Shown: one piece after another, positions 1-64,000 of the stretch
Numbering within the stretch: position 1 is the first letter of the stretch
How the letters are laid out: each line of letters starts with the position of its first letter
Source of the DNA: Aliiglaciecola sp. LCG003
GTDB taxonomy: Bacteria; Pseudomonadota; Gammaproteobacteria; Enterobacterales; Alteromonadaceae
Direction of reading: 5' to 3'
Assembly: GCF_030316135.1 (NCBI RefSeq)
Contig: NZ_CP128185.1
Span: 2,170,001 to 2,234,000, forward strand
Length of the DNA: 64,000 nucleotides
Translations under genes and position numbers: made by a program
The notes under the pieces: generated by a model
What the model was told of the DNA's origin: nothing
Seen by the model: only the letters and a program-made list of their open reading frames with translations
Databases searched by the model: none

Positions 1-497
1 CAGTTTGGACCGCTTTGACGGATGTTACCGAAGCCAACGGTTGCCTGCGTTTCATGCCTGGTACACACGAAGAGATGGTCTATGACGAATCCAAAGAGAT
101 GAAATACAATCCTGAGGAAGTAAATCGTATCGAAAAAGAGGGTGTAAAACGCGGATTTTTCGGATATGACTACAGGAATCTGCAAAAAGATCCAGATTTT
201 CAACCAGATGAATCGAAAGCCGTGTCGATCGAAATGAAAGCCGGCCAGTTCGTAATTTTTTGGTCAACCTTAATGCATTCATCACTGCCTAATATCACCG
301 AGAACCAGACGCGCATGGCTGTTACGGCACGTTACGTTCCTTCGGCGGTACAAGTCTACCCGGATACTGACACTGTAGAAGAGTACGGAAGTATTATGTC
401 ACTTGATAAATACGGTGTGGTTCTAGCTTCGGGTAAAAATAACTGCCAAAGCAATAGACTAGTCGAACAAAACATCAGAGGAAAAGCTTTTGCTTAA
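1..497 (+). CDS. SyrB2-type Fe(II)/2-oxoglutarate-dependent halogenase, C-terminal part (5' end outside window)
   Basis: Open from the window edge in the frame that starts at base 3; about 164 C-terminal residues are present, against about 310 for the family. From memory of SyrB2 (syringomycin threonyl chlorinase), the match is near-continuous: VWTALTDV, NGCLRFMPGT, GVKRGFFGYDYR, MKAGQFVIFWSTLMH, RYVPS, VYPDTD, SLDKYG and a C-terminal RGKAF. The distal iron-binding His is in STLMHSS (codon 276-278), and the Arg residues just after it fit the 2-oxoglutarate site. Family members (SyrB2, CytC3, CmaB) halogenate amino acids tethered to a carrier protein. The proximal HxA/HxD motif that separates halogenase from hydroxylase lies upstream and cannot be seen, so a PhyH-type hydroxylase remains possible. 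The thioesterase and phosphopantetheinyl transferase nearby support a nonribosomal peptide role. Confidence 0.85.
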   Translation, partial: VWTALTDVTEANGCLRFMPGTHEEMVYDESKEMKYNPEEVNRIEKEGVKRGFFGYDYRNLQKDPDFQPDESKAVSIEMKAGQFVIFWSTLMHSSLPNITENQTRMAVTARYVPSAVQVYPDTDTVEEYGSIMSLDKYGVVLASGKNNCQSNRLVEQNIRGKAFA

Positions 498-504
498 CAC
501 TGTG

Positions 505-533
505 GACGATCCAAGAGTTTCTCTTGGATCGTC
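505..533. repeat. Perfect 13-bp hairpin after the halogenase gene
   Basis: GACGATCCAAGAG (505-517), a TTT loop (518-520), then the exact reverse complement (521-533), eight bases after the halogenase stop codon. No T-run follows on either strand, so it is not a canonical intrinsic terminator. It may be an mRNA 3'-end stabiliser or a partial terminator between the halogenase gene and the transporter genes. Confidence 0.6.
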
Positions 534-601
534 AAGCGAGTATGGGGTTGTATGTGAGGATGTACAATCCCGATTCATAGAAATAAAGGAGTTAATTTAG
601 T

Positions 602-1309
602 ATGAACACAATAAATAGTCCGATGGTGCTCCTCGATATTTTTGTAGCGCCCTCTACAGTTTTCACGCGTCTTCAATCGATTAAGAAATGGGGTTGGTTA
701 GGGCTATTACTCCTAATCACTATGACGATTTTTAGCACGATATCGTTCTATGGGAACATGTCACCAGATTGGATCATGGAACAGCAGTTGTTGCATGCTG
801 GTGAAATTGCACCTGCAGAGCGAGATGCAACGATTGATATGATGAGTCAGGCAGTTGAGTATTTAGGACTCATAGGAAGCGTTTTATCAACAATCTTTTT
901 AGTGTTTGTTTGTGCCCTGTCGGCAGGGTATTTGATGTTGGTCAGTAAGCTTTCAGCAAACAAAAACAACTACCAATTCGGCGATTGGTTTAGTTTTTCG
1001 ATTTGGAGTCAAATGCCACTTTTTATAAACCTTTTTGGTTTTATAATCATTTTTTTAACATCATCGACGCCAGACCTTCCTTTGGAGTTGCCAAACTATG
1101 CTTCTTTAAATCAGCTTTATCTTGGTCTCGTTCCAGGTGATGTGTTTTTCAATTTCGCAGAGAATATCAATCTTTTTTATCTTTGGTCTATTGGCTTAGT
1201 AACATTGGGTCTGATGTATTGCTGTCAATTTTCGATAACAAAAGCGATTTTTTTCTCTTTACTACCATATCTTGTTGTATTCGGGTTGTGGTTCTTATTA
1301 CTCATATAA
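602..1309 (+). CDS. Yip1-family multi-pass inner-membrane protein
   Basis: A 235-residue protein with a polar N-terminus carrying the bacterial Yip1-type opening (SPMVLLDIFVAPSTVFTRL) and about five hydrophobic segments (near residues 30-50, 90-120, 135-155, 180-205, 215-235). An AAGGAG ribosome site lies at 586-591. Bacterial Yip1 proteins have no settled function, though they recur beside MacAB-type exporters. Here the gene is 18 bp upstream of the adaptor gene and probably in the same transcript, which suggests an accessory role in export or in organising the exporter in the membrane. The family call is fairly safe; the role is inference. Confidence 0.75.
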   Translation: MNTINSPMVLLDIFVAPSTVFTRLQSIKKWGWLGLLLLITMTIFSTISFYGNMSPDWIMEQQLLHAGEIAPAERDATIDMMSQAVEYLGLIGSVLSTIFLVFVCALSAGYLMLVSKLSANKNNYQFGDWFSFSIWSQMPLFINLFGFIIIFLTSSTPDLPLELPNYASLNQLYLGLVPGDVFFNFAENINLFYLWSIGLVTLGLMYCCQFSITKAIFFSLLPYLVVFGLWFLLLI

Positions 1310-1327
1310 AACTGAGGAAAACTAGCT

Positions 1328-2476
1328 GTGAAAAAACTAACAATATTCATATTCATCTTAGCAGGACTGGTTGCAGTGATTACTGTCAGAAACTCCTTCT
1401 CTAATAGCTCTGCGCTGGAGATCAATAGTGAGAGAGTAAAAGAGCAAGTTCTATCTGACAGTATACTAGCCTCTGGGAATCTTATTTTTGATTCTCAGAT
1501 CGAAATACGCTCAGAGGTAACCGGGATCGTTACAGAATTATCGGTTGAAGAGGGGCAATATATTGATAAAGGTGCTCAGCTATTGCAGTTAGATGCCACT
1601 GCTTATATCGCGGACGTTCAAAAGTTTGAGTCAGCGGTTAAAGCCCAGGAAATTGAAATCGAATATGCTGAGGAAATCAGTCGTGATTTGCAAAGGCAAC
1701 TCGAAACCAAGAGAGAGTTATATAAAAACAATAGTTTAGGGCTTGAGACTTTAAAACAAATAGAAAGTGAACACCGTGTCGCTCGAATTAAAGTAGAAGC
1801 CGCTAAGGAAAGTTTGAATCAACAGACTGCTCTGTTAGCTTACGCGCAAGATAGATTGAAAAAAACAACGTTTAGGGCGGCCATGTCCGGTCTAGTTTCG
1901 TCCGTAGACGTGAAGACTGGTGAAACTGTAATTGCAAGTACAACTAATATTTTAGGGTCATCCTTAATTACTCTCGCGGATCCAACCACTATTCTCGCAG
2001 AGTTACGTATTGACGAAGCAGATAGAGCGAATGTTAAACATGGACAAACCGTAAATATATTTACGGCATCGGACCCGAAGACAGGGGTTGAAGGACGAGT
2101 CAAAAGTATTGGCACCTCTGCACGCAGTGAGAATGGTAATAAAGGGCTTTTCTACATCGTTAAAGTAGAGTTAGAAAATCAAGAGCAACTCTTTCCTGGA
2201 ATGAGTTGTCGCGCAGAAATCGTAACGAGTACATCGAACCCTTCATTGAGCGTGCCAATATCGGCCGTCAGAAAAGAAAATGAAGATTATTTTGTATGGG
2301 TTATTGATGACGATACAGTTAAAAAACAAACCGTGACTGTAGGAATGGCGACAGACACTCAACAATCGATCACCTCTGGCTTGCAGTTATTAGATGTTGT
2401 TGTGACTGGGCCAAGCCGACTATTTAGTCAATTTAAAGATGGTATTGGCGTCAAGCAAAAAGATAACCACTTATGA
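1328..2476 (+). CDS. MacA-like periplasmic adaptor (membrane fusion protein)
   Basis: A 382-residue protein with a GTG start preceded by GAGGAAAA. It has one N-terminal membrane anchor (about residues 3-23), a biotinyl-lipoyl half-motif (IEIRSEVTGIVTELSVEEGQ), a central coiled-coil hairpin (about residues 95-175), the second lipoyl half (TFRAAMSGLVSSVDV), then beta-barrel and membrane-proximal domains. This is the order in MacA/HlyD-type adaptors. Its 3' end overlaps the ATPase gene by 4 bp, so it is the adaptor of that transporter. The outer-membrane channel (TolC type) is not in the window. It most likely exports the halogenated peptide; the substrate is inference. Confidence 0.85.
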   Translation: MKKLTIFIFILAGLVAVITVRNSFSNSSALEINSERVKEQVLSDSILASGNLIFDSQIEIRSEVTGIVTELSVEEGQYIDKGAQLLQLDATAYIADVQKFESAVKAQEIEIEYAEEISRDLQRQLETKRELYKNNSLGLETLKQIESEHRVARIKVEAAKESLNQQTALLAYAQDRLKKTTFRAAMSGLVSSVDVKTGETVIASTTNILGSSLITLADPTTILAELRIDEADRANVKHGQTVNIFTASDPKTGVEGRVKSIGTSARSENGNKGLFYIVKVELENQEQLFPGMSCRAEIVTSTSNPSLSVPISAVRKENEDYFVWVIDDDTVKKQTVTVGMATDTQQSITSGLQLLDVVVTGPSRLFSQFKDGIGVKQKDNHL

Positions 2477-3207
2477 AACAATCGATAATAAAATTAAATA
2501 GTATTTCTAAACAATATCAGATGGCTGATGAAATATTCTACGCATTAAGAGAAATAGATCTATCAATTAATGAAAATGAATATGTTGCGATAACAGGTCC
2601 TTCAGGATCCGGCAAATCGACCCTAATGAATATACTCGGTTGCTTGGACTCAAGTAGCAACGGTAGCTATTGGTTAGATGGTGTAAATACCGCCAATCAA
2701 AATGAAACGTTTCTTGCCCAGGTGAGGAACCGATCTATTGGTTTTATTTTTCAAAGTTTTAATCTTTTACCTCGTACTTCAGTTTTGAATAATGTCATAC
2801 AGCCACTAATCTATCGGCTTATGCCGCAAGAGGAGCGTAAAAACAGAGCAATAAAAGCACTCAAGCAAGTAGGCCTAGTTGACAAGATGAATCATCTACC
2901 CAACCAACTTTCCGGGGGCCAACGACAGCGGGTTGCGATAGCAAGAGCCTTAGTTACCGAACCAGCGATTCTACTAGGTGATGAACCAACTGGAAATTTG
3001 GACAGCCGCACGACTGCGGAGATTATGCGACTTTTTGATCAGCTCCATGACAAAGGCCATACAATCGTCCTGGTTACACATGAAAAGGAAATTGCGAATC
3101 ACTGTGAACGGGTAATTCGATTAGTCGATGGCGCTATTGAGTCTGACCATGAAAACCTAAATCGACAGATGGTAACAACTGAGTCAGGAGAATACTTATA
3201 TGCATAA
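2473..3207 (+). CDS. MacB/LolD-type ABC transporter ATP-binding protein
   Basis: A 244-residue nucleotide-binding domain. Walker A GPSGSGKS is at residues 42-49, and Q-loop [11 protein letters not shown], signature LSGGQRQR, Walker [13 protein letters not shown] and H-loop LVTHE follow in order. FNLLPR and DEPTGNLD are typical of the MacB/LolD/FtsE group. The gene overlaps the adaptor gene by 4 bp and the permease gene by 8 bp, which indicates translational coupling. Unlike E. coli MacB, ATPase and permease are separate polypeptides, as is common for exporters in nonribosomal peptide clusters. Confidence 0.92.
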
Positions 3208-4438
3208 TATGATTAATGTTGGGTATCAAGGCCTAAAAGCAGCAATGCAAGCTATAACGGCGAATGCTATGCGAAGTGTGTTGACAACGCTGGGGATAAT
3301 TATAGGTGTTACGTCAGTAATCGCAGTAGTAGCCGTCATGAATGGTTTGAGTGCAAATATTAGCAGACAGTTAAACGACTTAGGCAGTGATATGGTCACT
3401 CTGAAGGCCTATACCAATGCTAATCAAGAAATGCTGGGATTTACTAATAAGCTAAGTTATGACGATTTCTTAATGCTCAAAGGCAAGGTCAATACAGTTG
3501 AAGATATGACAGTTAGTATGAGGGCTTACAGTCTAGGCGCGAGTGTCCAATATGGAAGGCAATCGACACAAACACAGATCGTTGGTACAGATAGTAGTTA
3601 CCAAAATGTCGTCAGCATTTATCCTGAGGTGGGTCGATTTCTTTCCGAAAGTGACGATTTAAGGCGTCGACGAGTTGCTTTTGTGGGTAGTTCGGTAATC
3701 AAAGACCTTCAGTTACCGACCGATCCGACAGGCGAATTCATAAAATTGAGTGGTGATTCATTTAGAATAATAGGTGTAGCTGAAACTTTGGGAAGCCTTC
3801 TAGGTTTTGACCAAGATAACTACATTATAGCTCCATTCAGCACCATTCGTTCTCTTAATGGAAGCAAAGCAACTGACAATGTAGAAATTATGTTCAGGCC
3901 AAAAGCCGGTATCGATTTAGAGGTCGTTAAACAACAGATGTTACAGATCCTTAGAAACAGACATAAAATCGAAGAGGGAGATGGCGATCATTTTGAGTTT
4001 GTTACCGCTGAGAAGACTAAGGAACAATTTGATAGCGTACTTCAGTCAGTAACACTTGTTGCTTCTGGAATCGTCGCGATCAGCTTGTTAGTTGGTGGTA
4101 TAGGAATAATGAATATTATGTTGGTATCCGTGACGGAGCGAACCAAGGAAATTGGTATCGCAAAAGCGTTAGGAGCCTCATCAAATTTTATACTTTTCCA
4201 GTTTCTAATCGAAGCACTAGTTCTATCACTCCTAGGTGGAGTTGTCGGCATTATACTTGGGTATCTGCTGGCAGGATTTATCACGGTTTTCATGCCAGGA
4301 TCGCCTGATGTCATTATACCATTTTGGGCCATCATGTTGTCTTTTGGTTTTACTACCGCAATCGGCGTATTTTTCGGATTAGCGCCAGCGGTTAAAGCCT
4401 CAAAACTAGTGCCTGTCGAAGCACTGCGTTATGAATAA
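3200..4438 (+). CDS. MacB/FtsX-type ABC transporter permease
   Basis: A 412-residue protein with the MacB permease layout. An N-terminal transmembrane helix carries the typical NAMRSVLTTLGIIIGVTSVIAVVA; a large periplasmic domain spans about residues 45-275; then come three C-terminal helices with the FtsX-family block GIGIMNIMLVSVTERTKEIG and the ending PAVKASKLVPVEALRYE. It forms the membrane half of the exporter with the two preceding genes. It probably works as a mechanotransmitter pushing a periplasmic substrate through a TolC-like channel, as known for MacB. Confidence 0.92.
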   Translation: MHNMINVGYQGLKAAMQAITANAMRSVLTTLGIIIGVTSVIAVVAVMNGLSANISRQLNDLGSDMVTLKAYTNANQEMLGFTNKLSYDDFLMLKGKVNTVEDMTVSMRAYSLGASVQYGRQSTQTQIVGTDSSYQNVVSIYPEVGRFLSESDDLRRRRVAFVGSSVIKDLQLPTDPTGEFIKLSGDSFRIIGVAETLGSLLGFDQDNYIIAPFSTIRSLNGSKATDNVEIMFRPKAGIDLEVVKQQMLQILRNRHKIEEGDGDHFEFVTAEKTKEQFDSVLQSVTLVASGIVAISLLVGGIGIMNIMLVSVTERTKEIGIAKALGASSNFILFQFLIEALVLSLLGGVVGIILGYLLAGFITVFMPGSPDVIIPFWAIMLSFGFTTAIGVFFGLAPAVKASKLVPVEALRYE

Positions 4439-4474
4439 CCTTGCCCTATGTTTAAATCTAAGAGGAATGTTGAT

Positions 4475-5329
4475 ATGTCAGAGTCACAGTGGTTGTTAAA
4501 ACCAGAAAAGAAAAAAAATGCTAAATTGAAGCTATTTTGTTTTTCGTATGCTGGAGGCAATGGTTCTACATTTATATCATTGAATGATAGATTACCTGAA
4601 GAAGTTGAGTTAAATGTGGTTCAACTACCTGGTCATGGCGCTAGATTTTCTGAAACGTTACACAGCGACATGGATGACTTAGTTGCTGGTATGTTAGTGG
4701 AATTCAAGAAGGAATTGAACTGCCCCTACGTTTTATTTGGACATAGTCTTGGTAGTATGATTGCAACAGAACTTATGTATCAATGTCATAAAGCTGGCTT
4801 TTCTTTACCGCAGTATTTCATTGCGTCAGGATGTCGTTCTCCAAAGCTAAAAAGCCGCAAAGGTGCTATACATGAATTGCCAGATGAGGCATTTAAATCT
4901 GTATTGAAAAAGTTAAACGGCACACCTGATCTCCTGTTAGAAAATCCTGATTTAATGGATCTGTTCTTACCACTTTTGAGAGCAGACTTTAAGTTATCAA
5001 ATGACTATCAATTTAAGCATGAACACCGGTTTAATTGCAAAGCTTCGATTTTTGGTGGTCAAGATGATATTGACGTGGGACTTGATGATCTTAATGCTTG
5101 GCAGCAAATGTTTAGTCTAAAAGCAAAGATTGAACTATTCCCAGGTGACCATTTTTTTATTGAAAGTGTTAAATCTATGGTTTGGGACCAAGTTATAAAA
5201 CTCATCAATGAATCGCTATTGGAATTAAATAAGTCGAATTTAGGTCGCAATTACGCAGAAGATAAAGGTAGCAAAATACTTTGTTCTGAGTCTAGTGTCG
5301 CGGCAAATCGGCCAGATATGGTATATTAA
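4475..5329 (+). CDS. Type II (external) thioesterase of a nonribosomal peptide/polyketide cluster
   Basis: An alpha/beta hydrolase of the GrsT/RifR type, 284 residues from this start. Visible features are LFCFSYAGGNGSTF near the N-terminus, nucleophile Ser91 in GHSLGS, an Asp in FGGQDDID (about residues 197-198) and His226 in GDHFFIE. The ATG at 4475 was chosen because AGAGGA lies 8 bp upstream; the in-frame ATG at 4448 has no ribosome site. Such enzymes hydrolyse wrong acyl or aminoacyl groups from carrier proteins, and some release the tethered halogenated amino acid. This places synthetase genes just upstream of the window. Confidence 0.88.
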   Translation: MSESQWLLKPEKKKNAKLKLFCFSYAGGNGSTFISLNDRLPEEVELNVVQLPGHGARFSETLHSDMDDLVAGMLVEFKKELNCPYVLFGHSLGSMIATELMYQCHKAGFSLPQYFIASGCRSPKLKSRKGAIHELPDEAFKSVLKKLNGTPDLLLENPDLMDLFLPLLRADFKLSNDYQFKHEHRFNCKASIFGGQDDIDVGLDDLNAWQQMFSLKAKIELFPGDHFFIESVKSMVWDQVIKLINESLLELNKSNLGRNYAEDKGSKILCSESSVAANRPDMVY

Positions 5330-5368
5330 AGATGTATTTTCCTTATCAAGTCTTGGTGGTGAGCTTCA

Positions 5369-6118
5369 ATGCCTATTTCAAATCCAGCTAAAGTAAAGAA
5401 TGCTACTGATCCTTTTTTGTATATAAAAAAAATCATACCATTCGACCTGATGCAATCTGTTGTTTTCTATCAATGTGATTTTTTTGTACAACATTATCAG
5501 CAACATTTATTCTCACTGTATCAAGTCGATTTTCCTTCATCGTTGAAAAATGCCGTACCTAAACGCCAAGCAGAATATTTAGCTGGCCGCTACGCTGCGA
5601 AGCAAGTTCTAAAAAATAAAGGGGCTATTTTTACAGGAGTTAAGATAGGTGCTGACAGATCACCTGTATGGCCAAGAGGGATTATTGGCTCTATAAGTCA
5701 TAATCATTCAACTGCTGTTTGCGCGGCAGCATTTACTAAAGAAGTTCAGTGTTTAGGGATTGATCTAGAGGATTGGATCAGTCCATCAGTAGTAAAGGAG
5801 ATTAAAAGCGGCGTTGTTAAGCCTGACGAGGAAAAATTATTGCATGCTTCTTCGCTTGGCTTCGATAAAGCATTCACATTAGCATTTTCCGCCAAAGAAA
5901 GTTTGTTTAAGGCGCTTTATCCTTTAGTGGGATATTACTTTGATTTTGATGCCGCGCAGTTAATTGAAATTAATGAAAGTGAAAACAAACTTAGTATGAC
6001 GTTACGCAAAGATTTAACGCCAGATCTTCCGGCAGGTACCTGTTTAAATGGATATTATTGTTGGAATGCCGAGCGAGTATTAACTTTAATAGAAAAAAGT
6101 GCGGAGGAATATGAATAA
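5369..6118 (+). CDS. 4'-phosphopantetheinyl transferase, EntD/Sfp-like
   Basis: A 249-residue protein with the EntD-type motifs in order: RQAEYLAGRYAAK (about residues 71-83), SISHNHS (about 113-119), the Mg-binding LGIDLEDW (about 132-139) and FSAKESLFKALYP (about 171-183). These enzymes transfer phosphopantetheine from CoA to a conserved Ser of carrier-protein domains, converting apo-synthetases to the holo form. A gene-cluster copy next to a type II thioesterase fits activation of the cluster's own synthetases. It lies 39 bp after the thioesterase gene on the same strand and closes the first transcription unit. Confidence 0.9.
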   Translation: MPISNPAKVKNATDPFLYIKKIIPFDLMQSVVFYQCDFFVQHYQQHLFSLYQVDFPSSLKNAVPKRQAEYLAGRYAAKQVLKNKGAIFTGVKIGADRSPVWPRGIIGSISHNHSTAVCAAAFTKEVQCLGIDLEDWISPSVVKEIKSGVVKPDEEKLLHASSLGFDKAFTLAFSAKESLFKALYPLVGYYFDFDAAQLIEINESENKLSMTLRKDLTPDLPAGTCLNGYYCWNAERVLTLIEKSAEEYE

Positions 6119-6514
6119 GTTGTAACTCAGGCACTGCTCCGGCGAGTCTTGTTTTATTAATCGAAAGATAAAGTATCCCGCTAATAAATATCGTTTGAAA
6201 TTACCTCACTAGCTTGTCAAAGGTTTTGTCCTAAAAAACATATACACATGTGACATTTAAGATTGTAAATCATTGATTTTATGTGTTATTAATTTACCAA
6301 TGTGATATTTCATTTTTTAAAAGCTGTCACATGAATAGATATGATGTGCCACATGAAAGAATGTTTCATTAGATGTTAATTGCTACTATTCGTTGGTGTT
6401 AGGAGGATTTTAACGCAACCCCAAATGAGAAAATCACGTTAACTATAAAACAAGATTGCACTAAGTCGGTGAGTTTTTCCCATTTTAAGTAATTCCAAAA
6501 ATAAGGTGTTCAGT
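6119..6514. other. A+T-rich intergenic region between two export/biosynthesis units
   Basis: No credible gene here. It holds a 9-bp inverted pair, CATGTGACA (6247-6255) and TGTCACATG (6325-6333), with a further CCACATG nearby, which could be a regulator site or a long-range stem. A perfect AGGAGG (6401-6406) has no start codon at usable distance. The promoter for the CvaAB-like pair presumably lies here, but no convincing -35/-10 pair was found. Confidence 0.5.
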
Positions 6515-7768
6515 ATGACGATGGGAAAGTCACTATTTCGAAGCGAAGCCGTAGAATATCAAAAGCAGACCACATGGGGTGATCTTGTCCTTTATCACCC
6601 TTCTTCTCTTTCTATTTTGACTTACTTAATATTATTCGTTGTTTTATTACTCATTATTGTCTTGTGCCTAGGAACATACGAGCAACGCACTGTTGTTGGC
6701 GGGTACCTAGTACCGACTGAAGGATTAGTTAAAGTTTATCCGCAAGGCGAGGGGATTATTTCCGAAATCCATATTGCAGATGATGACATAGTCAAAGCTG
6801 GCGACAGGTTGATGACGGTCTCGACTGTACGTTCATCCGAAGCGCTCAGCGATATTGATTCTGCTGTTATGGGCCAACTAACACAATCGCAAAGCCATCT
6901 AGAAGAAAAAATTTATGCAGAACAGCGGTTGGCGGAAATTGCAAAAAGTCGTTTATCTTCAATAATTACCGGGCTGCAGCACGAAATATTACAATTAGAA
7001 ACTCAATATGAAACAGCTAACAGTCAGTATCAAGCTGCATTTAAACGAGCGAGTGAAATTAAAAGTCTAATTAATAGCGGCCATGTCTCTGGAAGCCAAT
7101 ACCAAGATCAATATGAAAACTTGCTCGTTCATAAGTTAAGCATGCAAGAAATTGAAGCGATGCTTATAAAACAAAATAACTTATTGAATGATGCAAAGAT
7201 CCAAGTATCTCAGCTTCCTTTTCTTCTTACCTCTAAACTTGCAGATTTAAAACAATCTATCTCTACAATTAAGCAAAAATACATTGATTTAGATGCTAAG
7301 CGAAGTTACACCATATTGGCCCCGACTGCTGGACGTGTTACTGCATTGCAAAAGGAAATCGGTAGGGTACTGTCACCCCAAAAAATGTTGATGGCTATTT
7401 TACCGGAAAAAGCGATATTCGAAGCTGACTTATTCGTTCCTACACACTCAATTGGTTTTATCAGAAGTGATCAAAAAGTGAACCTACGCTATAAAGCTTT
7501 TCCTTATCAACGGTTTGGTATCTATAGCGGAAAAATTTCCAAAATCACAAATATTATCTTGTCGCCAAATGAAATCAACGGTCCCATGAGTATTCATGAG
7601 CCCGTCTATCGCGTCACTGTAAAGTTAGATAGTCAAAGCGTTAATGCGTATGGTAATCAGCTTAAGTTGCAATCTGGAATGCTGCTCGATGCGGATATCA
7701 TACTGGATGAGCTATCAGTGGTTGACTGGTTGCTTGATCCACTGTTCAGAGTGACAGGTAGATCCTAA
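6515..7768 (+). CDS. CvaA/HlyD-type periplasmic adaptor of a peptide exporter
   Basis: A 417-residue protein with an N-terminal cytoplasmic stretch, one transmembrane helix (about residues 34-55), a lipoyl half-motif (VKVYPQGEGIISEIHI), a long coiled coil (about residues 110-250), the second lipoyl half (SYTILAPTAGRVTAL) and a C-terminal beta domain. This is the layout of adaptors paired with peptidase-containing ABC exporters (CvaA, RaxA). ATG 6515 is preferred over GTG 6506 because AAGG lies 8 bp upstream of it. It overlaps the transporter gene by one base. Its substrate is unknown and no precursor peptide gene was found beside it. Confidence 0.85.
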   Translation: MTMGKSLFRSEAVEYQKQTTWGDLVLYHPSSLSILTYLILFVVLLLIIVLCLGTYEQRTVVGGYLVPTEGLVKVYPQGEGIISEIHIADDDIVKAGDRLMTVSTVRSSEALSDIDSAVMGQLTQSQSHLEEKIYAEQRLAEIAKSRLSSIITGLQHEILQLETQYETANSQYQAAFKRASEIKSLINSGHVSGSQYQDQYENLLVHKLSMQEIEAMLIKQNNLLNDAKIQVSQLPFLLTSKLADLKQSISTIKQKYIDLDAKRSYTILAPTAGRVTALQKEIGRVLSPQKMLMAILPEKAIFEADLFVPTHSIGFIRSDQKVNLRYKAFPYQRFGIYSGKISKITNIILSPNEINGPMSIHEPVYRVTVKLDSQSVNAYGNQLKLQSGMLLDADIILDELSVVDWLLDPLFRVTGRS

Positions 7769-9873
7769 TGGAAAATCCTATTAGCTATCTGAAAATTGGA
7801 AAATTTAATTCAACACCGGTTATTTTTCAATCTGAAGTTGCCGAATGCGGACTCGCATGTCTTGCAATGGTAGCCTCTTTTCATGGTCACCAAATCGATC
7901 TAAATACCCTACGAAGAGATTATCCAACCTCTCTCAAGGGTGTTGATCTTAATAGTTTAATGAGTGTCGCCAATAACCTAAATTTTTCGTCAAGAGCATT
8001 AAAATTACCTATTGAAAAGCTAAGCCAAATACAAACACCATGCATCCTGCATTGGGACTTAAATCATTTTGTTGTTCTTACAAAAGTGACTAACTCAAAA
8101 GTTACCATAATTAATCCAGCAATCGGTAAACAAGTCCTGTCGTTTGAAGAGGTTTCGAATCATTTCACTGGTGTTGCCTTGGAGTTAACACCAAATCTCC
8201 GATTTGAAAAGAAACATGAACAGCTCACTATGAAGTTGTCAGATCTGTGGGGCAAGACAAGAGGGATGAAGCGGGTTTTTAGTCAAATCTTGATTTTGTC
8301 ATTGTTACTACAAGTTTTTACCCTTTTTGCACCTTTCTATATGCAAATGGTGGTCGACAATGTAATTGTTGGGAACGATAAAGATCTTTTAAATCTTTTA
8401 GTTATTGGTTTTGGTTTACTTGCAGTCGTTTGCGCGGGGACGGAGCTGTTGCGCTCATACATCATTATGTATTTGGGTAATCAACTCAACATGCAAATTT
8501 CATCCAATCTTTTTAGACATTTACTAAATTTACCTGCCGATTTTTTAGAAAAACGACATGTAGGAGATGTTGTATCTCGATTTCAGTCGATAAAAGAGAT
8601 AAAGAAACTACTAACAACTGGAGCAATTGAAGTTATTGTCGATGGGCTAATGGTGTTTGGAACACTGATTTTGATGTATATTTACAGTCCACTTTTAGCT
8701 TCATTAATTCTTGGTATTATTATAATTTACGCGACCATAAAAATGGTGCTATTTCCTAGGTTAAGAGCCTATACAGAAGAGGCTATCATCAGCAGCTCTA
8801 AAGAACAGAGTCATTTTTTAGAGACAATTCGAGCGTTTCAATGTGTTAAGTCGTTTGTACGTGAATCACACAGCCATAGGTTATGGTGTAATCGTTATGC
8901 ATCGGCTATTAATGCCGAAATGAAAGTTAATCGATTTAGGTTTACCAATGATGCGTGTCGCAAATTGGTCTTCACCTTAGGCACTATTATTGTGATCTAT
9001 TACGCAGCACAACTAATTCTAGAGAGTCTTTTCTCTGTTGGGATGCTATTTGCTTTCTTGGCCTATCAGCTTCAGTTTACAACTAAGGCTTCGGATCTTT
9101 TAGATAAAATTGTCGAATATAGGATGCTTGGATTGCATTTGAGTCGGGTCGCAGACATCGTCATGTCCCCTGTAGAAGAAGTCGGGATAAAATGTGATTC
9201 ACGTGTTCCCATCAAAGGACAGATCGAGCTGAGCGGTCTTAGTTTTCAATACTCAGAAGCTGATCCGTTACTTTTAGATAATCTGTGCTACGCATTTGAA
9301 GCCGGAAAAACCACAGCGATTATCGGAGCATCAGGTTGTGGAAAGACAACTTTGATTAAGATATTACTTGGCCTAAAGAATCCAACCAAAGGGCATGTAC
9401 TTATTGATGGAGTTGATATTCAGAATTTCGGCCTTGCTAATTATAGACAACAAGTTAGCTCAGTCATGCAAGATGACCAGCTTCTAACCGGATCTCTAAT
9501 AGAGAATATCTGTTTTTTTTCGCCTAATTATGACATGCGACTAATCAAGGAGTGCGCTAATATTGCGCAAATTCATGATGATATTATGGCAATGCCGATG
9601 GGTTACAACTCACTGGTAGGCAATATGGGAACCATACTTTCTGGGGGGCAAAAGCAACGAATTCTGCTTGCTAGGGCGTTATATGCTAAGCCGAAGGTAC
9701 TTTTCCTTGACGAAGCGACAAGTGCGCTAGATTGTAAGTTAGAGTCTAGTGTTACTAAAGCGATTAAACGACTTAATATTACGCGGATCATCATCGCGCA
9801 CCGACAAGAAACGATCACAGCAGCTGATAGGATCGTTAGGTTGAATACAGGACAATTAGTTTCAACTTTGTGA
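7768..9873 (+). CDS. CvaB-like peptidase-containing ABC transporter (C39 domain) with Asp-to-Asn change
   Basis: A 701-residue protein, close to CvaB length. An N-terminal C39 peptidase domain (about 1-135) is followed by an ABC transmembrane domain (about 165-440) and an ATPase domain (about 475-700) with Walker A GASGCGKTT, signature LSGGQKQR, Walker B VLFLDEATSALD and H-loop IIAHR. In the peptidase domain, Cys27 (AECGLACLAM) and His100 (WDLNHFVVL) are present. The expected catalytic Asp is Asn116 (IINPAIG), at the same 73- and 16-residue spacings as CvaB C32/H105/D121. Active family members cut double-glycine leaders while exporting peptides. This one may be impaired, use Asn, or export something without cleavage. 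Confidence 0.9.
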   Translation: MENPISYLKIGKFNSTPVIFQSEVAECGLACLAMVASFHGHQIDLNTLRRDYPTSLKGVDLNSLMSVANNLNFSSRALKLPIEKLSQIQTPCILHWDLNHFVVLTKVTNSKVTIINPAIGKQVLSFEEVSNHFTGVALELTPNLRFEKKHEQLTMKLSDLWGKTRGMKRVFSQILILSLLLQVFTLFAPFYMQMVVDNVIVGNDKDLLNLLVIGFGLLAVVCAGTELLRSYIIMYLGNQLNMQISSNLFRHLLNLPADFLEKRHVGDVVSRFQSIKEIKKLLTTGAIEVIVDGLMVFGTLILMYIYSPLLASLILGIIIIYATIKMVLFPRLRAYTEEAIISSSKEQSHFLETIRAFQCVKSFVRESHSHRLWCNRYASAINAEMKVNRFRFTNDACRKLVFTLGTIIVIYYAAQLILESLFSVGMLFAFLAYQLQFTTKASDLLDKIVEYRMLGLHLSRVADIVMSPVEEVGIKCDSRVPIKGQIELSGLSFQYSEADPLLLDNLCYAFEAGKTTAIIGASGCGKTTLIKILLGLKNPTKGHVLIDGVDIQNFGLANYRQQVSSVMQDDQLLTGSLIENICFFSPNYDMRLIKECANIAQIHDDIMAMPMGYNSLVGNMGTILSGGQKQRILLARALYAKPKVLFLDEATSALDCKLESSVTKAIKRLNITRIIIAHRQETITAADRIVRLNTGQLVSTL

Positions 9874-9989
9874 TCCACAAGTATTCCTACATTGCACATT
9901 GGTCCGGATGAATAATCGCTTAGCTAAGATTAGACTGCTCATCTGCGTCTGGAGATTTTAAGAGTCAATCTTGCAATCATTTAGGCTTG

Positions 9990-10029
9990 GTATCAGAACG
10001 GTTGGGTTAAAAAACAACCAGCCTGATAC
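9990..10029. repeat. Nested hairpin downstream of the exporter gene
   Basis: Outer arms GTATCAG (9990-9996) and CTGATAC (10023-10029) pair, and inner arms GGTTG (10000-10004) and CAACC (10015-10019) pair across a symmetric 3x3 internal loop. It sits 117 bp after the transporter stop, between accessory and core genes. There is no T-run after the outer stem. It could be an unusual terminator or a small structured RNA element. Confidence 0.45.
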
Positions 10030-10132
10030 ATACTTGTACTCAAAAGCCTATTTCAATAGATTAAAACGTGCAAACGCGAAAACTAGTGTGGTATTTTATT
10101 TGAATTAAGGCCGCAAGTTATCGGAGCCGATT

Positions 10133-10777
10133 TTGATAAAAATTTTGTTAGTGGATGATCATGAATTAGTTAGAAAAGGCATCAGCCGAATTCTACAAGA
10201 TATATCTGACTTTAAAGTGGTGGGTGAAGTAAATAGTGGCGAAGAGGCGATTAAGTTTTGTCGCAACGATCCGCCTAATATAGTATTGATGGACATGAAT
10301 ATGCCGGGCATCGGCGGTTTAGAAGCCACTAAACAAATTATTCATTACGCCCAAGAATCCAAAGTTATCGTTTTATCGGTACATACCGAAAATCCTATTC
10401 CAGCCCGGGTGATGCAAATGGGTGCTTATGGTTATTTAACCAAGGGAACTGATCCTCATGAGATGATCATTGCAATCCGTAAGGTTGCCGCTGGTCAGCG
10501 TTATATCGCCCCAGACATTGCCCAACAAATCGCAATCGGGCAGCTAAATTTAGAAGATTGCAGTCCTTTTGAACAACTTTCTAAACGAGAGCTTGAAATC
10601 ACTATTATGTTGACTAGAGGGGCTAGGGTACCTGACATTGCCAATAAACTGAATATTAGCGCTAAGACTGTGAATACCTATAGGTACCGCATGTTTGAAA
10701 AATTAAATGTAGGTTCTGATGTAGAGCTAACTCATTTAGCATTGCGCCATAATTTAATTGATAGCAATCAACTTTAA
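10133..10777 (+). CDS. uvrY: GacA/UvrY-type response regulator
   Basis: A 214-residue two-component regulator. The receiver domain (about 1-120) has the acidic pair near DD, phospho-acceptor Asp54 in VLMDMNMPG and the TENP/KGT blocks; the LuxR-type HTH covers about 145-205 (LSKRELEI, ISAKTVNTYRYRMFEKLN). It follows E. coli UvrY almost throughout. Partner of the BarA/GacS sensor, it normally drives CsrB-type small RNAs, controlling secondary metabolism, motility and biofilm. TTG start with GGAG 6 bp upstream. The conserved uvrY-uvrC-pgsA order marks the return to core genome. Confidence 0.95.
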   Translation: MIKILLVDDHELVRKGISRILQDISDFKVVGEVNSGEEAIKFCRNDPPNIVLMDMNMPGIGGLEATKQIIHYAQESKVIVLSVHTENPIPARVMQMGAYGYLTKGTDPHEMIIAIRKVAAGQRYIAPDIAQQIAIGQLNLEDCSPFEQLSKRELEITIMLTRGARVPDIANKLNISAKTVNTYRYRMFEKLNVGSDVELTHLALRHNLIDSNQL

Positions 10778-10803
10778 CGACTTGGCGTAATGTAGTTGTT
10801 CTG

Positions 10804-12630
10804 ATGGATAATACTGACCCATTTGATTCTGAAAATTTTTTAAAAAATTTAACACCTAAGCCGGGCGTATACCGGATGTACAATAGCAACCAAGATGTAA
10901 TCTATGTTGGTAAAGCTAAAAATTTAAAAAAACGTGTTAGTAGTTATTTCCGCAAAAATCTCGACAGTATAAAAACTCGCGCACTGGTCAAACAGATAGC
11001 TAACATTGAAGTCACTGTGGTCAATAGTGAGACTGAAGCCTTTATACTTGAAAACAATTTCATCAAAAAATATAAACCTCGTTACAATGTTTTATTAAGA
11101 GATGACAAATCTTATCCTTTTATTTTTCTGTCTGAGCATCAACACCCCAGACTAGCATTGCATCGCGGGACGAAAAAACTCAAAGGGGATTACTTTGGGC
11201 CCTATCCAAGCGCCTGGGCTGTCCGTGAAAGCCTGCGGACCATGCAAAAGCTATTTCCTATCCGTCAATGTGAAGACAGTTACTACCGAGCCAGAAGCCG
11301 ACCGTGTCTGCAATTCCAGCTAAAACGATGCGCAGGGCCTTGTGTTGAAGGCTTGGTTAGCGATGAAGAATATAACGAACAAATACGCTTAGCTAAATTA
11401 TTTCTGCGCGGCAAAAATAGCCAAGTGATTGAATCTTTAGTAAGTAAGATGGAACACGCCAGTGAACAGTTGCGCTTTGAGGCTGCTGGACGTTATCGTG
11501 ACCAAATCAGCGCTTTGAGTAAAGTACAAGAGCAGCAGTGGGTCAGTGGCAATCAGGAAGAAATGGACGTATTTGGCTTTGTCTATCGCAATGGTATAGC
11601 CAGTATCCAAGGGATGTTTATCCGCGATAACAAACTATTAGGCAGTAAAAGTTTCTTTCCAAAAGTGCCCGCACAAGCCGGAACCGACGAAATACTGCAA
11701 TCTTTCGTTTTACAGTTTTATTTAGCTGGCAATAAAACCATTCCGAAACAAATTGTTTTGCCGAGCAAGTTGCAAGAGCAAGAGGCCATCGAACAACTCC
11801 TAAGCCAAGAGGCTGGGCGGAAAATTCAATTTTTCAGTGGCGCTAGAGAAGAAAAAAAACGTTATTTACACTTGGCAAATACCAATGCCGAAAATGCATT
11901 GGAAGCAAAACAAAACCAACAAAAATCTGTTTTCGCCCGTTACGTAGAGCTAGAAAAAATATTAGATTCAGAGCAACCCATACAACGTATGGAGTGTTTC
12001 GACATCAGTCATACTTCAGGGCAACAAACCGTTGCGTCTTGTGTGGTGTTTAATCGCGACGGCCCCTATAAAACCGATTATAGGCGTTATAATATTGAAG
12101 GCATTACGCCAGGTGATGATTACGCGGCAATGGCGCAGGCGTTAGAACGCCGTTACAAAGCCAGCAGTGATGAATCAAAAATCCCTGATATTTTATTTAT
12201 CGATGGTGGTAAAGGTCAGTTAGCTCAAGCAGAAAATCATTTCGATAATTGGAAATTAAATAAAAAGCCCTTACTAATTGGGGTAGCCAAAGGCACCAGC
12301 CGTCGACCTGGTCTTGAAACCCTCATACTTGGTGGGAATCATGATACTATACCTATGTCTGCAGATTCTCCGGCGCTGCACCTAATTCAGCATATTCGCG
12401 ATGAGGCTCACCGCTTTGCCATTGCAGGCCACAGGCAACGCAGACAAAAAGAAAAACGCACTTCAAAACTCGAATCCGTACCTGGAGTAGGGGCTAAACG
12501 TCGTCAAAGCCTACTCAAATATATGGGAGGCATGCAGGGAGTTTTGCAGGCAAGTCGTGATGAGTTAGCCAAAGTACCTGGTATTAGCCAAGACATGGCT
12601 GACACTATATATGAGCATATTCATGGGTAA
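10804..12630 (+). CDS. uvrC: UvrABC excinuclease subunit C
   Basis: A 608-residue protein of normal length. A GIY-YIG nuclease domain (about 18-100: PGVYRMYN, VIYVGKAKNLKKRV) makes the 3' incision; a Cys-containing block (RPCLQFQLKRCAGPC) follows; the UVR motif that binds UvrB is near 200-235; a central RNase H-like nuclease (MECFDISHTSGQQTVAS, DILFIDGGKGQL) makes the 5' incision; and the C-terminus has two helix-hairpin-helix motifs (SVPGVGAKRRQSLLKY). Nucleotide excision repair. Located 26 bp after uvrY, as in many gammaproteobacteria. Confidence 0.97.
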   Translation: MDNTDPFDSENFLKNLTPKPGVYRMYNSNQDVIYVGKAKNLKKRVSSYFRKNLDSIKTRALVKQIANIEVTVVNSETEAFILENNFIKKYKPRYNVLLRDDKSYPFIFLSEHQHPRLALHRGTKKLKGDYFGPYPSAWAVRESLRTMQKLFPIRQCEDSYYRARSRPCLQFQLKRCAGPCVEGLVSDEEYNEQIRLAKLFLRGKNSQVIESLVSKMEHASEQLRFEAAGRYRDQISALSKVQEQQWVSGNQEEMDVFGFVYRNGIASIQGMFIRDNKLLGSKSFFPKVPAQAGTDEILQSFVLQFYLAGNKTIPKQIVLPSKLQEQEAIEQLLSQEAGRKIQFFSGAREEKKRYLHLANTNAENALEAKQNQQKSVFARYVELEKILDSEQPIQRMECFDISHTSGQQTVASCVVFNRDGPYKTDYRRYNIEGITPGDDYAAMAQALERRYKASSDESKIPDILFIDGGKGQLAQAENHFDNWKLNKKPLLIGVAKGTSRRPGLETLILGGNHDTIPMSADSPALHLIQHIRDEAHRFAIAGHRQRRQKEKRTSKLESVPGVGAKRRQSLLKYMGGMQGVLQASRDELAKVPGISQDMADTIYEHIHG

Positions 12631-12677
12631 TGAGTACCCCGTAACTAAAACACTAATCATAAAGGCAACTAAGAAGT

Positions 12678-13244
12678 ATGTGGACGATTCCAAACATTAT
12701 TACCATGCTACGGGTAGTATTAATTCCAGTTTTTGTGGTGGTTTATTTCCTCGATTGGGAATGGGCAAGACAGGCTGGAGCTTTTATTTTTTGGTTGGCG
12801 GCTATCACCGACTGGTTTGACGGGTATTTAGCCAGAAAACTGGAACAAACAACCGAATTTGGTGCCTTCCTCGACCCAGTAGCGGATAAACTGATCGTTG
12901 CCGCAGCATTGCTGATGATTACCCACAGTTACGATACAGTTTGGATTACCATTCCAGCAATACTACTGATGTCTCGGGAAATTTACGTTTCGGCACTGCG
13001 TGAGTGGATGGGGCAAAAAGGTAAAAGTGACATAGTGTCAGTTTCGTTTATCGGCAAAGCCAAGACGATGGCACAGATGTTGGCGCTGATTGGCTTATTG
13101 TCTGAATTAGAATATTTTATGGGTTTTCCTATTTACTGGGTCAGCCTTGGTTATATTTTATTGTATTTTGCCGCCTTCTTATCTGCTTGGTCTATGGTGA
13201 CTTACACCAAAGCGGCCTGGCAAAATCTGTCGAATGGCAATTAA
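12678..13244 (+). CDS. pgsA: CDP-diacylglycerol--glycerol-3-phosphate 3-phosphatidyltransferase
   Basis: A 188-residue, multi-pass inner-membrane enzyme making phosphatidylglycerophosphate, the committed step to phosphatidylglycerol and cardiolipin. The CDP-alcohol phosphotransferase motif is complete: DG (48-49), AR (52-53), Gly62, Asp66 and Asp70. N-terminal NIITMLRVVLIPVFV is typical. The start ATG follows an AAGAAG-type ribosome site. It lies downstream of uvrC and upstream of the tRNA cluster, the same arrangement as in E. coli. Confidence 0.96.
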   Translation: MWTIPNIITMLRVVLIPVFVVVYFLDWEWARQAGAFIFWLAAITDWFDGYLARKLEQTTEFGAFLDPVADKLIVAAALLMITHSYDTVWITIPAILLMSREIYVSALREWMGQKGKSDIVSVSFIGKAKTMAQMLALIGLLSELEYFMGFPIYWVSLGYILLYFAAFLSAWSMVTYTKAAWQNLSNGN

Positions 13245-13331
13245 GGTGATTGCAAATTGTGCTGCATTGCTGGAAATTAAAGCGTTTAAGTCAAAATTCC
13301 AGCAAACGCACAAAAAACCTCACTTTTGTTG

Positions 13332-13359
13332 TTGACAGATATGACTTTGACGGTAGAAT
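13332..13359 (+). promoter_or_regulatory. Sigma70 promoter of the tRNA cluster
   Basis: TTGACA (13332-13337) and TAGAAT (13354-13359) separated by 16 bp, about 60 bp upstream of tRNA-Gly. The near-consensus hexamers and the position suit a strong stable-RNA promoter for the three tRNA genes. Confidence 0.75.
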
Positions 13360-13421
13360 GCTGCCTCACATTTCGGGAACAACGAAGTGTGAAGAAAAAG
13401 CACTAGCTTTAGTATTTAAAT

Positions 13422-13497
<76 letters not shown>

Positions 13498-13582
13498 AAT
13501 ACTTTTTAAACGCCTAGGCGTTTAAATGGAGAAGCCAAGAACACTTGGTTAAGTTAGCAACGCTAATCACTCTCCACATTTA

Positions 13583-13656
13583 GGCGGAATGGCAGAATGG
13601 CTATGCAGCGGATTGCAAATCCGTGGATCTCGGTTCGACTCCGGGTTCCGCCTCCA
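13583..13656 (+). tRNA. tRNA-Cys (GCA)
   Basis: A 74-nt cloverleaf. Acceptor GGCGGAA pairs with TTCCGCC, with encoded CCA. The anticodon stem is CGGAT/ATCCG with loop TGCAA centred on GCA, and the T loop is GGTTCGACTCC. Equivalent to E. coli cysT. Confidence 0.96.
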
Positions 13657-13680
13657 CCTCGCGCGAAAGCGCAACCCGAT

Positions 13681-13767
13681 GCCCGGGTGGTGAAATTGGT
13701 AGACACAAGGGATTTAAAATCCCTCGTTCGTAAGGACGTGCCGGTTCAAGTCCGGCCCCGGGCACCA
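13681..13767 (+). tRNA. tRNA-Leu (TAA)
   Basis: An 87-nt class II tRNA with a long variable arm. Acceptor GCCCGGG pairs with CCCGGGC, followed by ACCA. Anticodon stem AGGGA/TCCCT encloses loop TTTAAAA (anticodon TAA). The T arm is CCGG-TTCAAGT-CCGG. Equivalent to E. coli leuZ. Confidence 0.97.
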
Positions 13768-13776
13768 TTTTATTTA

Positions 13777-13794
13777 AAATCTCAACTGAGATTT
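13777..13794. terminator. Short hairpin, possible bidirectional terminator
   Basis: AAATCTCA (13777-13784), AC, TGAGATTT (13787-13794), flanked by A/T runs on both sides, between the tRNA cluster and the convergent lipoprotein gene. The stem is A+T-rich and the T-tract interrupted, so strength is doubtful. Confidence 0.45.
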
Positions 13795-13834
13795 AATCAA
13801 GTTTATATTAATCTTAGAACCAACAATATAGACA

Positions 13835-14104
13835 TCAATCTCTGAACAGTCCAATTCCTGATAATCCACCTAAACCAAGAAAGAAACCAAAATCATACCA
13901 GCCGCCATCATTGTATATAGCGTAAATTGCCACCTCATCCATAAACAACGAACATAGCCAAGATATTGGGAAAATGCAGCCATGCCATAGGCCATGTAAA
14001 AAACCCACTTTTTCCATAGTCGCAGCCTGTACAAAACTAACAGAATCAGCACAACCGGTTATAAGAGTCACGGCAGTCATAACCACTAATAGTTTAAATT
14101 TCAT
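13835..14104 (-). CDS. Small predicted lipoprotein of unknown function
   Basis: An 89-residue protein with a signal peptide ending in a lipobox (LITGC, Cys18). The mature part contains FLHGLWHGCIFPISWLCSLF and IYNDGGWYDFGFFLGLGG, a pattern seen in small conserved lipoproteins of marine gammaproteobacteria that have no assigned role. A glycine-rich hydrophobic tail suggests close membrane contact. It converges with the tRNA cluster and diverges from tpm. Confidence 0.75.
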   Translation of the reverse strand: MKFKLLVVMTAVTLITGCADSVSFVQAATMEKVGFLHGLWHGCIFPISWLCSLFMDEVAIYAIYNDGGWYDFGFFLGLGGLSGIGLFRD

Positions 14105-14306
14105 TGTATAAATCCCACCTGTTTAAATGAGTGTCTGCTTTTTACTGCTTTCTATAGGTTATACCAGTAGGGGGGAAATTGTTATTAGATTTGCTGAAGG
14201 GGGCAATTGAACCATTTGGATAAAACGATACAATGCTATCTATTAAAGCTTACCCCATCTGCTAGGATAGATGCTAGGTATGTAATGAGCAAAACAGGAA
14301 CTCACT

Positions 14307-14948
14307 ATGCAACCAGATTTTTGGCACCGTCGTTGGGAAAAGAATGAGATAGGCTTCCATTTGAACGAAGCTAATCCGTTATTAGTTAAGTACTATCAAC
14401 AATTTGGGCTTGACCAACACAAACGTATTTTCCTACCTTTATGTGGAAAAACCAACGATATAGCCTGGCTTTTGTCACACGAATACAAAGTTGTAGGTTG
14501 TGAATTAAATGAGTCTGCCATTCAGCAACTTTTTACAAACTTGGGGGTTACGCCTGAAATTTCCAGTGGCAAAAACCATAAGCATTATCATGCCGACGAT
14601 ATCGATATATATGTGTGTGACTTTTTCGAATTGAGCGCTGAAATTATCGGGCCTGTAGATGGGATTTATGATCGGGCGGCTTTAGTAGCCTTACCAGAAG
14701 CAATGCGTGTTCGCTATACCAAACATTTAATTGAGGTTACAGCAAACGCAGCGCAATTCTTGTTGTGCTTTGTCTATGATCAAGATTTAGCTGCTGGGCC
14801 ACCTTTCTCGGTTAACAGCGATGAAGTTAAGCGCCACTATAGTCAATACTATGATATCGAACTAGTTGGCGTAGCTTCTGTTAAAGGTGGTTTGAAAGGT
14901 GTCTGTCCGGCTGACGAGAATGTATGGGTTTTACATGCAAACCGTTAA
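14307..14948 (+). CDS. tpm: Thiopurine S-methyltransferase
   Basis: A 213-residue class I SAM-dependent methyltransferase. MQPDFWHRRWEKNEIGFHL at the N-terminus and PLCGKTNDIAWLLSHEYKVVGCELNESAI (SAM-binding motif I region, split here by family-specific residues) are hallmarks of the bacterial Tpm family; DGIYDRAALVALP follows. Bacterial members methylate thiols and selenium or tellurium oxyanions. It is a single-gene unit ending at a strong hairpin terminator. Confidence 0.93.
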   Translation: MQPDFWHRRWEKNEIGFHLNEANPLLVKYYQQFGLDQHKRIFLPLCGKTNDIAWLLSHEYKVVGCELNESAIQQLFTNLGVTPEISSGKNHKHYHADDIDIYVCDFFELSAEIIGPVDGIYDRAALVALPEAMRVRYTKHLIEVTANAAQFLLCFVYDQDLAAGPPFSVNSDEVKRHYSQYYDIELVGVASVKGGLKGVCPADENVWVLHANR

Positions 14949-14974
14949 GCCTCTGTAGTGATACAACACTTAAT

Positions 14975-15007
14975 AAAAAGCCAGTGGCATGTGCCACTGG
15001 CTTTTTA
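14975..15007. terminator. Strong bidirectional intrinsic terminator
   Basis: A 15-bp stem: AAAAAGCCAGTGGCA (14975-14989) and its exact complement (14992-15006), loop TG, with a T-run on the + strand and a matching A-run upstream that serves the - strand. It separates convergent tpm and the xylanase gene. Confidence 0.92.
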
Positions 15008-15058
15008 TATTGATTGCAATGCCGTACTTAAGACTAACGCTTACAACGTTGTTACCTA

Positions 15059-18000
15059 CTAGGGAAAACTAATAGTAACGTTATCTAACAATACCTCTTG
15101 TGCGTCTACTCCACTAAATTCACCATTAATCTGCAAGCATACACGCTCTATTATGGCTATATCTCCATTAGCATTGTCTTGGGCAGAGAAAGTAAACACA
15201 TTGGCACCTGAGGATAAGGTTTCTAAGCCACCATAAATTCGAGTATAGTTTGGTGCACCGGTTTGTATATAGCCCTGCACCGTCATACCGCTATCAGCTA
15301 GTTGCTGACTAACTGAAAGCGTATATTGCACAGTGCTATTGGTAAAGTCAGTCGCGCTGATTTCCTTTATGTAATTATGACCATTGCTAACGCCATTAGG
15401 CAGCATTACAGCGGCTTCATTATCTGGATCATGGCCTACTGTGGCATCTGTACCATAATCTCCCCGCCAGCCCTCTGCGCTGCTCACAAAGTCATACTCA
15501 ACTATATTACTTGGAGGTACAGTAACGGGTATGGTGATCCTGACACGTTCTAGAAGCACGTTATCAAGCTCTCCTTCAGTGGGTACACCGTTCAATTGGA
15601 AGGCGATCCGTTCGATTATTTGCAAATCTGATGCATCATTATCCACCGGATTAAATACAATAGTATTGGTTCCGGCTACGGGTGTTTCAACAGCGGCATA
15701 AATACGCGAGTAGTTAGGAGCGCCTGTTTGCACATACGCTTGAACAGTTAAGCCACCATCAACCTGAGCTTGAGTAACGTTAAATTGATATTCGAGGGTG
15801 GCATTGGTTAAGTCAGTGGCACTAATTTCCTTAATATAATTTTGTGAGCTCACGCTCCAGTCAGGGATCAGGATTACTGCTAAATTAGCACCATCATAGC
15901 CCACCGTTGAAGGGGTTCCGTAATCGCCTCGCCAACCCTCAACATCGTTATAAAAATTGTATTCAATCACTATGGGTTCAAGTTCATCACCTGGAACTAA
16001 TATCTGTAAATTCAGTAAAGTACTCGTGTATTGCCCTGCTTTAACCTGGATATATAGATTATGTAAAGCCGGATTCAAACTTCCGGTTACTGTGATCTGT
16101 CCACTGTATTGGTCAATCGCAAACAACGAATCACCGCTTCCTCCTAAGATTGACCAACTGATTTGCTCATTTGGAGCATGAGGATTGCCGTCGTACGCTA
16201 TAGAAGACAAAGTTGCAACAGAAGTTCCGACTGCTGTACCTGGTTCAACTTCTAATAATCCAGGGTTAATAATTTGCGGAAGTAGTCCTCGGACATAACC
16301 TCGCAACCAAACTAGTGCGGGTTTTTCAGCGCCATTTTCTTGGGCTAAAATAGCTCCTTGATTTTCCCGCCAGTGTCCAGGCAAATAGCCCCAAAGGGTA
16401 ATTCCCTTAACAGCAGGATGTTCCCAAAATAGCGGGAAAATACGCTGATAATCCAATAATTGAATTAGATCTGTTGCACCATCAATGTCTAATTCAGTGA
16501 CATACAGATCTAAGCCTGTCTGGGCAGCTAAGCGGTCAAGGTTGTCTTGCATGGCCTGATTTGGACCCGTGGTTGAAAATGCATGGCCTTGAAATCCAAC
16601 GTCATCGATTAGATTGCGTTGTTGAAGCAAGTCTACCAGCTCGATCATTTTGTCAGTGCGAGTAGCCGTGTTAATTACACTATATTCGTTTATCATCAGC
16701 CGAGTACTCGCTGGGAAGATACGCCGTGCCATTTGAAATGAGTTAATTATCCAATCATATTCTGCTGCCTTTAATATAGCGTCTGCATTACTCAAGCCTT
16801 GCTGCTCAAAATAACTGATCAGCTCAGTAGTGGTGGCAGGTTGGTAAAGTCTTAATGCATCGATATAACCGGGCCCATTATTTTCACTATCTGGTGGATC
16901 ATTATCAAATTCATTTACCACCTCAATGAAATCTATTGCAGCATAGCGCTGGTTAATGGCGTTCATCCACTCAAGTATCTCTTCTAGTTGTTCTTGAACG
17001 GGAAGGTCGGTTATCCATGCGGGTTGTTGGTTGCCCCAGATCAACACGTGATGCTTATACAAGTAGCCATTGTTTTTAGCTAAATTGTAAGCCTCATCAA
17101 GCTCTGTCCAATTGAAGCTATCTCTAACGGGCTCAGCGGAGCCCCATTTTCCAGCGTTTTCAGGTGTCACCTGGTTAAAGTAAGCTTCAAAATTAGGCCG
17201 CTGACGACCGCAACACACACCACCAACGAACTTATCTTGGCCGTCCGCCATTGGGGGACCTTCAGGCACAAAAGGAGGAGGAGGGGGTATAACTTGGCCA
17301 GGCAGACCATTTTCCAACTCTTCAATGGTAAACAACACGCCTTGTGGCGCAAAGGCAAACTTATCTATATCTAGACCATCTTCTCGACCGCCAAAACGAA
17401 ATGTTTGTAGCAATTCATTGTCAGGAACCGTATAGATTGGATCACTTAATCGCATCCACTTCCACACCTCGGTGGCGGATGACCCGCCACCTACCACATT
17501 TACGCCTGGTTCATAACCCACTTCACCAGGAACGATAAAGCCAGAGATGCTATTTACCGATACCCAACCATTATTTGCACCTAAGGCATCAGGGGCATAA
17601 AAGCTATCATCATTTGCTCCATTAGGGCCTACGCGGACTCTGGCATACATTTCATAGCTACCCGCTTGCGGAAAGGTCACATTTAGCTCGATCACTCTGG
17701 AATCATCACTTGGAGCATTAGTATCAGTTTCCGATATGGTGACGTAACTAGGATCTCCTTCTATAACGTTAAAAGCGCCACCAAGCATAACCAAAACGCT
17801 GGCGTCACCGCCTTCCGCCTGAGCATACACACCGGCATTGGGATTATCTTGTTGCAGGTTGGCAGTAAAAGAAAGACGTTTACGTTGTAACTCGAAATTG
17901 AGCTGTACAGAGACGCTTTGGTCAGGCTGGATAGTATCTGCCGACATCTCTAAATACGGCAAGCCCTGTTCAGTGATACCGGTTAAATTTGATAAGGGTA

Positions 18001-18229
18001 TAGTTGCGTCAATGACTATCAAGCGAAGGGGCCCAGCGATAGCGGTTTCACCTTGATTACTAATTTCTACTACAGATATGTATTGACGATTAACACGATC
18101 AAATGCTGGGAGGGTAGAACTAACAGTTACATTCTGTTCAACGTTTACCCATTTAGCCAACACAAATGACGGCATTAACAGTATTAGAAAATTCAAATAT
18201 AGCCAGGTGAGTCTGTTTGTTTTTTGCAT
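15059..18229 (-). CDS. Secreted multidomain GH10 endo-1,4-beta-xylanase
   Basis: A 1056-residue protein with a signal peptide (about 1-25). Next come an N-terminal beta domain (about 27-130), a carbohydrate-binding-like domain (about 135-315) and a proline-rich linker. The GH10 barrel covers about 330-647, with acid/base Glu440 in EVVNEFDN and nucleophile Glu579 in YVTELDID; the HHVLIWGNQQPAW and ITLWGYLPGHWR blocks are typical. A cadherin-like domain (about 650-750) follows, then two tandem copies of a roughly 145-residue module (about 757-905 and 912-1056) sharing EGWRGDYGT, NYIKEISATD and QTGAPNY, probably carbohydrate-binding. It cleaves xylan outside the cell. The upstream gene stops one base before this start, so the two are co-transcribed. 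Confidence 0.92.
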   Translation of the reverse strand: MQKTNRLTWLYLNFLILLMPSFVLAKWVNVEQNVTVSSTLPAFDRVNRQYISVVEISNQGETAIAGPLRLIVIDATIPLSNLTGITEQGLPYLEMSADTIQPDQSVSVQLNFELQRKRLSFTANLQQDNPNAGVYAQAEGGDASVLVMLGGAFNVIEGDPSYVTISETDTNAPSDDSRVIELNVTFPQAGSYEMYARVRVGPNGANDDSFYAPDALGANNGWVSVNSISGFIVPGEVGYEPGVNVVGGGSSATEVWKWMRLSDPIYTVPDNELLQTFRFGGREDGLDIDKFAFAPQGVLFTIEELENGLPGQVIPPPPPFVPEGPPMADGQDKFVGGVCCGRQRPNFEAYFNQVTPENAGKWGSAEPVRDSFNWTELDEAYNLAKNNGYLYKHHVLIWGNQQPAWITDLPVQEQLEEILEWMNAINQRYAAIDFIEVVNEFDNDPPDSENNGPGYIDALRLYQPATTTELISYFEQQGLSNADAILKAAEYDWIINSFQMARRIFPASTRLMINEYSVINTATRTDKMIELVDLLQQRNLIDDVGFQGHAFSTTGPNQAMQDNLDRLAAQTGLDLYVTELDIDGATDLIQLLDYQRIFPLFWEHPAVKGITLWGYLPGHWRENQGAILAQENGAEKPALVWLRGYVRGLLPQIINPGLLEVEPGTAVGTSVATLSSIAYDGNPHAPNEQISWSILGGSGDSLFAIDQYSGQITVTGSLNPALHNLYIQVKAGQYTSTLLNLQILVPGDELEPIVIEYNFYNDVEGWRGDYGTPSTVGYDGANLAVILIPDWSVSSQNYIKEISATDLTNATLEYQFNVTQAQVDGGLTVQAYVQTGAPNYSRIYAAVETPVAGTNTIVFNPVDNDASDLQIIERIAFQLNGVPTEGELDNVLLERVRITIPVTVPPSNIVEYDFVSSAEGWRGDYGTDATVGHDPDNEAAVMLPNGVSNGHNYIKEISATDFTNSTVQYTLSVSQQLADSGMTVQGYIQTGAPNYTRIYGGLETLSSGANVFTFSAQDNANGDIAIIERVCLQINGEFSGVDAQEVLLDNVTISFP

Positions 18230-18230
18230 T

Positions 18231-18956
18231 TTAAACTTTCCTTCTAGTGGCTAGTTGCTCAGCAGATTTTAGCGAAATTCGTTTTTTACGAGACAACAAT
18301 AATCCACATAAACTTAAGCAAAATAAGCTCAAGCTTTGCGGGGCAGAAACTTTAACCTCTTGGAGTGTGACGTTGTCTATATATAAAGACGATCCAGCAA
18401 AGTCGGTAAAACCATTGTTATCAGCACCAATGTTGAGTTGAAAATCAAGGTACCAACCACTCTGATTTAACAGCGAGGCAGCTAAATTGTAGGTAAGTTG
18501 ATAAGTGTTTTCACCATCGACATCTGCATCGAATAAGGTACCCAACTGTCCGTTCTCATCATATAAGTTACCTAGCCCATCATTCAGACCAATTACCAAA
18601 TAATCAGCAATAAAGCCTTGGTCTTGACTATTCATTTGACTGGTTACCATGATGTCAAAAGATAATATTAATTGGCTGCTAGCCATGGCCGTTAAATCGA
18701 GGCTTTGAAATAAAGTATTTGCAAAAAATACTTCCGTATCGAGATAATCTGCATTAATGACCGCTTGACAATTTGGTGCTATGCCCTCAATCACAAAATC
18801 ATTCGACATAGATACGTCTCCAAATCCGTCAGTATCTTTATTCCAGCCACTATAATCACAGCTAGAAAAATCACCATTGGTAATCATCGCTCCTTGAACG
18901 TTCAGAGTCGTAGTAATTAGTATGAAAGTCAGTAAAAAGCTTAGTTTGTTTATCAT
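18231..18956 (-). CDS. Secreted protein with PEP-CTERM-like (VSAP) sorting tail
   Basis: A 241-residue protein. A signal peptide (about 1-22) precedes a beta-rich body with NGDFSSCDYSGW near the start and SSLYIDNVTLQEV near the end, typical of galactose-binding-like folds. The tail is VSAPQSLSLF, then a hydrophobic helix and the basic RKKR. It resembles PEP-CTERM signals with VSAP in place of VPEP, so exosortase-type sorting is likely; no exosortase is in the window. About 14 residues follow the basic run, longer than usual. Being directly upstream of the xylanase in one operon suggests a surface carbohydrate-binding partner. Confidence 0.72.
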   Translation of the reverse strand: MINKLSFLLTFILITTTLNVQGAMITNGDFSSCDYSGWNKDTDGFGDVSMSNDFVIEGIAPNCQAVINADYLDTEVFFANTLFQSLDLTAMASSQLILSFDIMVTSQMNSQDQGFIADYLVIGLNDGLGNLYDENGQLGTLFDADVDGENTYQLTYNLAASLLNQSGWYLDFQLNIGADNNGFTDFAGSSLYIDNVTLQEVKVSAPQSLSLFCLSLCGLLLSRKKRISLKSAEQLATRRKV

Positions 18957-19644
18957 GTTATTCTCTGGTTAAGTTTAAAATAAATTATCGCCATCCAAAA
19001 ATGAAAAAACGTAAAGCTACAACTTTATCGTACTAAGATAAAAGCTCTCAGTGTTTACAGTTAAAGAAGACTAGCACAATGATTTAACATTTAAATAACA
19101 TGTGAGGTTGGATTGAAGTGTAACAATCCCAATTTAAACTCTTATAAAATAACCTCTTATCTTAATTCAAACGACGGCTAACTAATTGTTAAATAAGGTT
19201 AGTCATAAAATTGTCATAAATTTACAATTAACAAACTCCGTTGTTTACAATGTAAAAATACCAAACATAAAAACAAATAACGTAAGTTAATAACTTCATT
19301 TGGATAAGGATGATGGCGTAGCAGGAACATTTGAACAAGACTTCACACAGTTAAATACTAGTTGCTTAGCTATATTTCCTATTCAATAGGTTGATCATGA
19401 CAGCTTATGAGTGAGGGTGTGTTTTTACCCTATCTTCACAGGCTATTAGGAATAGATTGTTATCTTTGCGAAGTATTTAGCGGCGGCTTTTATATAGCCA
19501 ATGTTAAACATTATTCATGCTATTATCATTTATATGTAAAGTTATCTGTGGGGGTATATTATTATCTATCAAACCTCTTCATCTAGCATCTTGAGCCCTT
19601 GATCATGGCGGTGAACCTTTGGCCTTAAAAGGTAAATGGAATAA
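18957..19644. other. Long A+T-rich intergenic region upstream of the xylanase operon
   Basis: No credible gene in 688 bp. It holds palindromes that could be operators: TTTACA-A-TGTAAA (19244-19256), and AATTGT with ACAATT (19209-19214 and 19224-19229). TTTACAAT occurs twice, 23 bp apart. They lie about 250-300 bp upstream of the minus-strand operon. No promoter could be assigned. Confidence 0.5.
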
Positions 19645-19938
19645 ATGATAATAAAAACTATAACCTTACCAGCGAAAGAACCCATTAGCTGTTCGAACTG
19701 CCAAGCTTGTTGCTGTCGTTTAGAGGTCATGCTAATAACTGATACGGGTGTACCAGACTACTTTGTGGCGGAAGACAAATGGGGCTCTATGACCATGAAA
19801 CGTTTAGATGATGGTTGGTGTGCTGCGTTAGATAGAGATACCATGATGTGTACCATCTATCAAAATAGGCCGTTAATTTGTCGCGAGTTTGAAATGGGTG
19901 AGTATGAGTGTATTTCTGAACGTGAAGCTAATCTCTAA
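19645..19938 (+). CDS. YkgJ-type cysteine-cluster protein (metal-binding)
   Basis: A 97-residue protein carrying the N-terminal Cys cluster CSNCQACCC (from residue 16) and the second block MCTIYQNRPLICREFEMGEYEC. This is the layout of the zinc- or iron-chelating YkgJ/FliB-like family, whose cellular role is not settled. The conserved CxIYxxRPxxCR is present. It is 23 bp upstream of the next small gene and probably co-transcribed. Confidence 0.85.
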   Translation: MIIKTITLPAKEPISCSNCQACCCRLEVMLITDTGVPDYFVAEDKWGSMTMKRLDDGWCAALDRDTMMCTIYQNRPLICREFEMGEYECISEREANL

Positions 19939-19961
19939 TTTTTGTTCTAGCAGGTAGGAAA

Positions 19962-20246
19962 ATGAACGTCGATAAAGCCAAAAAATTAATAGCAAAACAA
20001 GTTAAAAAGGGCGTAAAGGGGTTTCCACAAGTGACGCTACGTTATTTTGGTAAATCAACTCAATGCGCCACTATTGCATCGATTGAGTACATTCAAGAAG
20101 AAGGGGGAGCCCCTCAGGAACAACGTTTCACTAGTAGCAAAGATGCAAGGGATGATGAGGTCATCCAGTCTGCTTTAGTAAAAATAATCCAACGTGCTGA
20201 TGCTCAAACTGTGATTGAAAACCCAGAAGTAGTTGTTATCGACTAG
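19962..20246 (+). CDS. Conserved hypothetical protein
   Basis: A 94-residue soluble protein, family not recognised. A Lys-rich N-terminus (DKAKKLIAKQVKKGVKG) precedes a predicted mixed alpha/beta body and an acidic C-terminus. No signal peptide or membrane segment. The start has a GTAGG ribosome site. Proximity to the Cys-cluster gene suggests one operon, but no function can be given. Confidence 0.65.
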   Translation: MNVDKAKKLIAKQVKKGVKGFPQVTLRYFGKSTQCATIASIEYIQEEGGAPQEQRFTSSKDARDDEVIQSALVKIIQRADAQTVIENPEVVVID

Positions 20247-20542
20247 TTGGCTCATAGCCTAGAGATGAAATCAAAAATCATCATAATAGTTGGCTTCGCC
20301 GAGCAACACTTCAGTCACCCTTCAACTTCCGCCTAACACTTAAGGCGAAGGTTCCAATTCAAACTGCTGGTTAATTTACCCAGCGCAACCTCATAAGAAG
20401 TAGCCAGCTTCCAAACATGGTCCTTTCTCAGGTTTATATCGTATTAAGTCAAAATCATTTCATCAATTACCTATCTTTCCTTAATTTAAAGGAATGGCTG
20501 ATTATTTTGTTTCAATAATAAACTTGGTTTAAGGATAAAAAA

Positions 20543-21172
20543 GTGAAATTTATAGTATCAATCTGTGCTTCAATATTCGTGGCGGGTTGCTCCGTTTTTG
20601 GACAAAGTGATGTTGAAACTGCCCCTTATACTCTCTTAAAATCCGACGATATAAATAATATCGAAATTCGCCAATATCAATCCATGATCTTAGTTTCTAC
20701 TAGTATGGCAGGCGGAAGTGACAACAGGGCGTTTAGAAAATTATTTAACTATATAGCCGGTAACAACCTGGGTAAAACAGAAATATCGATGACTGCTCCT
20801 GTTATTTTAGACAACCAAAACCAATGGACACAAGGCACTAAAATTTCCATGACGGCCCCTGTGTTTATAAATAGAGACTCAGGTAGTCCTGTGATGTCCT
20901 TTGTTATGCCTAAGAACTTCACTTTGGCCAACACACCCAAGCCGAAAGACCGAAGTGTAGAGGTGAGTGAAGTTACCGATTACAAAGTTGCCGCGATCCA
21001 ATTCAGTGGCACTCTTAGTGATTCCAAAGTGCAAGAACAGACTAAAATTCTAACAAAATGGATCGCTGATAATGGCTATACTGTCATCGGAAAAGCAGTG
21101 AAGGCCGCATACAACGGGCCTTTTACCTTGCCTATGCTGCGTCGAAACGAGGTGTTGATTGAGGTTAAATGA
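20543..21172 (+). CDS. SOUL-family haem-binding lipoprotein
   Basis: A 209-residue protein, GTG start with AAGGA 7 bp upstream. The signal peptide ends in lipobox VAGC (Cys16). The body matches the SOUL/HBP family: YTLLKSDDINNIEIRQYQ, NRAFRKLFNYIAGNN, the twice-occurring KISMTAPV block, and a C-terminal YNGPFTLPMLRRNEVLIEV. Family members bind haem or porphyrins; periplasmic lipoprotein versions are common in proteobacteria with no firm physiological role. Confidence 0.9.
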   Translation: MKFIVSICASIFVAGCSVFGQSDVETAPYTLLKSDDINNIEIRQYQSMILVSTSMAGGSDNRAFRKLFNYIAGNNLGKTEISMTAPVILDNQNQWTQGTKISMTAPVFINRDSGSPVMSFVMPKNFTLANTPKPKDRSVEVSEVTDYKVAAIQFSGTLSDSKVQEQTKILTKWIADNGYTVIGKAVKAAYNGPFTLPMLRRNEVLIEVK

Positions 21173-21203
21173 TTTTTGGGCTAATAAAAAACCATGAAGT
21201 TTA

Positions 21204-21773
21204 CTAATAGCTAGTATTGATATTCGTTAATCCCATCTGAGTAGAGATTAAATCTACTAAATAGATGATTTTAGCATTGGATAATTGCCGATAGTCAAAG
21301 TAGGGGCAGACTATTATTTTATGTGTCGTGTCTATGGCAAACTCATGGCTAAGCCAGCGTAATGTCATGGGCATTTCTAGCGTGGCGGCAAAGGTTCTAC
21401 CCATAACTATATGCATGCCATTATCAGGGAGGTGATATTGTTGATTAAATACTTCGCTATTGAAGATCAGCGCGGTATTACTGGATGATTGCAATAAGTC
21501 CATGTCTCTATAATGCTGCCAACTTGTAGCCGATGGACTGATGGGAAAGAATTCTCTGGGTAGCGCGTAAATCAACTTGGCATACACATTAAATACTTTA
21601 CGCCAGCCATTTCCACAGGATTGCCCCACAGCGAAAATTTCGCCTTGTTCTAAAGGCGCAATTGACGAATGAGACGCTGCAAAGTCAAAGTCAGGTCGAT
21701 TGCTAAGGTATAGGTTTAACTTGGCGTTGGGATCGCCCAACCCAATACAGGCACTTAATGATGTTTTGCTCAT
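21204..21773 (-). CDS. Conserved hypothetical protein downstream of puuD
   Basis: A 189-residue soluble protein without signal peptide or obvious membrane helix. The family was not recognised. Distinct segments include GLGDPNAKLNLYLSNRPDF near the start, SCGNGWRKVFNVYAKLIYAL, and TLRWLSHEFAIDTTHKIIVCPYFDYRQL. It is 83 bp downstream of puuD on the same strand, so it may be the last gene of the purine operon or independent. Confidence 0.65.
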   Translation of the reverse strand: MSKTSLSACIGLGDPNAKLNLYLSNRPDFDFAASHSSIAPLEQGEIFAVGQSCGNGWRKVFNVYAKLIYALPREFFPISPSATSWQHYRDMDLLQSSSNTALIFNSEVFNQQYHLPDNGMHIVMGRTFAATLEMPMTLRWLSHEFAIDTTHKIIVCPYFDYRQLSNAKIIYLVDLISTQMGLTNINTSY

Positions 21774-21856
21774 AACTTGTCCGAGCCTTTGGCAACATTT
21801 CCTGCATGCTTAAAATACTCTTTGCTAATCGGCCTAACTCTTTCAGATGCCATTAG

Positions 21857-23080
21857 TTAGGTGTCCTGCTCCAAGAACCAGTTCTTTATCAACTCACGCT
21901 CTTGCTCTGTCATCTGAGTTTTATTCAAAAAAGGCATGTCTCGGGTCACTACCACGCGCTGATAAATCAACGCAGCTTTGCCGCTAATGTCAGCCCATGA
22001 GTCGAATTTGAGACCTAGTGGAGCAACCACAAAAATGTCATCTGTTGGTGTGCTAGAGTGGCAATTTGCACAATGTAGCTGAATCAAGTTGTGCACAGTT
22101 TGTTGATCTGGTGCTAGTACTTGCGGCTCGACAACCCTAGCGCCAACGTTTTCAGCCGACGGTTTAAGACTGTCATCAATCAATGGAGTGGAAACCCAGA
22201 TAGCAATTAACAACATGCCAACTGCACCACTAATTAAAATGGAAGGCCTAACTTTTCCAATATGGCGAAGATTGAAAAAGTGTCTGATCCATGCAGCTAC
22301 GATACCAATTGCGATTAGTACCAACCAGTTTTGAGGGTGTTGATAAGTAACCGGATAGTGATTGCTGATCATGATGAATAGCAGGGGAAGGGTAAAATAG
22401 TTGTTATGAACTGATCTTAGCTTTGCCTGTGCCCCCCATTTAGGGTCAATAGCTAGCTTATTCTTGACAGCATCTACCATTAGCCGTTGTGAAGGCATTA
22501 TCTGCAAAAACACATTGCCAGCCATAATGGTGCCAATTAAAGCACCAATGTGAATATAAGCACCACGGCCGCTAAACCAGTGACTCGCAAAATAAGAGGC
22601 AAACGTGAGCATGCTCAGCAATAAAATGCCAAATAGAACAGGGTAGTGGGCTAGATGGCTTCGGCAGGCTAATTCATATATGACTAAACCACCAAAGATC
22701 AGGCCCAGTCCAAGGCCAATAGCCGTAGAAGGAGACAGTGGATTGACCTGAGGGTCAATTAAGTATGCAGAGGCACCAAAGTAATACACCAATACCAACA
22801 AACAAAAGCCACTAATCCAAGTTGTATAGGCTTCCCATTTGAACCAATGAAGTTTGTCAGGCATAGCTTCAGGGCCATATTGATACTTTGACACTTCATA
22901 AAAGCCGCCACCATGTACCGCCCATAGATCACCTTTAATGCCTTTATCTTGCTTCCATTGTGGTGGTTGCTTAAGGTTGTTATCTAACCAAATGAAGTAA
23001 AATGATGCGCCAATCCAAGCGACTCCAGCAATGACATGAAACCATCTTAAGAATAATGAAACCCAATCCAACCATGCCAT
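21857..23080 (-). CDS. puuD: Membrane urate oxidase (urate hydroxylase) PuuD with C-terminal cytochrome c
   Basis: A 407-residue protein with an eight-helix membrane domain (about 1-310: DWVSLFLRWFHVIAGVAWIGASFYFIWLDN, VHGGGFYEVSKY, WFKWEAYTTWISG) and a C-terminal c-type cytochrome domain with one CxxCH (CANCH, about residues 337-341). PuuD oxidises urate to 5-hydroxyisourate and passes electrons to the respiratory chain, replacing soluble uricase. AAGGG upstream of the ATG. The next enzyme (uraH) is in the same operon, and no soluble uricase gene is present. Confidence 0.95.
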   Translation of the reverse strand: MAWLDWVSLFLRWFHVIAGVAWIGASFYFIWLDNNLKQPPQWKQDKGIKGDLWAVHGGGFYEVSKYQYGPEAMPDKLHWFKWEAYTTWISGFCLLVLVYYFGASAYLIDPQVNPLSPSTAIGLGLGLIFGGLVIYELACRSHLAHYPVLFGILLLSMLTFASYFASHWFSGRGAYIHIGALIGTIMAGNVFLQIMPSQRLMVDAVKNKLAIDPKWGAQAKLRSVHNNYFTLPLLFIMISNHYPVTYQHPQNWLVLIAIGIVAAWIRHFFNLRHIGKVRPSILISGAVGMLLIAIWVSTPLIDDSLKPSAENVGARVVEPQVLAPDQQTVHNLIQLHCANCHSSTPTDDIFVVAPLGLKFDSWADISGKAALIYQRVVVTRDMPFLNKTQMTEQERELIKNWFLEQDT

Positions 23081-23146
23081 ATGTTTTCCCTTTATTATTA
23101 TTTTTATGTGTTAATAACTTCCGTAACCAGGCTTAACTATCCATGA

Positions 23147-24460
23147 TTACTTTTTATAAGCCTGTTCACCTGCCACATAAGTAGCACTCACGCAGCGTTC
23201 ATCTGCCAACATAGTTAGCGCAAATACAACATCCTGGGGGCTTTCAATCCCTTGGTCAGAAATATGTTGTTGGGTGCGTAGGTCTGTCAACACATTAAAT
23301 GCAGGATCAAGCACTACGAAATCTGCTTCACTACCAACATTTAAATTACCAATTTTGTGCTCTAAATCAAGTGCACTGGCTGCTCCTTGCGTCATCATAT
23401 AAAGACCCCGCAAAGGCGATAATCTGGTGCCTTGAAGTTGACACACTTTATAAGCCTCGCCTTGGGTGCGAAGCATATTGAAGGACGTACCCGCACCAAC
23501 ATCCGTTGCTAGAATTACATCCACTTGATATTTATCAGCTTGCTGGAGATCGAATAAACCACTGCCCAAAAATAAGTTTGAAGTGGGGCAAAATGCTGCA
23601 CTAGCTTGTTTATCGTGCATTAAATCCCATTCATGCTGATGCAAATGCAGGCAATGTCCGAACACCGCTCGCTTTCGAACCAATTGGTAATGGTCGTATA
23701 CATCTAAATAGTGCTTAAAATTTGGATATAGCTGTTTTACCCAATCAATTTCATGCTTGTTTTCAGATAGATGAGTTTGCACGAAAACGTCAGGGTATTG
23801 TTGAGCAAGCTCAGCCAAAGCGGCAAATTGTTCAGGGGTGCTGGTCGGCGCAAAACGAGGTGTTAACGCATATAATAGGCGATCCTTGCCATGCCAGTTA
23901 TCTATTAATGTTGCGCTGTCTTTTTGTGCCGATAGCGGAGTATCACGCAAAGGCTCAGGGCAGTTTCGATCCATACAAACTTTGCCAGCAATCAAACACA
24001 TGTTTCGCTGCTGTGCTGCGCTAAATAGTGCATCGGTGGCCTGTTTGTGTACAGTCGAATAAACCATGGCCGTGGTAGTACCGTTCGATAGCAGTTGATC
24101 CAAGAAGGTCTCGGCTATGAGGGCTGCATACTCTGGATGCTGGAATTTATCTTCAGTAGGGAAGGTGTAATTTTGCAACCACTCCAGTAACTGCTCACCG
24201 TAGCTGGCAATCATTTCAGTTTGCGGGAAATGTAGGTGACTATCGATTAATCCCGGAATTAACAATTTACCGGAGTAATCATGTAAATTTTCAATAACAT
24301 AATCTTGTTTAAGCTGTTGGAAATGGCCAATATCCTTCACTAAACCGTTATGCGTAACCAATAGACCGTCTTTAAAATAATTAAAGTTATCATCAGGTTG
24401 GCTTGTATTCTTAGGGAAATGAAGAATACTTGCTCGGTAAAACTGAAATTCAAACTGCAT
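23147..24460 (-). CDS. guaD: Guanine deaminase
   Basis: A 437-residue amidohydrolase converting guanine to xanthine. Metal ligands visible are HLH in LIDSHLHFPQTE, His in QTHLSENKHE, His in AVFGHCLHLH and Asp in ATDVGAGTSF. PQTEMIASYG and CMDRNCPE are signatures of this enzyme rather than of cytosine or chlorohydrolase relatives. Six bases after uraH within the xdh operon, feeding xanthine to XdhAB. Confidence 0.95.
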   Translation of the reverse strand: MQFEFQFYRASILHFPKNTSQPDDNFNYFKDGLLVTHNGLVKDIGHFQQLKQDYVIENLHDYSGKLLIPGLIDSHLHFPQTEMIASYGEQLLEWLQNYTFPTEDKFQHPEYAALIAETFLDQLLSNGTTTAMVYSTVHKQATDALFSAAQQRNMCLIAGKVCMDRNCPEPLRDTPLSAQKDSATLIDNWHGKDRLLYALTPRFAPTSTPEQFAALAELAQQYPDVFVQTHLSENKHEIDWVKQLYPNFKHYLDVYDHYQLVRKRAVFGHCLHLHQHEWDLMHDKQASAAFCPTSNLFLGSGLFDLQQADKYQVDVILATDVGAGTSFNMLRTQGEAYKVCQLQGTRLSPLRGLYMMTQGAASALDLEHKIGNLNVGSEADFVVLDPAFNVLTDLRTQQHISDQGIESPQDVVFALTMLADERCVSATYVAGEQAYKK

Positions 24461-24466
24461 TGTGAA

Positions 24467-24790
24467 TTAACTACCTCGGTAACTGCTGAAACCAAACGGA
24501 GATATCAACAAGGGCACATGGTAATGGCCGCCATCTTGAGTTACCTCAAAATGTATATCCACGAAAGGATAGAAACTATTGCCGTGCTTTTCGAGCAGGT
24601 AAGAGCCAGTGAAGAAACGCAATTGATAGACGCTAGCGGTAAGTTCAATATCGCCCCATGCACTGCATCTGCCATCTTCATCTGTCATAGTGATGAAGTT
24701 ATTACCTACTGCATCGGTTAGTTCTATTTGCATGCCAGCGGCTGGTTTACCTAATGTTGTGTCGAGTACGTGACTAGAAAGACTTATCAT
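24467..24790 (-). CDS. uraH: 5-hydroxyisourate hydrolase (transthyretin-like)
   Basis: A 107-residue protein of normal length. SSHVLDTTLGKPA at the N-terminus supplies the catalytic His, and the C-terminal tetrapeptide YRGS is the family signature. It hydrolyses 5-hydroxyisourate, the PuuD product, to OHCU. No signal peptide. Six bases from uraD and six from guaD, so tightly packed in the operon. Confidence 0.96.
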   Translation of the reverse strand: MISLSSHVLDTTLGKPAAGMQIELTDAVGNNFITMTDEDGRCSAWGDIELTASVYQLRFFTGSYLLEKHGNSFYPFVDIHFEVTQDGGHYHVPLLISPFGFSSYRGS

Positions 24791-24796
24791 AATAAT

Positions 24797-25303
24797 TTAA
24801 TCCGTAAGAAGATTTTGTAAACGTATCAGGCTGATCTTAATTTGCTGTTGGGCGGCGATTTCAATTTCCTGCTCTCGGCTATGATGAATTCGTTCCTGCA
24901 ATTGGGTCAACATCGCTTGAGCTGATAATCCGCTTGCGCAGATAATAAAAATGAATCCATTTTGTTTCAGGTATTGATGATTGAGCTGGTGTAATTGTTC
25001 TAACACCTGTTTATCTGCTAGCTCAGTACCCGCTTGCTCGCCTTGAGCTAAGTCTGAGGTATTGGCATACTTTTCACTTAGTGTCGCCATGTCACCAATC
25101 ATAGGGTGCGCTTCAAAAGCTTGTAAATAATCAGCTTCATCAAGACTTTGCCAAATTGCGAGAGCACGCGCCACCAGTTGATGACTAAATTGAATAGGGC
25201 GGGTTTTAGCAAGCTGTTCACACCAAGATTGAGCTGCGCAGCATTGACTAAGCATTTCAATGGCTTGAGCATGCTCAAGTGAATTAAATTGATTTAATCT
25301 CAT
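24797..25303 (-). CDS. uraD: OHCU decarboxylase
   Basis: A 168-residue, all-helical family. Catalytic His lies in EAHPMIGD; FIFIICASGLSAQAML and ELADKQVLEQLHQLNHQY match the substrate-pocket and dimer regions. It decarboxylates 2-oxo-4-hydroxy-4-carboxy-5-ureidoimidazoline to S-allantoin, completing the urate-to-allantoin branch. Overlaps xdhC by 4 bp. Confidence 0.95.
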   Translation of the reverse strand: MRLNQFNSLEHAQAIEMLSQCCAAQSWCEQLAKTRPIQFSHQLVARALAIWQSLDEADYLQAFEAHPMIGDMATLSEKYANTSDLAQGEQAGTELADKQVLEQLHQLNHQYLKQNGFIFIICASGLSAQAMLTQLQERIHHSREQEIEIAAQQQIKISLIRLQNLLTD

Positions 25304-26148
25304 AAAATTTTTGCGATCTCTTTAGTTTGTTGCCAGCGTATTTTTAAATCTTGCTGGCTGGATGAGGTCGTAGCATGTTGATCTATTAATTGAATTAATT
25401 GCGCTGCCACCGATACGGCCACTTCAATGGGCCGCTTGCCTGGAATCTCAGTCAGGCCCACCGGGCAAATAAATTTCGCTAGTTGTGCAGTATCATTTGA
25501 TTGTTGACGAAGACGGGAATTAAAGCGTTTAGCTTTGGTTTGTGAACCAATTACCCCCACATAACGACACTGCTGCTTTTGAAGAGCCGTTGTCGCTAAC
25601 TGATAATCAAGCTGATGATTATGGGTCATGATCAATACATAGTCGGCTGCAGCACTATCTTGTGAAAACTCAACTGCAGATTCAGTCACTCTAATCCTAA
25701 CATTTGATGAAACAGTCACGCCGTCAAACATTTCTTGGCGTTCATCGACCCAATCAATTTGAAGCGGCAGTTGGCTGATGATAGGGATCAATGCCTTAGC
25801 GACATGACCGGCACCAAATAATGTTAAACGTGATGCATGTTGTTGAATAAGTTCAAATAATACATGGGTCGCCCCCCCACAACATTGTGCCAGTTTGGCG
25901 GCCAATGGGTAGTATTCCATGTGCTGCAAGGGTTGCTGGTTGAGCAGGATTTCTCTGGCTTTGGCAATTGCCAAGTGTTCTAATTGGCCACCACCTATGG
26001 TATCAAAAATAGCATCCACGCAGACGACCATTTTTGTGCCTTCCGCCCTAGGAGTTGACCCAGCCGCCCCTAACAAGGTTAACAGTACATAAGCACGGCC
26101 TTGCTGCTGACAACTTTGAATCCCTTCGAACCAGTGATTGGCACTCAT
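25300..26148 (-). CDS. xdhC: Xanthine dehydrogenase accessory protein XdhC
   Basis: A 282-residue protein. N-terminal LTLLGAAGSTPRAEGTKMVV and IGGGQLEHLAI, the CCGG motif, and a C-terminal Rossmann domain (LFGAGHVAKALIPI, ADYVLIMTHNHQLDY, YVGVIGSQTK) define the family. XdhC binds molybdenum cofactor, helps its sulfuration and inserts it into XdhB. Overlaps xdhB by 4 bp and uraD by 4 bp. Confidence 0.95.
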   Translation of the reverse strand: MSANHWFEGIQSCQQQGRAYVLLTLLGAAGSTPRAEGTKMVVCVDAIFDTIGGGQLEHLAIAKAREILLNQQPLQHMEYYPLAAKLAQCCGGATHVLFELIQQHASRLTLFGAGHVAKALIPIISQLPLQIDWVDERQEMFDGVTVSSNVRIRVTESAVEFSQDSAAADYVLIMTHNHQLDYQLATTALQKQQCRYVGVIGSQTKAKRFNSRLRQQSNDTAQLAKFICPVGLTEIPGKRPIEVAVSVAAQLIQLIDQHATTSSSQQDLKIRWQQTKEIAKIL

Positions 26149-28502
26149 AAGCTTGCCTTGATAACGGCTTTGTCGTTAGTTGATTTTTGAATTTTATCCA
26201 CGGCCATTAACACTTTTTCTGGCGTAGCAGGAGTATCTAGCTGTGGGTCAATGGTGTAATCGCTCAGACTTGAAATGGCATCTTTGATGGCACACCAAAC
26301 AGAGATAGCCAGCATTAAAGGAGGTTCGCCAACGGCTTTTGAGTGATAAATACTGTCCTCAGGATTACTATGCGGATATAACTCAACGTTAAATATTTTA
26401 GGGGTGTCACCTATCGCTGGAATTTTATAGGTTGCTGGGTTATTGCTTAGCAATGCTCCTTTTGCATCCCAAACAAGCTCTTCGGTAGTTAACCACCCCA
26501 TACCTTGGATGAAGCCACCTTCAATCTGACCGATGTCGATAGCAGGGTTTAGACTACTGCCCACATCGTGCAATATATCCACTCTATCGACACTGTATTC
26601 TCCCGTTAGAGTATCAATGGAGACTTCCGACACTGATGCACCATAGGCAAAATAAAAGAACGGCCTGCCTTTACCCACATCCCGTTCATAATGAATTTTT
26701 GGGGTTTTGTAAAAGCCAGTAGCAGACAGTGAAATACGCTCAAAATAAGCTTGTTGGACCAATTCAGTAAATGGCATGCTGTGCTGGCCTAATAATACTT
26801 GCTGATCTTCAAATCTTACCAATGAGGGATCTTGTTGGTACTTGGCAGCATAAAACTCGGCAAGTCGCTGTTTTATAATCAAACACGCATTTTGTGCGGC
26901 TTTGCCATTCATATCTGTTCCACTTGAAGCCGCAGTAGGGGATGTATTGGGTACTTTGTCTGTGCGGGTTGACGTCACTTCAATTTCAGACAGGGGTAAA
27001 CCAAATTCATGGGCAACAATTTGGCCAATTTTTGTGTGTAAGCCTTGGCCCATTTCAGTGCCACCGTGATTAATTTGCATGCTACCATCGGTATACACAT
27101 GCAGTAATGCACCGGCCTGATTGAGGTGCTTAGCAGTAAAGGAAATACCAAATTTCACTGGCGTTAGAGCTAAGCCTTTTTTAATCAGTGGATTGCTTTG
27201 GTTAAACTGTTTAATTAGTTCACGACGTTGCCAATATTGTGATGATTGCTCCAATTTAGCCACAAGATCTGGCAGAATATTATGGTCTACATCCATCCCG
27301 TACTGAGTTTGTTTGCGTTGGTCATCATCATAAAAATTACGTTTGCGCACGGTTAGCGGATCTTCGCCGATCTTGCGGGCAATTGCGTCTAACATCGCTT
27401 CAGCCACCACCATTCCTTGTGGGCCCCCAAAACCACGAAAGGCGGTGTTGGAAACCTTATTAGTCCGACAACGATGGCCTACTATGTGGGTATCAGCAAG
27501 GAAATAGGCGTTATCTGCATGGAACATGGCGCGATCTACGATTGCATCGGATAGGTCAGGGGAGTGACCACAGTCGCCGTTTACCACGATTTGACTGGCT
27601 TGTATTAACCCAGTTTTGTCAAAACCTACTTCGAAGTGATTCGAGAACGGATGACGTTTGCCGGTAGCTAACATATCTTGCAATCTCGGCAATCGAATTT
27701 TTACAGGTCTGCGAGTACGCACCGCTAACAACGCGGCTATACAGGCCCATTGCGCTGCTTGAGTTTCCTTACCACCAAAGCCGCCACCCATACGGCGCAT
27801 ATCAACCACGACTTTATTAAGCTTAAGTCCTAATACTTCCGCGACTAATTTTTGAACCTCGCTTGGATGCTGGCTGGAAGTGTAGATCATAATGCGATCT
27901 TCTTCTTTGGGAACCGCTAGAGAAACCTGACCTTCCAAGTACAAGTGTTCCTGACCACCGACTTCCAGACTGCCAACCACTCGGTTTTCGGCACTTTGCA
28001 TTTGCGATTTAGGATCACCACGATGCATTTCGTGTTTTGGTCTTACAAATTCTCGAGCTTGGTGTGATCCATCAGGATGCAACACTGGTGTTTGTGCCTC
28101 TATATTAATTATGGCCTTCAACACTGCCTGTCTGGCTAAACGGACCGATGTGGCCACCACGGCAAATAGTGCCTGTCCATGAAAGACCACGTGTTTATCT
28201 GCTAAAACGGGGTCACCATCAAATACTGGGCCTATATCTAAATGCCCTGGCACATCTTTAGCCGTTATAACATCTACCACACCTTCACTTTGTTTTACTT
28301 GGGTTAAATCTATTTCACAAATAATACCGCGACTTACGGGACTTAATCCCACTGCTGCAAATAAGGTGTTGGCCGGCACATTTTTATCGTCAACATAAAC
28401 AGCCGAACCACTGACTTGTCTGATTGCGCTTTCATGGGGGTGATTGCGCCCAATTGTGCTGCCCGGCGCGTTAGAAGTTACAGCTTTGATTAATTTACGC
28501 AT
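26145..28502 (-). CDS. xdhB: Xanthine dehydrogenase, molybdopterin-binding subunit
   Basis: A 785-residue large subunit of normal length. Features are GSAVYVDD near the start, GQEHLYLEGQVSLAV, MRRMGGGFGGKE, TAFRGFGGPQGM, GTEMGQGLHTK, TAASSGTDMNG and the catalytic Glu726 in VGEPPLML (equivalent to R. capsulatus E730). It hydroxylates hypoxanthine and xanthine to urate at the Mo centre. Overlaps xdhA by 8 bp. The set of substrate-pocket motifs favours true xanthine dehydrogenase over aldehyde oxidase relatives. Confidence 0.96.
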   Translation of the reverse strand: MRKLIKAVTSNAPGSTIGRNHPHESAIRQVSGSAVYVDDKNVPANTLFAAVGLSPVSRGIICEIDLTQVKQSEGVVDVITAKDVPGHLDIGPVFDGDPVLADKHVVFHGQALFAVVATSVRLARQAVLKAIINIEAQTPVLHPDGSHQAREFVRPKHEMHRGDPKSQMQSAENRVVGSLEVGGQEHLYLEGQVSLAVPKEEDRIMIYTSSQHPSEVQKLVAEVLGLKLNKVVVDMRRMGGGFGGKETQAAQWACIAALLAVRTRRPVKIRLPRLQDMLATGKRHPFSNHFEVGFDKTGLIQASQIVVNGDCGHSPDLSDAIVDRAMFHADNAYFLADTHIVGHRCRTNKVSNTAFRGFGGPQGMVVAEAMLDAIARKIGEDPLTVRKRNFYDDDQRKQTQYGMDVDHNILPDLVAKLEQSSQYWQRRELIKQFNQSNPLIKKGLALTPVKFGISFTAKHLNQAGALLHVYTDGSMQINHGGTEMGQGLHTKIGQIVAHEFGLPLSEIEVTSTRTDKVPNTSPTAASSGTDMNGKAAQNACLIIKQRLAEFYAAKYQQDPSLVRFEDQQVLLGQHSMPFTELVQQAYFERISLSATGFYKTPKIHYERDVGKGRPFFYFAYGASVSEVSIDTLTGEYSVDRVDILHDVGSSLNPAIDIGQIEGGFIQGMGWLTTEELVWDAKGALLSNNPATYKIPAIGDTPKIFNVELYPHSNPEDSIYHSKAVGEPPLMLAISVWCAIKDAISSLSDYTIDPQLDTPATPEKVLMAVDKIQKSTNDKAVIKASL

Positions 28503-29940
28503 GGCTTAGTGTCCGTGTCGCTATCTGGTTTTGGCTGTTGGCTGTTTCATACCAGAAACGTTGCCATAAATTAGCCACAATTTTTTGTCGGTAAGACGCT
28601 GAGGCTCGCACATCATCAATCGGCGTAAATTGGTTAAGCAGGATCTCATAACCTTCTTGCATAGTCGCTTTGAGGCGCCAGTCTTTACCTAGCAAAGTAT
28701 GCGGGAGTTTTTCGGCTGTAACTGGAGTGGCCGCTACACCACCAAATCCACTAGTAAGTTTGGTAATCTGATTATTTCCATCTATCTCTAGTTTAAACAC
28801 GGCGCACACCGCAGAGATATCGTCTTCCATGCGTTTGGATACTTTATATGCTTTTAGACTTGTTTGAGTTCGGTTGATTTTGGGCAGGGTAATTGCCTCG
28901 ATCCATTCACCTTTAGCCATAACCGTTTGGCGGTAACCTATAAAAAAATCACCCGCGGCAACATCTCTGCGCTGCTTACCGTTGTCTAGGTGTATTGTCC
29001 CCTCAAGGGCTAAAAGTACAGGTGGCATATCGCCAATAGGTGAAGCATTGGCAATATTCCCACCTAAGCTGGCTTGATTTCTAATTGGTACAGATGCGAA
29101 GCGCCATAGTAACTCAGACAGCTCCGGAAACGCCGTCAACAACGCTGCTTCAATCTCCCCAAAAGCTAATGCTGCGCCTATGTATAAGCTATGGTCTGTC
29201 TGGTTTAACTGATTTAATTCCTTTACCTGCTTAAGACTAATAAGGCAGGGGTGGTCAGTTAATTTTTGTGTGGTTTCTAGTGCTAAGTCAGTACTACCAC
29301 TGAACATAACGGCGTTAGCATTGTGAGCTAGTAGAGCAGCAAGTTGTTGACGGTCCGTAGGTAAATAAAGATGTTCTGCCGTCATTGGCTTGTTTCTCAT
29401 TGCAGATAACGTGGTTAAGGTTTTTTGCGCCTGCAGATCGAATTTATCAAGCTGCTTTGTTTCACAGGCCTGTTTCGCGGCGTCTATGATGGGCCTATAA
29501 CCCGTGCACCGGCAGAGGTTTCCCGACAAAGCTAATTCAATGTTGTTCAGATCAGCTAACCGGTCTTGATGATAAAAGCTAAACAATGACATCACAAAAC
29601 CTGGGGTACAAAAACCACACTGAGAGGCATGTTGATCAACCATAGCTTGCTGAACGGGATGCAGTTTATCCCCTTCAGCTAGATGCTCTACGGTTATAAC
29701 CTGTTTATTGTGCACGCCAGATAAATATGTGACACAACTATTTATCGCTGTATATTCTAGTCGGGTTTTGTTTGAATTGGGCTGCACAAGTGAAATGGTG
29801 CAAGCACCGCAATCACCCGATGCACAACCTTCTTTGCTGCCACATAAATGTTGCTGTTCACGTAAATATTCCAACAGCGTTAAATCTGCCCGTTGGTTGC
29901 TTACTTCAATTAGCTGTTCATTTAATAAAAAGCGGATCAT
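28495..29940 (-). CDS. xdhA: Xanthine dehydrogenase, iron-sulfur/FAD subunit
   Basis: A 481-residue small subunit. Plant-type [2Fe-2S] domain (CGSKEGCASGDCGAC, about residues 33-47), an all-helical second cluster domain (QCGFCTPGFVMSL, GNLCRCTGYRPI), then a FAD domain (about 180-470; FSGSTDLALETTQ, RNQASLGGNIANASPIGDMPP). It passes electrons from the Mo centre to NAD+. AAGGAAAA precedes the ATG. First gene of the seven-gene purine operon, behind a promoter overlapped by a RutR-type operator. Confidence 0.96.
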   Translation of the reverse strand: MIRFLLNEQLIEVSNQRADLTLLEYLREQQHLCGSKEGCASGDCGACTISLVQPNSNKTRLEYTAINSCVTYLSGVHNKQVITVEHLAEGDKLHPVQQAMVDQHASQCGFCTPGFVMSLFSFYHQDRLADLNNIELALSGNLCRCTGYRPIIDAAKQACETKQLDKFDLQAQKTLTTLSAMRNKPMTAEHLYLPTDRQQLAALLAHNANAVMFSGSTDLALETTQKLTDHPCLISLKQVKELNQLNQTDHSLYIGAALAFGEIEAALLTAFPELSELLWRFASVPIRNQASLGGNIANASPIGDMPPVLLALEGTIHLDNGKQRRDVAAGDFFIGYRQTVMAKGEWIEAITLPKINRTQTSLKAYKVSKRMEDDISAVCAVFKLEIDGNNQITKLTSGFGGVAATPVTAEKLPHTLLGKDWRLKATMQEGYEILLNQFTPIDDVRASASYRQKIVANLWQRFWYETANSQNQIATRTLSHA

Positions 29941-30069
29941 GTATTTTCCTTGGCGACATGCTTTGTTATCGTTAATACTCTGGACGTTTGCTATACGCCT
30001 CTTTAAATTCGTCGCTTGTGGAATAAGCGTAACAGTTCATCAGCGTTGTTTTATCAAAAAAACTCTGTC

Positions 30070-30098
30070 TATAATATAAAACCTGACCAATTGGTCAA
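30070..30098. promoter_or_regulatory. RutR-type operator overlapping divergent promoters of xdhA and the TetR gene
   Basis: TGACCAATTGGTCA (30084-30097) is a perfect 14-bp palindrome matching the E. coli RutR consensus TTGACCANNTGGTCAA at all but one end base. On the minus strand its edge supplies -35 TTGACC (30098-30093), with TATTAT (30076-30071) 16 bp on, toward xdhA. On the plus strand TATAAT (30070-30075) places the palindrome at about the start point of the regulator transcript. One bound regulator could therefore repress both directions. Confidence 0.8.
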
Positions 30099-30233
30099 CT
30101 TAAAATTTCAGATGAAATATTTATGAATTATCCCGCTCTGTTATCTAGCAAATAGCTTAGGTAATGGTACATTGGCAAACAAGACCATGGGGTCGAGTTG
30201 GTAATACTTATAATAATAATGAAATAATGGACC

Positions 30234-30878
30234 ATGACTAAAAATAAAACCAATAAAGAAGGCCGTGTTGGAGCCGCGAACAAACAATTAATTTTGCGCG
30301 CTGCGGAACAAGAATTTGCAAAAAATGGATTCAAAGGAACACGAATACAACAAGTTGCCGATAGCGCTGGATTGCCTAAAACCAACGTTTTGTATTATTA
30401 CAAAAGCAAAGAAAATCTTTACCTAGCGGTGTTGGAACAAATATTAACCTTGTGGAACTCAGCATTTGATTTGGCTACCACTGAAGATGATCCTGCTGAA
30501 CAGCTGGCACATTACATTACCGAAAAAATGGAGTTTTCTTTAACCCGCCCAGAAGCATCGAAAATATTTGCCCTTGAGGTAATTAATGGTGCGCCAAACC
30601 TAAAGGAATTTTTCAAGGAATATCATGTGGTCTGGATGGAAGGTCGTGCTCAGGTTATTCAAGGCTGGATCGACCAAGGGAAAATACACACCTCAGATCC
30701 CTATTACTTGTTGTTTCATATTTGGGCATGCTGTCAACATTATGCCGATTTTTCAGCTCAGATAGTTCAGTTAAAAGGTAAGGAAATGGAGCGGCAAGAG
30801 TATGCCAAGGCTACTCGAGCGTTGATTCAGCTAATTTTGAATGGCTGCGGCTTACAGGTTCCAAATAAATATTGTTAA
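30234..30878 (+). CDS. RutR-like TetR-family regulator of purine catabolism
   Basis: A 214-residue protein. The TetR HTH (about 17-63: ILRAAEQEFAKNGFKGTRIQQVADSAG, KTNVLYYYKSKENLYLAVL) and a C-terminal ligand domain match E. coli RutR, including HIWACCQHYADF. RutR binds uracil or thymine and controls pyrimidine and purine genes. Here the gene is divergent from xdhABC and followed by puuE and adenine deaminase, with a RutR-type operator in the shared promoter. It is probably a local repressor released by a purine or urate-derived ligand; the ligand is inference. Confidence 0.85.
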   Translation: MTKNKTNKEGRVGAANKQLILRAAEQEFAKNGFKGTRIQQVADSAGLPKTNVLYYYKSKENLYLAVLEQILTLWNSAFDLATTEDDPAEQLAHYITEKMEFSLTRPEASKIFALEVINGAPNLKEFFKEYHVVWMEGRAQVIQGWIDQGKIHTSDPYYLLFHIWACCQHYADFSAQIVQLKGKEMERQEYAKATRALIQLILNGCGLQVPNKYC

Positions 30879-30894
30879 TCATGGAGAGTTGAAC

Positions 30895-31836
30895 ATGCGC
30901 TCATATCCTCGCGATTTAATTGGTTACGGTGGTCATCCTCCTCATCCAAAGTGGCCAAACAAGGCTAAGTTGGCCGTGCAATTTGTGTTGAACTTCGAAG
31001 AGGGAGGGGAGAACTGCGTCCTACACGGCGACGAATCTTCCGAGGTTTTCCTATCAGAGATCATCGGGGCCCAAGCTTATCCCGAACGTCACATGAGCAT
31101 GGAATCATTGTATGAATATGGTTCACGGGCGGGGTTTTGGCGTTTACACAGGTTGTTCGAAAAATACAATATACCGGTCACCGTTTTCGGGGTAACAATG
31201 GCTCTGCAACGCAATCCCGAAGCGGTTGAAGCTATGCTGAAATCGAACTGGGAAATCGCCAGTCATGGCATGCGCTGGATCCATTACCAAGATATGCCCA
31301 TAGATAAAGAACGTAAATTAATGGCTGCAGCTATCCAATTACACGAAAAAATAACTGGAACTGCACCATCGGGATGGTATACGGGTAGAACAAGTCCAAA
31401 TACTCTTAAATTAGTAGCTGAGCGACCAGATATTTTGTATTGCGCTGACTCTTATGCCGATGATTTGCCTTATTACGATACCAATTATGGCCGCCCACTG
31501 TTGATGGTACCCTATACATTAGATACAAATGATATGCGCTTTGCCTCACCCCAAGGTTTCAATAGCGGTGAGCAGTTTTATACTTATCTAAAAGATGCCT
31601 TTGATGTGTTATATGCAGAAGGTCAAGCGGCTCCTAAAATGTTATCCATTGGCCTACATTGCAGAATTATTGGCCGACCCGCTAGAATGGCGTCATTACT
31701 ACGTTTTATTGAATATGTACAAGCCCACCAAGATGTGTGGATATGTACCAGAGAGCAAATCGCTCAACATTGGACCAGCCACTTCCCGTATAAAGCTACC
31801 CATAGCTCACCCGAGGATAATTACAATGATAAATAA
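30895..31836 (+). CDS. puuE: Allantoinase PuuE (polysaccharide deacetylase-like)
   Basis: 313 residues from ATG 30895, chosen because GGAG lies about 7 bp upstream and MRSYPRDLIGYGGHPPHPKWP is the usual family N-terminus; the longer frame from 30841 runs back into the regulator gene. FVLNFEEGGENCVLHGD, ASHGMRWIHYQD and SGWYTGRTSPNT are PuuE signatures. It hydrolyses allantoin to allantoate without the binuclear metal site of classical AllB. It starts 16 bp after the regulator gene, in the same unit. Confidence 0.93.
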   Translation: MRSYPRDLIGYGGHPPHPKWPNKAKLAVQFVLNFEEGGENCVLHGDESSEVFLSEIIGAQAYPERHMSMESLYEYGSRAGFWRLHRLFEKYNIPVTVFGVTMALQRNPEAVEAMLKSNWEIASHGMRWIHYQDMPIDKERKLMAAAIQLHEKITGTAPSGWYTGRTSPNTLKLVAERPDILYCADSYADDLPYYDTNYGRPLLMVPYTLDTNDMRFASPQGFNSGEQFYTYLKDAFDVLYAEGQAAPKMLSIGLHCRIIGRPARMASLLRFIEYVQAHQDVWICTREQIAQHWTSHFPYKATHSSPEDNYNDK

Positions 31837-32833
31837 CCTCATTAAAGTACTACCAAAAACGGAACTTCATCTACATATCGAGGGCAGTTTAGAGCCTGAG
31901 CTAATGATGGAGTTGGCCACTAAAAATGGTATTTCATTGCCCTACGAGACGGTAGATGAAGTACGTCAAGCCTATCAATTTGATAATTTACAAAGTTTTC
32001 TCGACTTGTATTATCTTGGGGCAGCTTCCTTGGTAACAGAAGATGATTTTTACCAGTTGATGTGGCGCTACCTGGTTCGCTGCAAAGAGCAAAATATCGT
32101 ACATTGCGAAGTCATGTTTGATCCCCAAACTCACACCCAAAGGGGTATAGAGTTCGAAGTATTTATGGAGGGTTTTGTCCGCGCAATAGACCAAGCCAAA
32201 AGTGAATGGGGCCAATCATGTTATTTGATCATGTCATTTTTACGCCATTTGTCCGAGCAACATGCTCTTGAAACCTTAGCAGCGGCCCAGCCATATTTGT
32301 CACAGATTACAGCAGTCGGTTTAGACAGTTCTGAATTGGGTAACCCACCAGAGAAATTTGCCAGAGTATTTGCTGCGGCCAAACGAGCCGGACTTAAAAC
32401 CACCGCTCATGCGGGCGAAGAAGGACCGCCAGATTATATTTGGCAAGCATTGGATATTCTTGAAGTTGATCGTATCGATCACGGCGTACGAAGTATTGAA
32501 GATAGCATCCTTATGCAGCGCTTGGCAGAGGATAAAATCACCTTAACAGTCTGCCCCTTATCAAATATTAAGTTATGTGTATTTGACGATATGCAACAAC
32601 ATACCATTATGGATATGCTTCGCCAAGGAGCAAGGGTGATGGTTAATTCAGATGACCCTAGTTACTTTGGCGGCTATCTAAACGAAAATTATTTACAGTT
32701 ACATGAAACTTTCGACTTGTCTGTGGATGATCTAAGTCTACTGGTTAAAAATAGCTTTCATGGTAGTTTTTTGCCAGACAGTGAAATTCAACATTGGCTT
32801 AGCCAAGTTGATCAGGTTATCGATAATCACTGA
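31826..32833 (+). CDS. Adenine deaminase (adenosine deaminase superfamily, type 2)
   Basis: 335 residues from ATG 31826, which has GAGGA 8 bp upstream; it overlaps puuE by 11 bp, and a longer open frame from 31595 is only read-through inside puuE. Metal and catalytic motifs are TELHLHIEGSLEP, TAHAGEE, RIDHGVRS and VNSDDPSYFGGY. FDPQTHTQRG and SFLRHLSEQHALETL are those of bacterial adenine deaminase rather than adenosine deaminase. It converts adenine to hypoxanthine, feeding XdhAB. Confidence 0.88.
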   Translation: MINNLIKVLPKTELHLHIEGSLEPELMMELATKNGISLPYETVDEVRQAYQFDNLQSFLDLYYLGAASLVTEDDFYQLMWRYLVRCKEQNIVHCEVMFDPQTHTQRGIEFEVFMEGFVRAIDQAKSEWGQSCYLIMSFLRHLSEQHALETLAAAQPYLSQITAVGLDSSELGNPPEKFARVFAAAKRAGLKTTAHAGEEGPPDYIWQALDILEVDRIDHGVRSIEDSILMQRLAEDKITLTVCPLSNIKLCVFDDMQQHTIMDMLRQGARVMVNSDDPSYFGGYLNENYLQLHETFDLSVDDLSLLVKNSFHGSFLPDSEIQHWLSQVDQVIDNH

Positions 32834-32853
32834 TCATTAACCTGTTGGACTAA

Positions 32854-33408
32854 TTAATTTTTGCGGCAAAATGCTTCGATGAGTTGACAATGCTCAGGAA
32901 AAGCTGCTGTTAACGTGGCGGTTTCGCCTAGCTGCATATCAGTGTATTCAAAGCCCGGCGCCACAGCTTCGCCAATAAGCCCATAGCCGTATGCTCCATC
33001 ACTAGATACCGCAGAGGCTTTCCACACGCCTCCTTCAACGACCAGCTGTAACTGCTGGCCTGCTAGTACGTCTGACCCTAATACTTTTGTTTCCAAATGG
33101 CCATCTGGATAAATTAAATAATAGGTAATGGGATCGCCAAGATGAAAATAATGAACAATATCAGATAGATTTTTATGGAAATGACCGATGTGTGAATCCG
33201 AGGTTAGTAAATAATAGATGGAAGTCGCGGTAACTCTTTCACCTACACAAGTATGAATTTTTTCAGTTCGCTTAGAACGATAAGTCTGCCGGAAATACCC
33301 ACCTTCAATATGGCCTTCAAGGTCAAGTGCCTGTACTAGTTGCTCAAGCCTTAACTTCCTAATGTCACTCATGCCACCATCCCATAATTTATTAATTACA
33401 TTCCTCAA
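32854..33408 (-). CDS. DUF985 cupin-fold protein
   Basis: 184 residues from the longest start; the ATG at 33372 (172 residues) is equally likely and gives a more typical N-terminus. The family blocks are present: HIEGGYFRQTYRS, TSIYYLLTSDSHIGHFHK, HYFHLGDPITYYLIYPDG, LVVEGGVWKAS and GEAVAPGFEY. It has a single-domain double-stranded beta-helix, cytoplasmic, of unknown activity. It converges with the adenine deaminase gene, 20 bp from its end. Confidence 0.85.
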   Translation of the reverse strand: MRNVINKLWDGGMSDIRKLRLEQLVQALDLEGHIEGGYFRQTYRSKRTEKIHTCVGERVTATSIYYLLTSDSHIGHFHKNLSDIVHYFHLGDPITYYLIYPDGHLETKVLGSDVLAGQQLQLVVEGGVWKASAVSSDGAYGYGLIGEAVAPGFEYTDMQLGETATLTAAFPEHCQLIEAFCRKN

Positions 33409-33591
33409 CCTTTGAATATTGTCGATTGCTAAGCTAATTTTCTGCCCTAGAAGTCATAATACCAATGGTGATACTTATCTGCTTTGGTATAACTAGATCT
33501 TACTAGCTTTATACTGCTAGGATGGAGTGACTAAGCAATAGCTAATTGTCACTTTCACATTGTTAAATAGTAATTGCAAACAGGAGTTTAA

Positions 33592-33918
33592 ATGACCCAA
33601 CTTGTAGATATGGCCCAAACACCTCAGCCGCCCTATTATGCCGTAATATTCACCTCAATATTGGCTAATGACAGTGAAGAATATGCTGAAACTTCGGAGC
33701 AAATGTTAACCTTAGCCAGTCAAATGGATGGTTATTTAGGAATTGACTCCGCTAGACAAGAAGTTGGGATCAGCGTGTCTTATTGGCGAGATATAGAATC
33801 TATTCGTGCTTGGAAGGCTAATACCGAGCATCAAAAAGCCCAGCAGTCAGGCAAACATAACTGGTATAAAAGCTATCAAGTTAGGATCGCAAAGGTTGAA
33901 AAGCACTACAGTTTTTGA
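33592..33918 (+). CDS. ABM-domain protein (antibiotic biosynthesis monooxygenase-like)
   Basis: A 108-residue ferredoxin-like fold protein: YYAVIFTSILANDSEEYAETSEQML, then MDGYLGIDSAR and ISVSYWRDIESIRAWKANTEHQKAQ. This matches the ABM/YqjZ group of small monooxygenase-like or stress proteins. Substrate unknown. It is 18 bp upstream of the sulfurtransferase gene and probably co-transcribed with it. Confidence 0.8.
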   Translation: MTQLVDMAQTPQPPYYAVIFTSILANDSEEYAETSEQMLTLASQMDGYLGIDSARQEVGISVSYWRDIESIRAWKANTEHQKAQQSGKHNWYKSYQVRIAKVEKHYSF

Positions 33919-33936
33919 TTAAAGGCAGACATCAAC

Positions 33937-34797
33937 ATGCAATCTGTATTAATTAGCGCTAAAAAGCTGGCTAGCAGGCTAGGGGACCACAACTTACATA
34001 TTCTTTTTACCCATATGGCCTTCCCCAGTGCGAGTACTATTCCATTTACCCAAAGTGGTTATATAAATGGTGCTATAGCTTTTGATTTTGAACATGTTTT
34101 TGTCGATAAATCCTCATCATTACCCCATATGCTGCCCAGTTTGCAGGTATTTTCTCAGCAGCTCACTGCATTGGGCATTCAACCAAAGGATGCAATTGTA
34201 GTGTACGACAATCAAGGGATGTTCAGCTCTCCAAGGGTATGGTGGATGTTAAAAGCCCTTGGTCACCAACAAGTTCAAGTATTAGACGGCGGCATTGAGG
34301 CTTGGCTTACACAGGGCTTTGCTACAGTAGCTAGCCTATCAACACCGGTAAGTGCTTCTGAGACGTACCCATCCCCAGACCATTTTACGCATGTAATAGA
34401 TAAACAAGGTGTACAAGAAGCTATGCTGGATGAATCTTGCTTGATCCTAGATGCCAGAAGCCAAGCTCGGTTTTTAGCCAACGAACCAGAACCAAGACCT
34501 GGAGTGCGCAGCGGGCACATTCCCCAATCCAAAAACCTGCATTACAGTACCTTACTACAGGATGGTTGTTTGCTGGATAAAACCATTCTGCGAAAAAGAT
34601 TTGAAGTTTTGATCGCCGAGCAACAAAAACCCATATCTAAATTAGTGTTCACTTGTGGCTCTGGTGTAACCGCCTGTATTTTAGCGCTAGCCGCTAATCA
34701 TGCCTATGCTACAGAAATTGTTGACTGGGGAGTGTACGACGGGTCTTGGAGCGAGTGGGGTACGGATCACACTTGCCCAATAACATCCACCACATAG
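33937..34797 (+). CDS. sseA: Two-domain sulfurtransferase, probable 3-mercaptopyruvate sulfurtransferase
   Basis: A 286-residue protein with two rhodanese domains (about 1-125 and 150-286). Catalytic Cys is in TCGSGVTAC; CGSG rather than CRKG favours mercaptopyruvate over thiosulfate as donor. DARSQARF and RSGHIPQSKNLHY are normal. It transfers sulfur from 3-mercaptopyruvate to thiols or cyanide. The N-terminal domain lacks a catalytic Cys, as usual. Confidence 0.88.
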   Translation: MQSVLISAKKLASRLGDHNLHILFTHMAFPSASTIPFTQSGYINGAIAFDFEHVFVDKSSSLPHMLPSLQVFSQQLTALGIQPKDAIVVYDNQGMFSSPRVWWMLKALGHQQVQVLDGGIEAWLTQGFATVASLSTPVSASETYPSPDHFTHVIDKQGVQEAMLDESCLILDARSQARFLANEPEPRPGVRSGHIPQSKNLHYSTLLQDGCLLDKTILRKRFEVLIAEQQKPISKLVFTCGSGVTACILALAANHAYATEIVDWGVYDGSWSEWGTDHTCPITSTT

Positions 34798-34946
34798 AGC
34801 TTTTTGGTCACCCTTGAGTTGTCCATATTCTTTACAATGCTGTGCAAATATGCTTCACAAAAGAATTTAAGATATTGATAGATATACAATATATTAACTG
34901 GCACGGCGTTTGCTTTGAATCAGTTAATAACGAAAAAGGAACCCAC

Positions 34947-35861
34947 ATGAAACTATTGAAACCTCTATTTATGGCTGCTCTTGTCACTAGTACCTCTTTT
35001 GCGTATGCGGCGCCTATTACACTTCCGGCATCTGGTAATTTTAATACCGCTGATGTCAATTATAGCGATCTTGTTAGTGACTGCGGTGGTGGATACACCT
35101 GTTTTACTGATGCCTCATCTCTTGGCGCTGGCGGCGGTAGTGATCACTTTGATGACGCTATGGGAATAGCCCTCAATGGAATTGCATATGGTGTCAGTGG
35201 CGGTGACTGGGATGGAAGCTCTTTAACATTGGATACTGTCACAGTAGGCGCGATTAATATTAATGTAGAATTTATGTCTCTTGGACCGGTAATGCGTCAA
35301 ATTGTCACGCTAACCAATACCGGCGGAGTAACTGAATCAGCTAATGTGTCCTGGCAAAACAATACCGGTAATGATGGTAATCAACGTACAGTGGCAACAA
35401 GTAGCGGTGATTTATTGGCAACTACCGATGATAATTGGGTAGTGACCGCCGATAATGATAGTGGCGCAGATAATGAAGTAAATTCTTGGGTTTATGGTAG
35501 TGGACAAGTAGACGTCTTATCGCCAACCACGGTTTTATTGACTGATAATTCGCCTACCTTTGGTGGCGCAGGTGAGGAAGGTTTTACCGCTTTATTTGAT
35601 ATGGACTTACTTGCAGGTCAAACATCGGCATTGATGTTTTTTGTCGGTATTGAAGGTATTAATCAAGATGGTATTGACCTTGCCGGCATTTTAGGAGATA
35701 CCTTTTCTGCACTATTTAGTAGCTTAACCGCAGATCTCAGCGCCGCTGAATTTGACCAAATTCGCAATTGGAATGTGGCTACTTCGGTTCCAGAGCCTAC
35801 CACTCTTGCTATTTTGGCTGTTGGATTATTGGGTTTACGGGCTAGACAGAAACGTAGCTAA
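34947..35861 (+). CDS. PEP-CTERM-sorted secreted protein
   Basis: 304 residues from ATG 34947, which has AAGGA upstream and a clean signal peptide (MKLLKPLFMAALVTSTSFAYA); the open frame from 34842 is longer but lacks both. The body is Gly/Asp-rich and beta-type (GGYTCFTDASSLGAGGGSDHFDDAMG, MRQIVTLTNTGG). The tail is canonical: VPEPTTLAIL, a hydrophobic helix, then RARQKRS. Such proteins are processed by exosortase and linked to the surface or exopolysaccharide matrix. Function of the body is unknown. Confidence 0.85.
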   Translation: MKLLKPLFMAALVTSTSFAYAAPITLPASGNFNTADVNYSDLVSDCGGGYTCFTDASSLGAGGGSDHFDDAMGIALNGIAYGVSGGDWDGSSLTLDTVTVGAININVEFMSLGPVMRQIVTLTNTGGVTESANVSWQNNTGNDGNQRTVATSSGDLLATTDDNWVVTADNDSGADNEVNSWVYGSGQVDVLSPTTVLLTDNSPTFGGAGEEGFTALFDMDLLAGQTSALMFFVGIEGINQDGIDLAGILGDTFSALFSSLTADLSAAEFDQIRNWNVATSVPEPTTLAILAVGLLGLRARQKRS

Positions 35862-35881
35862 GATTGTAATGAATCAAATTG

Positions 35882-35907
35882 AAAAGCCGCAATCGCGGCT
35901 TTTTTTA
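35882..35907 (+). terminator. Intrinsic terminator after the PEP-CTERM gene
   Basis: AAAAGCCGC (35882-35890), loop AATC, GCGGCTTTT (35895-35903), then further Ts to 35907. A G+C-rich stem with a full T-tract on the plus strand; weaker in the other direction for the convergent allantoate gene. Confidence 0.92.
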
Positions 35908-35990
35908 TATTCAATAAAAGCTACATTTTTAGATGAATTGCTTTTAATAGATTTCGTTTTAAATTGAGTATTATCTTTTAATCTAAGAAT

Positions 35991-37238
35991 TTAAGCGACT
36001 TGGGCAGTGCTTAAACCGTTTGATTTGATATCCATAAAGGATTTAGTGATCTGTAGTGCAACATTAACATCTTGCAAGGTAACAGACTCAGATGGATGAT
36101 GACTGATCCCTTTATCACAACGTACAAATAGCATAGACATAGGGCAAGCATCGACCATGGCCATTGCATCATGGCCAGCGCCTGAGCTTAAACTAAAAGC
36201 TCGCATATGATTTTGTTCAAAGGCCAGCGCTAGTTCGTCCATCATTATAGGATCGCAAGCCGTTGCGCCTGCTTCATGAGTTAGCTTAATCTCTAAGCTT
36301 AAGGCTCTCCTGGCAACAATTAAATTAAGCTCCTGTTCAATAGCCGTTACGCAGGTTTCTCGTAACACGTCATCCATACTGCGGATATCCAAACTCAACT
36401 CCACCTCGCCACTGATCACATTGACCGCATTAGTGCGCGAGGCTATTTGGCCCACGGTGGCCACAACACCATGCTCTATCGCTAACTTTTCAATCGCCAG
36501 AATGATTTCTGCCGCCCCCGTCATCGCATCTTGTCTTAGTGACATAGGAACCGTTCCAGCGTGACCAGCATGTCCTTTGACCTTTATGGCAAATCGTTTA
36601 GCGCCTGCAATGCCACTGACAATACCAACAGGCATCGCCTGGCTTTCCAGGACTGGTCCTTGCTCGATATGAACTTCCATAAAACCCAATAATTGCTCAT
36701 TACCACGACTGGCGTTGTGCACTCGATTAATATCCAGACCAAACATACGCATCGCTTGGGCTAATTCAATCCCATCGCTGTCTCGTAGGCTTGCCCATTT
36801 GTCTTGCCAGGTACCAGCCACGGCACGGCTTCCCAAAAGAGTAGTGCCAAATCGGGTACCTTCTTCATCGGCAAACCCCACCACGTCGAGATTAAACGGT
36901 AACTCAATATTATGCTGTTGGTAGTATTCTATTAAGCTTAGGGGTAGTAACACCCCAAGAATACCGTCATATTTCCCGCTGTTGGGTACAGTATCCAGGT
37001 GACTGCCGAGCACAAAAGTAGGAGCATTGGGTATAGAGCTTTTATAGCTTCCCCAAAGATTACCCGCTTCGTCCTGCCAAGTTTTCATATTGGCTTGGCG
37101 CATCCAAAGTGCTACTTTTTCGTTACTAGCTCGATGTTCATTGGTGAGATAGCGACGGTCGATATAATCTTGATGTTGGCTGATCAGTGCAAGTTCGTTG
37201 CAGCGCTGTAAAATTGTTAAAGCATACTCACGCATCAT
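35991..37238 (-). CDS. allC: Allantoate amidohydrolase (M20 family)
   Basis: A 415-residue, two-metal M20 peptidase-fold enzyme. Metal ligands appear in LGSHLDTVPNSGKYDG, FADEEGTRFGTTLLGS, EVHIEQGP and a C-terminal SGAGHDAMAM; the dimerisation insert contains GHAGHAGTVPMSLRQDA. It converts allantoate to ureidoglycine, CO2 and ammonia. N-carbamoyl-amino acid hydrolases are close relatives, but context (4-bp overlap with the ureidoglycine aminotransferase gene) favours allantoate. Last gene of the operon. Confidence 0.9.
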   Translation of the reverse strand: MMREYALTILQRCNELALISQHQDYIDRRYLTNEHRASNEKVALWMRQANMKTWQDEAGNLWGSYKSSIPNAPTFVLGSHLDTVPNSGKYDGILGVLLPLSLIEYYQQHNIELPFNLDVVGFADEEGTRFGTTLLGSRAVAGTWQDKWASLRDSDGIELAQAMRMFGLDINRVHNASRGNEQLLGFMEVHIEQGPVLESQAMPVGIVSGIAGAKRFAIKVKGHAGHAGTVPMSLRQDAMTGAAEIILAIEKLAIEHGVVATVGQIASRTNAVNVISGEVELSLDIRSMDDVLRETCVTAIEQELNLIVARRALSLEIKLTHEAGATACDPIMMDELALAFEQNHMRAFSLSSGAGHDAMAMVDACPMSMLFVRCDKGISHHPSESVTLQDVNVALQITKSFMDIKSNGLSTAQVA

Positions 37239-38461
37239 GATGTTGCCGCCTGTGAATAGACTGCAAACGCTGAATCTGTGGCTAAGCCATTAGTACATTT
37301 ATGACCAGCCCGGCGCAGCGTATTTTCCAATGCTTGCAGTGTATGTAAAACCGCATCCTTACGTGCGTTGTAGCCCATAGTACCTATTCGCCAAATTTTT
37401 CCGTGCAGAGGACCGAAAGACGTACCAATTTCAATATTGTAATCATCAAGCAAGGTATGGCGGATAGCCTCTCCATCGACATTTTCAGGGATATGCACAC
37501 CCAACACATTATTCATTTTATGCTTAAGATCACCGAAAGGGCGTAAGTTCAGTCCCTTAACGCCAGCCAACATCGCATCGCCATGCAGTTTATGTCTTTT
37601 AATCGACTCGTCTATACCTTCATCTAGAAGCTGCAAAGCACACTCTCTTGCACAGTAAAGCATGGACGTTGCCTCAGTATGATGATTCAAACGCTCTTCC
37701 CCCCAATAATCCAATATCATCGGTATGTCGAAGTAATTTGAACGAATACGAGAGCCTTGGCCTTCGATATGCGCTGAAGTACGAATACCTGCTTCTACAT
37801 GATGACGCTTCTTAACTAATTCAACATAACGTTCACTCAAGGTTATAGGCGCACTGCCAGAAGGCCCGCCTAAACACTTCTGTAAGCCTACCGATACCGC
37901 ATCTAATTGCCACTCATCGGTTTTAAAGGGATTGCCGCCGATTGAAGCGGTTGCATCACTATAAAACAACACATTATGTTGTTGGCAAATCCCGCCAATG
38001 TGCTGCAAGGGTTGCAACATAGTGGTTGATGTATCACCTTGCACTAAGGCCAACACTTTGGGCTTTATTTGTTTAATTGCAGCTTCTATTTGCTCAGGCT
38101 CAAATACCTCGCCCCAAGGTACTTCGATAGTATGAACTTTTGCTCCGGCGCGCTGTGCTATTTCAGCCAGTAAATGACCGAAGCGGCCAAATACAGGGAC
38201 TAAAACCGAGTCACCCGGCTCGATACAAGACACCAGGACAGCTTCGATTCCAGCCCTTGAGGTGCCATCAATTAGTAAAGTTGCAGAGTTTTTAGTTTCG
38301 AATACTCTGCGATATAGCGCCATTACCTCATTCATGTAACCAGTCATCACAGGATCATATTGGCCGATTACTTGGGTCGACATTGCGTTTAAGACCCTGG
38401 GGTAACAATTTATTGGTCCAGGTCCCATCAATAATCTGGGTGGTGGAGATAAAAGAGACAT
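37235..38461 (-). CDS. pucG: (S)-ureidoglycine--glyoxylate/pyruvate aminotransferase
   Basis: A 408-residue class V PLP aminotransferase. MGPGPINCYPRVLNAMS, DGTSRAGIEA, ALVQGDTSTTM and the PLP Lys195 in GLQKCLGGPSG match PucG/HpxJ rather than serine-glyoxylate enzymes. It transfers the amino group of ureidoglycine to a 2-oxo acid, giving oxalurate. Placement between the allantoate amidohydrolase gene and the HpxW-like gene supports this strongly. Confidence 0.88.
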   Translation of the reverse strand: MSLLSPPPRLLMGPGPINCYPRVLNAMSTQVIGQYDPVMTGYMNEVMALYRRVFETKNSATLLIDGTSRAGIEAVLVSCIEPGDSVLVPVFGRFGHLLAEIAQRAGAKVHTIEVPWGEVFEPEQIEAAIKQIKPKVLALVQGDTSTTMLQPLQHIGGICQQHNVLFYSDATASIGGNPFKTDEWQLDAVSVGLQKCLGGPSGSAPITLSERYVELVKKRHHVEAGIRTSAHIEGQGSRIRSNYFDIPMILDYWGEERLNHHTEATSMLYCARECALQLLDEGIDESIKRHKLHGDAMLAGVKGLNLRPFGDLKHKMNNVLGVHIPENVDGEAIRHTLLDDYNIEIGTSFGPLHGKIWRIGTMGYNARKDAVLHTLQALENTLRRAGHKCTNGLATDSAFAVYSQAATS

Positions 38462-38469
38462 AATAATCC

Positions 38470-39291
38470 TTAAAGAATAACTTGGGCTAACATACGCAGA
38501 CCGGTGATTAGCAAGGTAACGGCAAAAATACGTTTAAGCAGAGTTGCATCTAATTTACTGGCTAGATTGGCGCCAACCGGCGCAAACAATACGGTTAAAG
38601 GCACTATGCAGACAAAGCCAACGACATTCACTAAGCCAAATGTTAGCAATGGTGCGTCGTCTGGGGTTGTGCCAAAAAGCAACATCATAGTCGCGCCGGG
38701 CAAAGATATGAGCAGTCCAATGGCGGCAGCTGTACCAACGGCTTTATGCGCCGGATAACTACAAGCCGTTAACGTTGGTACCGATAGGGTACCGCCGCCG
38801 ATGCCCACCATAGCACTTAGGCTGCCAATAGTAGTTGCCATCAGACTTTGCCCAGGCATGCTAGGCAAGCTTGAAAAAACAGCTGGTTTGCCCGCGCGGA
38901 ACAGCATATTCAATGCAGCCAAGGTCGCGATGACGGCAAACATACCCGCTAAGTACTGGCCGTTTAGTTTTGTTACTAGATAGCTACCGATTAAAACACC
39001 TAACAGAATAAATCCAGCCCAGGCTTTCAATAACGGTATATCAACATTGCCTTTTTTATGGTGAGAACGAATAGAGCTGATTGAAGTTGGAATAATAGTA
39101 GCCAATGATGTCGCCGTAGCGATCACCATGGCAGAGTCAGGACTAACCCCAAAATGCTGGAACAAAAAGTACAGTACCGGCACAATGACAATACCGCCCC
39201 CAACACCGAGTAAGCCTGCTAATAATCCGGCAAAAACACCAGTAAGCATTAAGGCTAAAATGGTTGGATAATTTTCTAATATTAATTGCAT
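38470..39291 (-). CDS. TauE/SafE-family membrane transporter
   Basis: A 273-residue protein with eight predicted helices in two repeats; both carry the family glycine-rich motif (LAGLLGVGGGIVIVPVL and AMVGIGGGTLSVPTL). Family members export sulfite, sulfoacetate or other small organic anions. Located inside the allantoate operon (8 bp from pucG, 20 bp from the HpxW-like gene), so it may move a pathway acid such as oxalate, oxamate or oxalurate. That substrate is inference. Confidence 0.85.
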   Translation of the reverse strand: MQLILENYPTILALMLTGVFAGLLAGLLGVGGGIVIVPVLYFLFQHFGVSPDSAMVIATATSLATIIPTSISSIRSHHKKGNVDIPLLKAWAGFILLGVLIGSYLVTKLNGQYLAGMFAVIATLAALNMLFRAGKPAVFSSLPSMPGQSLMATTIGSLSAMVGIGGGTLSVPTLTACSYPAHKAVGTAAAIGLLISLPGATMMLLFGTTPDDAPLLTFGLVNVVGFVCIVPLTVLFAPVGANLASKLDATLLKRIFAVTLLITGLRMLAQVIL

Positions 39292-39311
39292 AAAAATATA
39301 GTACTACCTGT

Positions 39312-40907
39312 TTAATTTGGGAACGCTTTACCGTCACTTCTAGGATCGGTAGCTGCTTGGACTTTGCCGTTAGGCTGTCGCACGACAGCACCAGCATGGC
39401 CCATCATTTCATTATTGGGTGTCACTATGGCTACTTCGTGACCTCGTGAAATTAAGTTTTCTACAACTTTAGAGTCCAAATCCGCTTCAACTTTTAAATT
39501 GTGAGACTGATCACCCCAAGTTCGACCCAATAACCAACGACCGGCCGCTATGGACTCTGTAAGCGGTATTTTCTGATCAACATAACGGGAGTAAATCGCA
39601 GCTTGGGTTTGTGGCTGGCCTTCTCCACCCATGGTGCCGTAACTCATTCTGCTGCCATTAGTAAATTCCACATAAGCAGGATTTAGCGTATGGAAAGGTT
39701 TTAGACCCGGCTGTAGAAATTGATTAGAACTTGGATCTAAGCTGAATGATGTCCCTCGATTGTTCCAAACGATACCGGTGGAATCAGATACTACGCCACT
39801 GCCAAATTCCCAATACAAGCTTTGAATATAACTTACCATGCGACCTTCTGAGTCACAGGCGCCCATCCAGACGGTATCACCAGGAATAGCTTGATATGGC
39901 CAAGGTAATGCCTGTTGCAAGTTAATTGATTTTGCCAGGGTTGCGATGTTTTGAGGCGTTAGTAGTGTGGTTAACTCTATTTCAAGTCGGTTAGGATCAG
40001 TCACGTAATGATTGCGAAGCAAGAAGGCCTGTTTAGTACACTCAACTAGTAAATGTATAAAATCCGCTTCAGATTGAGCTTGGTGTTTAACTTGATCAAA
40101 AATGGCTAAAATTAATAGTGACGCGACGCCTTGGGTAGGTGCACCTAAATTAAATAATTCCCCCTTGGATGTTTTGACACTTATAGGCTCAACTATTTTT
40201 GCGTGGTAGGCTTCAAAATCTTTCAAACGCAAAGGTGAACCCGCGGTGGCTAGATCAGTTGCTAACTGACGGCCAATTTCGCCACGATAGAAGTCATCTA
40301 GTCCTCTATTCGCCAAACATTTGAGGGTTTCAGCTAATTTAGGCAGTTTTACAATCTTGCCTTTTTTTAGTGGATTTCCTTTAATAAGAAATTGTTGAAA
40401 AGCAGCACTATCAGCTAACTCATCATAGGTTTTATGACTTGCATCCATTAAACTTTGAGTAACCTCTAGGCCCCATTCAGCTTGTCCAATGGCACTTGAA
40501 AACAGCTCGTCTAATGATTTATTCGGCTGCCATGATTGACTTATTTTCAGTGCTTTTTGCCAACCTGAAACGGCTCCAGCCATTGTTACTGCGGCTTTTC
40601 CACCACGACTGGGAATATTTTCACAACCTGTATAAAAGTCAGCACTGGCTAATTCAGCCGCACTTCCACTGGCATCAATACCTATTGGCGCTTTACCCGG
40701 CTCACTGATCAACCAAAACCCATCACCACCAAGGCCATTCATGTGTGGGTAAACCACCGCAATTGACGCCGCAGCGGCAACCATAGCTTCAATTGCAGTG
40801 CCACCTGTCTCTAAAATGTGTTGCCCCGCTTGCGCTGCTGCGTAGTGGGGTGCAGTAAAGCCTACATTATCCAAACTGGATTCTTGATTAACTAACTTAG
40901 TCTTCAT
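39312..40907 (-). CDS. hpxW: Gamma-glutamyltransferase-fold protein, probable oxamate amidohydrolase (HpxW-like)
   Basis: 531 residues from the internal ATG at 40907; the open frame from 40934 adds nine residues inside the amidase gene. N-terminal-nucleophile fold: the small-subunit start is Thr345 in GDTVWMGACDSEGRMVSYIQS, with the GGxxxP-type pocket in YGTMGGEGQPQTQA. No signal peptide, so cytoplasmic, unlike true gamma-glutamyltranspeptidase. HpxW of Klebsiella hydrolyses oxamate to oxalate and ammonia, and the neighbours here are the equivalents of HpxJ and HpxK. Overlaps the amidase gene by 11 bp. The general Ggt-like fold is certain, the substrate likely. Confidence 0.8.
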   Translation of the reverse strand: MKTKLVNQESSLDNVGFTAPHYAAAQAGQHILETGGTAIEAMVAAAASIAVVYPHMNGLGGDGFWLISEPGKAPIGIDASGSAAELASADFYTGCENIPSRGGKAAVTMAGAVSGWQKALKISQSWQPNKSLDELFSSAIGQAEWGLEVTQSLMDASHKTYDELADSAAFQQFLIKGNPLKKGKIVKLPKLAETLKCLANRGLDDFYRGEIGRQLATDLATAGSPLRLKDFEAYHAKIVEPISVKTSKGELFNLGAPTQGVASLLILAIFDQVKHQAQSEADFIHLLVECTKQAFLLRNHYVTDPNRLEIELTTLLTPQNIATLAKSINLQQALPWPYQAIPGDTVWMGACDSEGRMVSYIQSLYWEFGSGVVSDSTGIVWNNRGTSFSLDPSSNQFLQPGLKPFHTLNPAYVEFTNGSRMSYGTMGGEGQPQTQAAIYSRYVDQKIPLTESIAAGRWLLGRTWGDQSHNLKVEADLDSKVVENLISRGHEVAIVTPNNEMMGHAGAVVRQPNGKVQAATDPRSDGKAFPN

Positions 40908-42078
40908 TGTGTTTATCCATAATTGATTTAGCAAGTGCGAGCAAAGCTAAATCTGAACCTCGCGGTCCTAAAAGTGAGATCCCATAAGCCTGATCAGAGT
41001 GTTTGAAAACAGGTAAGTGGATTTGGGGACATCCGCTTAACCCTGCTATACAAGTAAACATCATTAGTTTATTTCGATAACTAGCTAATTCATCTGCATC
41101 ACAATTCAACAGTGGCGCAGGGCCTGGTGTTGTGGGCATAACTAGATACTGACCATCCTGCAGTAAGTTTTTGACATCAGCTAAAAAGCGTTGCTGTTGA
41201 TCGCAAGCTTGCAATTCTTGTTCTTTGTTGAGGGTTTGGCACCAGCTAAATCTTGCATCTATATCGGCCCCAAAGTCAGCTTGATGCGTGGTTATCCAAT
41301 CACCATGGACTTGCCATATTTCTCGACCTTGTAAAACTCTAAACGCGTGGCTGGCTATAGTGCATTTTTGCTCAGAAATAATGTCACTATATATCGGTGT
41401 GTTCGGTAACCTAGTCGCACACCAATCTAAAAATTCCTGCTCAAAATCGCATAAAGAAGCTAAGGCACTCAAAACAACAGGCGTGGACAATTTATCTTCA
41501 GCATTGGTTGTGTTAGAAACTAGTTCGTTCGCCACTAATATAGATTGGTCAATTGTAGAGGTTATCCAGCCTACCGTATCAAAACTGGGAGCCAATGGCA
41601 CTACGCCACTATTATCGACTGCGCTATGGGTTGGTCTGAATCCTACAAGTCCGTTATAACTGGCGGGGACCCGAATAGAGCCGCCGGTATCTGTTCCTAA
41701 ACCCACGTCAGCCAAACTACGGCCAACCGCCACCGCCGAACCGCTGGTTGAGCCACCACAAAAACGTTCATCGCTCAAGCAATTGAGCAAAGCAGGGTAA
41801 TGAACATTCTGTCCATTTAAACTATATGCTAGCTCATCGGTTATGGTTTTACCCAGCAAACGTGCACCAGCATTTTCTAGAGATGTCACTGCTGGCGCTG
41901 TGCTATTAGATGGAAGATGGGTTGCCTGCCAAGCGGGGTTACCCGCGCCGGTTACTAAACCTTTTATATCAAACAGATCTTTAATGGCTACTGTCATGCC
42001 AGATAAGGCTAACTTGCTTGAGTGATTTTGCTTGGGGTCAAATTCAACTAAAAAAGGAGAGTTAAAAGATGTTTCCAT
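40897..42078 (-). CDS. Amidase-signature hydrolase (GatA/AtzE/HpxY-like)
   Basis: A 393-residue, compact amidase-signature enzyme. The Ser-cisSer-Lys triad is visible: Lys in VAIKDLFDIKG, cis-Ser in GGSTSGSAVAVG and nucleophile Ser in GTDTGGSIRVPAS. First gene of the operon with hpxW, tauE, pucG and allC. A GatA-like amidase (HpxY) accompanies hpxW in Klebsiella. Here no oxamate carbamoyltransferase is visible, so it may hydrolyse oxalurate or another ureido/amide intermediate directly. No clear ribosome site precedes the start, and the predicted 5' leader is only about 11 nt. Confidence 0.85.
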   Translation of the reverse strand: METSFNSPFLVEFDPKQNHSSKLALSGMTVAIKDLFDIKGLVTGAGNPAWQATHLPSNSTAPAVTSLENAGARLLGKTITDELAYSLNGQNVHYPALLNCLSDERFCGGSTSGSAVAVGRSLADVGLGTDTGGSIRVPASYNGLVGFRPTHSAVDNSGVVPLAPSFDTVGWITSTIDQSILVANELVSNTTNAEDKLSTPVVLSALASLCDFEQEFLDWCATRLPNTPIYSDIISEQKCTIASHAFRVLQGREIWQVHGDWITTHQADFGADIDARFSWCQTLNKEQELQACDQQQRFLADVKNLLQDGQYLVMPTTPGPAPLLNCDADELASYRNKLMMFTCIAGLSGCPQIHLPVFKHSDQAYGISLLGPRGSDLALLALAKSIMDKHNED

Positions 42079-42087
42079 ATTATTATT

Positions 42088-42124
42088 TGTAATGAATTAT
42101 CATTACATGAAACATCTGTTTCAA
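42088..42124. promoter_or_regulatory. Amidase-operon promoter covered by two abutting palindromes (putative RpiR operator)
   Basis: TGTAATGAATTATCATTACA (42088-42107) and TGAAACATCTGTTTCA (42108-42123) are both perfect inverted repeats and touch each other. On the minus strand they hold a promoter: -35 TTGAAA (42124-42119), 17-bp spacer, -10 GATAAT (42101-42096), directed at the amidase start at 42078. RpiR-family sites commonly have TGAAA/TTTCA arms, and the RpiR gene ends 20 bp away. Confidence 0.75.
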
Positions 42125-42143
42125 ATAATAGTCAAGAGAAACA

Positions 42144-42956
42144 TCATTCTAATTCATCTAATTGCTTATAAATAGCCGAAATTGCCTGTATACGGTGATT
42201 TCCAGACTGTTTAGTAAAGTTGAGAATTTGATTGCAGATGACAGAGATGACACTCATTGGGGCAGAATAACTATCTAGAGGAAGCTCTTGGCCCAATTGA
42301 CAGATGAATAACTGCTTGACATCATCCCGATACAATTGTGCTGATGGATCGGCCATCAATACCAGCTGTGAGCTAGGCAAATACTTTATAAGTTGCTGTA
42401 CCACTTTGGGGCGGCGTCTAAAGGCAACGAGTATGACTAATTCATCATCGGCGATATCTTCCATTTCTTCGCCAAGGGTTTGGCCGGGTAGGGGCAATAA
42501 TCTTACTTTTCCTCGTATCTGTAAAAGCTGTTGCCGAAAATGCAGCGCCACCGGATAACTATTTCGAAAACCAATTAGGGTGATACGCGACGCTTTGAGT
42601 ATGGACTGTACTAATTCTTCAATGTCTTCGGGTTTAACATTATCCCAAGTTTGTCGGATCCGTTCTAACTCTTGGGTGACGTAATCATTGTCGCTATGTT
42701 GCAAGGTTAATGGGTAACCCGAATGCCGCACATTACGTAATTCTTCTTTTACATCTTGGTGGTTTGCATAGCCTAGTTGGCGGAAAAAACGACTGACTGT
42801 TGCTTTCGAGGTTAGGGTTATTTCAGCTATTTCAGCCACCGAAAGGGTTAATACTTCCATAGGGTTCTGCTGAAGATAGTTTGCAATTTTTCGCCCATTT
42901 GGGGAGAGCTGCTGGTAACATTGCTCGATACGTGAAACAAATTTAGAATTTGGCAA
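42144..42956 (-). CDS. MurR/RpiR-family transcriptional regulator
   Basis: A 270-residue protein. The N-terminal HTH_6 domain (about 1-75: LSPNGRKIANYLQQNP, LSVAEIAEITLTSKATVSRFFRQLGY) and C-terminal SIS domain (about 120-250: LIGFRNSYPVALHFRQQL, ELVILVAFRRRPKVV) are clear. SIS domains usually bind phosphosugars, but RpiR members also control purine and ureide catabolism. Directly upstream of the amidase operon on the same strand, so it is the likely regulator of that operon. Confidence 0.9.
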   Translation of the reverse strand: MPNSKFVSRIEQCYQQLSPNGRKIANYLQQNPMEVLTLSVAEIAEITLTSKATVSRFFRQLGYANHQDVKEELRNVRHSGYPLTLQHSDNDYVTQELERIRQTWDNVKPEDIEELVQSILKASRITLIGFRNSYPVALHFRQQLLQIRGKVRLLPLPGQTLGEEMEDIADDELVILVAFRRRPKVVQQLIKYLPSSQLVLMADPSAQLYRDDVKQLFICQLGQELPLDSYSAPMSVISVICNQILNFTKQSGNHRIQAISAIYKQLDELE

Positions 42957-43072
42957 AACAGTTTATCTATTTACATGCAAGTGTTGGGGTAAGTGTAACT
43001 AACTTTTAGTTGATCTTGAAACAAGTTAATTACACCCGCCATTAACTAACCTAATTTGTCGGTATCAAGAAA

Positions 43073-43789
43073 ATGCAGAAATTAACTAAAAATACCCGTG
43101 TCGTGGTGCTAACTGGTGCTGGCATTTCTGCCGAGTCAGGGCTTAAAACCTTTAGAGACAAAGATGGACTATGGGAGAATCATCCCGTTGAAGAGGTTGC
43201 TACACCAGAGGCATTCAGCAGTCATCCAGAATTGGTGTATCGTTTCTATAATCAGCGAAGGGCACAATTATTAGACTCAAACCTGAATCCTAATGAGGGA
43301 CATCGGGCATTAGCTAGCTTAGAAGAGTATTTACAAGATAATTTGCTCGTAGTCACGCAAAACGTTGATAATCTTCACGAGCGGGCAGGGACTAAGCGGC
43401 TGATCCATATGCATGGTGATTTACTTAGTTATCGCTGTTGCTCTAGTGGACGTGTAGTTACGACCATTGAAGACTATGACCAAAGTAGTCGTTGCCATTG
43501 CTGCCAGCCCAGCCATGCTATTCGTCCCAACATTGTCTGGTTTGGTGAGATGCCAATGCAGATGGATAGGATTTATCAGCGTTTAGCTGAAGCTGAGTTA
43601 TTTATTGCAATCGGCACATCAGGGCAGGTATACCCAGCAGCAGGTTTTGTGCAAGAAGCTAAGTTAAATGGTGCATTTTGTGTGGAGTTAAATCTTCAAC
43701 CAAGCGTTGGCCACAGTACTTTTGATGAAGCCCATTATGGTTTGGGCTCAAAAATAATACCTCTATATATACAAGGGCTTTTAAATTAA
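43073..43789 (+). CDS. cobB: NAD-dependent protein deacylase, sirtuin CobB
   Basis: A 238-residue class III sirtuin. NAD-binding [32 protein letters not shown], catalytic His in HMHGDL, zinc Cys pairs around YRCCSS and CHCCQP, and RPNIVWFGE are all present. The YRFYNQRR segment carries the Tyr/Arg pair associated with desuccinylase activity. It acts on lysine acylation of metabolic enzymes. Divergent from the rpiR gene; its stop overlaps the next start by one base. Confidence 0.95.
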
Positions 43790-44448
43790 TGGAATTTAGT
43801 CAGTTAACACCTTACTGGATGGAGTTTGCCGCCATCGCCACCTTACATTTCTTTGCGGTAGCAAGCCCTGGCCCTGATTTTGCTGTGGTACTAAAGCAAA
43901 GCATCACCTATGGCCGCAGGGCGGCCATTTATACTAGTATTGGGGTGGGCACCGCTATATTTCTACACGTGACCTATTCTTTACTCGGAATCGGATTGTT
44001 GATCAAAACAACCCCTTGGTTGTTCCAAGTATTTGCCTATGCCGCCGCAGCATATCTCGTATATTTAGGCTGGGGGGCGCTGCGCAGTCAGCCTATGCAA
44101 TTACCGATGGATAATTCAAATATGCCGCAAGAGGAGTTGTCGTTGAATCATATTAGCGGTCGAAAATCTTTTTTTATCGGTTTTGTTACTAATGGACTTA
44201 ATCCCAAAGCTACCCTATTTTTTCTGACCGTTTTTGCCGTGGCGGTATCGCCACAAACTCCAATGTTAATCAAATCCTTTTACGGTATCTATTTAGCAGT
44301 TGCGACAGGTATATGGTTTGTGTTTTTATCACTGATCCTCAGTGGCTCTAAAATTAGAGAAGTGTTGACCCATAATGGTTATATATTCGATAGAATAATG
44401 GGCGTCATCCTAATCGTGTTAGCGATCAATTTGGTATGGTCAGCGTGA
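43789..44448 (+). CDS. LysE/RhtB-family amino-acid exporter
   Basis: A 219-residue, six-helix protein. The family motif FAVASPGPDFAVVLKQSITYGRRAAIYTSIGVGTA is at the N-terminus, and the second block FFIGFVTNGLNPKATLFFLTVFA follows the central loop. Members export homoserine, threonine, lysine or related metabolites; substrate unknown here. Translationally coupled to cobB. Confidence 0.92.
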   Translation: MEFSQLTPYWMEFAAIATLHFFAVASPGPDFAVVLKQSITYGRRAAIYTSIGVGTAIFLHVTYSLLGIGLLIKTTPWLFQVFAYAAAAYLVYLGWGALRSQPMQLPMDNSNMPQEELSLNHISGRKSFFIGFVTNGLNPKATLFFLTVFAVAVSPQTPMLIKSFYGIYLAVATGIWFVFLSLILSGSKIREVLTHNGYIFDRIMGVILIVLAINLVWSA

Positions 44449-44532
44449 ATGAACAAATAGCCCAGCATGGATCCGTGCAATTCATGTATAATTATTGTTG
44501 AGCTAAACTAGTAACAGGTACATTTTTAATAC

Positions 44533-45276
44533 ATGCAGCAAAAACCTCACAACGGCTACTCCAATCGCATCGAAGATAATCTTAATGGTAGCTATAATTT
44601 CGATGTAAAATACGTATTACTCCAAGGCTGGAAAAATACCCTGGCATCTTTTGGCCTGTTTTTTCAGATGATGCTACTGATTTTCCTAATTGGTTCTTTG
44701 ATTGCCGCTATTTATTTAAAAGTTGAGGGGATTGAGCAAGTGGAGCAAATTACCCTCGATCTGATTACTGCATTCGATTTAATTATTCGAATATTGCTCG
44801 CGCCTTTAGTTGCCTCACTAATGATGCAAGGCGCCAAGGCGCACGTAAAACAAAGTGGCAAAGTACTAGACGTATTCTCCTTTATGTCGCAGACCCTGCC
44901 CATTTGTGTGGTTACCATTTTTACTTTGGTATTGACCATGGTGGGTATCAACCTGCTTATTTTACCGGGCATCTATATTATGATAGCCACAGGCTTTGCT
45001 GTGATGTTGGTTGCGGATAAAAATTTAACACCCTTCGCCAGTATTTGGTTGTCTATCCGAATGGTGAATAAATATTTTGTTGGTTTTTTGCTCGTCAATC
45101 TAGTCTTTTTTGGTCTATTGTTACTTACAGCATTTACCTATGGGCTAGGTCTTGTTCTCCTAGTGCCTTTTTATTTTAATGTTAAAGGCGTTCTCTATTG
45201 TGAGTTATTTGGCTATCAATCCACACTAGAGGATACACAACCTGTAGCTTCTAATGAGAGTAAATTTGATGCATAA
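44533..45276 (+). CDS. YciC-like multi-pass inner-membrane protein
   Basis: A 247-residue protein with six predicted helices. The order of polar and hydrophobic blocks, with LPGIYIMIATGFAVMLVADKNLTPFASIWLSIRMV, recalls E. coli YciC (UPF0259), whose function is unknown. The assignment is by pattern only. Overlaps the next gene, forming a three-gene unit with the Bax-like and DUF2987 genes. Confidence 0.65.
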   Translation: MQQKPHNGYSNRIEDNLNGSYNFDVKYVLLQGWKNTLASFGLFFQMMLLIFLIGSLIAAIYLKVEGIEQVEQITLDLITAFDLIIRILLAPLVASLMMQGAKAHVKQSGKVLDVFSFMSQTLPICVVTIFTLVLTMVGINLLILPGIYIMIATGFAVMLVADKNLTPFASIWLSIRMVNKYFVGFLLVNLVFFGLLLLTAFTYGLGLVLLVPFYFNVKGVLYCELFGYQSTLEDTQPVASNESKFDA

Positions 45277-46078
45277 CCCCGATACCTTTACCTTTAGCCG
45301 AATCTTATATTTATCTTCGATTTGGATATTTGGCGTAGTTGTCCTGAGTTATCCATTTTTATTTCCCCCGGAAAAGGAATTTAATGATCCTAGTGATAGT
45401 TATATTCCTTTTAAAGAAGCAGATTTACCCGACTTTTCCTCTGTACGACAGGTAGTCGAGCGTAAAAAAGCCTTTTTCGATTACTTGACCCCAGCAATTA
45501 ATAATCACAACACTATCATAATCAGAAAGCGTCAGTTTTTACATACCATTGAGCACAAGGTTAATAGTCACAAATCCTTGACCCTTAAAGAGAAACACAG
45601 ACTCAAAAAAATGGCCAAGACTTATCGCGTTGATACTGACTTACCTAAACAGGAAATCGTCGCCAAATTATTAAAACGGATAGATGTCATTCCGCCAGAG
45701 CTGGTGTTAATGCAAGCCGCTAATGAATCAGCTTGGGGCACATCACGCTTTGCCAGAGAGGGCTATAACTTTTTTGGTCTTTGGTGTTTTCGCAAAGGCT
45801 GCGGATTTGTGCCAAAATCACGAAACGACGGTGCGGCTCACGAGGTAGCAAAATTTAAAAATTTAGACACCGCCATGGCGACCTATTTTCGCAATCTAAA
45901 TCGACATTATGCGTATGAAGATTTACGCACTATTCGACACCAGCTACGTAGTAATCATCAACCCATCACAGCAGAGGCATTAGCTAAAGGTCTGCATCGC
46001 TATTCAGAGCGGGGAGAGGATTACATTGATGAATTAATAAAAATGATCAGATTCAACCGGAAGTTTATAAATCAATGA
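45269..46078 (+). CDS. Bax-like glucosaminidase-domain protein
   Basis: 269 residues from ATG 45269 (8-bp overlap with the previous gene); ATG 45254 is an alternative and neither has a strong ribosome site. One N-terminal membrane anchor (about 12-32) is followed by a helical region and a C-terminal glucosaminidase/lysozyme-fold domain (about 130-265): VIPPELVLMQAANESAWGTSRFA with the catalytic Glu, NFFGLWCF, and a late YIDELIKMI. It is similar to E. coli Bax. Probably a periplasmic murein hydrolase anchored in the inner membrane. Confidence 0.85.
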   Translation: MHNPDTFTFSRILYLSSIWIFGVVVLSYPFLFPPEKEFNDPSDSYIPFKEADLPDFSSVRQVVERKKAFFDYLTPAINNHNTIIIRKRQFLHTIEHKVNSHKSLTLKEKHRLKKMAKTYRVDTDLPKQEIVAKLLKRIDVIPPELVLMQAANESAWGTSRFAREGYNFFGLWCFRKGCGFVPKSRNDGAAHEVAKFKNLDTAMATYFRNLNRHYAYEDLRTIRHQLRSNHQPITAEALAKGLHRYSERGEDYIDELIKMIRFNRKFINQ

Positions 46079-46704
46079 AAAAACTAGTAATAATAGTTCT
46101 AAATTTGTTCATTTTTAATAGTATCGCTGAACCCTTGAGTGTTGACTATGGCAACTTCTATAGTCATTTGAAAAAAATTGATGACGAAGATACACCAGCA
46201 TTGCAGTTTGCTTTTGGTTTTAAAAATATCGATGGCTCGGGCTTGTGCCATATTAAACAAGTAAAAATTGTCACCCAAAAAGTAACCCTTCCCGTAGAGA
46301 TAACCGCTGAGCAACGGTTTTTACTGCCAACCGAAAAAGCATTAAAACAAGCTAAAGCTATGGTTGTTCTCACACTTACAGAAGCGAATAATAAATGCGA
46401 TATGTCTGTTCAGTTGGAAACCAAAAATAAGTATCTGAAAACCCAATATAGCAATCAAGAATTAGTCGATTTACTAAATCAATACGACCAATTTTTTGAT
46501 GATATGGGTGGTTTTTTATCGTTCATGATGCCAGATGTGGATGGCTTGAATTTTCATATTGAGAACTTAGCAGTACAGCCCATGGCACAGGGTGTAGTTA
46601 GCGATAATGGCCATATCTTTCTCTCAAAAAGCTGGATAGAGCAGGGCAAGGACTTAACCTTATCTTCTGCTCCACATCGCATCACTGCGATTACGAAGCA
46701 GTAG
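46075..46704 (+). CDS. DUF2987-type periplasmic protein
   Basis: A 209-residue protein with a cleavable signal peptide (MKKLVIIVLNLFIFNSIAEP). The body contains VDYGNFYSHLKKI, ALQFAFGFKN, LPVEITAEQRFLLPTEKALKQA, and the C-terminal IFLSKSWIEQGKDLTLSSAPHRI. This is consistent with the DUF2987 family found in Vibrio, Shewanella and Alteromonas; function unknown. Overlaps the Bax-like gene by 4 bp. Confidence 0.72.
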   Translation: MKKLVIIVLNLFIFNSIAEPLSVDYGNFYSHLKKIDDEDTPALQFAFGFKNIDGSGLCHIKQVKIVTQKVTLPVEITAEQRFLLPTEKALKQAKAMVVLTLTEANNKCDMSVQLETKNKYLKTQYSNQELVDLLNQYDQFFDDMGGFLSFMMPDVDGLNFHIENLAVQPMAQGVVSDNGHIFLSKSWIEQGKDLTLSSAPHRITAITKQ

Positions 46705-46727
46705 TGCTACTTAGGCACCAAAGGTAG

Positions 46728-47825
46728 TTACACCATGCGGAGTTGGTATTTGATCTGTTCGGCAACGCGCATAACACTCTGACGACCTTCTTCGATTAAC
46801 TCTTCTGCTCGATGGAATTCCATTATGCCGAAATCTCGCAACTGAGGCTCTATTAAAATGTCAGGTGGGTCGCCAGCTAATCGTGAGCGTGTTACACGGG
46901 CCTGCAAGATATCCAATGAGCTAGACATAACACCCAGCATGCTTGGACTAGAGTCCATCGATTTTAACTTCACCGGATGAGACTTGGCCTCCGCAGCCAT
47001 TGGCTGTACTTCAGGGATTTCCATATTAGCCGTATTGATACCTGCGACCTCTGAGGCATCACTATGTGTGGGTGATTGAGTCACGTCTTCAGCTGTAGCT
47101 GTTAAGTCATCTAAATCTTGAATTGCGCCCAATTCGGCATTGGCTTCGGTAGATTCATCTTCTTTTTTAAATTTACCGCCAAAAATGCGCTGCATAAAAG
47201 ACTGTCCTTTTTCAAAGAAGTCATTTGTACGTTGCTGATTGTGTTCATGTTCTTTCTGAAATGATAGCTGTAATTCAGGTCTAAAGTCTGCACTTAAATT
47301 TACCGCGAAAACGAAATCGGCGCCTAAATGCCGACAAATATTGACGGGTACCGGATTAACAACTGCGCCATCAACCAACCATCTGCCTTGATAAGAAACT
47401 GGTGGGAATAATGCTGGAATGGCACAGGAAGCACGCACCGCTTGCCCGATTGGGCCATCTAAAAATGACACCTCTTTACCACTATATAAATCTGTCGCAA
47501 CCACACCAAAAGGTTTAATTAGCTGGTCAAAATTTTCCGCACAAAAGTTATCTTCCAAGGCTTTAAAAACTTTATTCCCGCTGGCTAAAGCCCCTTTACG
47601 AATGCCAATACCCATTAAACCAAATACTTGCCATTCGGTTAGAGAGCTTGCCCATTCAGCTAAAGGCTCAAGTTTACCACTAGCATAGGCTGCACCTACA
47701 TAGGCGCCAATAGAACAACCGGCTACTACGTCTATCTTAATGCCCATTTCTTCTAGTGCCTGAATAATACCGATGTGGGCCCATCCTCTGGCTGCACCGC
47801 TACCTAAAGCCAAACCTATTTTCAT
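46728..47825 (-). CDS. RssA-like patatin phospholipase with a disordered insertion
   Basis: A 365-residue protein. The patatin fold is clear: oxyanion GSGAARGWAH, nucleophile Ser38 in GCSIG, and Asp152 in VDGAVVNPVP. Between about 190 and 300 lies an acidic, low-complexity stretch with no fold signature, before the C-terminal helices (MLGVMSSSLDILQARVTRSRLAGDPPDILI) that belong to the family. Relatives are cytoplasmic lysophospholipase-like proteins. It is 8 bp after ttcA and converges with the DUF2987 gene. Confidence 0.9.
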   Translation of the reverse strand: MKIGLALGSGAARGWAHIGIIQALEEMGIKIDVVAGCSIGAYVGAAYASGKLEPLAEWASSLTEWQVFGLMGIGIRKGALASGNKVFKALEDNFCAENFDQLIKPFGVVATDLYSGKEVSFLDGPIGQAVRASCAIPALFPPVSYQGRWLVDGAVVNPVPVNICRHLGADFVFAVNLSADFRPELQLSFQKEHEHNQQRTNDFFEKGQSFMQRIFGGKFKKEDESTEANAELGAIQDLDDLTATAEDVTQSPTHSDASEVAGINTANMEIPEVQPMAAEAKSHPVKLKSMDSSPSMLGVMSSSLDILQARVTRSRLAGDPPDILIEPQLRDFGIMEFHRAEELIEEGRQSVMRVAEQIKYQLRMV

Positions 47826-47833
47826 TTATTTTA

Positions 47834-48742
47834 TTACCCTTGACTTAAATTGATGATGTTGACTACTTCCGACTGCTCATTGGCTGGTTGGAAATCCACT
47901 TCATCAAAACCAATGTCGCCACCTTGATAGGGCGTTCCCTGTGTTTGTAAATTAGTAAAGTCAAATAAAGTGGAGTCAGCAAGATGAGACGGAACCACAT
48001 TTTGCATCGCCTTAAACATGCTCTCAATTCGGCCGGGAAAGCGCTTGTTCCAGTCCTGCAGCATTTGCTTAATCACTTTTCGCTGCAAGTTCTCTTGAGA
48101 GCCACACAGATTACAAGGAATAATGGGAAACTCGACAATATCAGAATACTTTGTAATATCGCTTTCAGAACAATATGCAAGAGGGCGAATGACCATTTGC
48201 TGACCATCATCACTAACCAGTTTAGGTGGCATAGATTTTAGTCTACCGCCGTAGAACATATTCAAAAATAGGGTTTCAAGCATGTCGTCCCTATGGTGAC
48301 CTAAAGCAATTTTAGTGGCCCCTAAGCGTGTGGCCGTTTTGTATAAAATACCTCTGCGAAGACGAGAACATAACGAACAAGTTGTTTTGCCCTCAGGCAC
48401 TTTGTCCATCACTATCGAATAGGTATCTTCTGTAACGATTTCATAGCTTACGTCAATCTTATCTAAATAATTGGGTAGCACATGAGCGGGAAAGCCTGGC
48501 TGTTTTTGATCAAGATTAACCGCAATCAAATCAAAGTTGATTGGGGCATGACGTTTTAAAAACATCAAGATATCCAACATGGTGTAACTGTCTTTGCCTC
48601 CTGACAGGCAAACCATAATTTTGTCGCCATCTTCGATCATATTAAAATCGGCAATAGTTTTACCAACATTGCGACGTAGGCGTTTTTGCAATTTGTTAAA
48701 ACTGTATTTCTTATTTTCAGGTAATGTGTCTAATTTGCTCAT
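47834..48742 (-). CDS. ttcA: tRNA 2-thiocytidine(32) synthetase TtcA
   Basis: A 302-residue protein. PP-loop ATPase motif [10 protein letters not shown], the two Cys pairs that hold the [4Fe-4S] cluster and accept sulfur (CSLC and CNLC), and [26 protein letters not shown] match TtcA throughout. It thiolates C32 of certain tRNAs. Located after fnr and uspE, a usual order in gammaproteobacteria. Confidence 0.96.
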
Positions 48743-48840
48743 GAATTTCCTACAACTTGGCGGCGCTTGCGGCGATGGATTATAGCGAAAACCCAGAAAA
48801 TAGAAACGCCACTTAGCCAGAAAATCAATTAAACTAGGGG

Positions 48841-49773
48841 TTAGCGCTTAATCGGGCAGTCAAATTCGTCAGGTTTCAACGCGAGTATGTCACAGTTCAG
48901 GGAATCCACGACATGTTCAGCGGTATTACCCATCAATGCAGCGGTGATACCAGTACGTCCAATTGAGCCCATAATTAAAAGTTCTGCGTCGATCTCTTCT
49001 GCAATTTGCGGAATAACATGCTCAGGTAAGCCCTCTCGAACATAGATACGAGCAGGGGATATTTTATACTGGGCACCATGTTCATGCATAGCATCGATAT
49101 GATGCTGCTTAACCGCCTCGGTATACCCAACCGGATCGAACTCGGGGATTTCAATGGCGATATTCACCGGTGTACCCGCGTAGGAATTTACCAAGTTGGC
49201 GTTGCCATTTAACAGTTGAGCAAAAACCTGACAAGATTGGCTAACCTTGTGGTTCAAATTTTTGTGTTCTTCATCTTCAGTATTGATATCTATAGCGGCC
49301 AAAACATTACCATTATCCGGCCAATCATGATCTTTGACTAGCAACACCGGAACAGGTGATTTTCGCAACAAGTGCCAGTCAGTTGGAGTAAAAATAACAG
49401 ACTTTAAGCTATCGTGTTGCTGCGTCCCTTTAACGATTAAATCGTAACTATTATCAATGACTTCATACAGAATACTTTCGAAAGGGCGGTTATGCCAAAC
49501 AACTTTAATATCGACAGATTGACTACATCCAGTAACCAAGGGTTCTACGATATCTGCTAGCCAATCGGTTTTTTCATCTACGATAGCTTGGCGCATAGTT
49601 TCACGCTCATCAATCGATAACATAGTGGTCATTTCATATGAGAAGTCGTAGATACATAGCAATGCGGTAATACTGGCGCCGGTTTTTTGAGCAATATTCA
49701 TGGCGCGCAGTAATGATTTTTGCTGTGTGACAGAAGGATCCATTACCGCAAGTATTTTATTAAAAGCTGACAT
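48841..49773 (-). CDS. uspE: Universal stress protein E (tandem Usp domains)
   Basis: A 310-residue protein with two Usp domains (about 1-145 and 160-305). N-terminal [35 protein letters not shown] and the C-terminal nucleotide-binding-type [22 protein letters not shown] are characteristic. In E. coli it is tied to motility, aggregation and DNA-damage survival. Lies between fnr and ttcA, with its own 144-bp upstream region. Confidence 0.94.
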
Positions 49774-49917
49774 AATATCTCCCTGTAGTATTGACGGAAT
49801 CTAACTTGCGAACGACTCAAAATGAGAAGCTATTTCTAGCAAAATATAAACGCACCTAGCTTTATTAATACTAAACTAATTGCAGGAATTAGCGAATATC
49901 ACCCGCATTTTACGTAT

Positions 49918-50646
49918 CTAATTTGCACTAACTGTTTGATCACCCAACTTTTGCTGCAGTAAAGCCACATCTATAACTTGAATTAATTTACCATCAACTT
50001 TAATCACATGTTCTTTTTGGAAGCGTGTCAGTAAGCGGCTGACTGTTTCCACCGTTAAACCTAGGTGATTGCCAATCTCGTTGCGGGTCATGGTGAGATT
50101 AAACTCGCTTGACGAAAAACCTCGACTGGCGAATCTTTGCGATATGTTAACCAAAAAATGGGCCATGCGCTCTTCAGCGGTTCGCTTATTTAATAGCATC
50201 ATCATATTGTGGTCTTGGTTAATTTCAGTGCTCATGATTTTCAACATTTCCCGTCTTAAACTGGGAAGTTGCTCACTCATAGTATCCAGCTTATCGTAGG
50301 GCAATTCACAGATCATGGATGTCTCCATAGCCTGCGTATAACTTTGATACTTTTCGGAATATATTCCATCAAAACCAACAATATCACCAGGGAAATGAAA
50401 GCCAGTGATCTGCTGTTCTCCATCTCGTGAGGTAATATAGGATTTAAAAGAACCGCTACGAATAGCAAATAAAGAGGTGAATTTTTGCCCCGGAATGGTT
50501 AATTGGTCACTTTTTTGTAGAGGTCGTTTACGTTCGATTATATCATCCAGACGTTGCATCTCTGTTTCATTGAGGGAAACAGGAATACATAAATGGTTGA
50601 AGCTACAATTTTGACAGCGAATACCGAAATCAGTTTGACCAGTCAT
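49918..50646 (-). CDS. fnr: Oxygen-sensing regulator Fnr (EtrA)
   Basis: A 242-residue CRP/FNR protein. The [4Fe-4S] ligands Cys11, Cys14, Cys20 and Cys113 are present. The cAMP-like fold carries GDIVGFDGIY, and the C-terminal HTH has the FNR recognition pattern in LTVETVSRLLTRFQ (E..SR), which reads TTGAT half-sites. It regulates the switch to low oxygen. A perfect FNR box sits upstream of ccoN in this same locus. Confidence 0.96.
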   Translation of the reverse strand: MTGQTDFGIRCQNCSFNHLCIPVSLNETEMQRLDDIIERKRPLQKSDQLTIPGQKFTSLFAIRSGSFKSYITSRDGEQQITGFHFPGDIVGFDGIYSEKYQSYTQAMETSMICELPYDKLDTMSEQLPSLRREMLKIMSTEINQDHNMMMLLNKRTAEERMAHFLVNISQRFASRGFSSSEFNLTMTRNEIGNHLGLTVETVSRLLTRFQKEHVIKVDGKLIQVIDVALLQQKLGDQTVSAN

Positions 50647-50675
50647 AGTTATCCATACTTTTTAGCTCTAGTTTT

Positions 50676-51341
50676 TCACCAATTATGGATGGCGCGGTGG
50701 CATAAAAGCAAGCCGAATATGAAAAGCAGCATTGCTATACAGTGTCGGACCCATCTTTTTGCTAACCATATTTTAATACTATTTGCACTGGCTCCCATAG
50801 CCAACATAACAGGTAACGTGCCTAGGCCAAAACAAAACATAGTTAAAGCACCGGATATCGCGCTGCCGCTGGAGACACTCCAAGTTAGCGTTGAGTATAC
50901 CAGTCCACAAGGTAACCATCCCCAAATCATGCCATACGGCAGGGCATACAGGGGGGATTTAAAAGGGATGAAACGTTTTGATAAGGGGCTAATTCGACGC
51001 CATACAATAGCCCCAGCTTTCTCCAAGTAAGCTAATGCATTTGACCATCTACCAATGTATAACGCTAACATTAACATCAATATGCCGCCAATTAGGGACA
51101 GCGCTTGTGGGTTGATATAAGCATTGGTTGTCACCAGCACCCCGAAATACCCAGCAAGAGCACCCGCGAACGTGTATGAGCTTATCCGCCCAAGATTATA
51201 AGCAAGTAAATAAGGCAAACGAGGCTGCTTAGCAGGGAGCATAAACGTAAAGGAAGTAACAATACCACCACACATTCCTGCACAATGGACGCTACCCGCT
51301 AAGCCTATTAATAGTGCAGAAAACCAGGTGAAATCCGTCAT
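50676..51341 (-). CDS. cbb3-associated TauE/SafE-family (DsbD-like) membrane protein
   Basis: A 221-residue protein, six to seven helices. GLAGSVHCAGMCGGIVTSFTF with paired Cys, YLLAYNLGRISSYTFAGALAG and the YGMIWGWLPCGLVYSTL block are those of the CcoS-linked sulfite exporter-like family. These are placed in cbb3 oxidase loci and probably help copper handling or assembly. Directly adjacent to ccoS and 29 bp upstream of fnr, suggesting one transcript. Confidence 0.88.
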   Translation of the reverse strand: MTDFTWFSALLIGLAGSVHCAGMCGGIVTSFTFMLPAKQPRLPYLLAYNLGRISSYTFAGALAGYFGVLVTTNAYINPQALSLIGGILMLMLALYIGRWSNALAYLEKAGAIVWRRISPLSKRFIPFKSPLYALPYGMIWGWLPCGLVYSTLTWSVSSGSAISGALTMFCFGLGTLPVMLAMGASANSIKIWLAKRWVRHCIAMLLFIFGLLLCHRAIHNW

Positions 51342-51557
51342 TTATAGCGGCTCTTTAGGGGCAGATGGGGATTTTTCATTCTCCTCCCCAGCTTCAATTG
51401 GCTTAGCGTGGGACTTAATGTCGTCGTCGAACAAAATATTGTAGCCTTGACGTTCAAGATCTTCGAATTGATTGGACTTTACCGCCCAAAAGAATACGGC
51501 AATTGCGATCAGTACTAACAAAATGGCAATCGGGATTAACACATATATGATACTCAT
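51342..51557 (-). CDS. ccoS: cbb3 oxidase maturation protein CcoS
   Basis: A 71-residue, single N-terminal membrane helix (IYVLIPIAILLVLIAIAVFFWAV) followed by NQFEDLERQGYNILFDDD, the CcoS signature. It is needed to insert haem and copper into CcoN. Located between ccoI and the TauE-like gene, as usual. Confidence 0.94.
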   Translation of the reverse strand: MSIIYVLIPIAILLVLIAIAVFFWAVKSNQFEDLERQGYNILFDDDIKSHAKPIEAGEENEKSPSAPKEPL

Positions 51558-51574
51558 ATTGGACTACCTTAGCG

Positions 51575-53962
51575 TTACGAACGCATTAAACGTACCGAGT
51601 TAACCACTACTATAATCGAGCTTAAGGACATGCCAATTACAGCCATCCAGGGACTTAAGTACCCCAATACCGCTAAGGGCGTAATGAATAAATTATAGCC
51701 GATCGCCCAGCTCATATTTTGTTTAACTTTGCGTCTAGCTTTGCTGCCCATATCAAAAATAGTGGTAACTGCACTAAGCCTATTATTCAGCAGTATAATA
51801 TCTGCCGAGCGCTTGGACATATCAGCTGCACTGCCCACTGCAACTGATACATCAGCCCTGGCTAAAACCGGTGCATCATTAATTCCATCACCTACCATCA
51901 TAACCATTTTATGCCGGCTTTGTAGCGTTTCAATGAAAGCAAGCTTCTGTGATGGTGTCTGATTAGCCATAATCTTTTTGATGCCAATTTGCTGAGCAAC
52001 TTGTTGGGCATTACGGTGATTATCCCCGCTTAGCATATATACATCATGATTAGATAAAGACGCGATCAGTTCAGACGCTTCAGGTCTAACCTGATCACGC
52101 ATTTCAAAGGCGGCAAGTAATTTATTATCCATTTGTAAAAAAATTGAAAAAGACGGGTCGACAGCTTCCAATACTGCAGATTGGTGAAGAAATTCTCGCT
52201 TGCCGATCTTCACTTCATGCTGTTGGTATACACCTTTCAAACCGTATCCTGATACAGATTCAACGTCCTCTACTTTAAGCCCTGTCGGGCGCGTAAACGC
52301 ACTGGCAAGGGGGTGTTCAGAGTAGGCTTCTAGTCCTGCCGCTAAATTTAACACCATTTGTTTGTCGACGTTGCTAAATAGCTCAATGTTAACAATAGAA
52401 AAATAGCCCTGGGTGAGGGTGCCGGTTTTATCAAACACAATGCAATCTATTTCAGGGATCTGATCAAGCACGTCGGCTCGTTTTAATAATATTCCAGATT
52501 CATTCAATTTGGCCAGCGCACTCGTTAAAGCCGTCGGTGTGGCTAAACTTAAGGCACAAGGACAAGTTGCTACCAGTATGGCAATTGCAATCCAAAAGGC
52601 TCGCTCGGGTTGATAAGCAAGCCAAGCGAGATAACTAATCACAGTGATTACCAGCACCGCCAGTATAAAATAGCGGGAGGCCACATCAGCAAATATCGCC
52701 GCTTTTGGCTTAGCAGCTAAAGCTGACTCTTGAAGGCGTAAAATACGGTTGACTAGGGCGTACTTGAGTTCGCAGCCCACATCAATAGTTAAGGTACCAT
52801 TTAGATTAAGAGTTCCACCATAAACGGCGTCTCCTGTTTGCTTACTGACCTGTTCGGCTTCACCGGTGAGCATTGATTCATCCACTTTGCCGTTACCGGC
52901 TGAGATGGTGCCATCAATGGGAATAGTTTCACCTGGCTTGACCAACACTTTTTGACCTATTTCAAGGTGCTTAGCTAAGCAGGATTGTGGAATGCCATCG
53001 TCGATAACCATGGCGGTAAGAGGAATGTACTTGAACATATTGGCTGATATTTGACTGGCCTTATAGCGGGTTCGATGTTCGATATAGCGGCTTATCAGCA
53101 GAAGAAAAATAAACATACACACAGACTCGAAATAAATTTCACCTGTTTGTGTGTAAGTTGCCCAGACACTGGCTAAAAAAGTACCTATAATTGCCAATGA
53201 CACAGAAAAGTCCATATTCAACGATTTCATGCGCAGCGCATTGAAGGCACTTTTATAAAACTCAAAGCCTGAATAAAGCACCACTGGGGTGGTCAACACC
53301 AAACTAACCCAGTGAAAATACTGTTTGGTTTGCTGATCAATTGAACCGAAAATCCCAAAATACAATCCAATAGCAAGCATCATCACTTGCATGCTCATCA
53401 ATCCCGCTAAGCCAATTCGTTTTAAAAACTGGCGGTGTTCTTTTTGGTAGGATGCTTCGTGCTCATCAGGGTGAAAGGGAAGGGCGTGATAACCTACTTT
53501 TTCCAATTTAAAAATGATATCACTTAGGGATAACATTTTGTCGTTCCAGTTTACGATTGCTCGTCTTGCAGAAACGTTGACGGCAACCCGGTTCACACCA
53601 CTTAGTTTTAAAAGTTGTTTTTCAATCAACCATCCACAAGCTGCACAGCTAATACCCTCTATGGTCAGTTGAATTTGTTTGTCATCAGCATCCGCAGTAA
53701 CAAACTCTTGTTGAATATCGGGATGATCGTATGCTTTTAAGGTGTCTAACGTTTGATCTAGTAACTCATCGCCCTTATCAGCAAATTCAGTTCTGAATCG
53801 ATAATAATCTTCCAAGCCATTGCTGATGATAGATTCTGCAACGGCTTTACAACCGGGACAGCAAAGTGATCTGGATTGATTTAAAATAGTTGCCTGAAAA
53901 ATTTGGCCAGGCACAATTGGCAAGCCGCAGTGGTAGCATTGTTCAGGTTGAGGAGATTCCAT
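51575..53962 (-). CDS. ccoI: Copper P1B-ATPase CcoI (CopA2/FixI)
   Basis: A 795-residue P-type ATPase. The N-terminal CcoI-specific Cys-rich domain (CYHCGLPIVPGQ, CCPGCKAVAESI), HMA domain with GISCAACGWLI, eight helices with CPC in ATCPCALSLATPTAL, phosphorylation DKTGTLTQG, HP motif (EHPLA) and MVGDGINDAPVLARADVSVA are all present. It exports Cu+ to the periplasm for cbb3 assembly rather than for detoxification. Overlaps ccoH by one base. Confidence 0.96.
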   Translation of the reverse strand: MESPQPEQCYHCGLPIVPGQIFQATILNQSRSLCCPGCKAVAESIISNGLEDYYRFRTEFADKGDELLDQTLDTLKAYDHPDIQQEFVTADADDKQIQLTIEGISCAACGWLIEKQLLKLSGVNRVAVNVSARRAIVNWNDKMLSLSDIIFKLEKVGYHALPFHPDEHEASYQKEHRQFLKRIGLAGLMSMQVMMLAIGLYFGIFGSIDQQTKQYFHWVSLVLTTPVVLYSGFEFYKSAFNALRMKSLNMDFSVSLAIIGTFLASVWATYTQTGEIYFESVCMFIFLLLISRYIEHRTRYKASQISANMFKYIPLTAMVIDDGIPQSCLAKHLEIGQKVLVKPGETIPIDGTISAGNGKVDESMLTGEAEQVSKQTGDAVYGGTLNLNGTLTIDVGCELKYALVNRILRLQESALAAKPKAAIFADVASRYFILAVLVITVISYLAWLAYQPERAFWIAIAILVATCPCALSLATPTALTSALAKLNESGILLKRADVLDQIPEIDCIVFDKTGTLTQGYFSIVNIELFSNVDKQMVLNLAAGLEAYSEHPLASAFTRPTGLKVEDVESVSGYGLKGVYQQHEVKIGKREFLHQSAVLEAVDPSFSIFLQMDNKLLAAFEMRDQVRPEASELIASLSNHDVYMLSGDNHRNAQQVAQQIGIKKIMANQTPSQKLAFIETLQSRHKMVMMVGDGINDAPVLARADVSVAVGSAADMSKRSADIILLNNRLSAVTTIFDMGSKARRKVKQNMSWAIGYNLFITPLAVLGYLSPWMAVIGMSLSSIIVVVNSVRLMRS

Positions 53963-54453
53963 TAGGGATTAAAATCGAAACTTTGCGCCCGCGGTAAGAA
54001 AACATCTTGTAAGACTTTCCATTCGCCATCTAATGGCAATAAAGTCACTTTCCATTTTCCGCTAATTTCGTTATCAAGTGTTGCTCGATATATACCTTGA
54101 GCATCGCTAGTTAATAACACAGTAAAATCGTTCTGCTCTAAAGTAGCATGATGAAAAGCCAATTGCAGTGCTTCTCCACTACTAGGTTTTCCACTCACAA
54201 ATCGAAGTTGTACACTGACGCCATTGATACCTAGTTGAGTACGGATATTTAATTTTTGCGCCTGTTTAATTTTCGACAATTGCATATTAATACCACGACC
54301 TTCTTTGTAATAGTCATCTATCACTAAACTGTCTTCGGTAGTTAACGCTAGGTTAAGCATAGTAATACTTAAGATCATCGAGAGCAGGGGAATCGTAATC
54401 AAAAACCACGGCCAGAATTGTTTATACCAAGGTGATTTATCTGTTCGATTCAT
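53962..54453 (-). CDS. ccoH: FixH/CcoH-family cbb3 assembly protein
   Basis: A 163-residue protein with an N-terminal membrane helix (QFWPWFLITIPLLSMILSITMLNLAL) then DDYYKEGRGINMQLSKIKQAQKL and a periplasmic beta domain. DYYKEG is the family hallmark. It stabilises cbb3 assembly intermediates. A hairpin separates it from ccoP. The ferredoxin-like ccoG gene that often precedes it is absent here. Confidence 0.92.
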   Translation of the reverse strand: MNRTDKSPWYKQFWPWFLITIPLLSMILSITMLNLALTTEDSLVIDDYYKEGRGINMQLSKIKQAQKLNIRTQLGINGVSVQLRFVSGKPSSGEALQLAFHHATLEQNDFTVLLTSDAQGIYRATLDNEISGKWKVTLLPLDGEWKVLQDVFLPRAQSFDFNP

Positions 54454-54478
54454 TTTTACAACTTCTTTTATAGGAGTG

Positions 54479-54501
54479 AAAGCCCTGAGATTCAGGGCTT
54501 T
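54479..54501. repeat. Intercistronic hairpin between ccoP and ccoH
   Basis: AAAGCCCTGA (54479-54488), loop GAT, TCAGGGCTTT (54492-54501): a perfect 10-bp stem with only a short T-run on the minus strand. It probably acts as an attenuator or RNA-processing/stability element that sets the ratio of oxidase subunits to assembly factors. Confidence 0.7.
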
Positions 54502-54517
54502 ATAATTGAACTAACAC

Positions 54518-55489
54518 TTATTTATCTTGTGAAAGGCTGTACACGTAACTTGCTACTAGATGGATCTTCTTCTCGCCCAAGGTATTCTTAAATGAAGGCA
54601 TGACACCCGCACGACCATGAGTCAAAGTTTCAGTGACCGCATCTTTGGTACCACCATACAACCAAATATTATCGGTTAGGTTTGGTGCACCAAGCATTTG
54701 ATTACCTTTACCGTCTGCGCCATGGCACGCTGAACAGACTGCAAAACGAGCTTGTCCTGCATCTTTCAACCCTTGGTCCACTTGACGGCCACTTAGACTT
54801 AGTGTGTAAGCCACGACTTCATCTATTCCCCGTGCGCCAAAACTATCTATCCATGCAGGCATCGCACCTTGTCGACCATTCATCAAAGTTTCGGTTATTT
54901 TCTCTGCCGTGCCGCCGTATAACCAATCTTTGTCAGTCAAATTTGGAAAGCCGCGTTGACCTCTTGCATCAGAGCCATGACATTGAGAACAGTTTTGCGC
55001 GAATAAACGCTGACCTATTTTTAATGCGTCTTCGTTTTTAGCTAAGACTTCAATAGGCTGCTCTGCATACTGATTAAAAATAGGAGCAAATTTTGCCTCA
55101 GCAAATTCAAGCTCACGATCATATTGAACTCCCACCCCGAATAACGACTCTTTGGCTGCTTCTCGTGATGCTAAAACCGCATCTCTTGACTCTTGTAAAG
55201 ACTGGATATTTTGGTTCGAACTCTTCCAACCAAGCAGACCTTGCCAATTTCCTAGTCCAGGATAAAGAAGTAAATATAAGATACTCCATACCAAAGTCAT
55301 GTAAAACATGATGGTCCACCAACGTGGCAATGGATTGTTGATTTCCAGAATGCCATCAAATGAATGATGCATATCGTCACCTTCTTCAACGCCTGTTTTA
55401 TTTAACAAGCACCAGCGTAACAATAGGTAACACCCTAGAATTGTTCCCAGCGAAATAACTGAAACCCAAATACTCCAAAAGCTACTCAT
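54518..55489 (-). CDS. ccoP: cbb3 oxidase dihaem cytochrome c subunit CcoP
   Basis: A 323-residue protein with an N-terminal membrane region (two hydrophobic segments), then two cytochrome c domains with CSQCHGS and CSACHGA and the axial-Met segments GAMPAWIDSF and GVMPSFKNTLG. HSFDGILEINNPLPRWW is the family mark. It passes electrons from soluble cytochrome c to CcoO. Overlaps ccoQ by 8 bp. Confidence 0.96.
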   Translation of the reverse strand: MSSFWSIWVSVISLGTILGCYLLLRWCLLNKTGVEEGDDMHHSFDGILEINNPLPRWWTIMFYMTLVWSILYLLLYPGLGNWQGLLGWKSSNQNIQSLQESRDAVLASREAAKESLFGVGVQYDRELEFAEAKFAPIFNQYAEQPIEVLAKNEDALKIGQRLFAQNCSQCHGSDARGQRGFPNLTDKDWLYGGTAEKITETLMNGRQGAMPAWIDSFGARGIDEVVAYTLSLSGRQVDQGLKDAGQARFAVCSACHGADGKGNQMLGAPNLTDNIWLYGGTKDAVTETLTHGRAGVMPSFKNTLGEKKIHLVASYVYSLSQDK

Positions 55490-55667
55490 TTATCGAAGAC
55501 TCCCGCTCTTTTTTTTCTGATGGTTGTGTTGGTTCGTCATCGAACACTAGGTTTTGTGCTTCATCAAAACGTGCTTTGGTACGACTGCTATATGCCCACC
55601 ACACGATCCCAATAAAACACACAAACACCACAACAGTAAATATGCTACCGGCTGTACCGTAATCCAT
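55482..55667 (-). CDS. ccoQ: cbb3 oxidase small subunit CcoQ
   Basis: A 61-residue protein: one membrane helix (TAGSIFTVVVFVCFIGIVWWAYS) then RTKARFDEAQNLVFDDE, the standard CcoQ pattern. It stabilises the complex. One base separates it from ccoO. Confidence 0.93.
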   Translation of the reverse strand: MDYGTAGSIFTVVVFVCFIGIVWWAYSSRTKARFDEAQNLVFDDEPTQPSEKKERESSINE

Positions 55668-55668
55668 A

Positions 55669-56274
55669 CTATTTCAACGCCGTACCGAGAACTTGGAGGT
55701 AAGCGATCAAAGCTTCCATTTCAGTTTTACCCTGAACAGCTGCTTTGCCACCTGCAATTTCTTCTTCGGTATAGGGCACGCCGAAGTCTTTAAATACACG
55801 CATTTTTCGTTCTGTAAGTGCACCGTCTAGGGTGTTTTCAGCTAACCAAGGAAAACCCGGCATATTAGACTCAGGCACTACATTTCGAGGGTTCATTAGG
55901 TGAACTCGATGCCACTCATCGCTGTATCTGCCCCCAACCCTGGCCAAATCTGGCCCAGTGCGTTTAGAGCCCCATAAAAACGGATGCTCCCAAACTGATT
56001 CTCCGGCTACGGAATAGTGACCATAGCGCTCAGTCTCGGCTCTAAAAGGGCGGATCATTTGGCTATGACAACCTACGCAACCTTCTCGCATGTATATGTC
56101 ACGTCCTTCTAACTGCAATGCAGTGTAAGGCTTCAGGCCTTCAACTGGTTCCATTGTTTGTTGCTGATACATAAGAGGTGTGATCTCAACCATGGCACCA
56201 AAACTTATCGCAATCAAAACAAAGATGGCTAATAAACCAACGTTCTTTTCTACAATTTCATGAACATTTTTCAT
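55669..56274 (-). CDS. ccoO: cbb3 oxidase monohaem cytochrome c subunit CcoO
   Basis: 201 residues from ATG 56274, which has GGAGAATAAAG before it and gives the family N-terminus ([15 protein letters not shown]); a longer frame to 56325 overlaps ccoN and has a spurious basic leader. One membrane helix, then haem motif [15 protein letters not shown] and [16 protein letters not shown]. Axial Met in [10 protein letters not shown]. It mediates electron transfer into CcoN. Confidence 0.95.
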
Positions 56275-56284
56275 CTTTATTCTC

Positions 56285-57718
56285 CTACGCTGCTTGCGCT
56301 TGCGGTTCGACCGCAAACTCTTCATTTGGCGTACGTAGAGTACGATAAACGTTGTATGCCATTATCAACATACCCGCAACCACAAATACACCACCAATGA
56401 AACGCACAAAATAGAAAGGTTTAGACGCTTCAAGCGACTCCACAAAACTGTACGTAAGAGTGCCATCGGAGTTAACCGCACGCCACATTAGTCCCTGCAG
56501 AACACCTGACATCCACATGGCTACGATATAAAGCACGACACCGATAGTCGCTAACCAGAAATGGATATTTATCAGACGAATGCTATACATGGCTGGTTTG
56601 TTAAATAGCACCGGAATAAGGTGATAGATAGACCCAATTGAAACCATGGCTACCCAACCTAGCGCACCAGAGTGTACATGGCCGATTGTCCAATCAGTGT
56701 AATGAGATAAAGCATTAACAGTTTTAATTGCCATCATCGGTCCTTCAAATGTCGACATACCGTAGAATGACAATGACACGATTAGGAAACGTAGAATAGG
56801 ATCAGTGCGCAATTTATGCCAAGCACCGGATAGGGTCATGATACCGTTGATCATGCCGCCCCAAGAAGGTACAAACAAGATGACTGACATTACCATGCCT
56901 AGTGATTGGGTCCAGTCGGGCAAAGCCGTATAGTGAAGGTGATGAGGACCGGCCCAAATATACAAAGATACCAATGCCCAAAAGTGAACAACTGATAAAC
57001 GATAGGAATAAACCGGACGTCCAGCTTGCTTAGGAACGAAATAATACATCATACCTAGGAAACCCGCGGTCAAGAAGAAACCAACGGCGTTGTGTCCGTA
57101 CCACCATTGCATCATGGCATCAACGGCACCTGCATAAATCGAATATGATTTAAATAACGAGACTGGAATTGCCATACTGTTACCAATATGTAAAACCGCA
57201 ACCGTCAGCATGAAGCCACCAAAGAACCAGTTCGCTACGTAAATATGCGAAACTCGCCTGATCACTATGGTACCGAAAAAGTTGATAATATAAGCAACCC
57301 AAACCAACGTAATAAGAATATCAATAGGCCATTCTAGCTCTGCATATTCTTTTGTACTGGTTAAACCCATTGGCAAGGTGATTGCTGCCAAAACGATAAC
57401 CAGTTGCCATCCCCAGAACACAAATGAGGCTAGTTTGTCACTGAACAATCTAACTTGAGAGGTTCGTTGTACGACATAAAACGACGTAGCGAATAGGGCA
57501 CATCCGCCAAATGCAAAAATAACAGCATTTGTATGTAACGGACGTAATCTTGAAAATGTGAGGTAGGGGATATCGAAATTTAATGCAGGCCAATATAACT
57601 GTGCTGCAATAAACACACCTACAGTCATGCCTACAATGCCCCAAACTATGGTCATGATGGCAAACTGCCGTATGACTTTATAGTTGTATTCCGGATGTTC
57701 TTGGCTGGTTACGCTCAT
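56285..57718 (-). CDS. ccoN: cbb3 oxidase catalytic subunit CcoN
   Basis: A 477-residue, twelve-helix haem-copper oxidase. [30 protein letters not shown] holds the low-spin haem His, [27 protein letters not shown] the CuB His and the cross-linked Tyr, [13 protein letters not shown] the other CuB His pair, and [14 protein letters not shown] the haem b3 and b ligands. It has high oxygen affinity for microaerobic respiration. First gene of ccoNOQP, under a perfect FNR box. Confidence 0.97.
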
Positions 57719-58044
57719 ATTAATGGATCTTCCACTTCATTATTATTAACAAGGCAAAAAATTTAACCTCGTTGAGTGTAAAATGACTAAAAAGTCATCA
57801 TTAACAATTTATTAACCTAAGTTACTGAAAAAAGTAACTAAACTAGGGTTTTACGACGCAGATCATAAAGTTTTTGCTCGTAAAAAGATACTCTAATCAT
57901 AGTAGCCTTGATCTCAATCAATAGATTTTTTGCGATTTCTTGTGTTTATCAAAATGTTAGGTCAAACTTTGGCAAAAATATGCTCATATTTAATACTAAA
58001 CACGGTGCAACACTCTGATTAAACAAATCTTCCCTATTATAGTT
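57719..58044. other. Divergent regulatory region upstream of ccoN
   Basis: A 326-bp gap between ccoN and the plus-strand small gene. In addition to the FNR box it holds two similar short hairpins: ATGACT-AAAA-AGTCAT (57783-57798) and GTTACT-GAAAAA-AGTAAC (57821-57838). Both would fall in the ccoN mRNA leader. No gene is seen. Confidence 0.6.
57908..57921. promoter_or_regulatory. Perfect FNR box
   Basis: TTGATCTCAATCAA matches the FNR consensus TTGAT-N4-ATCAA exactly. It is 187 bp upstream of ccoN (minus) and 124 bp upstream of the small plus-strand gene, so it could activate either or both at low oxygen. fnr lies in the same locus. Confidence 0.88.
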
Positions 58045-58467
58045 GTGATTTTGATTCTTTCCGTTGTTTATTCACTTAATCAACCGAAAAATCAAATTTT
58101 AACCGACAGACAGTGCTATTTGACCCAAAAACAATGTGACATATTGGTTGATGGCAGTGTAGTGACAGTCGTTTTTGCTGATTTCCCCATCGAAATCGAA
58201 GAATCTCTTGCTCTAACTATTTCACATGATCGCAAATATGCATTTGAAAAAGCATGGTTAGAGGGGACGAATATGTTTATGGGCAGAACGCCACTATTTG
58301 TTTCAAACAGTCAGCAACAAGTAAAAGACGTTACCCATCAAGCTGAATTGTTTATCGGTGCTTGTAGTGAACCTAGAATGCGTTGGAAGTTAGTGATCGA
58401 GCTGTATGACGTGCAAACCGCTCAATCACATACATTATCGGTATTTTTTCAAACAGATTATAGTTGA
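58045..58467 (+). CDS. Small membrane-anchored protein divergent from ccoN
   Basis: 140 residues from GTG 58045; an in-frame CTG at 58015 would extend it by ten hydrophobic residues. An N-terminal hydrophobic anchor is followed by a periplasmic domain with two Cys (CYLTQKQCDI), ADFPIEIEESLALTIS, and a later Cys in GACSEPRMRWKL. The family is not firmly recognised, though similar small proteins occur beside cbb3 loci. A shared FNR box suggests co-regulation with the oxidase. The 3' end overlaps the convergent bacterioferritin gene by 10 bp. Confidence 0.65.
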   Translation: MILILSVVYSLNQPKNQILTDRQCYLTQKQCDILVDGSVVTVVFADFPIEIEESLALTISHDRKYAFEKAWLEGTNMFMGRTPLFVSNSQQQVKDVTHQAELFIGACSEPRMRWKLVIELYDVQTAQSHTLSVFFQTDYS

Positions 58468-58925
58468 GCCTGCAAATAATTTGCTAGGCCTAAACGTTTA
58501 ATCAAACCCAATTGTTGCTCTAACCAATAAGCATGATCCATCTCAGTATCTTCGAGTAATACCATTAGCATATCGCGGGTCACATAGTCTTTTTCTGTTT
58601 CGCACAGGGCAATAGCCTGTTTAAGTTTATCGGTTACAGTGTATTCAACCCGCAAGTCACTCTCAAGCATGGAGGGAACATCTGAACCCACTTTAAAACC
58701 CTCGCGGGTGATCATATCCGGTGTGCCGTCTAGAAATAACATACGCTCTATTAATTTTGTTGCATGGCCTTTTTCATCTTCAAATTCATGGGCAATGCGC
58801 TCATGTAATTTATTCAATCCCCAGTCTAGGTACATTTGGGAGTGAATGAAGTATTGATCCATTGCAGCCAATTCATAAGCAAGTAGGCCGTTTAACGCAC
58901 TGATAATGGTTTGGTTGCCTTTCAT
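58458..58925 (-). CDS. bfr: Bacterioferritin subunit with full ferroxidase site but no haem Met
   Basis: 155 residues, starting MKGNQTIISALNGLLAYEL. Aligned by eye to E. coli Bfr, the ferroxidase ligands E18, E51, H54, E94, E127 and H130 are kept (the last pair needs a one-residue insertion in DTEMDH). The haem ligand Met52 is Lys (DEKGH). This is the catalytic type of subunit in two-subunit bacterioferritins. Two bases after the other bfr gene, so co-transcribed and probably co-assembled in a 24-mer. Confidence 0.92.
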   Translation of the reverse strand: MKGNQTIISALNGLLAYELAAMDQYFIHSQMYLDWGLNKLHERIAHEFEDEKGHATKLIERMLFLDGTPDMITREGFKVGSDVPSMLESDLRVEYTVTDKLKQAIALCETEKDYVTRDMLMVLLEDTEMDHAYWLEQQLGLIKRLGLANYLQAQL

Positions 58926-58927
58926 AA

Positions 58928-59404
58928 TTATTCTCCTGTCGCTACTTGGGTTTGTAGATAGTTTTCCAAACCCAGCGCACCTATTTGATATTCTTGGGTT
59001 TCAAGCCAATCAAGATGTTCTTCTTCGTATTCAAGCAATTCTTCTAATACATCTCTAGAAACGTAGTCTTGCTCAGATTCGCACAACGCAATGGCATTTC
59101 TTAGCTTGGGTATCTGTTCTAACTGAAATTTCTTGTCACACAGGATCATCTCTTGGGTGTCTTCACCAATATACAACTTTCCTAACATTTGTAGATTAGG
59201 CAGCCCTTCAAGAAAGAGAATGCGTTCGATTAGCTCATCAGCCTGCTTCATGTCCTTTATGGATTTTTTGTAGCACACCTTATCGAGACGGTTCAATCCC
59301 CAGTTTTTATACATCCGAGCGTGTAAAAAATATTGATTGATAGAGGTCAGTTCAACGGTGAGAATTTCATTCAATACTGAAATTATATTGGGTTTACCTT
59401 TCAT
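58928..59404 (-). CDS. bfr: Bacterioferritin subunit with haem Met but degenerate ferroxidase site
   Basis: 158 residues from ATG 59404, with AGGA upstream and the classical start [19 protein letters not shown]; the frame from 59437 adds eleven unlikely residues. Aligned by eye to E. coli Bfr, Met52 is kept (KDMKQAD), E18, E127 and H130 are kept, but E51 is Asp, H54 is Gln and E94 is Gln. It probably supplies haem-mediated electron transfer for iron release while the partner subunit oxidises iron. A Fur-box-like sequence lies about 95 bp upstream of the start. Confidence 0.92.
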
Positions 59405-59471
59405 AGATAAATATTCCTGTTTAAGCATTTCGAACATTATAGCCCAAGATTTAACAAAAATACATAAATCC

Positions 59472-59512
59472 TTTATAAAACAAAAGGATAGTCAATGCAA
59501 ATGATTATCATT
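59472..59512 (-). promoter_or_regulatory. Fur-box-like site and promoter of the bacterioferritin pair
   Basis: AATGATTATCATT (59500-59512) matches the core of the Fur consensus. On the minus strand it abuts -35 TTGCAT (59500-59495), followed 17 bp on by -10 TATAAA (59477-59472), directed at the bfr genes. This suggests Fur control of iron storage; whether it represses or activates cannot be told from sequence. Confidence 0.72.
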
Positions 59513-59540
59513 GGTGACTCTATTATCTTGTACTTGCGAA

Positions 59541-61133
59541 CTATTTCTGGGACATAGCCAACATTTGCAAGCTCTCTTCAGCAAAACCTGTCCCGGCTTC
59601 AGTAAAGAAGTTAAACACTTTGTCAGCACCCGCTTTTTGTAGCAGTTCGATTTCATCTTCGTAGCGGGCAATAGATGCTACCGTACCTGAATAATTAGCA
59701 CTTCTAAGCTGTTGGGTTATATTACTAATATCTTCTACTGAGGGAACCGCAAGCATGACAATTTCAGTATGACTTAAATCAAAATTTTCCCAGAAGTCAG
59801 CATCCTCGCCATCACCTACCATAACTTGCATTCCGCTTTTCCGTAGTTTAGCAATTCGTATTGGATCGGCATCCATTCCCCATACTTCATTATATAAGAC
59901 ATTATTTAAAGCGCCATAAGCGCCTTTGCCGACACGTCCCATTCCAATGATCAACACTCTTGCATTGAGAGGGTGAGAATAAACATCTTCTTTTAAACGA
60001 TTAGGATGTTCAAAACGTTTTAATCCCGATTTTACTTTGGTGTATTGATTATGAGAATTTTTATACATCAAACTTGTAAATAGAAATGATATAGAGACGG
60101 CGATGGCTAAAATAACCAACCAGTTTTTATCCAACAAATTCATGTTGACCAAGAGCGCCACTACTATTAAGCCAAATTCACTATAGTTACCTAACACTAA
60201 ACTGGATAAATATGAGGTGCGGGCTCGTAACCGCAAACGGGTGAAAATACTGAAGAACAGGCCAAATTTAATCGGTAATAAAAAGCATAAGGCTAGCGCT
60301 GTTAACATAATATTCAGATCGGGCAGGGCGGTGAAGCCAATCGATAGGAAAAAGCCGATCAAAAACAGGTCTTTAAAACTCATTAGTGCTTTTGATAATT
60401 CCGAAGATTTGCTGTGGCCAGCTATCAGCATACCTATTATCAAAGCGCCTAGATCGCCCTTAATTCCCACTAATTCAAATAATTGATAGCCGCCAATCGC
60501 GATAAAAAAACCAGTGAGAGGTAATAACTCGCCGTGTCCGGCTTTTTCTAACACAATTGACCAGATGGGCTTGGCAAAGAACAGTAATAATAAAGCCAAT
60601 GACCAAACAGATGGGACTTTACCCATAGCGACTACCAAAAATAGCACAGCAAAGATATCTTGCATAACCAAGATACCGATAGTTACTTTGCCGTGTCGGG
60701 TCTTCACTTCTCCGCTTTCATCTAAAATTTTGACAATACAAACAGTGCTGCTAAAACTTAGCGCAAAAGCAATAATGGCACATGTTTGCAGTGTCATACT
60801 GGCAAAATAGCCGACACCTAAAATCATCAAAAAATAGAAGCAGCAAGTTATCAATACTACCCAAATGGCAAGATGCAGCGAACTGCCTAGTAACACTTCA
60901 CGTTTAAGCAGGTCCCTAATATTAAGTTTCAAGCCTATGGTAAACAGCATTAAGGTAATGCCTAAGCTGGCAAGTGTGTCTAAGGTACTATTAGATTCAT
61001 AGCCTAAGTAATTCAACACAAAGCCTGCTAGCAGAAATCCAATAAGAGGTGGTAATCCGGTTAACTTAATCGAAAGGCCACACACAAAAGCAATGAGAAT
61101 AAATATAAAGTCCATCGGGTTCCAGATTGTCAA
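59541..61133 (-). CDS. Kef/YbaL-type cation:proton antiporter with TrkA-N domain
   Basis: A 530-residue protein. A CPA2 membrane domain of about twelve helices (1-375: LTGLPPLIGFLLAGFVLNYLG, GITLMLFTIGLKLN, ALSFSSTVCIVKILDESGE) is followed by a cytosolic Rossmann domain (about 395-515: ARVLIIGMGRVGKGAYGALNN, GDGEDADFWE). No TrkA-C domain follows. These are potassium or sodium antiporters regulated by nucleotide binding. Single-gene unit. Confidence 0.9.
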   Translation of the reverse strand: MTIWNPMDFIFILIAFVCGLSIKLTGLPPLIGFLLAGFVLNYLGYESNSTLDTLASLGITLMLFTIGLKLNIRDLLKREVLLGSSLHLAIWVVLITCCFYFLMILGVGYFASMTLQTCAIIAFALSFSSTVCIVKILDESGEVKTRHGKVTIGILVMQDIFAVLFLVVAMGKVPSVWSLALLLLFFAKPIWSIVLEKAGHGELLPLTGFFIAIGGYQLFELVGIKGDLGALIIGMLIAGHSKSSELSKALMSFKDLFLIGFFLSIGFTALPDLNIMLTALALCFLLPIKFGLFFSIFTRLRLRARTSYLSSLVLGNYSEFGLIVVALLVNMNLLDKNWLVILAIAVSISFLFTSLMYKNSHNQYTKVKSGLKRFEHPNRLKEDVYSHPLNARVLIIGMGRVGKGAYGALNNVLYNEVWGMDADPIRIAKLRKSGMQVMVGDGEDADFWENFDLSHTEIVMLAVPSVEDISNITQQLRSANYSGTVASIARYEDEIELLQKAGADKVFNFFTEAGTGFAEESLQMLAMSQK

Positions 61134-61615
61134 AAACTAAAGGATTAAATTTCAGCATATACTTTGCTGACAGCGTGTTTCAATTACATTTACACATTTA
61201 GACTTACATTTTCCTATAGTTGCGGCCATTCGAATACTTGTAAAAAGTTTTTGCTGTTGATATAGCGCCGATTAATTAACTATTTTCGGCTTATCAGCTC
61301 TATATATACTGTGACTATATTACATCAATGATGCAAGCCGTTGTCAGTAAAAGCCATTTGTATCGTGATAGCACCATCAAGCCCACAGGTATTGAACTAC
61401 AAATTTAGCGCTGCGACGCACGAACTAATGGCTTATATTGCTTAATTATGGTTACGCATAACCAATTTGTGCATTTAATAGCCAAGCCCACTCGACTTTA
61501 GGCCCATGTTTATATATAGTGCGCGCCGTTTCAAACTAAGTAGTATTGCACGGTAGCCTTTAGCTTTTATTGTGGATCTTGCTTTATTTTATATTTAACT
61601 TTCTAGGATCACATT
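61134..61615. other. Intergenic region between the antiporter and ybiT genes
   Basis: 482 bp without a credible gene. It should hold the divergent promoters; a palindrome GGTTA-CGCA-TAACC (about 61449-61462) is the only clear symmetric element. No promoter pair is assigned. Confidence 0.5.
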
Positions 61616-63220
61616 TTGATATCTACAGCTAACATCACCATGCAGTTTGGCGCTGAGCCATTATTTGAAAATATTTCGGCTAAATTTGGCAACGGCAACC
61701 GTTATGGTTTAATCGGCGCCAATGGTTGTGGCAAATCCACATTAATGAAAATATTAAGTGGAGACCTAGTGCCCACCTCTGGAAATGTGTCCATTACCCC
61801 AGGTCAGAAATTGGGTAAGTTGAGCCAGGACCAATTTGCTTTTGAGAAATACTCAGTTGTAGACACCGTCATCATGGGAGACATGGAACTTTGGAAGGTT
61901 AAGCAAGAACGTGATGAGATTTACGCTAAACCAGATATGAGTGAAGCTGACGGCATGCATGTAGCCGAGTTGGAAACGATATATGCAGAGATGGACGGTT
62001 ACACAGCCGAAGCTCGTGCAGGTGAAATTCTGTTGGAAGCCGGTATTAGCGAACACTACCATTATGGTTTGATGTCGCAAGTGTCACCGGGTTGGAAAGT
62101 GCGGGTCTTGTTAGCCCAAGCGTTGTTTGCTAATCCTGATATTCTACTATTAGATGAACCGACCAACAACTTGGATATTTACACTATCAACTGGTTAGCT
62201 GAAGTTTTAAATCAACGTAAAGCGACCATGATAATTATTTCCCATGATCGACACTTCTTAAACTCAGTATGTACTCATATGGCCGATATCGATTATGGCG
62301 AATTACGCATTTATCCTGGTAATTATGAAGCGTACCAAGCTGCATCTTCATTAATTCAAGAGCAGTTACTGACTGAAAATGCGAAGAAAAGTGCCGAAAT
62401 AGAAGAGTTACAGGCTTTTGTGGCGCGATTTTCGGCCAATGCTTCGAAAGCAAAATTAGCCACCTCCAGGGCTAAGAAAATGGATAAAATAAAATTAGAT
62501 GAGGTGAAATCCTCGAGTCGTCGTACCCCGAGGATATCTCTTAAGCAACATCAGAAACTACACCGCCAAGCTTTAATTTTGGAAGACGTTGGTTTCGGTT
62601 TCGACAATACGCCCTTGTTTGAAAACGGCAATATGATTTTAGAAGCGGGTGCTAAATTGGCCATTATTGGCGAAAATGGGGTGGGTAAAACTAGCTTCCT
62701 ACGTTGTTTGATGAAACAGTTGCAAGTTACTAGCGGAATGATCAAATGGTCTGAAAATGCTGCTTTGGGATATTGCCCGCAGGACAGTACCGATGATTTT
62801 GCCGGTGATCTAACATTGTTTGATTGGATGTCACAATGGCGCACGCCCAAACATAATGATTTGATGGTGCGTGGATTGTTAGGCAGTCTGTTATTTAGTG
62901 CCGATGACTTTAATAAGAAAGCCAATGTATGTTCAGGTGGTGAAAAAAACCGTCTGTTATTTGGTAAGTTGATGATGGCTGATCTCAATGTGCTAATTAT
63001 GGATGAACCTACCAACCATATGGATATGGAAGCTATAGAAGCACTGAATGATGCCTTAGAGGCATTTGACGGTACTTTGATATTCGTTAGCCATGACCGT
63101 GAATTTGTATCTTCTTTGGCAACCAGAGTGATAGAAATCAAAGATCAGAAGATCATTGATTTCCAAGGTACCTATGAAGAGTATTTGTCCCACCAAGGTC
63201 TCCAACAAGCTGTTGCTTAA
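61616..63220 (+). CDS. ybiT: ABC-F family ATPase YbiT
   Basis: A 534-residue protein with two ABC domains (about 1-250 and 320-530) joined by the charged linker, and no membrane segments. Walker A motifs are GANGCGKST and GENGVGKTS; Walker B are [11 protein letters not shown] and [11 protein letters not shown]. The first signature is SPGWKVR, a degenerate form also seen in E. coli YbiT; the second is CSGGEKNR. Similarity to E. coli YbiT is continuous ([21 protein letters not shown]). Members act on ribosomes at the E site. TTG start with AGGA 7 bp upstream. Confidence 0.94.
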
Positions 63221-63540
63221 CAAGCATTAAGTCGTGAGATACATACAAAAGCCGTCTATTTAGACGGCTTTTTGCGTTATTTAAGCGATATTCCAAACTT
63301 TTTCTTACTAAGCTGTTATCTGCATTTATCACCTTACATGCCAGCAAAGCTGGACAGGGCTTAACATCAATTTCACTATACTATTCATCTAATTTGTTGA
63401 TATGGTAATCCTTAAACAATAAGCATAAACCTGTGTTCACCTTTCTATACCCAGCTAATTTCTTTTGAGTGTCAGCTATATAGCGATTAAGTGCTGATTA
63501 GCGTATAGACTGAATGAGCAACAAAGTAAGAAGACCAATA
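63221..63540. other. Intergenic region holding the ybiT terminator
   Basis: 320 bp without a gene. After the terminator hairpin the rest is A+T-rich and should contain the promoter of the following lysoplasmalogenase gene; none could be assigned. Confidence 0.5.
63247..63273 (+). terminator. Intrinsic terminator of ybiT
   Basis: AAAAGCCGTCTA (63247-63258), loop TT, TAGACGGCTTTT (63261-63272) and one more T: a perfect 12-bp stem with T-tract, 27 bp after the ybiT stop. Confidence 0.93.
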
Positions 63541-64000
63541 ATGATAATAACAAGAATAAGTTTTCCATTTACGATTTTAGCGCTGACATACATCGCCACC
63601 CTAAGTTTTTCCCCTTATGATTACCAGCCTATGGTTAAAATTCTGCCTATACTGGTGTTGTTATTGACATGCTTAACTATTTTAAAGGGGCGCTTACGAG
63701 TACTAATGGCAATTGCGATTACCGCTTCTGGAGTCGGTGATGTGCTGCTTTCTTTGTCTTTTACTAACAGTTTTGTATATGGGCTCGGTGCTTTTCTTAG
63801 TGCTCACCTAGTGTATACAACGACTTTTTTTTTATATCGAAATAAGCAAATGAAAATTAGTGCCTGGCGAAAACTCAGTGCGGTTATGTTGATCTCATTT
63901 GGTTTGCTAATGGGGGCTTACATATTACCTGATGCCGGCGATTTATTGGTCCCCGTTAGTTTTTATCTTTGCGTCATTGCCTCTATGGCTGTAACTGCTC
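63541..64000 (+). CDS. YhhN-family lysoplasmalogenase-like membrane protein, N-terminal part (3' end outside window)
   Basis: An open frame starts at ATG 63541 and is still open at the window end, giving 153 residues. Segments read from the DNA include MIITRISFPFTILALTYIA, YQPMVKILPILVLLL, ASGVGDVLLSLS, FVYGLGAFLSAHLVYTTTFF and ISFGLLMGAYILP. The K(P)(L) segment near the second helix, SGVGDVLLSL (active-site Asp) and GLGAFLSAHLVY are YhhN/TMEM86 motifs. Family enzymes hydrolyse the vinyl ether of lysoplasmalogens, though bacterial substrates are less clear. At least five hydrophobic helices are visible. Confidence 0.82.
   Translation, partial: MIITRISFPFTILALTYIATLSFSPYDYQPMVKILPILVLLLTCLTILKGRLRVLMAIAITASGVGDVLLSLSFTNSFVYGLGAFLSAHLVYTTTFFLYRNKQMKISAWRKLSAVMLISFGLLMGAYILPDAGDLLVPVSFYLCVIASMAVTA

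What the first reader, a model, noticed from the sequence alone, without database searches (positions are those of the whole stretch)
1..497. SyrB2-like halogenase gene at the window edge marks a halogenated natural-product cluster
The C-terminal 164 residues follow SyrB2 closely, including GFFGYDYR, FWSTLMH and RYVPS. SyrB2-type enzymes chlorinate unactivated carbons of carrier-bound amino acids and are uncommon outside Pseudomonas and actinomycetes. Finding one in a marine Alteromonadaceae-like genome beside a type II thioesterase, phosphopantetheinyl transferase and two exporters points to a chlorinated peptide not obviously matching a known family.
Basis: partly seen in the sequence, partly recalled or inferred. 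Interest (0 to 1): 0.8.

Follow-up and report, generated by a model that had tools for sequence, protein, structure and literature searches.

The report
Chlorination cassette feeding decayed peptide-synthetase modules
A marine bacterium carries a small set of genes that seems to make a chlorinated amino acid on its own carrier protein and hand it to giant peptide-making enzymes, some of whose modules have lost the part that would normally pick their own building block.

Summary
Upstream, outside the window, lie two NRPS genes (8,735 and 4,793 aa; 12 A-T units), an MFS transporter, a PLP decarboxylase and a four-gene cassette: alpha/beta hydrolase with Cys nucleophile (GYCSG), stand-alone A domain (Val-like code), stand-alone carrier, halogenase. 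The cassette recurs in other Alteromonadaceae, Aliikangiella, gamma MAGs and Burkholderia. In NRPS loci of seven cassette genomes 18 of 87 modules lack the A3 core, against 4 of 159 in 22 family genomes without the halogenase. Decay differs between genomes. Best reading: a mobile cassette makes one chloro-aminoacyl unit and loads it in trans onto several modules, generalising syringomycin's single SyrB1/B2/C-fed module. Chemistry is inferred; no product is known. New variant of a known kind.

The parts
1..497 (+). 3' part (164 aa) of the SyrB2/CytC3-type chlorinase gene; the whole gene is G000:C1:2169586-2170497 (415 bases lie upstream of the window). The rest of its cassette and the NRPS genes are outside the window on the same strand: carrier protein 2169318-2169548, stand-alone A domain 2167785-2169290, Cys-type alpha/beta hydrolase 2166950-2167798, PLP decarboxylase 2165666-2166919, MFS 2164307-2165647, NRPS2 2149929-2164310, NRPS1 2122368-2148575, NNMT-like methyltransferase 2121586-2122326
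602..1309 (+). Yip1-domain membrane protein, function unknown, probably in the same run of genes
   Evidence: PF04893, E 4.3e-15
1328..2476 (+). MacA/HlyD-like periplasmic adaptor, putative product exporter (from the translation and recall, not searched)
2473..3207 (+). MacB-like ABC ATPase, putative product exporter (from the translation and recall, not searched)
3200..4438 (+). MacB-like ABC permease, putative product exporter (from the translation and recall, not searched)
4448..5329 (+). stand-alone type II thioesterase (editing)
   Evidence: PF00975, E 1.6e-36
5369..6118 (+). 4'-phosphopantetheinyl transferase, EntD/Npt-like, to arm the carrier domains
   Evidence: EntD model E 1.9e-31, Npt model E 2.6e-18; both below the curated cut-offs
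6506..7768 (+). HlyD-like adaptor of a second exporter; membership of the cluster uncertain
   Evidence: translation, recall
7768..9873 (+). ABC transporter with N-terminal C39-like peptidase region; membership of the cluster uncertain
   Evidence: translation, recall

Best explanation
A trans-acting chlorination cassette serving an NRPS. Steps: (1) the stand-alone A domain activates a branched-chain amino acid, most likely Val, and loads the stand-alone carrier; (2) the SyrB2/CytC3-type Fe(II)/2-oxoglutarate halogenase chlorinates an unactivated carbon of the carrier-bound residue; (3) the alpha/beta hydrolase with a Cys nucleophile acts not as a thioesterase but as an aminoacyltransferase (SyrC/CmaE/LrgY-like) and moves the chloro-aminoacyl group to the carrier domains of modules whose own A domain has decayed, here NRPS1 module 5 and NRPS2 module 3, giving a peptide of about 12 residues with probably two chlorinated ones. 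NRPS2 ends in a condensation domain with no thioesterase; the adjacent ODC/DapDC-like decarboxylase may supply an amine for release. Shown: gene content, motifs, decay of the A domains, conservation of the cassette, enrichment of decayed modules in cassette genomes. Inferred: every catalytic step, substrate, which modules are loaded, chlorine count and release.
For: Halogenase: HxA triad in 13 of 13 homologues, own included, model and PDB matches. Cassette: hydrolase (ABH), A0, T0 and HAL all found in 10 of the 13 genomes, own included; adjacent and in that order in 9, in G189 the ABH is 79 kb away on the same contig. Incomplete: G036 MAG split over contigs, G719 without ABH or T0, G104 with the ABH not beside the HAL. 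Cys nucleophile G[YV]CSG in 11 of 11 ABH sequences read; Asp and His invariant in the five relatives aligned. The ABH profile finds the hydrolase beside the halogenase of a leinamycin-type Kitasatospora cluster (109 bits, motif GLCGG) but not the own type II thioesterase (-2.8 bits); in largimycins such a trio (LrgS, LrgH, LrgY) is proposed to load, chlorinate and transfer (PMC9396626). A0 pocket residues by a recalled rule: DAFWLGGTF; the positions printed for 12 cassettes agree except one Leu in G189. Decayed A: NRPS1 module 5 lost the A3 core; NRPS2 module 3 lost A3, A4, A5 and A10. Enrichment 18 of 87 versus 4 of 159 modules (Fisher p 4e-6; genomes 5 of 7 versus 4 of 22, p 0.016). The A3 score is bimodal (at most 5, or 7-8, of 8) in the 186 modules. 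All 21 decayed modules (18 plus 3 on G047:C190) keep the carrier Ser and 19 of 21 the C-domain motif.
Against: One cassette cluster, G101, has 0 decayed of 5 modules, and the G036 fragment 0 of 3. Decayed or absent A domains also occur without the halogenase (4 of 159: two with about 620 aa between C and T instead of an A domain, of which the one searched has no Pfam match, one with 44 aa, one with 133 aa). No sequence link to CmaE was detected: 9 Pseudomonas plasmids carry halogenase relatives but none was matched by the ABH at E<=0.1. No carrier-domain signature separates decayed modules cleanly: NYF..GGDSIR is in 9 of 21 decayed but also 3 live modules and goes with the type of the next C domain. 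dN/dS of module 5's A domain (about 0.40 in the N part) shows no clear relaxation. Modules of one genome are not independent. No activity or product is known.
Confidence: 0.68

Rival explanations
1. Split last module: the terminal C domain of NRPS2, the stand-alone A domain and the stand-alone carrier form module 13; the halogenase chlorinates that residue and the alpha/beta hydrolase releases the peptide. The decayed modules are served otherwise or skipped.
For: NRPS2 ends in a C domain with intact HHALIDG and no TE; A, T, halogenase and hydrolase lie downstream.
Against: The hydrolase has a Cys, not Ser, nucleophile. The same four genes occur in Burkholderia G102 with no C domain recognised in the 80 kb read and in G101, whose NRPS ends in a thioesterase-like domain (read from the translation). 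It does not explain the decayed modules or their enrichment.
Confidence: 0.15
2. The decayed modules are loaded by an A domain of another module (trans-iterative, as CmnA-A1 loads CmnI in capreomycin), with no role for the cassette.
For: Such loading exists (PMC12400406, passages seen); three live A domains of the own NRPS have the same 9-residue code as the stand-alone A domain.
Against: Decayed modules are concentrated in genomes with the cassette (18 of 87 versus 4 of 159), in five of them.
Confidence: 0.12
3. Cryptic chlorination: the chlorine is a leaving group (cyclopropane, epoxide or other ring) and the product is chlorine-free.
For: Known for the coronamic acid and largimycin pathways (PMC8748450 and PMC9396626, passages). 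Not exclusive of the trans-loading reading.
Against: No cyclase-like gene was recognised next to the cassette genes here, though none was specifically searched for; the next gene is a Yip1-domain protein.
Confidence: 0.25
4. An ordinary Fe(II)/2-oxoglutarate hydroxylase.
For: PhyH superfamily (PF05721).
Against: HxA in place of HxD/E in 13 of 13 homologues, own included, and chlorinase model passed.
Confidence: 0.02

Closest known systems
Syringomycin SyrB1/SyrB2/SyrC feeding SyrE module 9 (as described in PMC8949500, passages)
   Same: Halogenase of the same family; amino acid loaded on a separate carrier, chlorinated there, moved by a separate transferase to an NRPS module that lacks a working A domain.
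   Different: Syringomycin has one such module, the last, with no A domain and Thr as substrate. Here the A and carrier are separate proteins, the A code is Val-like, the supposed recipient modules are internal, there are 2 (up to 5 in one region, 6 counting a second contig, in relatives), and most keep decayed A remnants. Homology of the transferase to SyrC was not tested directly.
Largimycin LrgS/LrgH/LrgY (PMC9396626, passages) and the similar Kitasatospora sp. NBC_00039 cluster
   Same: A-T, chlorinase and Cys-type alpha/beta hydrolase together; the Kitasatospora hydrolase is homologous to the cassette's; its halogenase is 55.6% identical.
   Different: There the trio is a loading module of an NRPS/PKS hybrid, with Thr. 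Here free A and T and, supposedly, internal NRPS recipients.
CytC1/CytC2/CytC3 of Streptomyces (architecture and product recalled; structures 3gja and 3vnq listed)
   Same: Stand-alone A domain and halogenase for an aliphatic carrier-bound residue; second-best PDB match.
   Different: No transferase or NRPS hand-over was compared; the recalled product is a free dichlorinated amino acid.
Albicidin/cystobactamid, ramoplanin and enduracidin trans-complementation of an inactive A domain (PMC8949500, passages)
   Same: An in-line A domain with decayed core motifs complemented by a stand-alone A-T.
   Different: No halogenase in the passages seen; one inactive A domain is described for albicidin.
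LgnA/LgnB/LgnD aminoacyl shuttle (PMC8748450, passages)
   Same: Stand-alone A-T plus an alpha/beta-hydrolase-fold aminoacyltransferase feeding a C-T unit; the authors report extra C-T didomains in the middle of NRPSs of related clusters.
   Different: Ser-type TEII homologue, Thr, no chlorination; the cassette's hydrolase profile does not score the own type II thioesterase.

Membership tests
SyrB2-type carrier-dependent Fe(II)/2-oxoglutarate halogenase (TIGR01762) | passes the curated model | tested here: met
   440.5 bits, cut-off 226.3
SyrB2-type carrier-dependent Fe(II)/2-oxoglutarate halogenase (TIGR01762) | HxA/G in place of HxD/E, second His kept | tested here: met
   H112-Q-A114 and H231; 13 of 13 homologues, own included
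SyrB2-type carrier-dependent Fe(II)/2-oxoglutarate halogenase (TIGR01762) | substrate presented on a carrier protein with its own A domain | tested here: met
   genes adjacent, A and PP-binding domains recognised; gene content only
SyrB2-type carrier-dependent Fe(II)/2-oxoglutarate halogenase (TIGR01762) | chlorinates the bound residue | not testable with these tools
   needs assay
SyrC/CmaE-type aminoacyltransferase | alpha/beta hydrolase with Cys nucleophile (that SyrC and CmaE use Cys is recalled) | tested here: met
   G[YV]CSG in 11 of 11; Asp and His invariant in the five relatives aligned
SyrC/CmaE-type aminoacyltransferase | sequence homology to SyrC or CmaE | tested here: inconclusive
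   no Pseudomonas plasmid matched at E<=0.1; no SyrC or CmaE sequence was compared directly; homology to the hydrolase of a leinamycin-type cassette found
SyrC/CmaE-type aminoacyltransferase | carrier-to-carrier transfer | not testable with these tools
   needs assay
Syringomycin-type trans-loaded NRPS module | recipient module without working A domain but with C and T intact | tested here: met
   NRPS1 module 5 and NRPS2 module 3: A cores lost, C motif and T Ser kept; that the A domains are inactive is inferred from the motifs
Syringomycin-type trans-loaded NRPS module | recipient loaded by the cassette | not testable with these tools
   association only

The most novel reading that the evidence does not exclude
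A mobile 'chloro-amino acid supply' cassette (transferase, A, carrier, halogenase) has been plugged into at least five different NRPS assembly lines, where it takes over several internal modules at once; their own A domains then decay separately, from a lost A3 loop to near-complete absence. One halogenase would thus chlorinate several positions of a peptide, and the positions can be read from the genome as the decayed A domains.
Probability: 0.5. Interest if true: 0.75.

Novelty: new variant of a known kind. Interest (0 to 1): 0.58.

Why it matters
If right, it gives a rule for finding polychlorinated peptides from sequence (cassette present, count the modules with decayed A domains), shows a series of stages in how a collinear assembly line becomes trans-fed, and offers a four-gene module for putting chlorinated aliphatic residues into chosen peptide positions.

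Tried and rejected
Decarboxylase as part of the cassette: rejected; the best match in the other 9 distinct genomes searched is 31% identical and not beside the cassette. Carrier-domain recognition signature: a Lys (9 of 21 decayed, 0 of 83 live, 0 of 155 controls) and an NYF..GGDSIR motif looked specific for decayed modules, but the motif is also in 3 live modules and goes with the downstream C-domain type HHAxWDG, so no recognition code is claimed. dN/dS of the decayed A domain of module 5 against live paralogues: inconclusive, with signs of gene conversion among copies. The first control of 99 modules gave 0 decayed; the larger one gave 4 of 159, and the larger is the figure used. Rows dropped or kept apart: G719 and two further G036 contigs yielded no countable module and were left out; three decayed modules on G047:C190 (3 of 17 on other NRPS contigs of cassette genomes) may belong to the same cluster cut by assembly and were kept out of the 18 of 87. 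The G036 NRPS contig (C127) that is in the 87 is not shown to be linked to its halogenase contig. Structure prediction of the halogenase and hydrolase was not available. Literature: searches (listings seen) showed no paper on this cassette in Alteromonadaceae or Burkholderia; the library holds open-licence papers only. Papers PMC12171316 and PMC12871659 were looked at in passages and hold nothing on it.

Full report
What is there. The window starts inside a gene. The window is 2170001-2234000 of a single-contig 4,411,932-bp genome, so the DNA upstream could be taken. The complete gene, 2169586-2170497, encodes 303 aa. It aligns end to end with SyrB2 (E 2.5e-119) and CytC3 (E 2.6e-107), while the next PDB sequence is at 2.1e-10; it passes the NCBIfam chlorinating-enzyme model. 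H112-Q113-A114 replaces the hydroxylase HxD/E and H231 is kept; the same holds in 13 of 13 homologues, own included, and the HQA also in the Kitasatospora and Azospirillum relatives.

The cluster. Upstream on the same strand: a methyltransferase of the NNMT/PNMT/TEMT family; NRPS1 (8,735 aa: a weak, sub-threshold remnant of a C domain at the N-terminus, then eight A-T units separated by seven C domains, and an epimerisation-like domain, by motif, at the end); NRPS2 (4,793 aa: TubC-type docking domain, four C-A-T modules and a terminal C domain, no thioesterase); an MFS transporter; an ornithine/diaminopimelate-decarboxylase-like PLP enzyme; an alpha/beta hydrolase; a stand-alone A domain; a carrier of 76 aa at 2169318-2169548 (read, confirmed); the halogenase. 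Inside the window follow a Yip1-domain protein, a MacAB-like exporter (from the translations), a type II thioesterase and a PPTase.

Substrate codes. Reading nine pocket positions by a recalled rule from the alignment gives, for NRPS1 A1-A8: DAFWLGGTF, DAFFIGQVC, DVSHNSYTC, DVSFIAYIY, DSSTIAAVC (decayed), DASTIAAVC, DAFWLGGTF, DAFTIAAVC; NRPS2 A1, A2, A4: DGFFLGVVF, DAFWFGCTF, DAFWLGGTF, with A3 decayed; stand-alone A: DAFWLGGTF. By recall these read Val for DAFWLGGTF, Tyr/Phe for DA(S/F)TIAAVC, Ile for DGFFLGVVF; the others are not assigned. The rule was not checked against a structure here.

Decayed A domains. NRPS1 module 5 has IATCETLHKPEL where live modules have IYTSGTTGQPKG; its second half is 85% identical to that of module 6. 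NRPS2 module 3 has lost the A3, A4, A5 and A10 cores. Both modules keep HHxxxDG in their C domain and the Ser of the carrier.

The cassette elsewhere. A scan of genome contigs with the halogenase gave 17 loci, nine at 64-76% identity. The order hydrolase - A - T - halogenase is found, besides the own genome, in an Alteromonadaceae MAG (L018 = G047), Aliikangiella marina (L012 = G100), two gamma MAGs (L013 = G101; L010 = G098), three Burkholderia genomes (L014, L015, L017 = G102, G103, G105) and a further genome of the family, G208. In G189 the hydrolase lies 79 kb from the halogenase on the same contig. In Burkholderia lata (L016 = G104) A, T and halogenase are together but the only hydrolase match is elsewhere. 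In the G036 MAG (= L011) the pieces are on different contigs. The more distant G719 (53% identity) has no hydrolase match and no T0 match. Of the 12 handles searched, two pairs are the same genome (G036/G099, G047/G106), so 10 distinct genomes including the own one were covered, and all 10 have a hydrolase match. The decarboxylase is not conserved. Prevalence, own genome included: 5 of 395 genomes of the family at E<=1e-20, 2 of 369 drawn from the class at E<=1e-60; 0 of 8 same-genus genomes. In the halogenase tree Aliikangiella is sister to the Alteromonadaceae MAG (100/99), which speaks for transfer between families; the other deep forks inside the cassette clade are weak or unresolved.

The hydrolase. 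G[YV]CSG in 11 of 11 sequences, with Asp and His invariant among five relatives aligned. No PDB sequence matched at E<=0.01. A profile of the family finds the hydrolase beside the halogenase in a Kitasatospora cluster of leinamycin type (109 bits, GLCGG) but not the own type II thioesterase. In largimycins, of that family, LrgS, LrgH and LrgY are said to load, chlorinate and transfer Thr, and lrgH mutants made dechloro compounds (PMC9396626, passages). I equate LrgY with the Kitasatospora hydrolase by position only. A tblastn of the own hydrolase against plasmids found no Pseudomonas record at E<=0.1, although nine Pseudomonas plasmids carry halogenase relatives, so homology with CmaE is not shown.

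Decayed modules across clusters. C, A, T and E profiles built from these NRPSs were run on the cluster regions; a module is a C followed by a T in one frame, and it counts as decayed if the stretch between holds no A3 core (fewer than 7 of 8 positions). Result: own 2 of 11, G047 3 of 13, Aliikangiella 5 of 14, G208 3 of 8, G189 5 of 33, G101 0 of 5, G036 fragment 0 of 3: 18 of 87. (The first A-T unit of NRPS1 has no full C domain and is not counted, hence 11 rather than 12.) Other NRPS contigs of G208 and G047: 3 of 17, all on G047:C190. Controls, NRPS regions of 22 family genomes found with a live-module query and not among the genomes with a halogenase hit: 4 of 159; of these two have about 620 aa instead of an A domain (the one searched has no Pfam match), one 44 aa and one 133 aa. 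Fisher p 4e-6 by module; 5 of 7 against 4 of 22 genomes, p 0.016. Modules within a genome are not independent, and the control regions were chosen by similarity to a live module, which could lower their rate, although whole regions were counted. The forms of decay differ: loss of the A3 core or drift of all cores (own), loss of A3 and of the stretch between A4 and A6 (G047), only a C-terminal A remnant (G208), only a weak N-terminal remnant or none (G189), and 153 to 741 aa of fragmentary or unrecognisable sequence (Aliikangiella). C domains of decayed modules mostly group with those of their own genome, as expected if the decay arose separately in each; exceptions are one pair Aliikangiella/G047 and one G208 domain beside G101, both on weak support.

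How it most likely works. Shown: the gene set, the triad, the nucleophile, the decayed A domains with intact C motif and T Ser, the association. Inferred: Val-like residue activated by the stand-alone A domain, chlorinated on the stand-alone carrier, moved by the hydrolase to the carriers of the decayed modules. Precedents are syringomycin module 9 and the inactive A domain of albicidin (PMC8949500, passages), and the LgnA shuttle, whose authors note extra C-T units in related clusters (PMC8748450, passages). New here, as far as the searches listed under Tried and rejected show, are the number of internal recipient modules per line, the retained decaying A domains, and the recurrence in separate NRPSs with one conserved cassette. 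In Burkholderia the cassette has a second carrier gene downstream of the halogenase and no C domain was recognised in the 80 kb of G102 read, which fits a transferase passing the residue to another carrier.

Limits. No chemistry is tested. The terminal C domain with the decarboxylase suggests release by an amine, as recalled for rhabdopeptide-type systems, but this is a guess. A split last module (terminal C + stand-alone A + T) is the main rival; it leaves the decayed modules unexplained.

Noticed in passing
G000:C1 NRPS1 and NRPS2 (outside the window): A domains NRPS1-A1, NRPS1-A7 and NRPS2-A4 are identical over their first ~270 residues, and A6/A8 99-100%: recent gene conversion or duplication between modules.
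   Followed up: partly
G047:C190 (locus L103): A second NRPS contig of the Alteromonadaceae MAG has three more decayed A domains, similar to those on its cassette contig; perhaps the same cluster cut by assembly.
   Followed up: partly
G047, G100, G189 NRPS modules: Carrier domains with NYF..GGDSIR are followed by C domains with HHAxWDG where the next domain was seen; found in 9 of 21 decayed and 3 live modules of cassette genomes, none of the controls. Possibly a distinct T-C pair (epimerising?).
   Followed up: partly
L120 (Burkholderia stagnalis plasmid plas2), L014, L015, L017: The cassette occurs in Burkholderia without an NRPS beside it; on the plasmid and in G102 it stands near a second carrier, an AHL synthase, an AstE/AspA-like protein and an aminotransferase, on the plasmid also a radical SAM protein: perhaps a small chlorinated metabolite under quorum control.
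   Followed up: no
G115:C1 and G148:C10 (loci L105, L106): About 620 aa stand between a C and a T domain where an A domain is expected; the stretch of L105 has no Pfam match, that of L106 was not searched.
   Followed up: partly
window 10133-12630: Response regulator of UvrY/GacA type followed by a uvrC-like gene, directly after the second exporter (read from translations); a possible regulator of the cluster.
   Followed up: no
window 13422-13767: tRNA-Gly, tRNA-Cys and tRNA-Leu genes in a row; the short ORFs listed over them are probably spurious.
   Followed up: yes
window 15059-18956: A 1056-aa secreted protein that looks like a GH10 xylanase, and a 241-aa protein that looks PEP-CTERM-like, on the minus strand (from translations and recall).
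   Followed up: no
G000:C1:2115844-2119971 and L010:4613-6334: A 1375-aa protein upstream of the cluster has a 49%-identical partial homologue next to the cassette in L010; perhaps a shared sensor/regulator.
   Followed up: no
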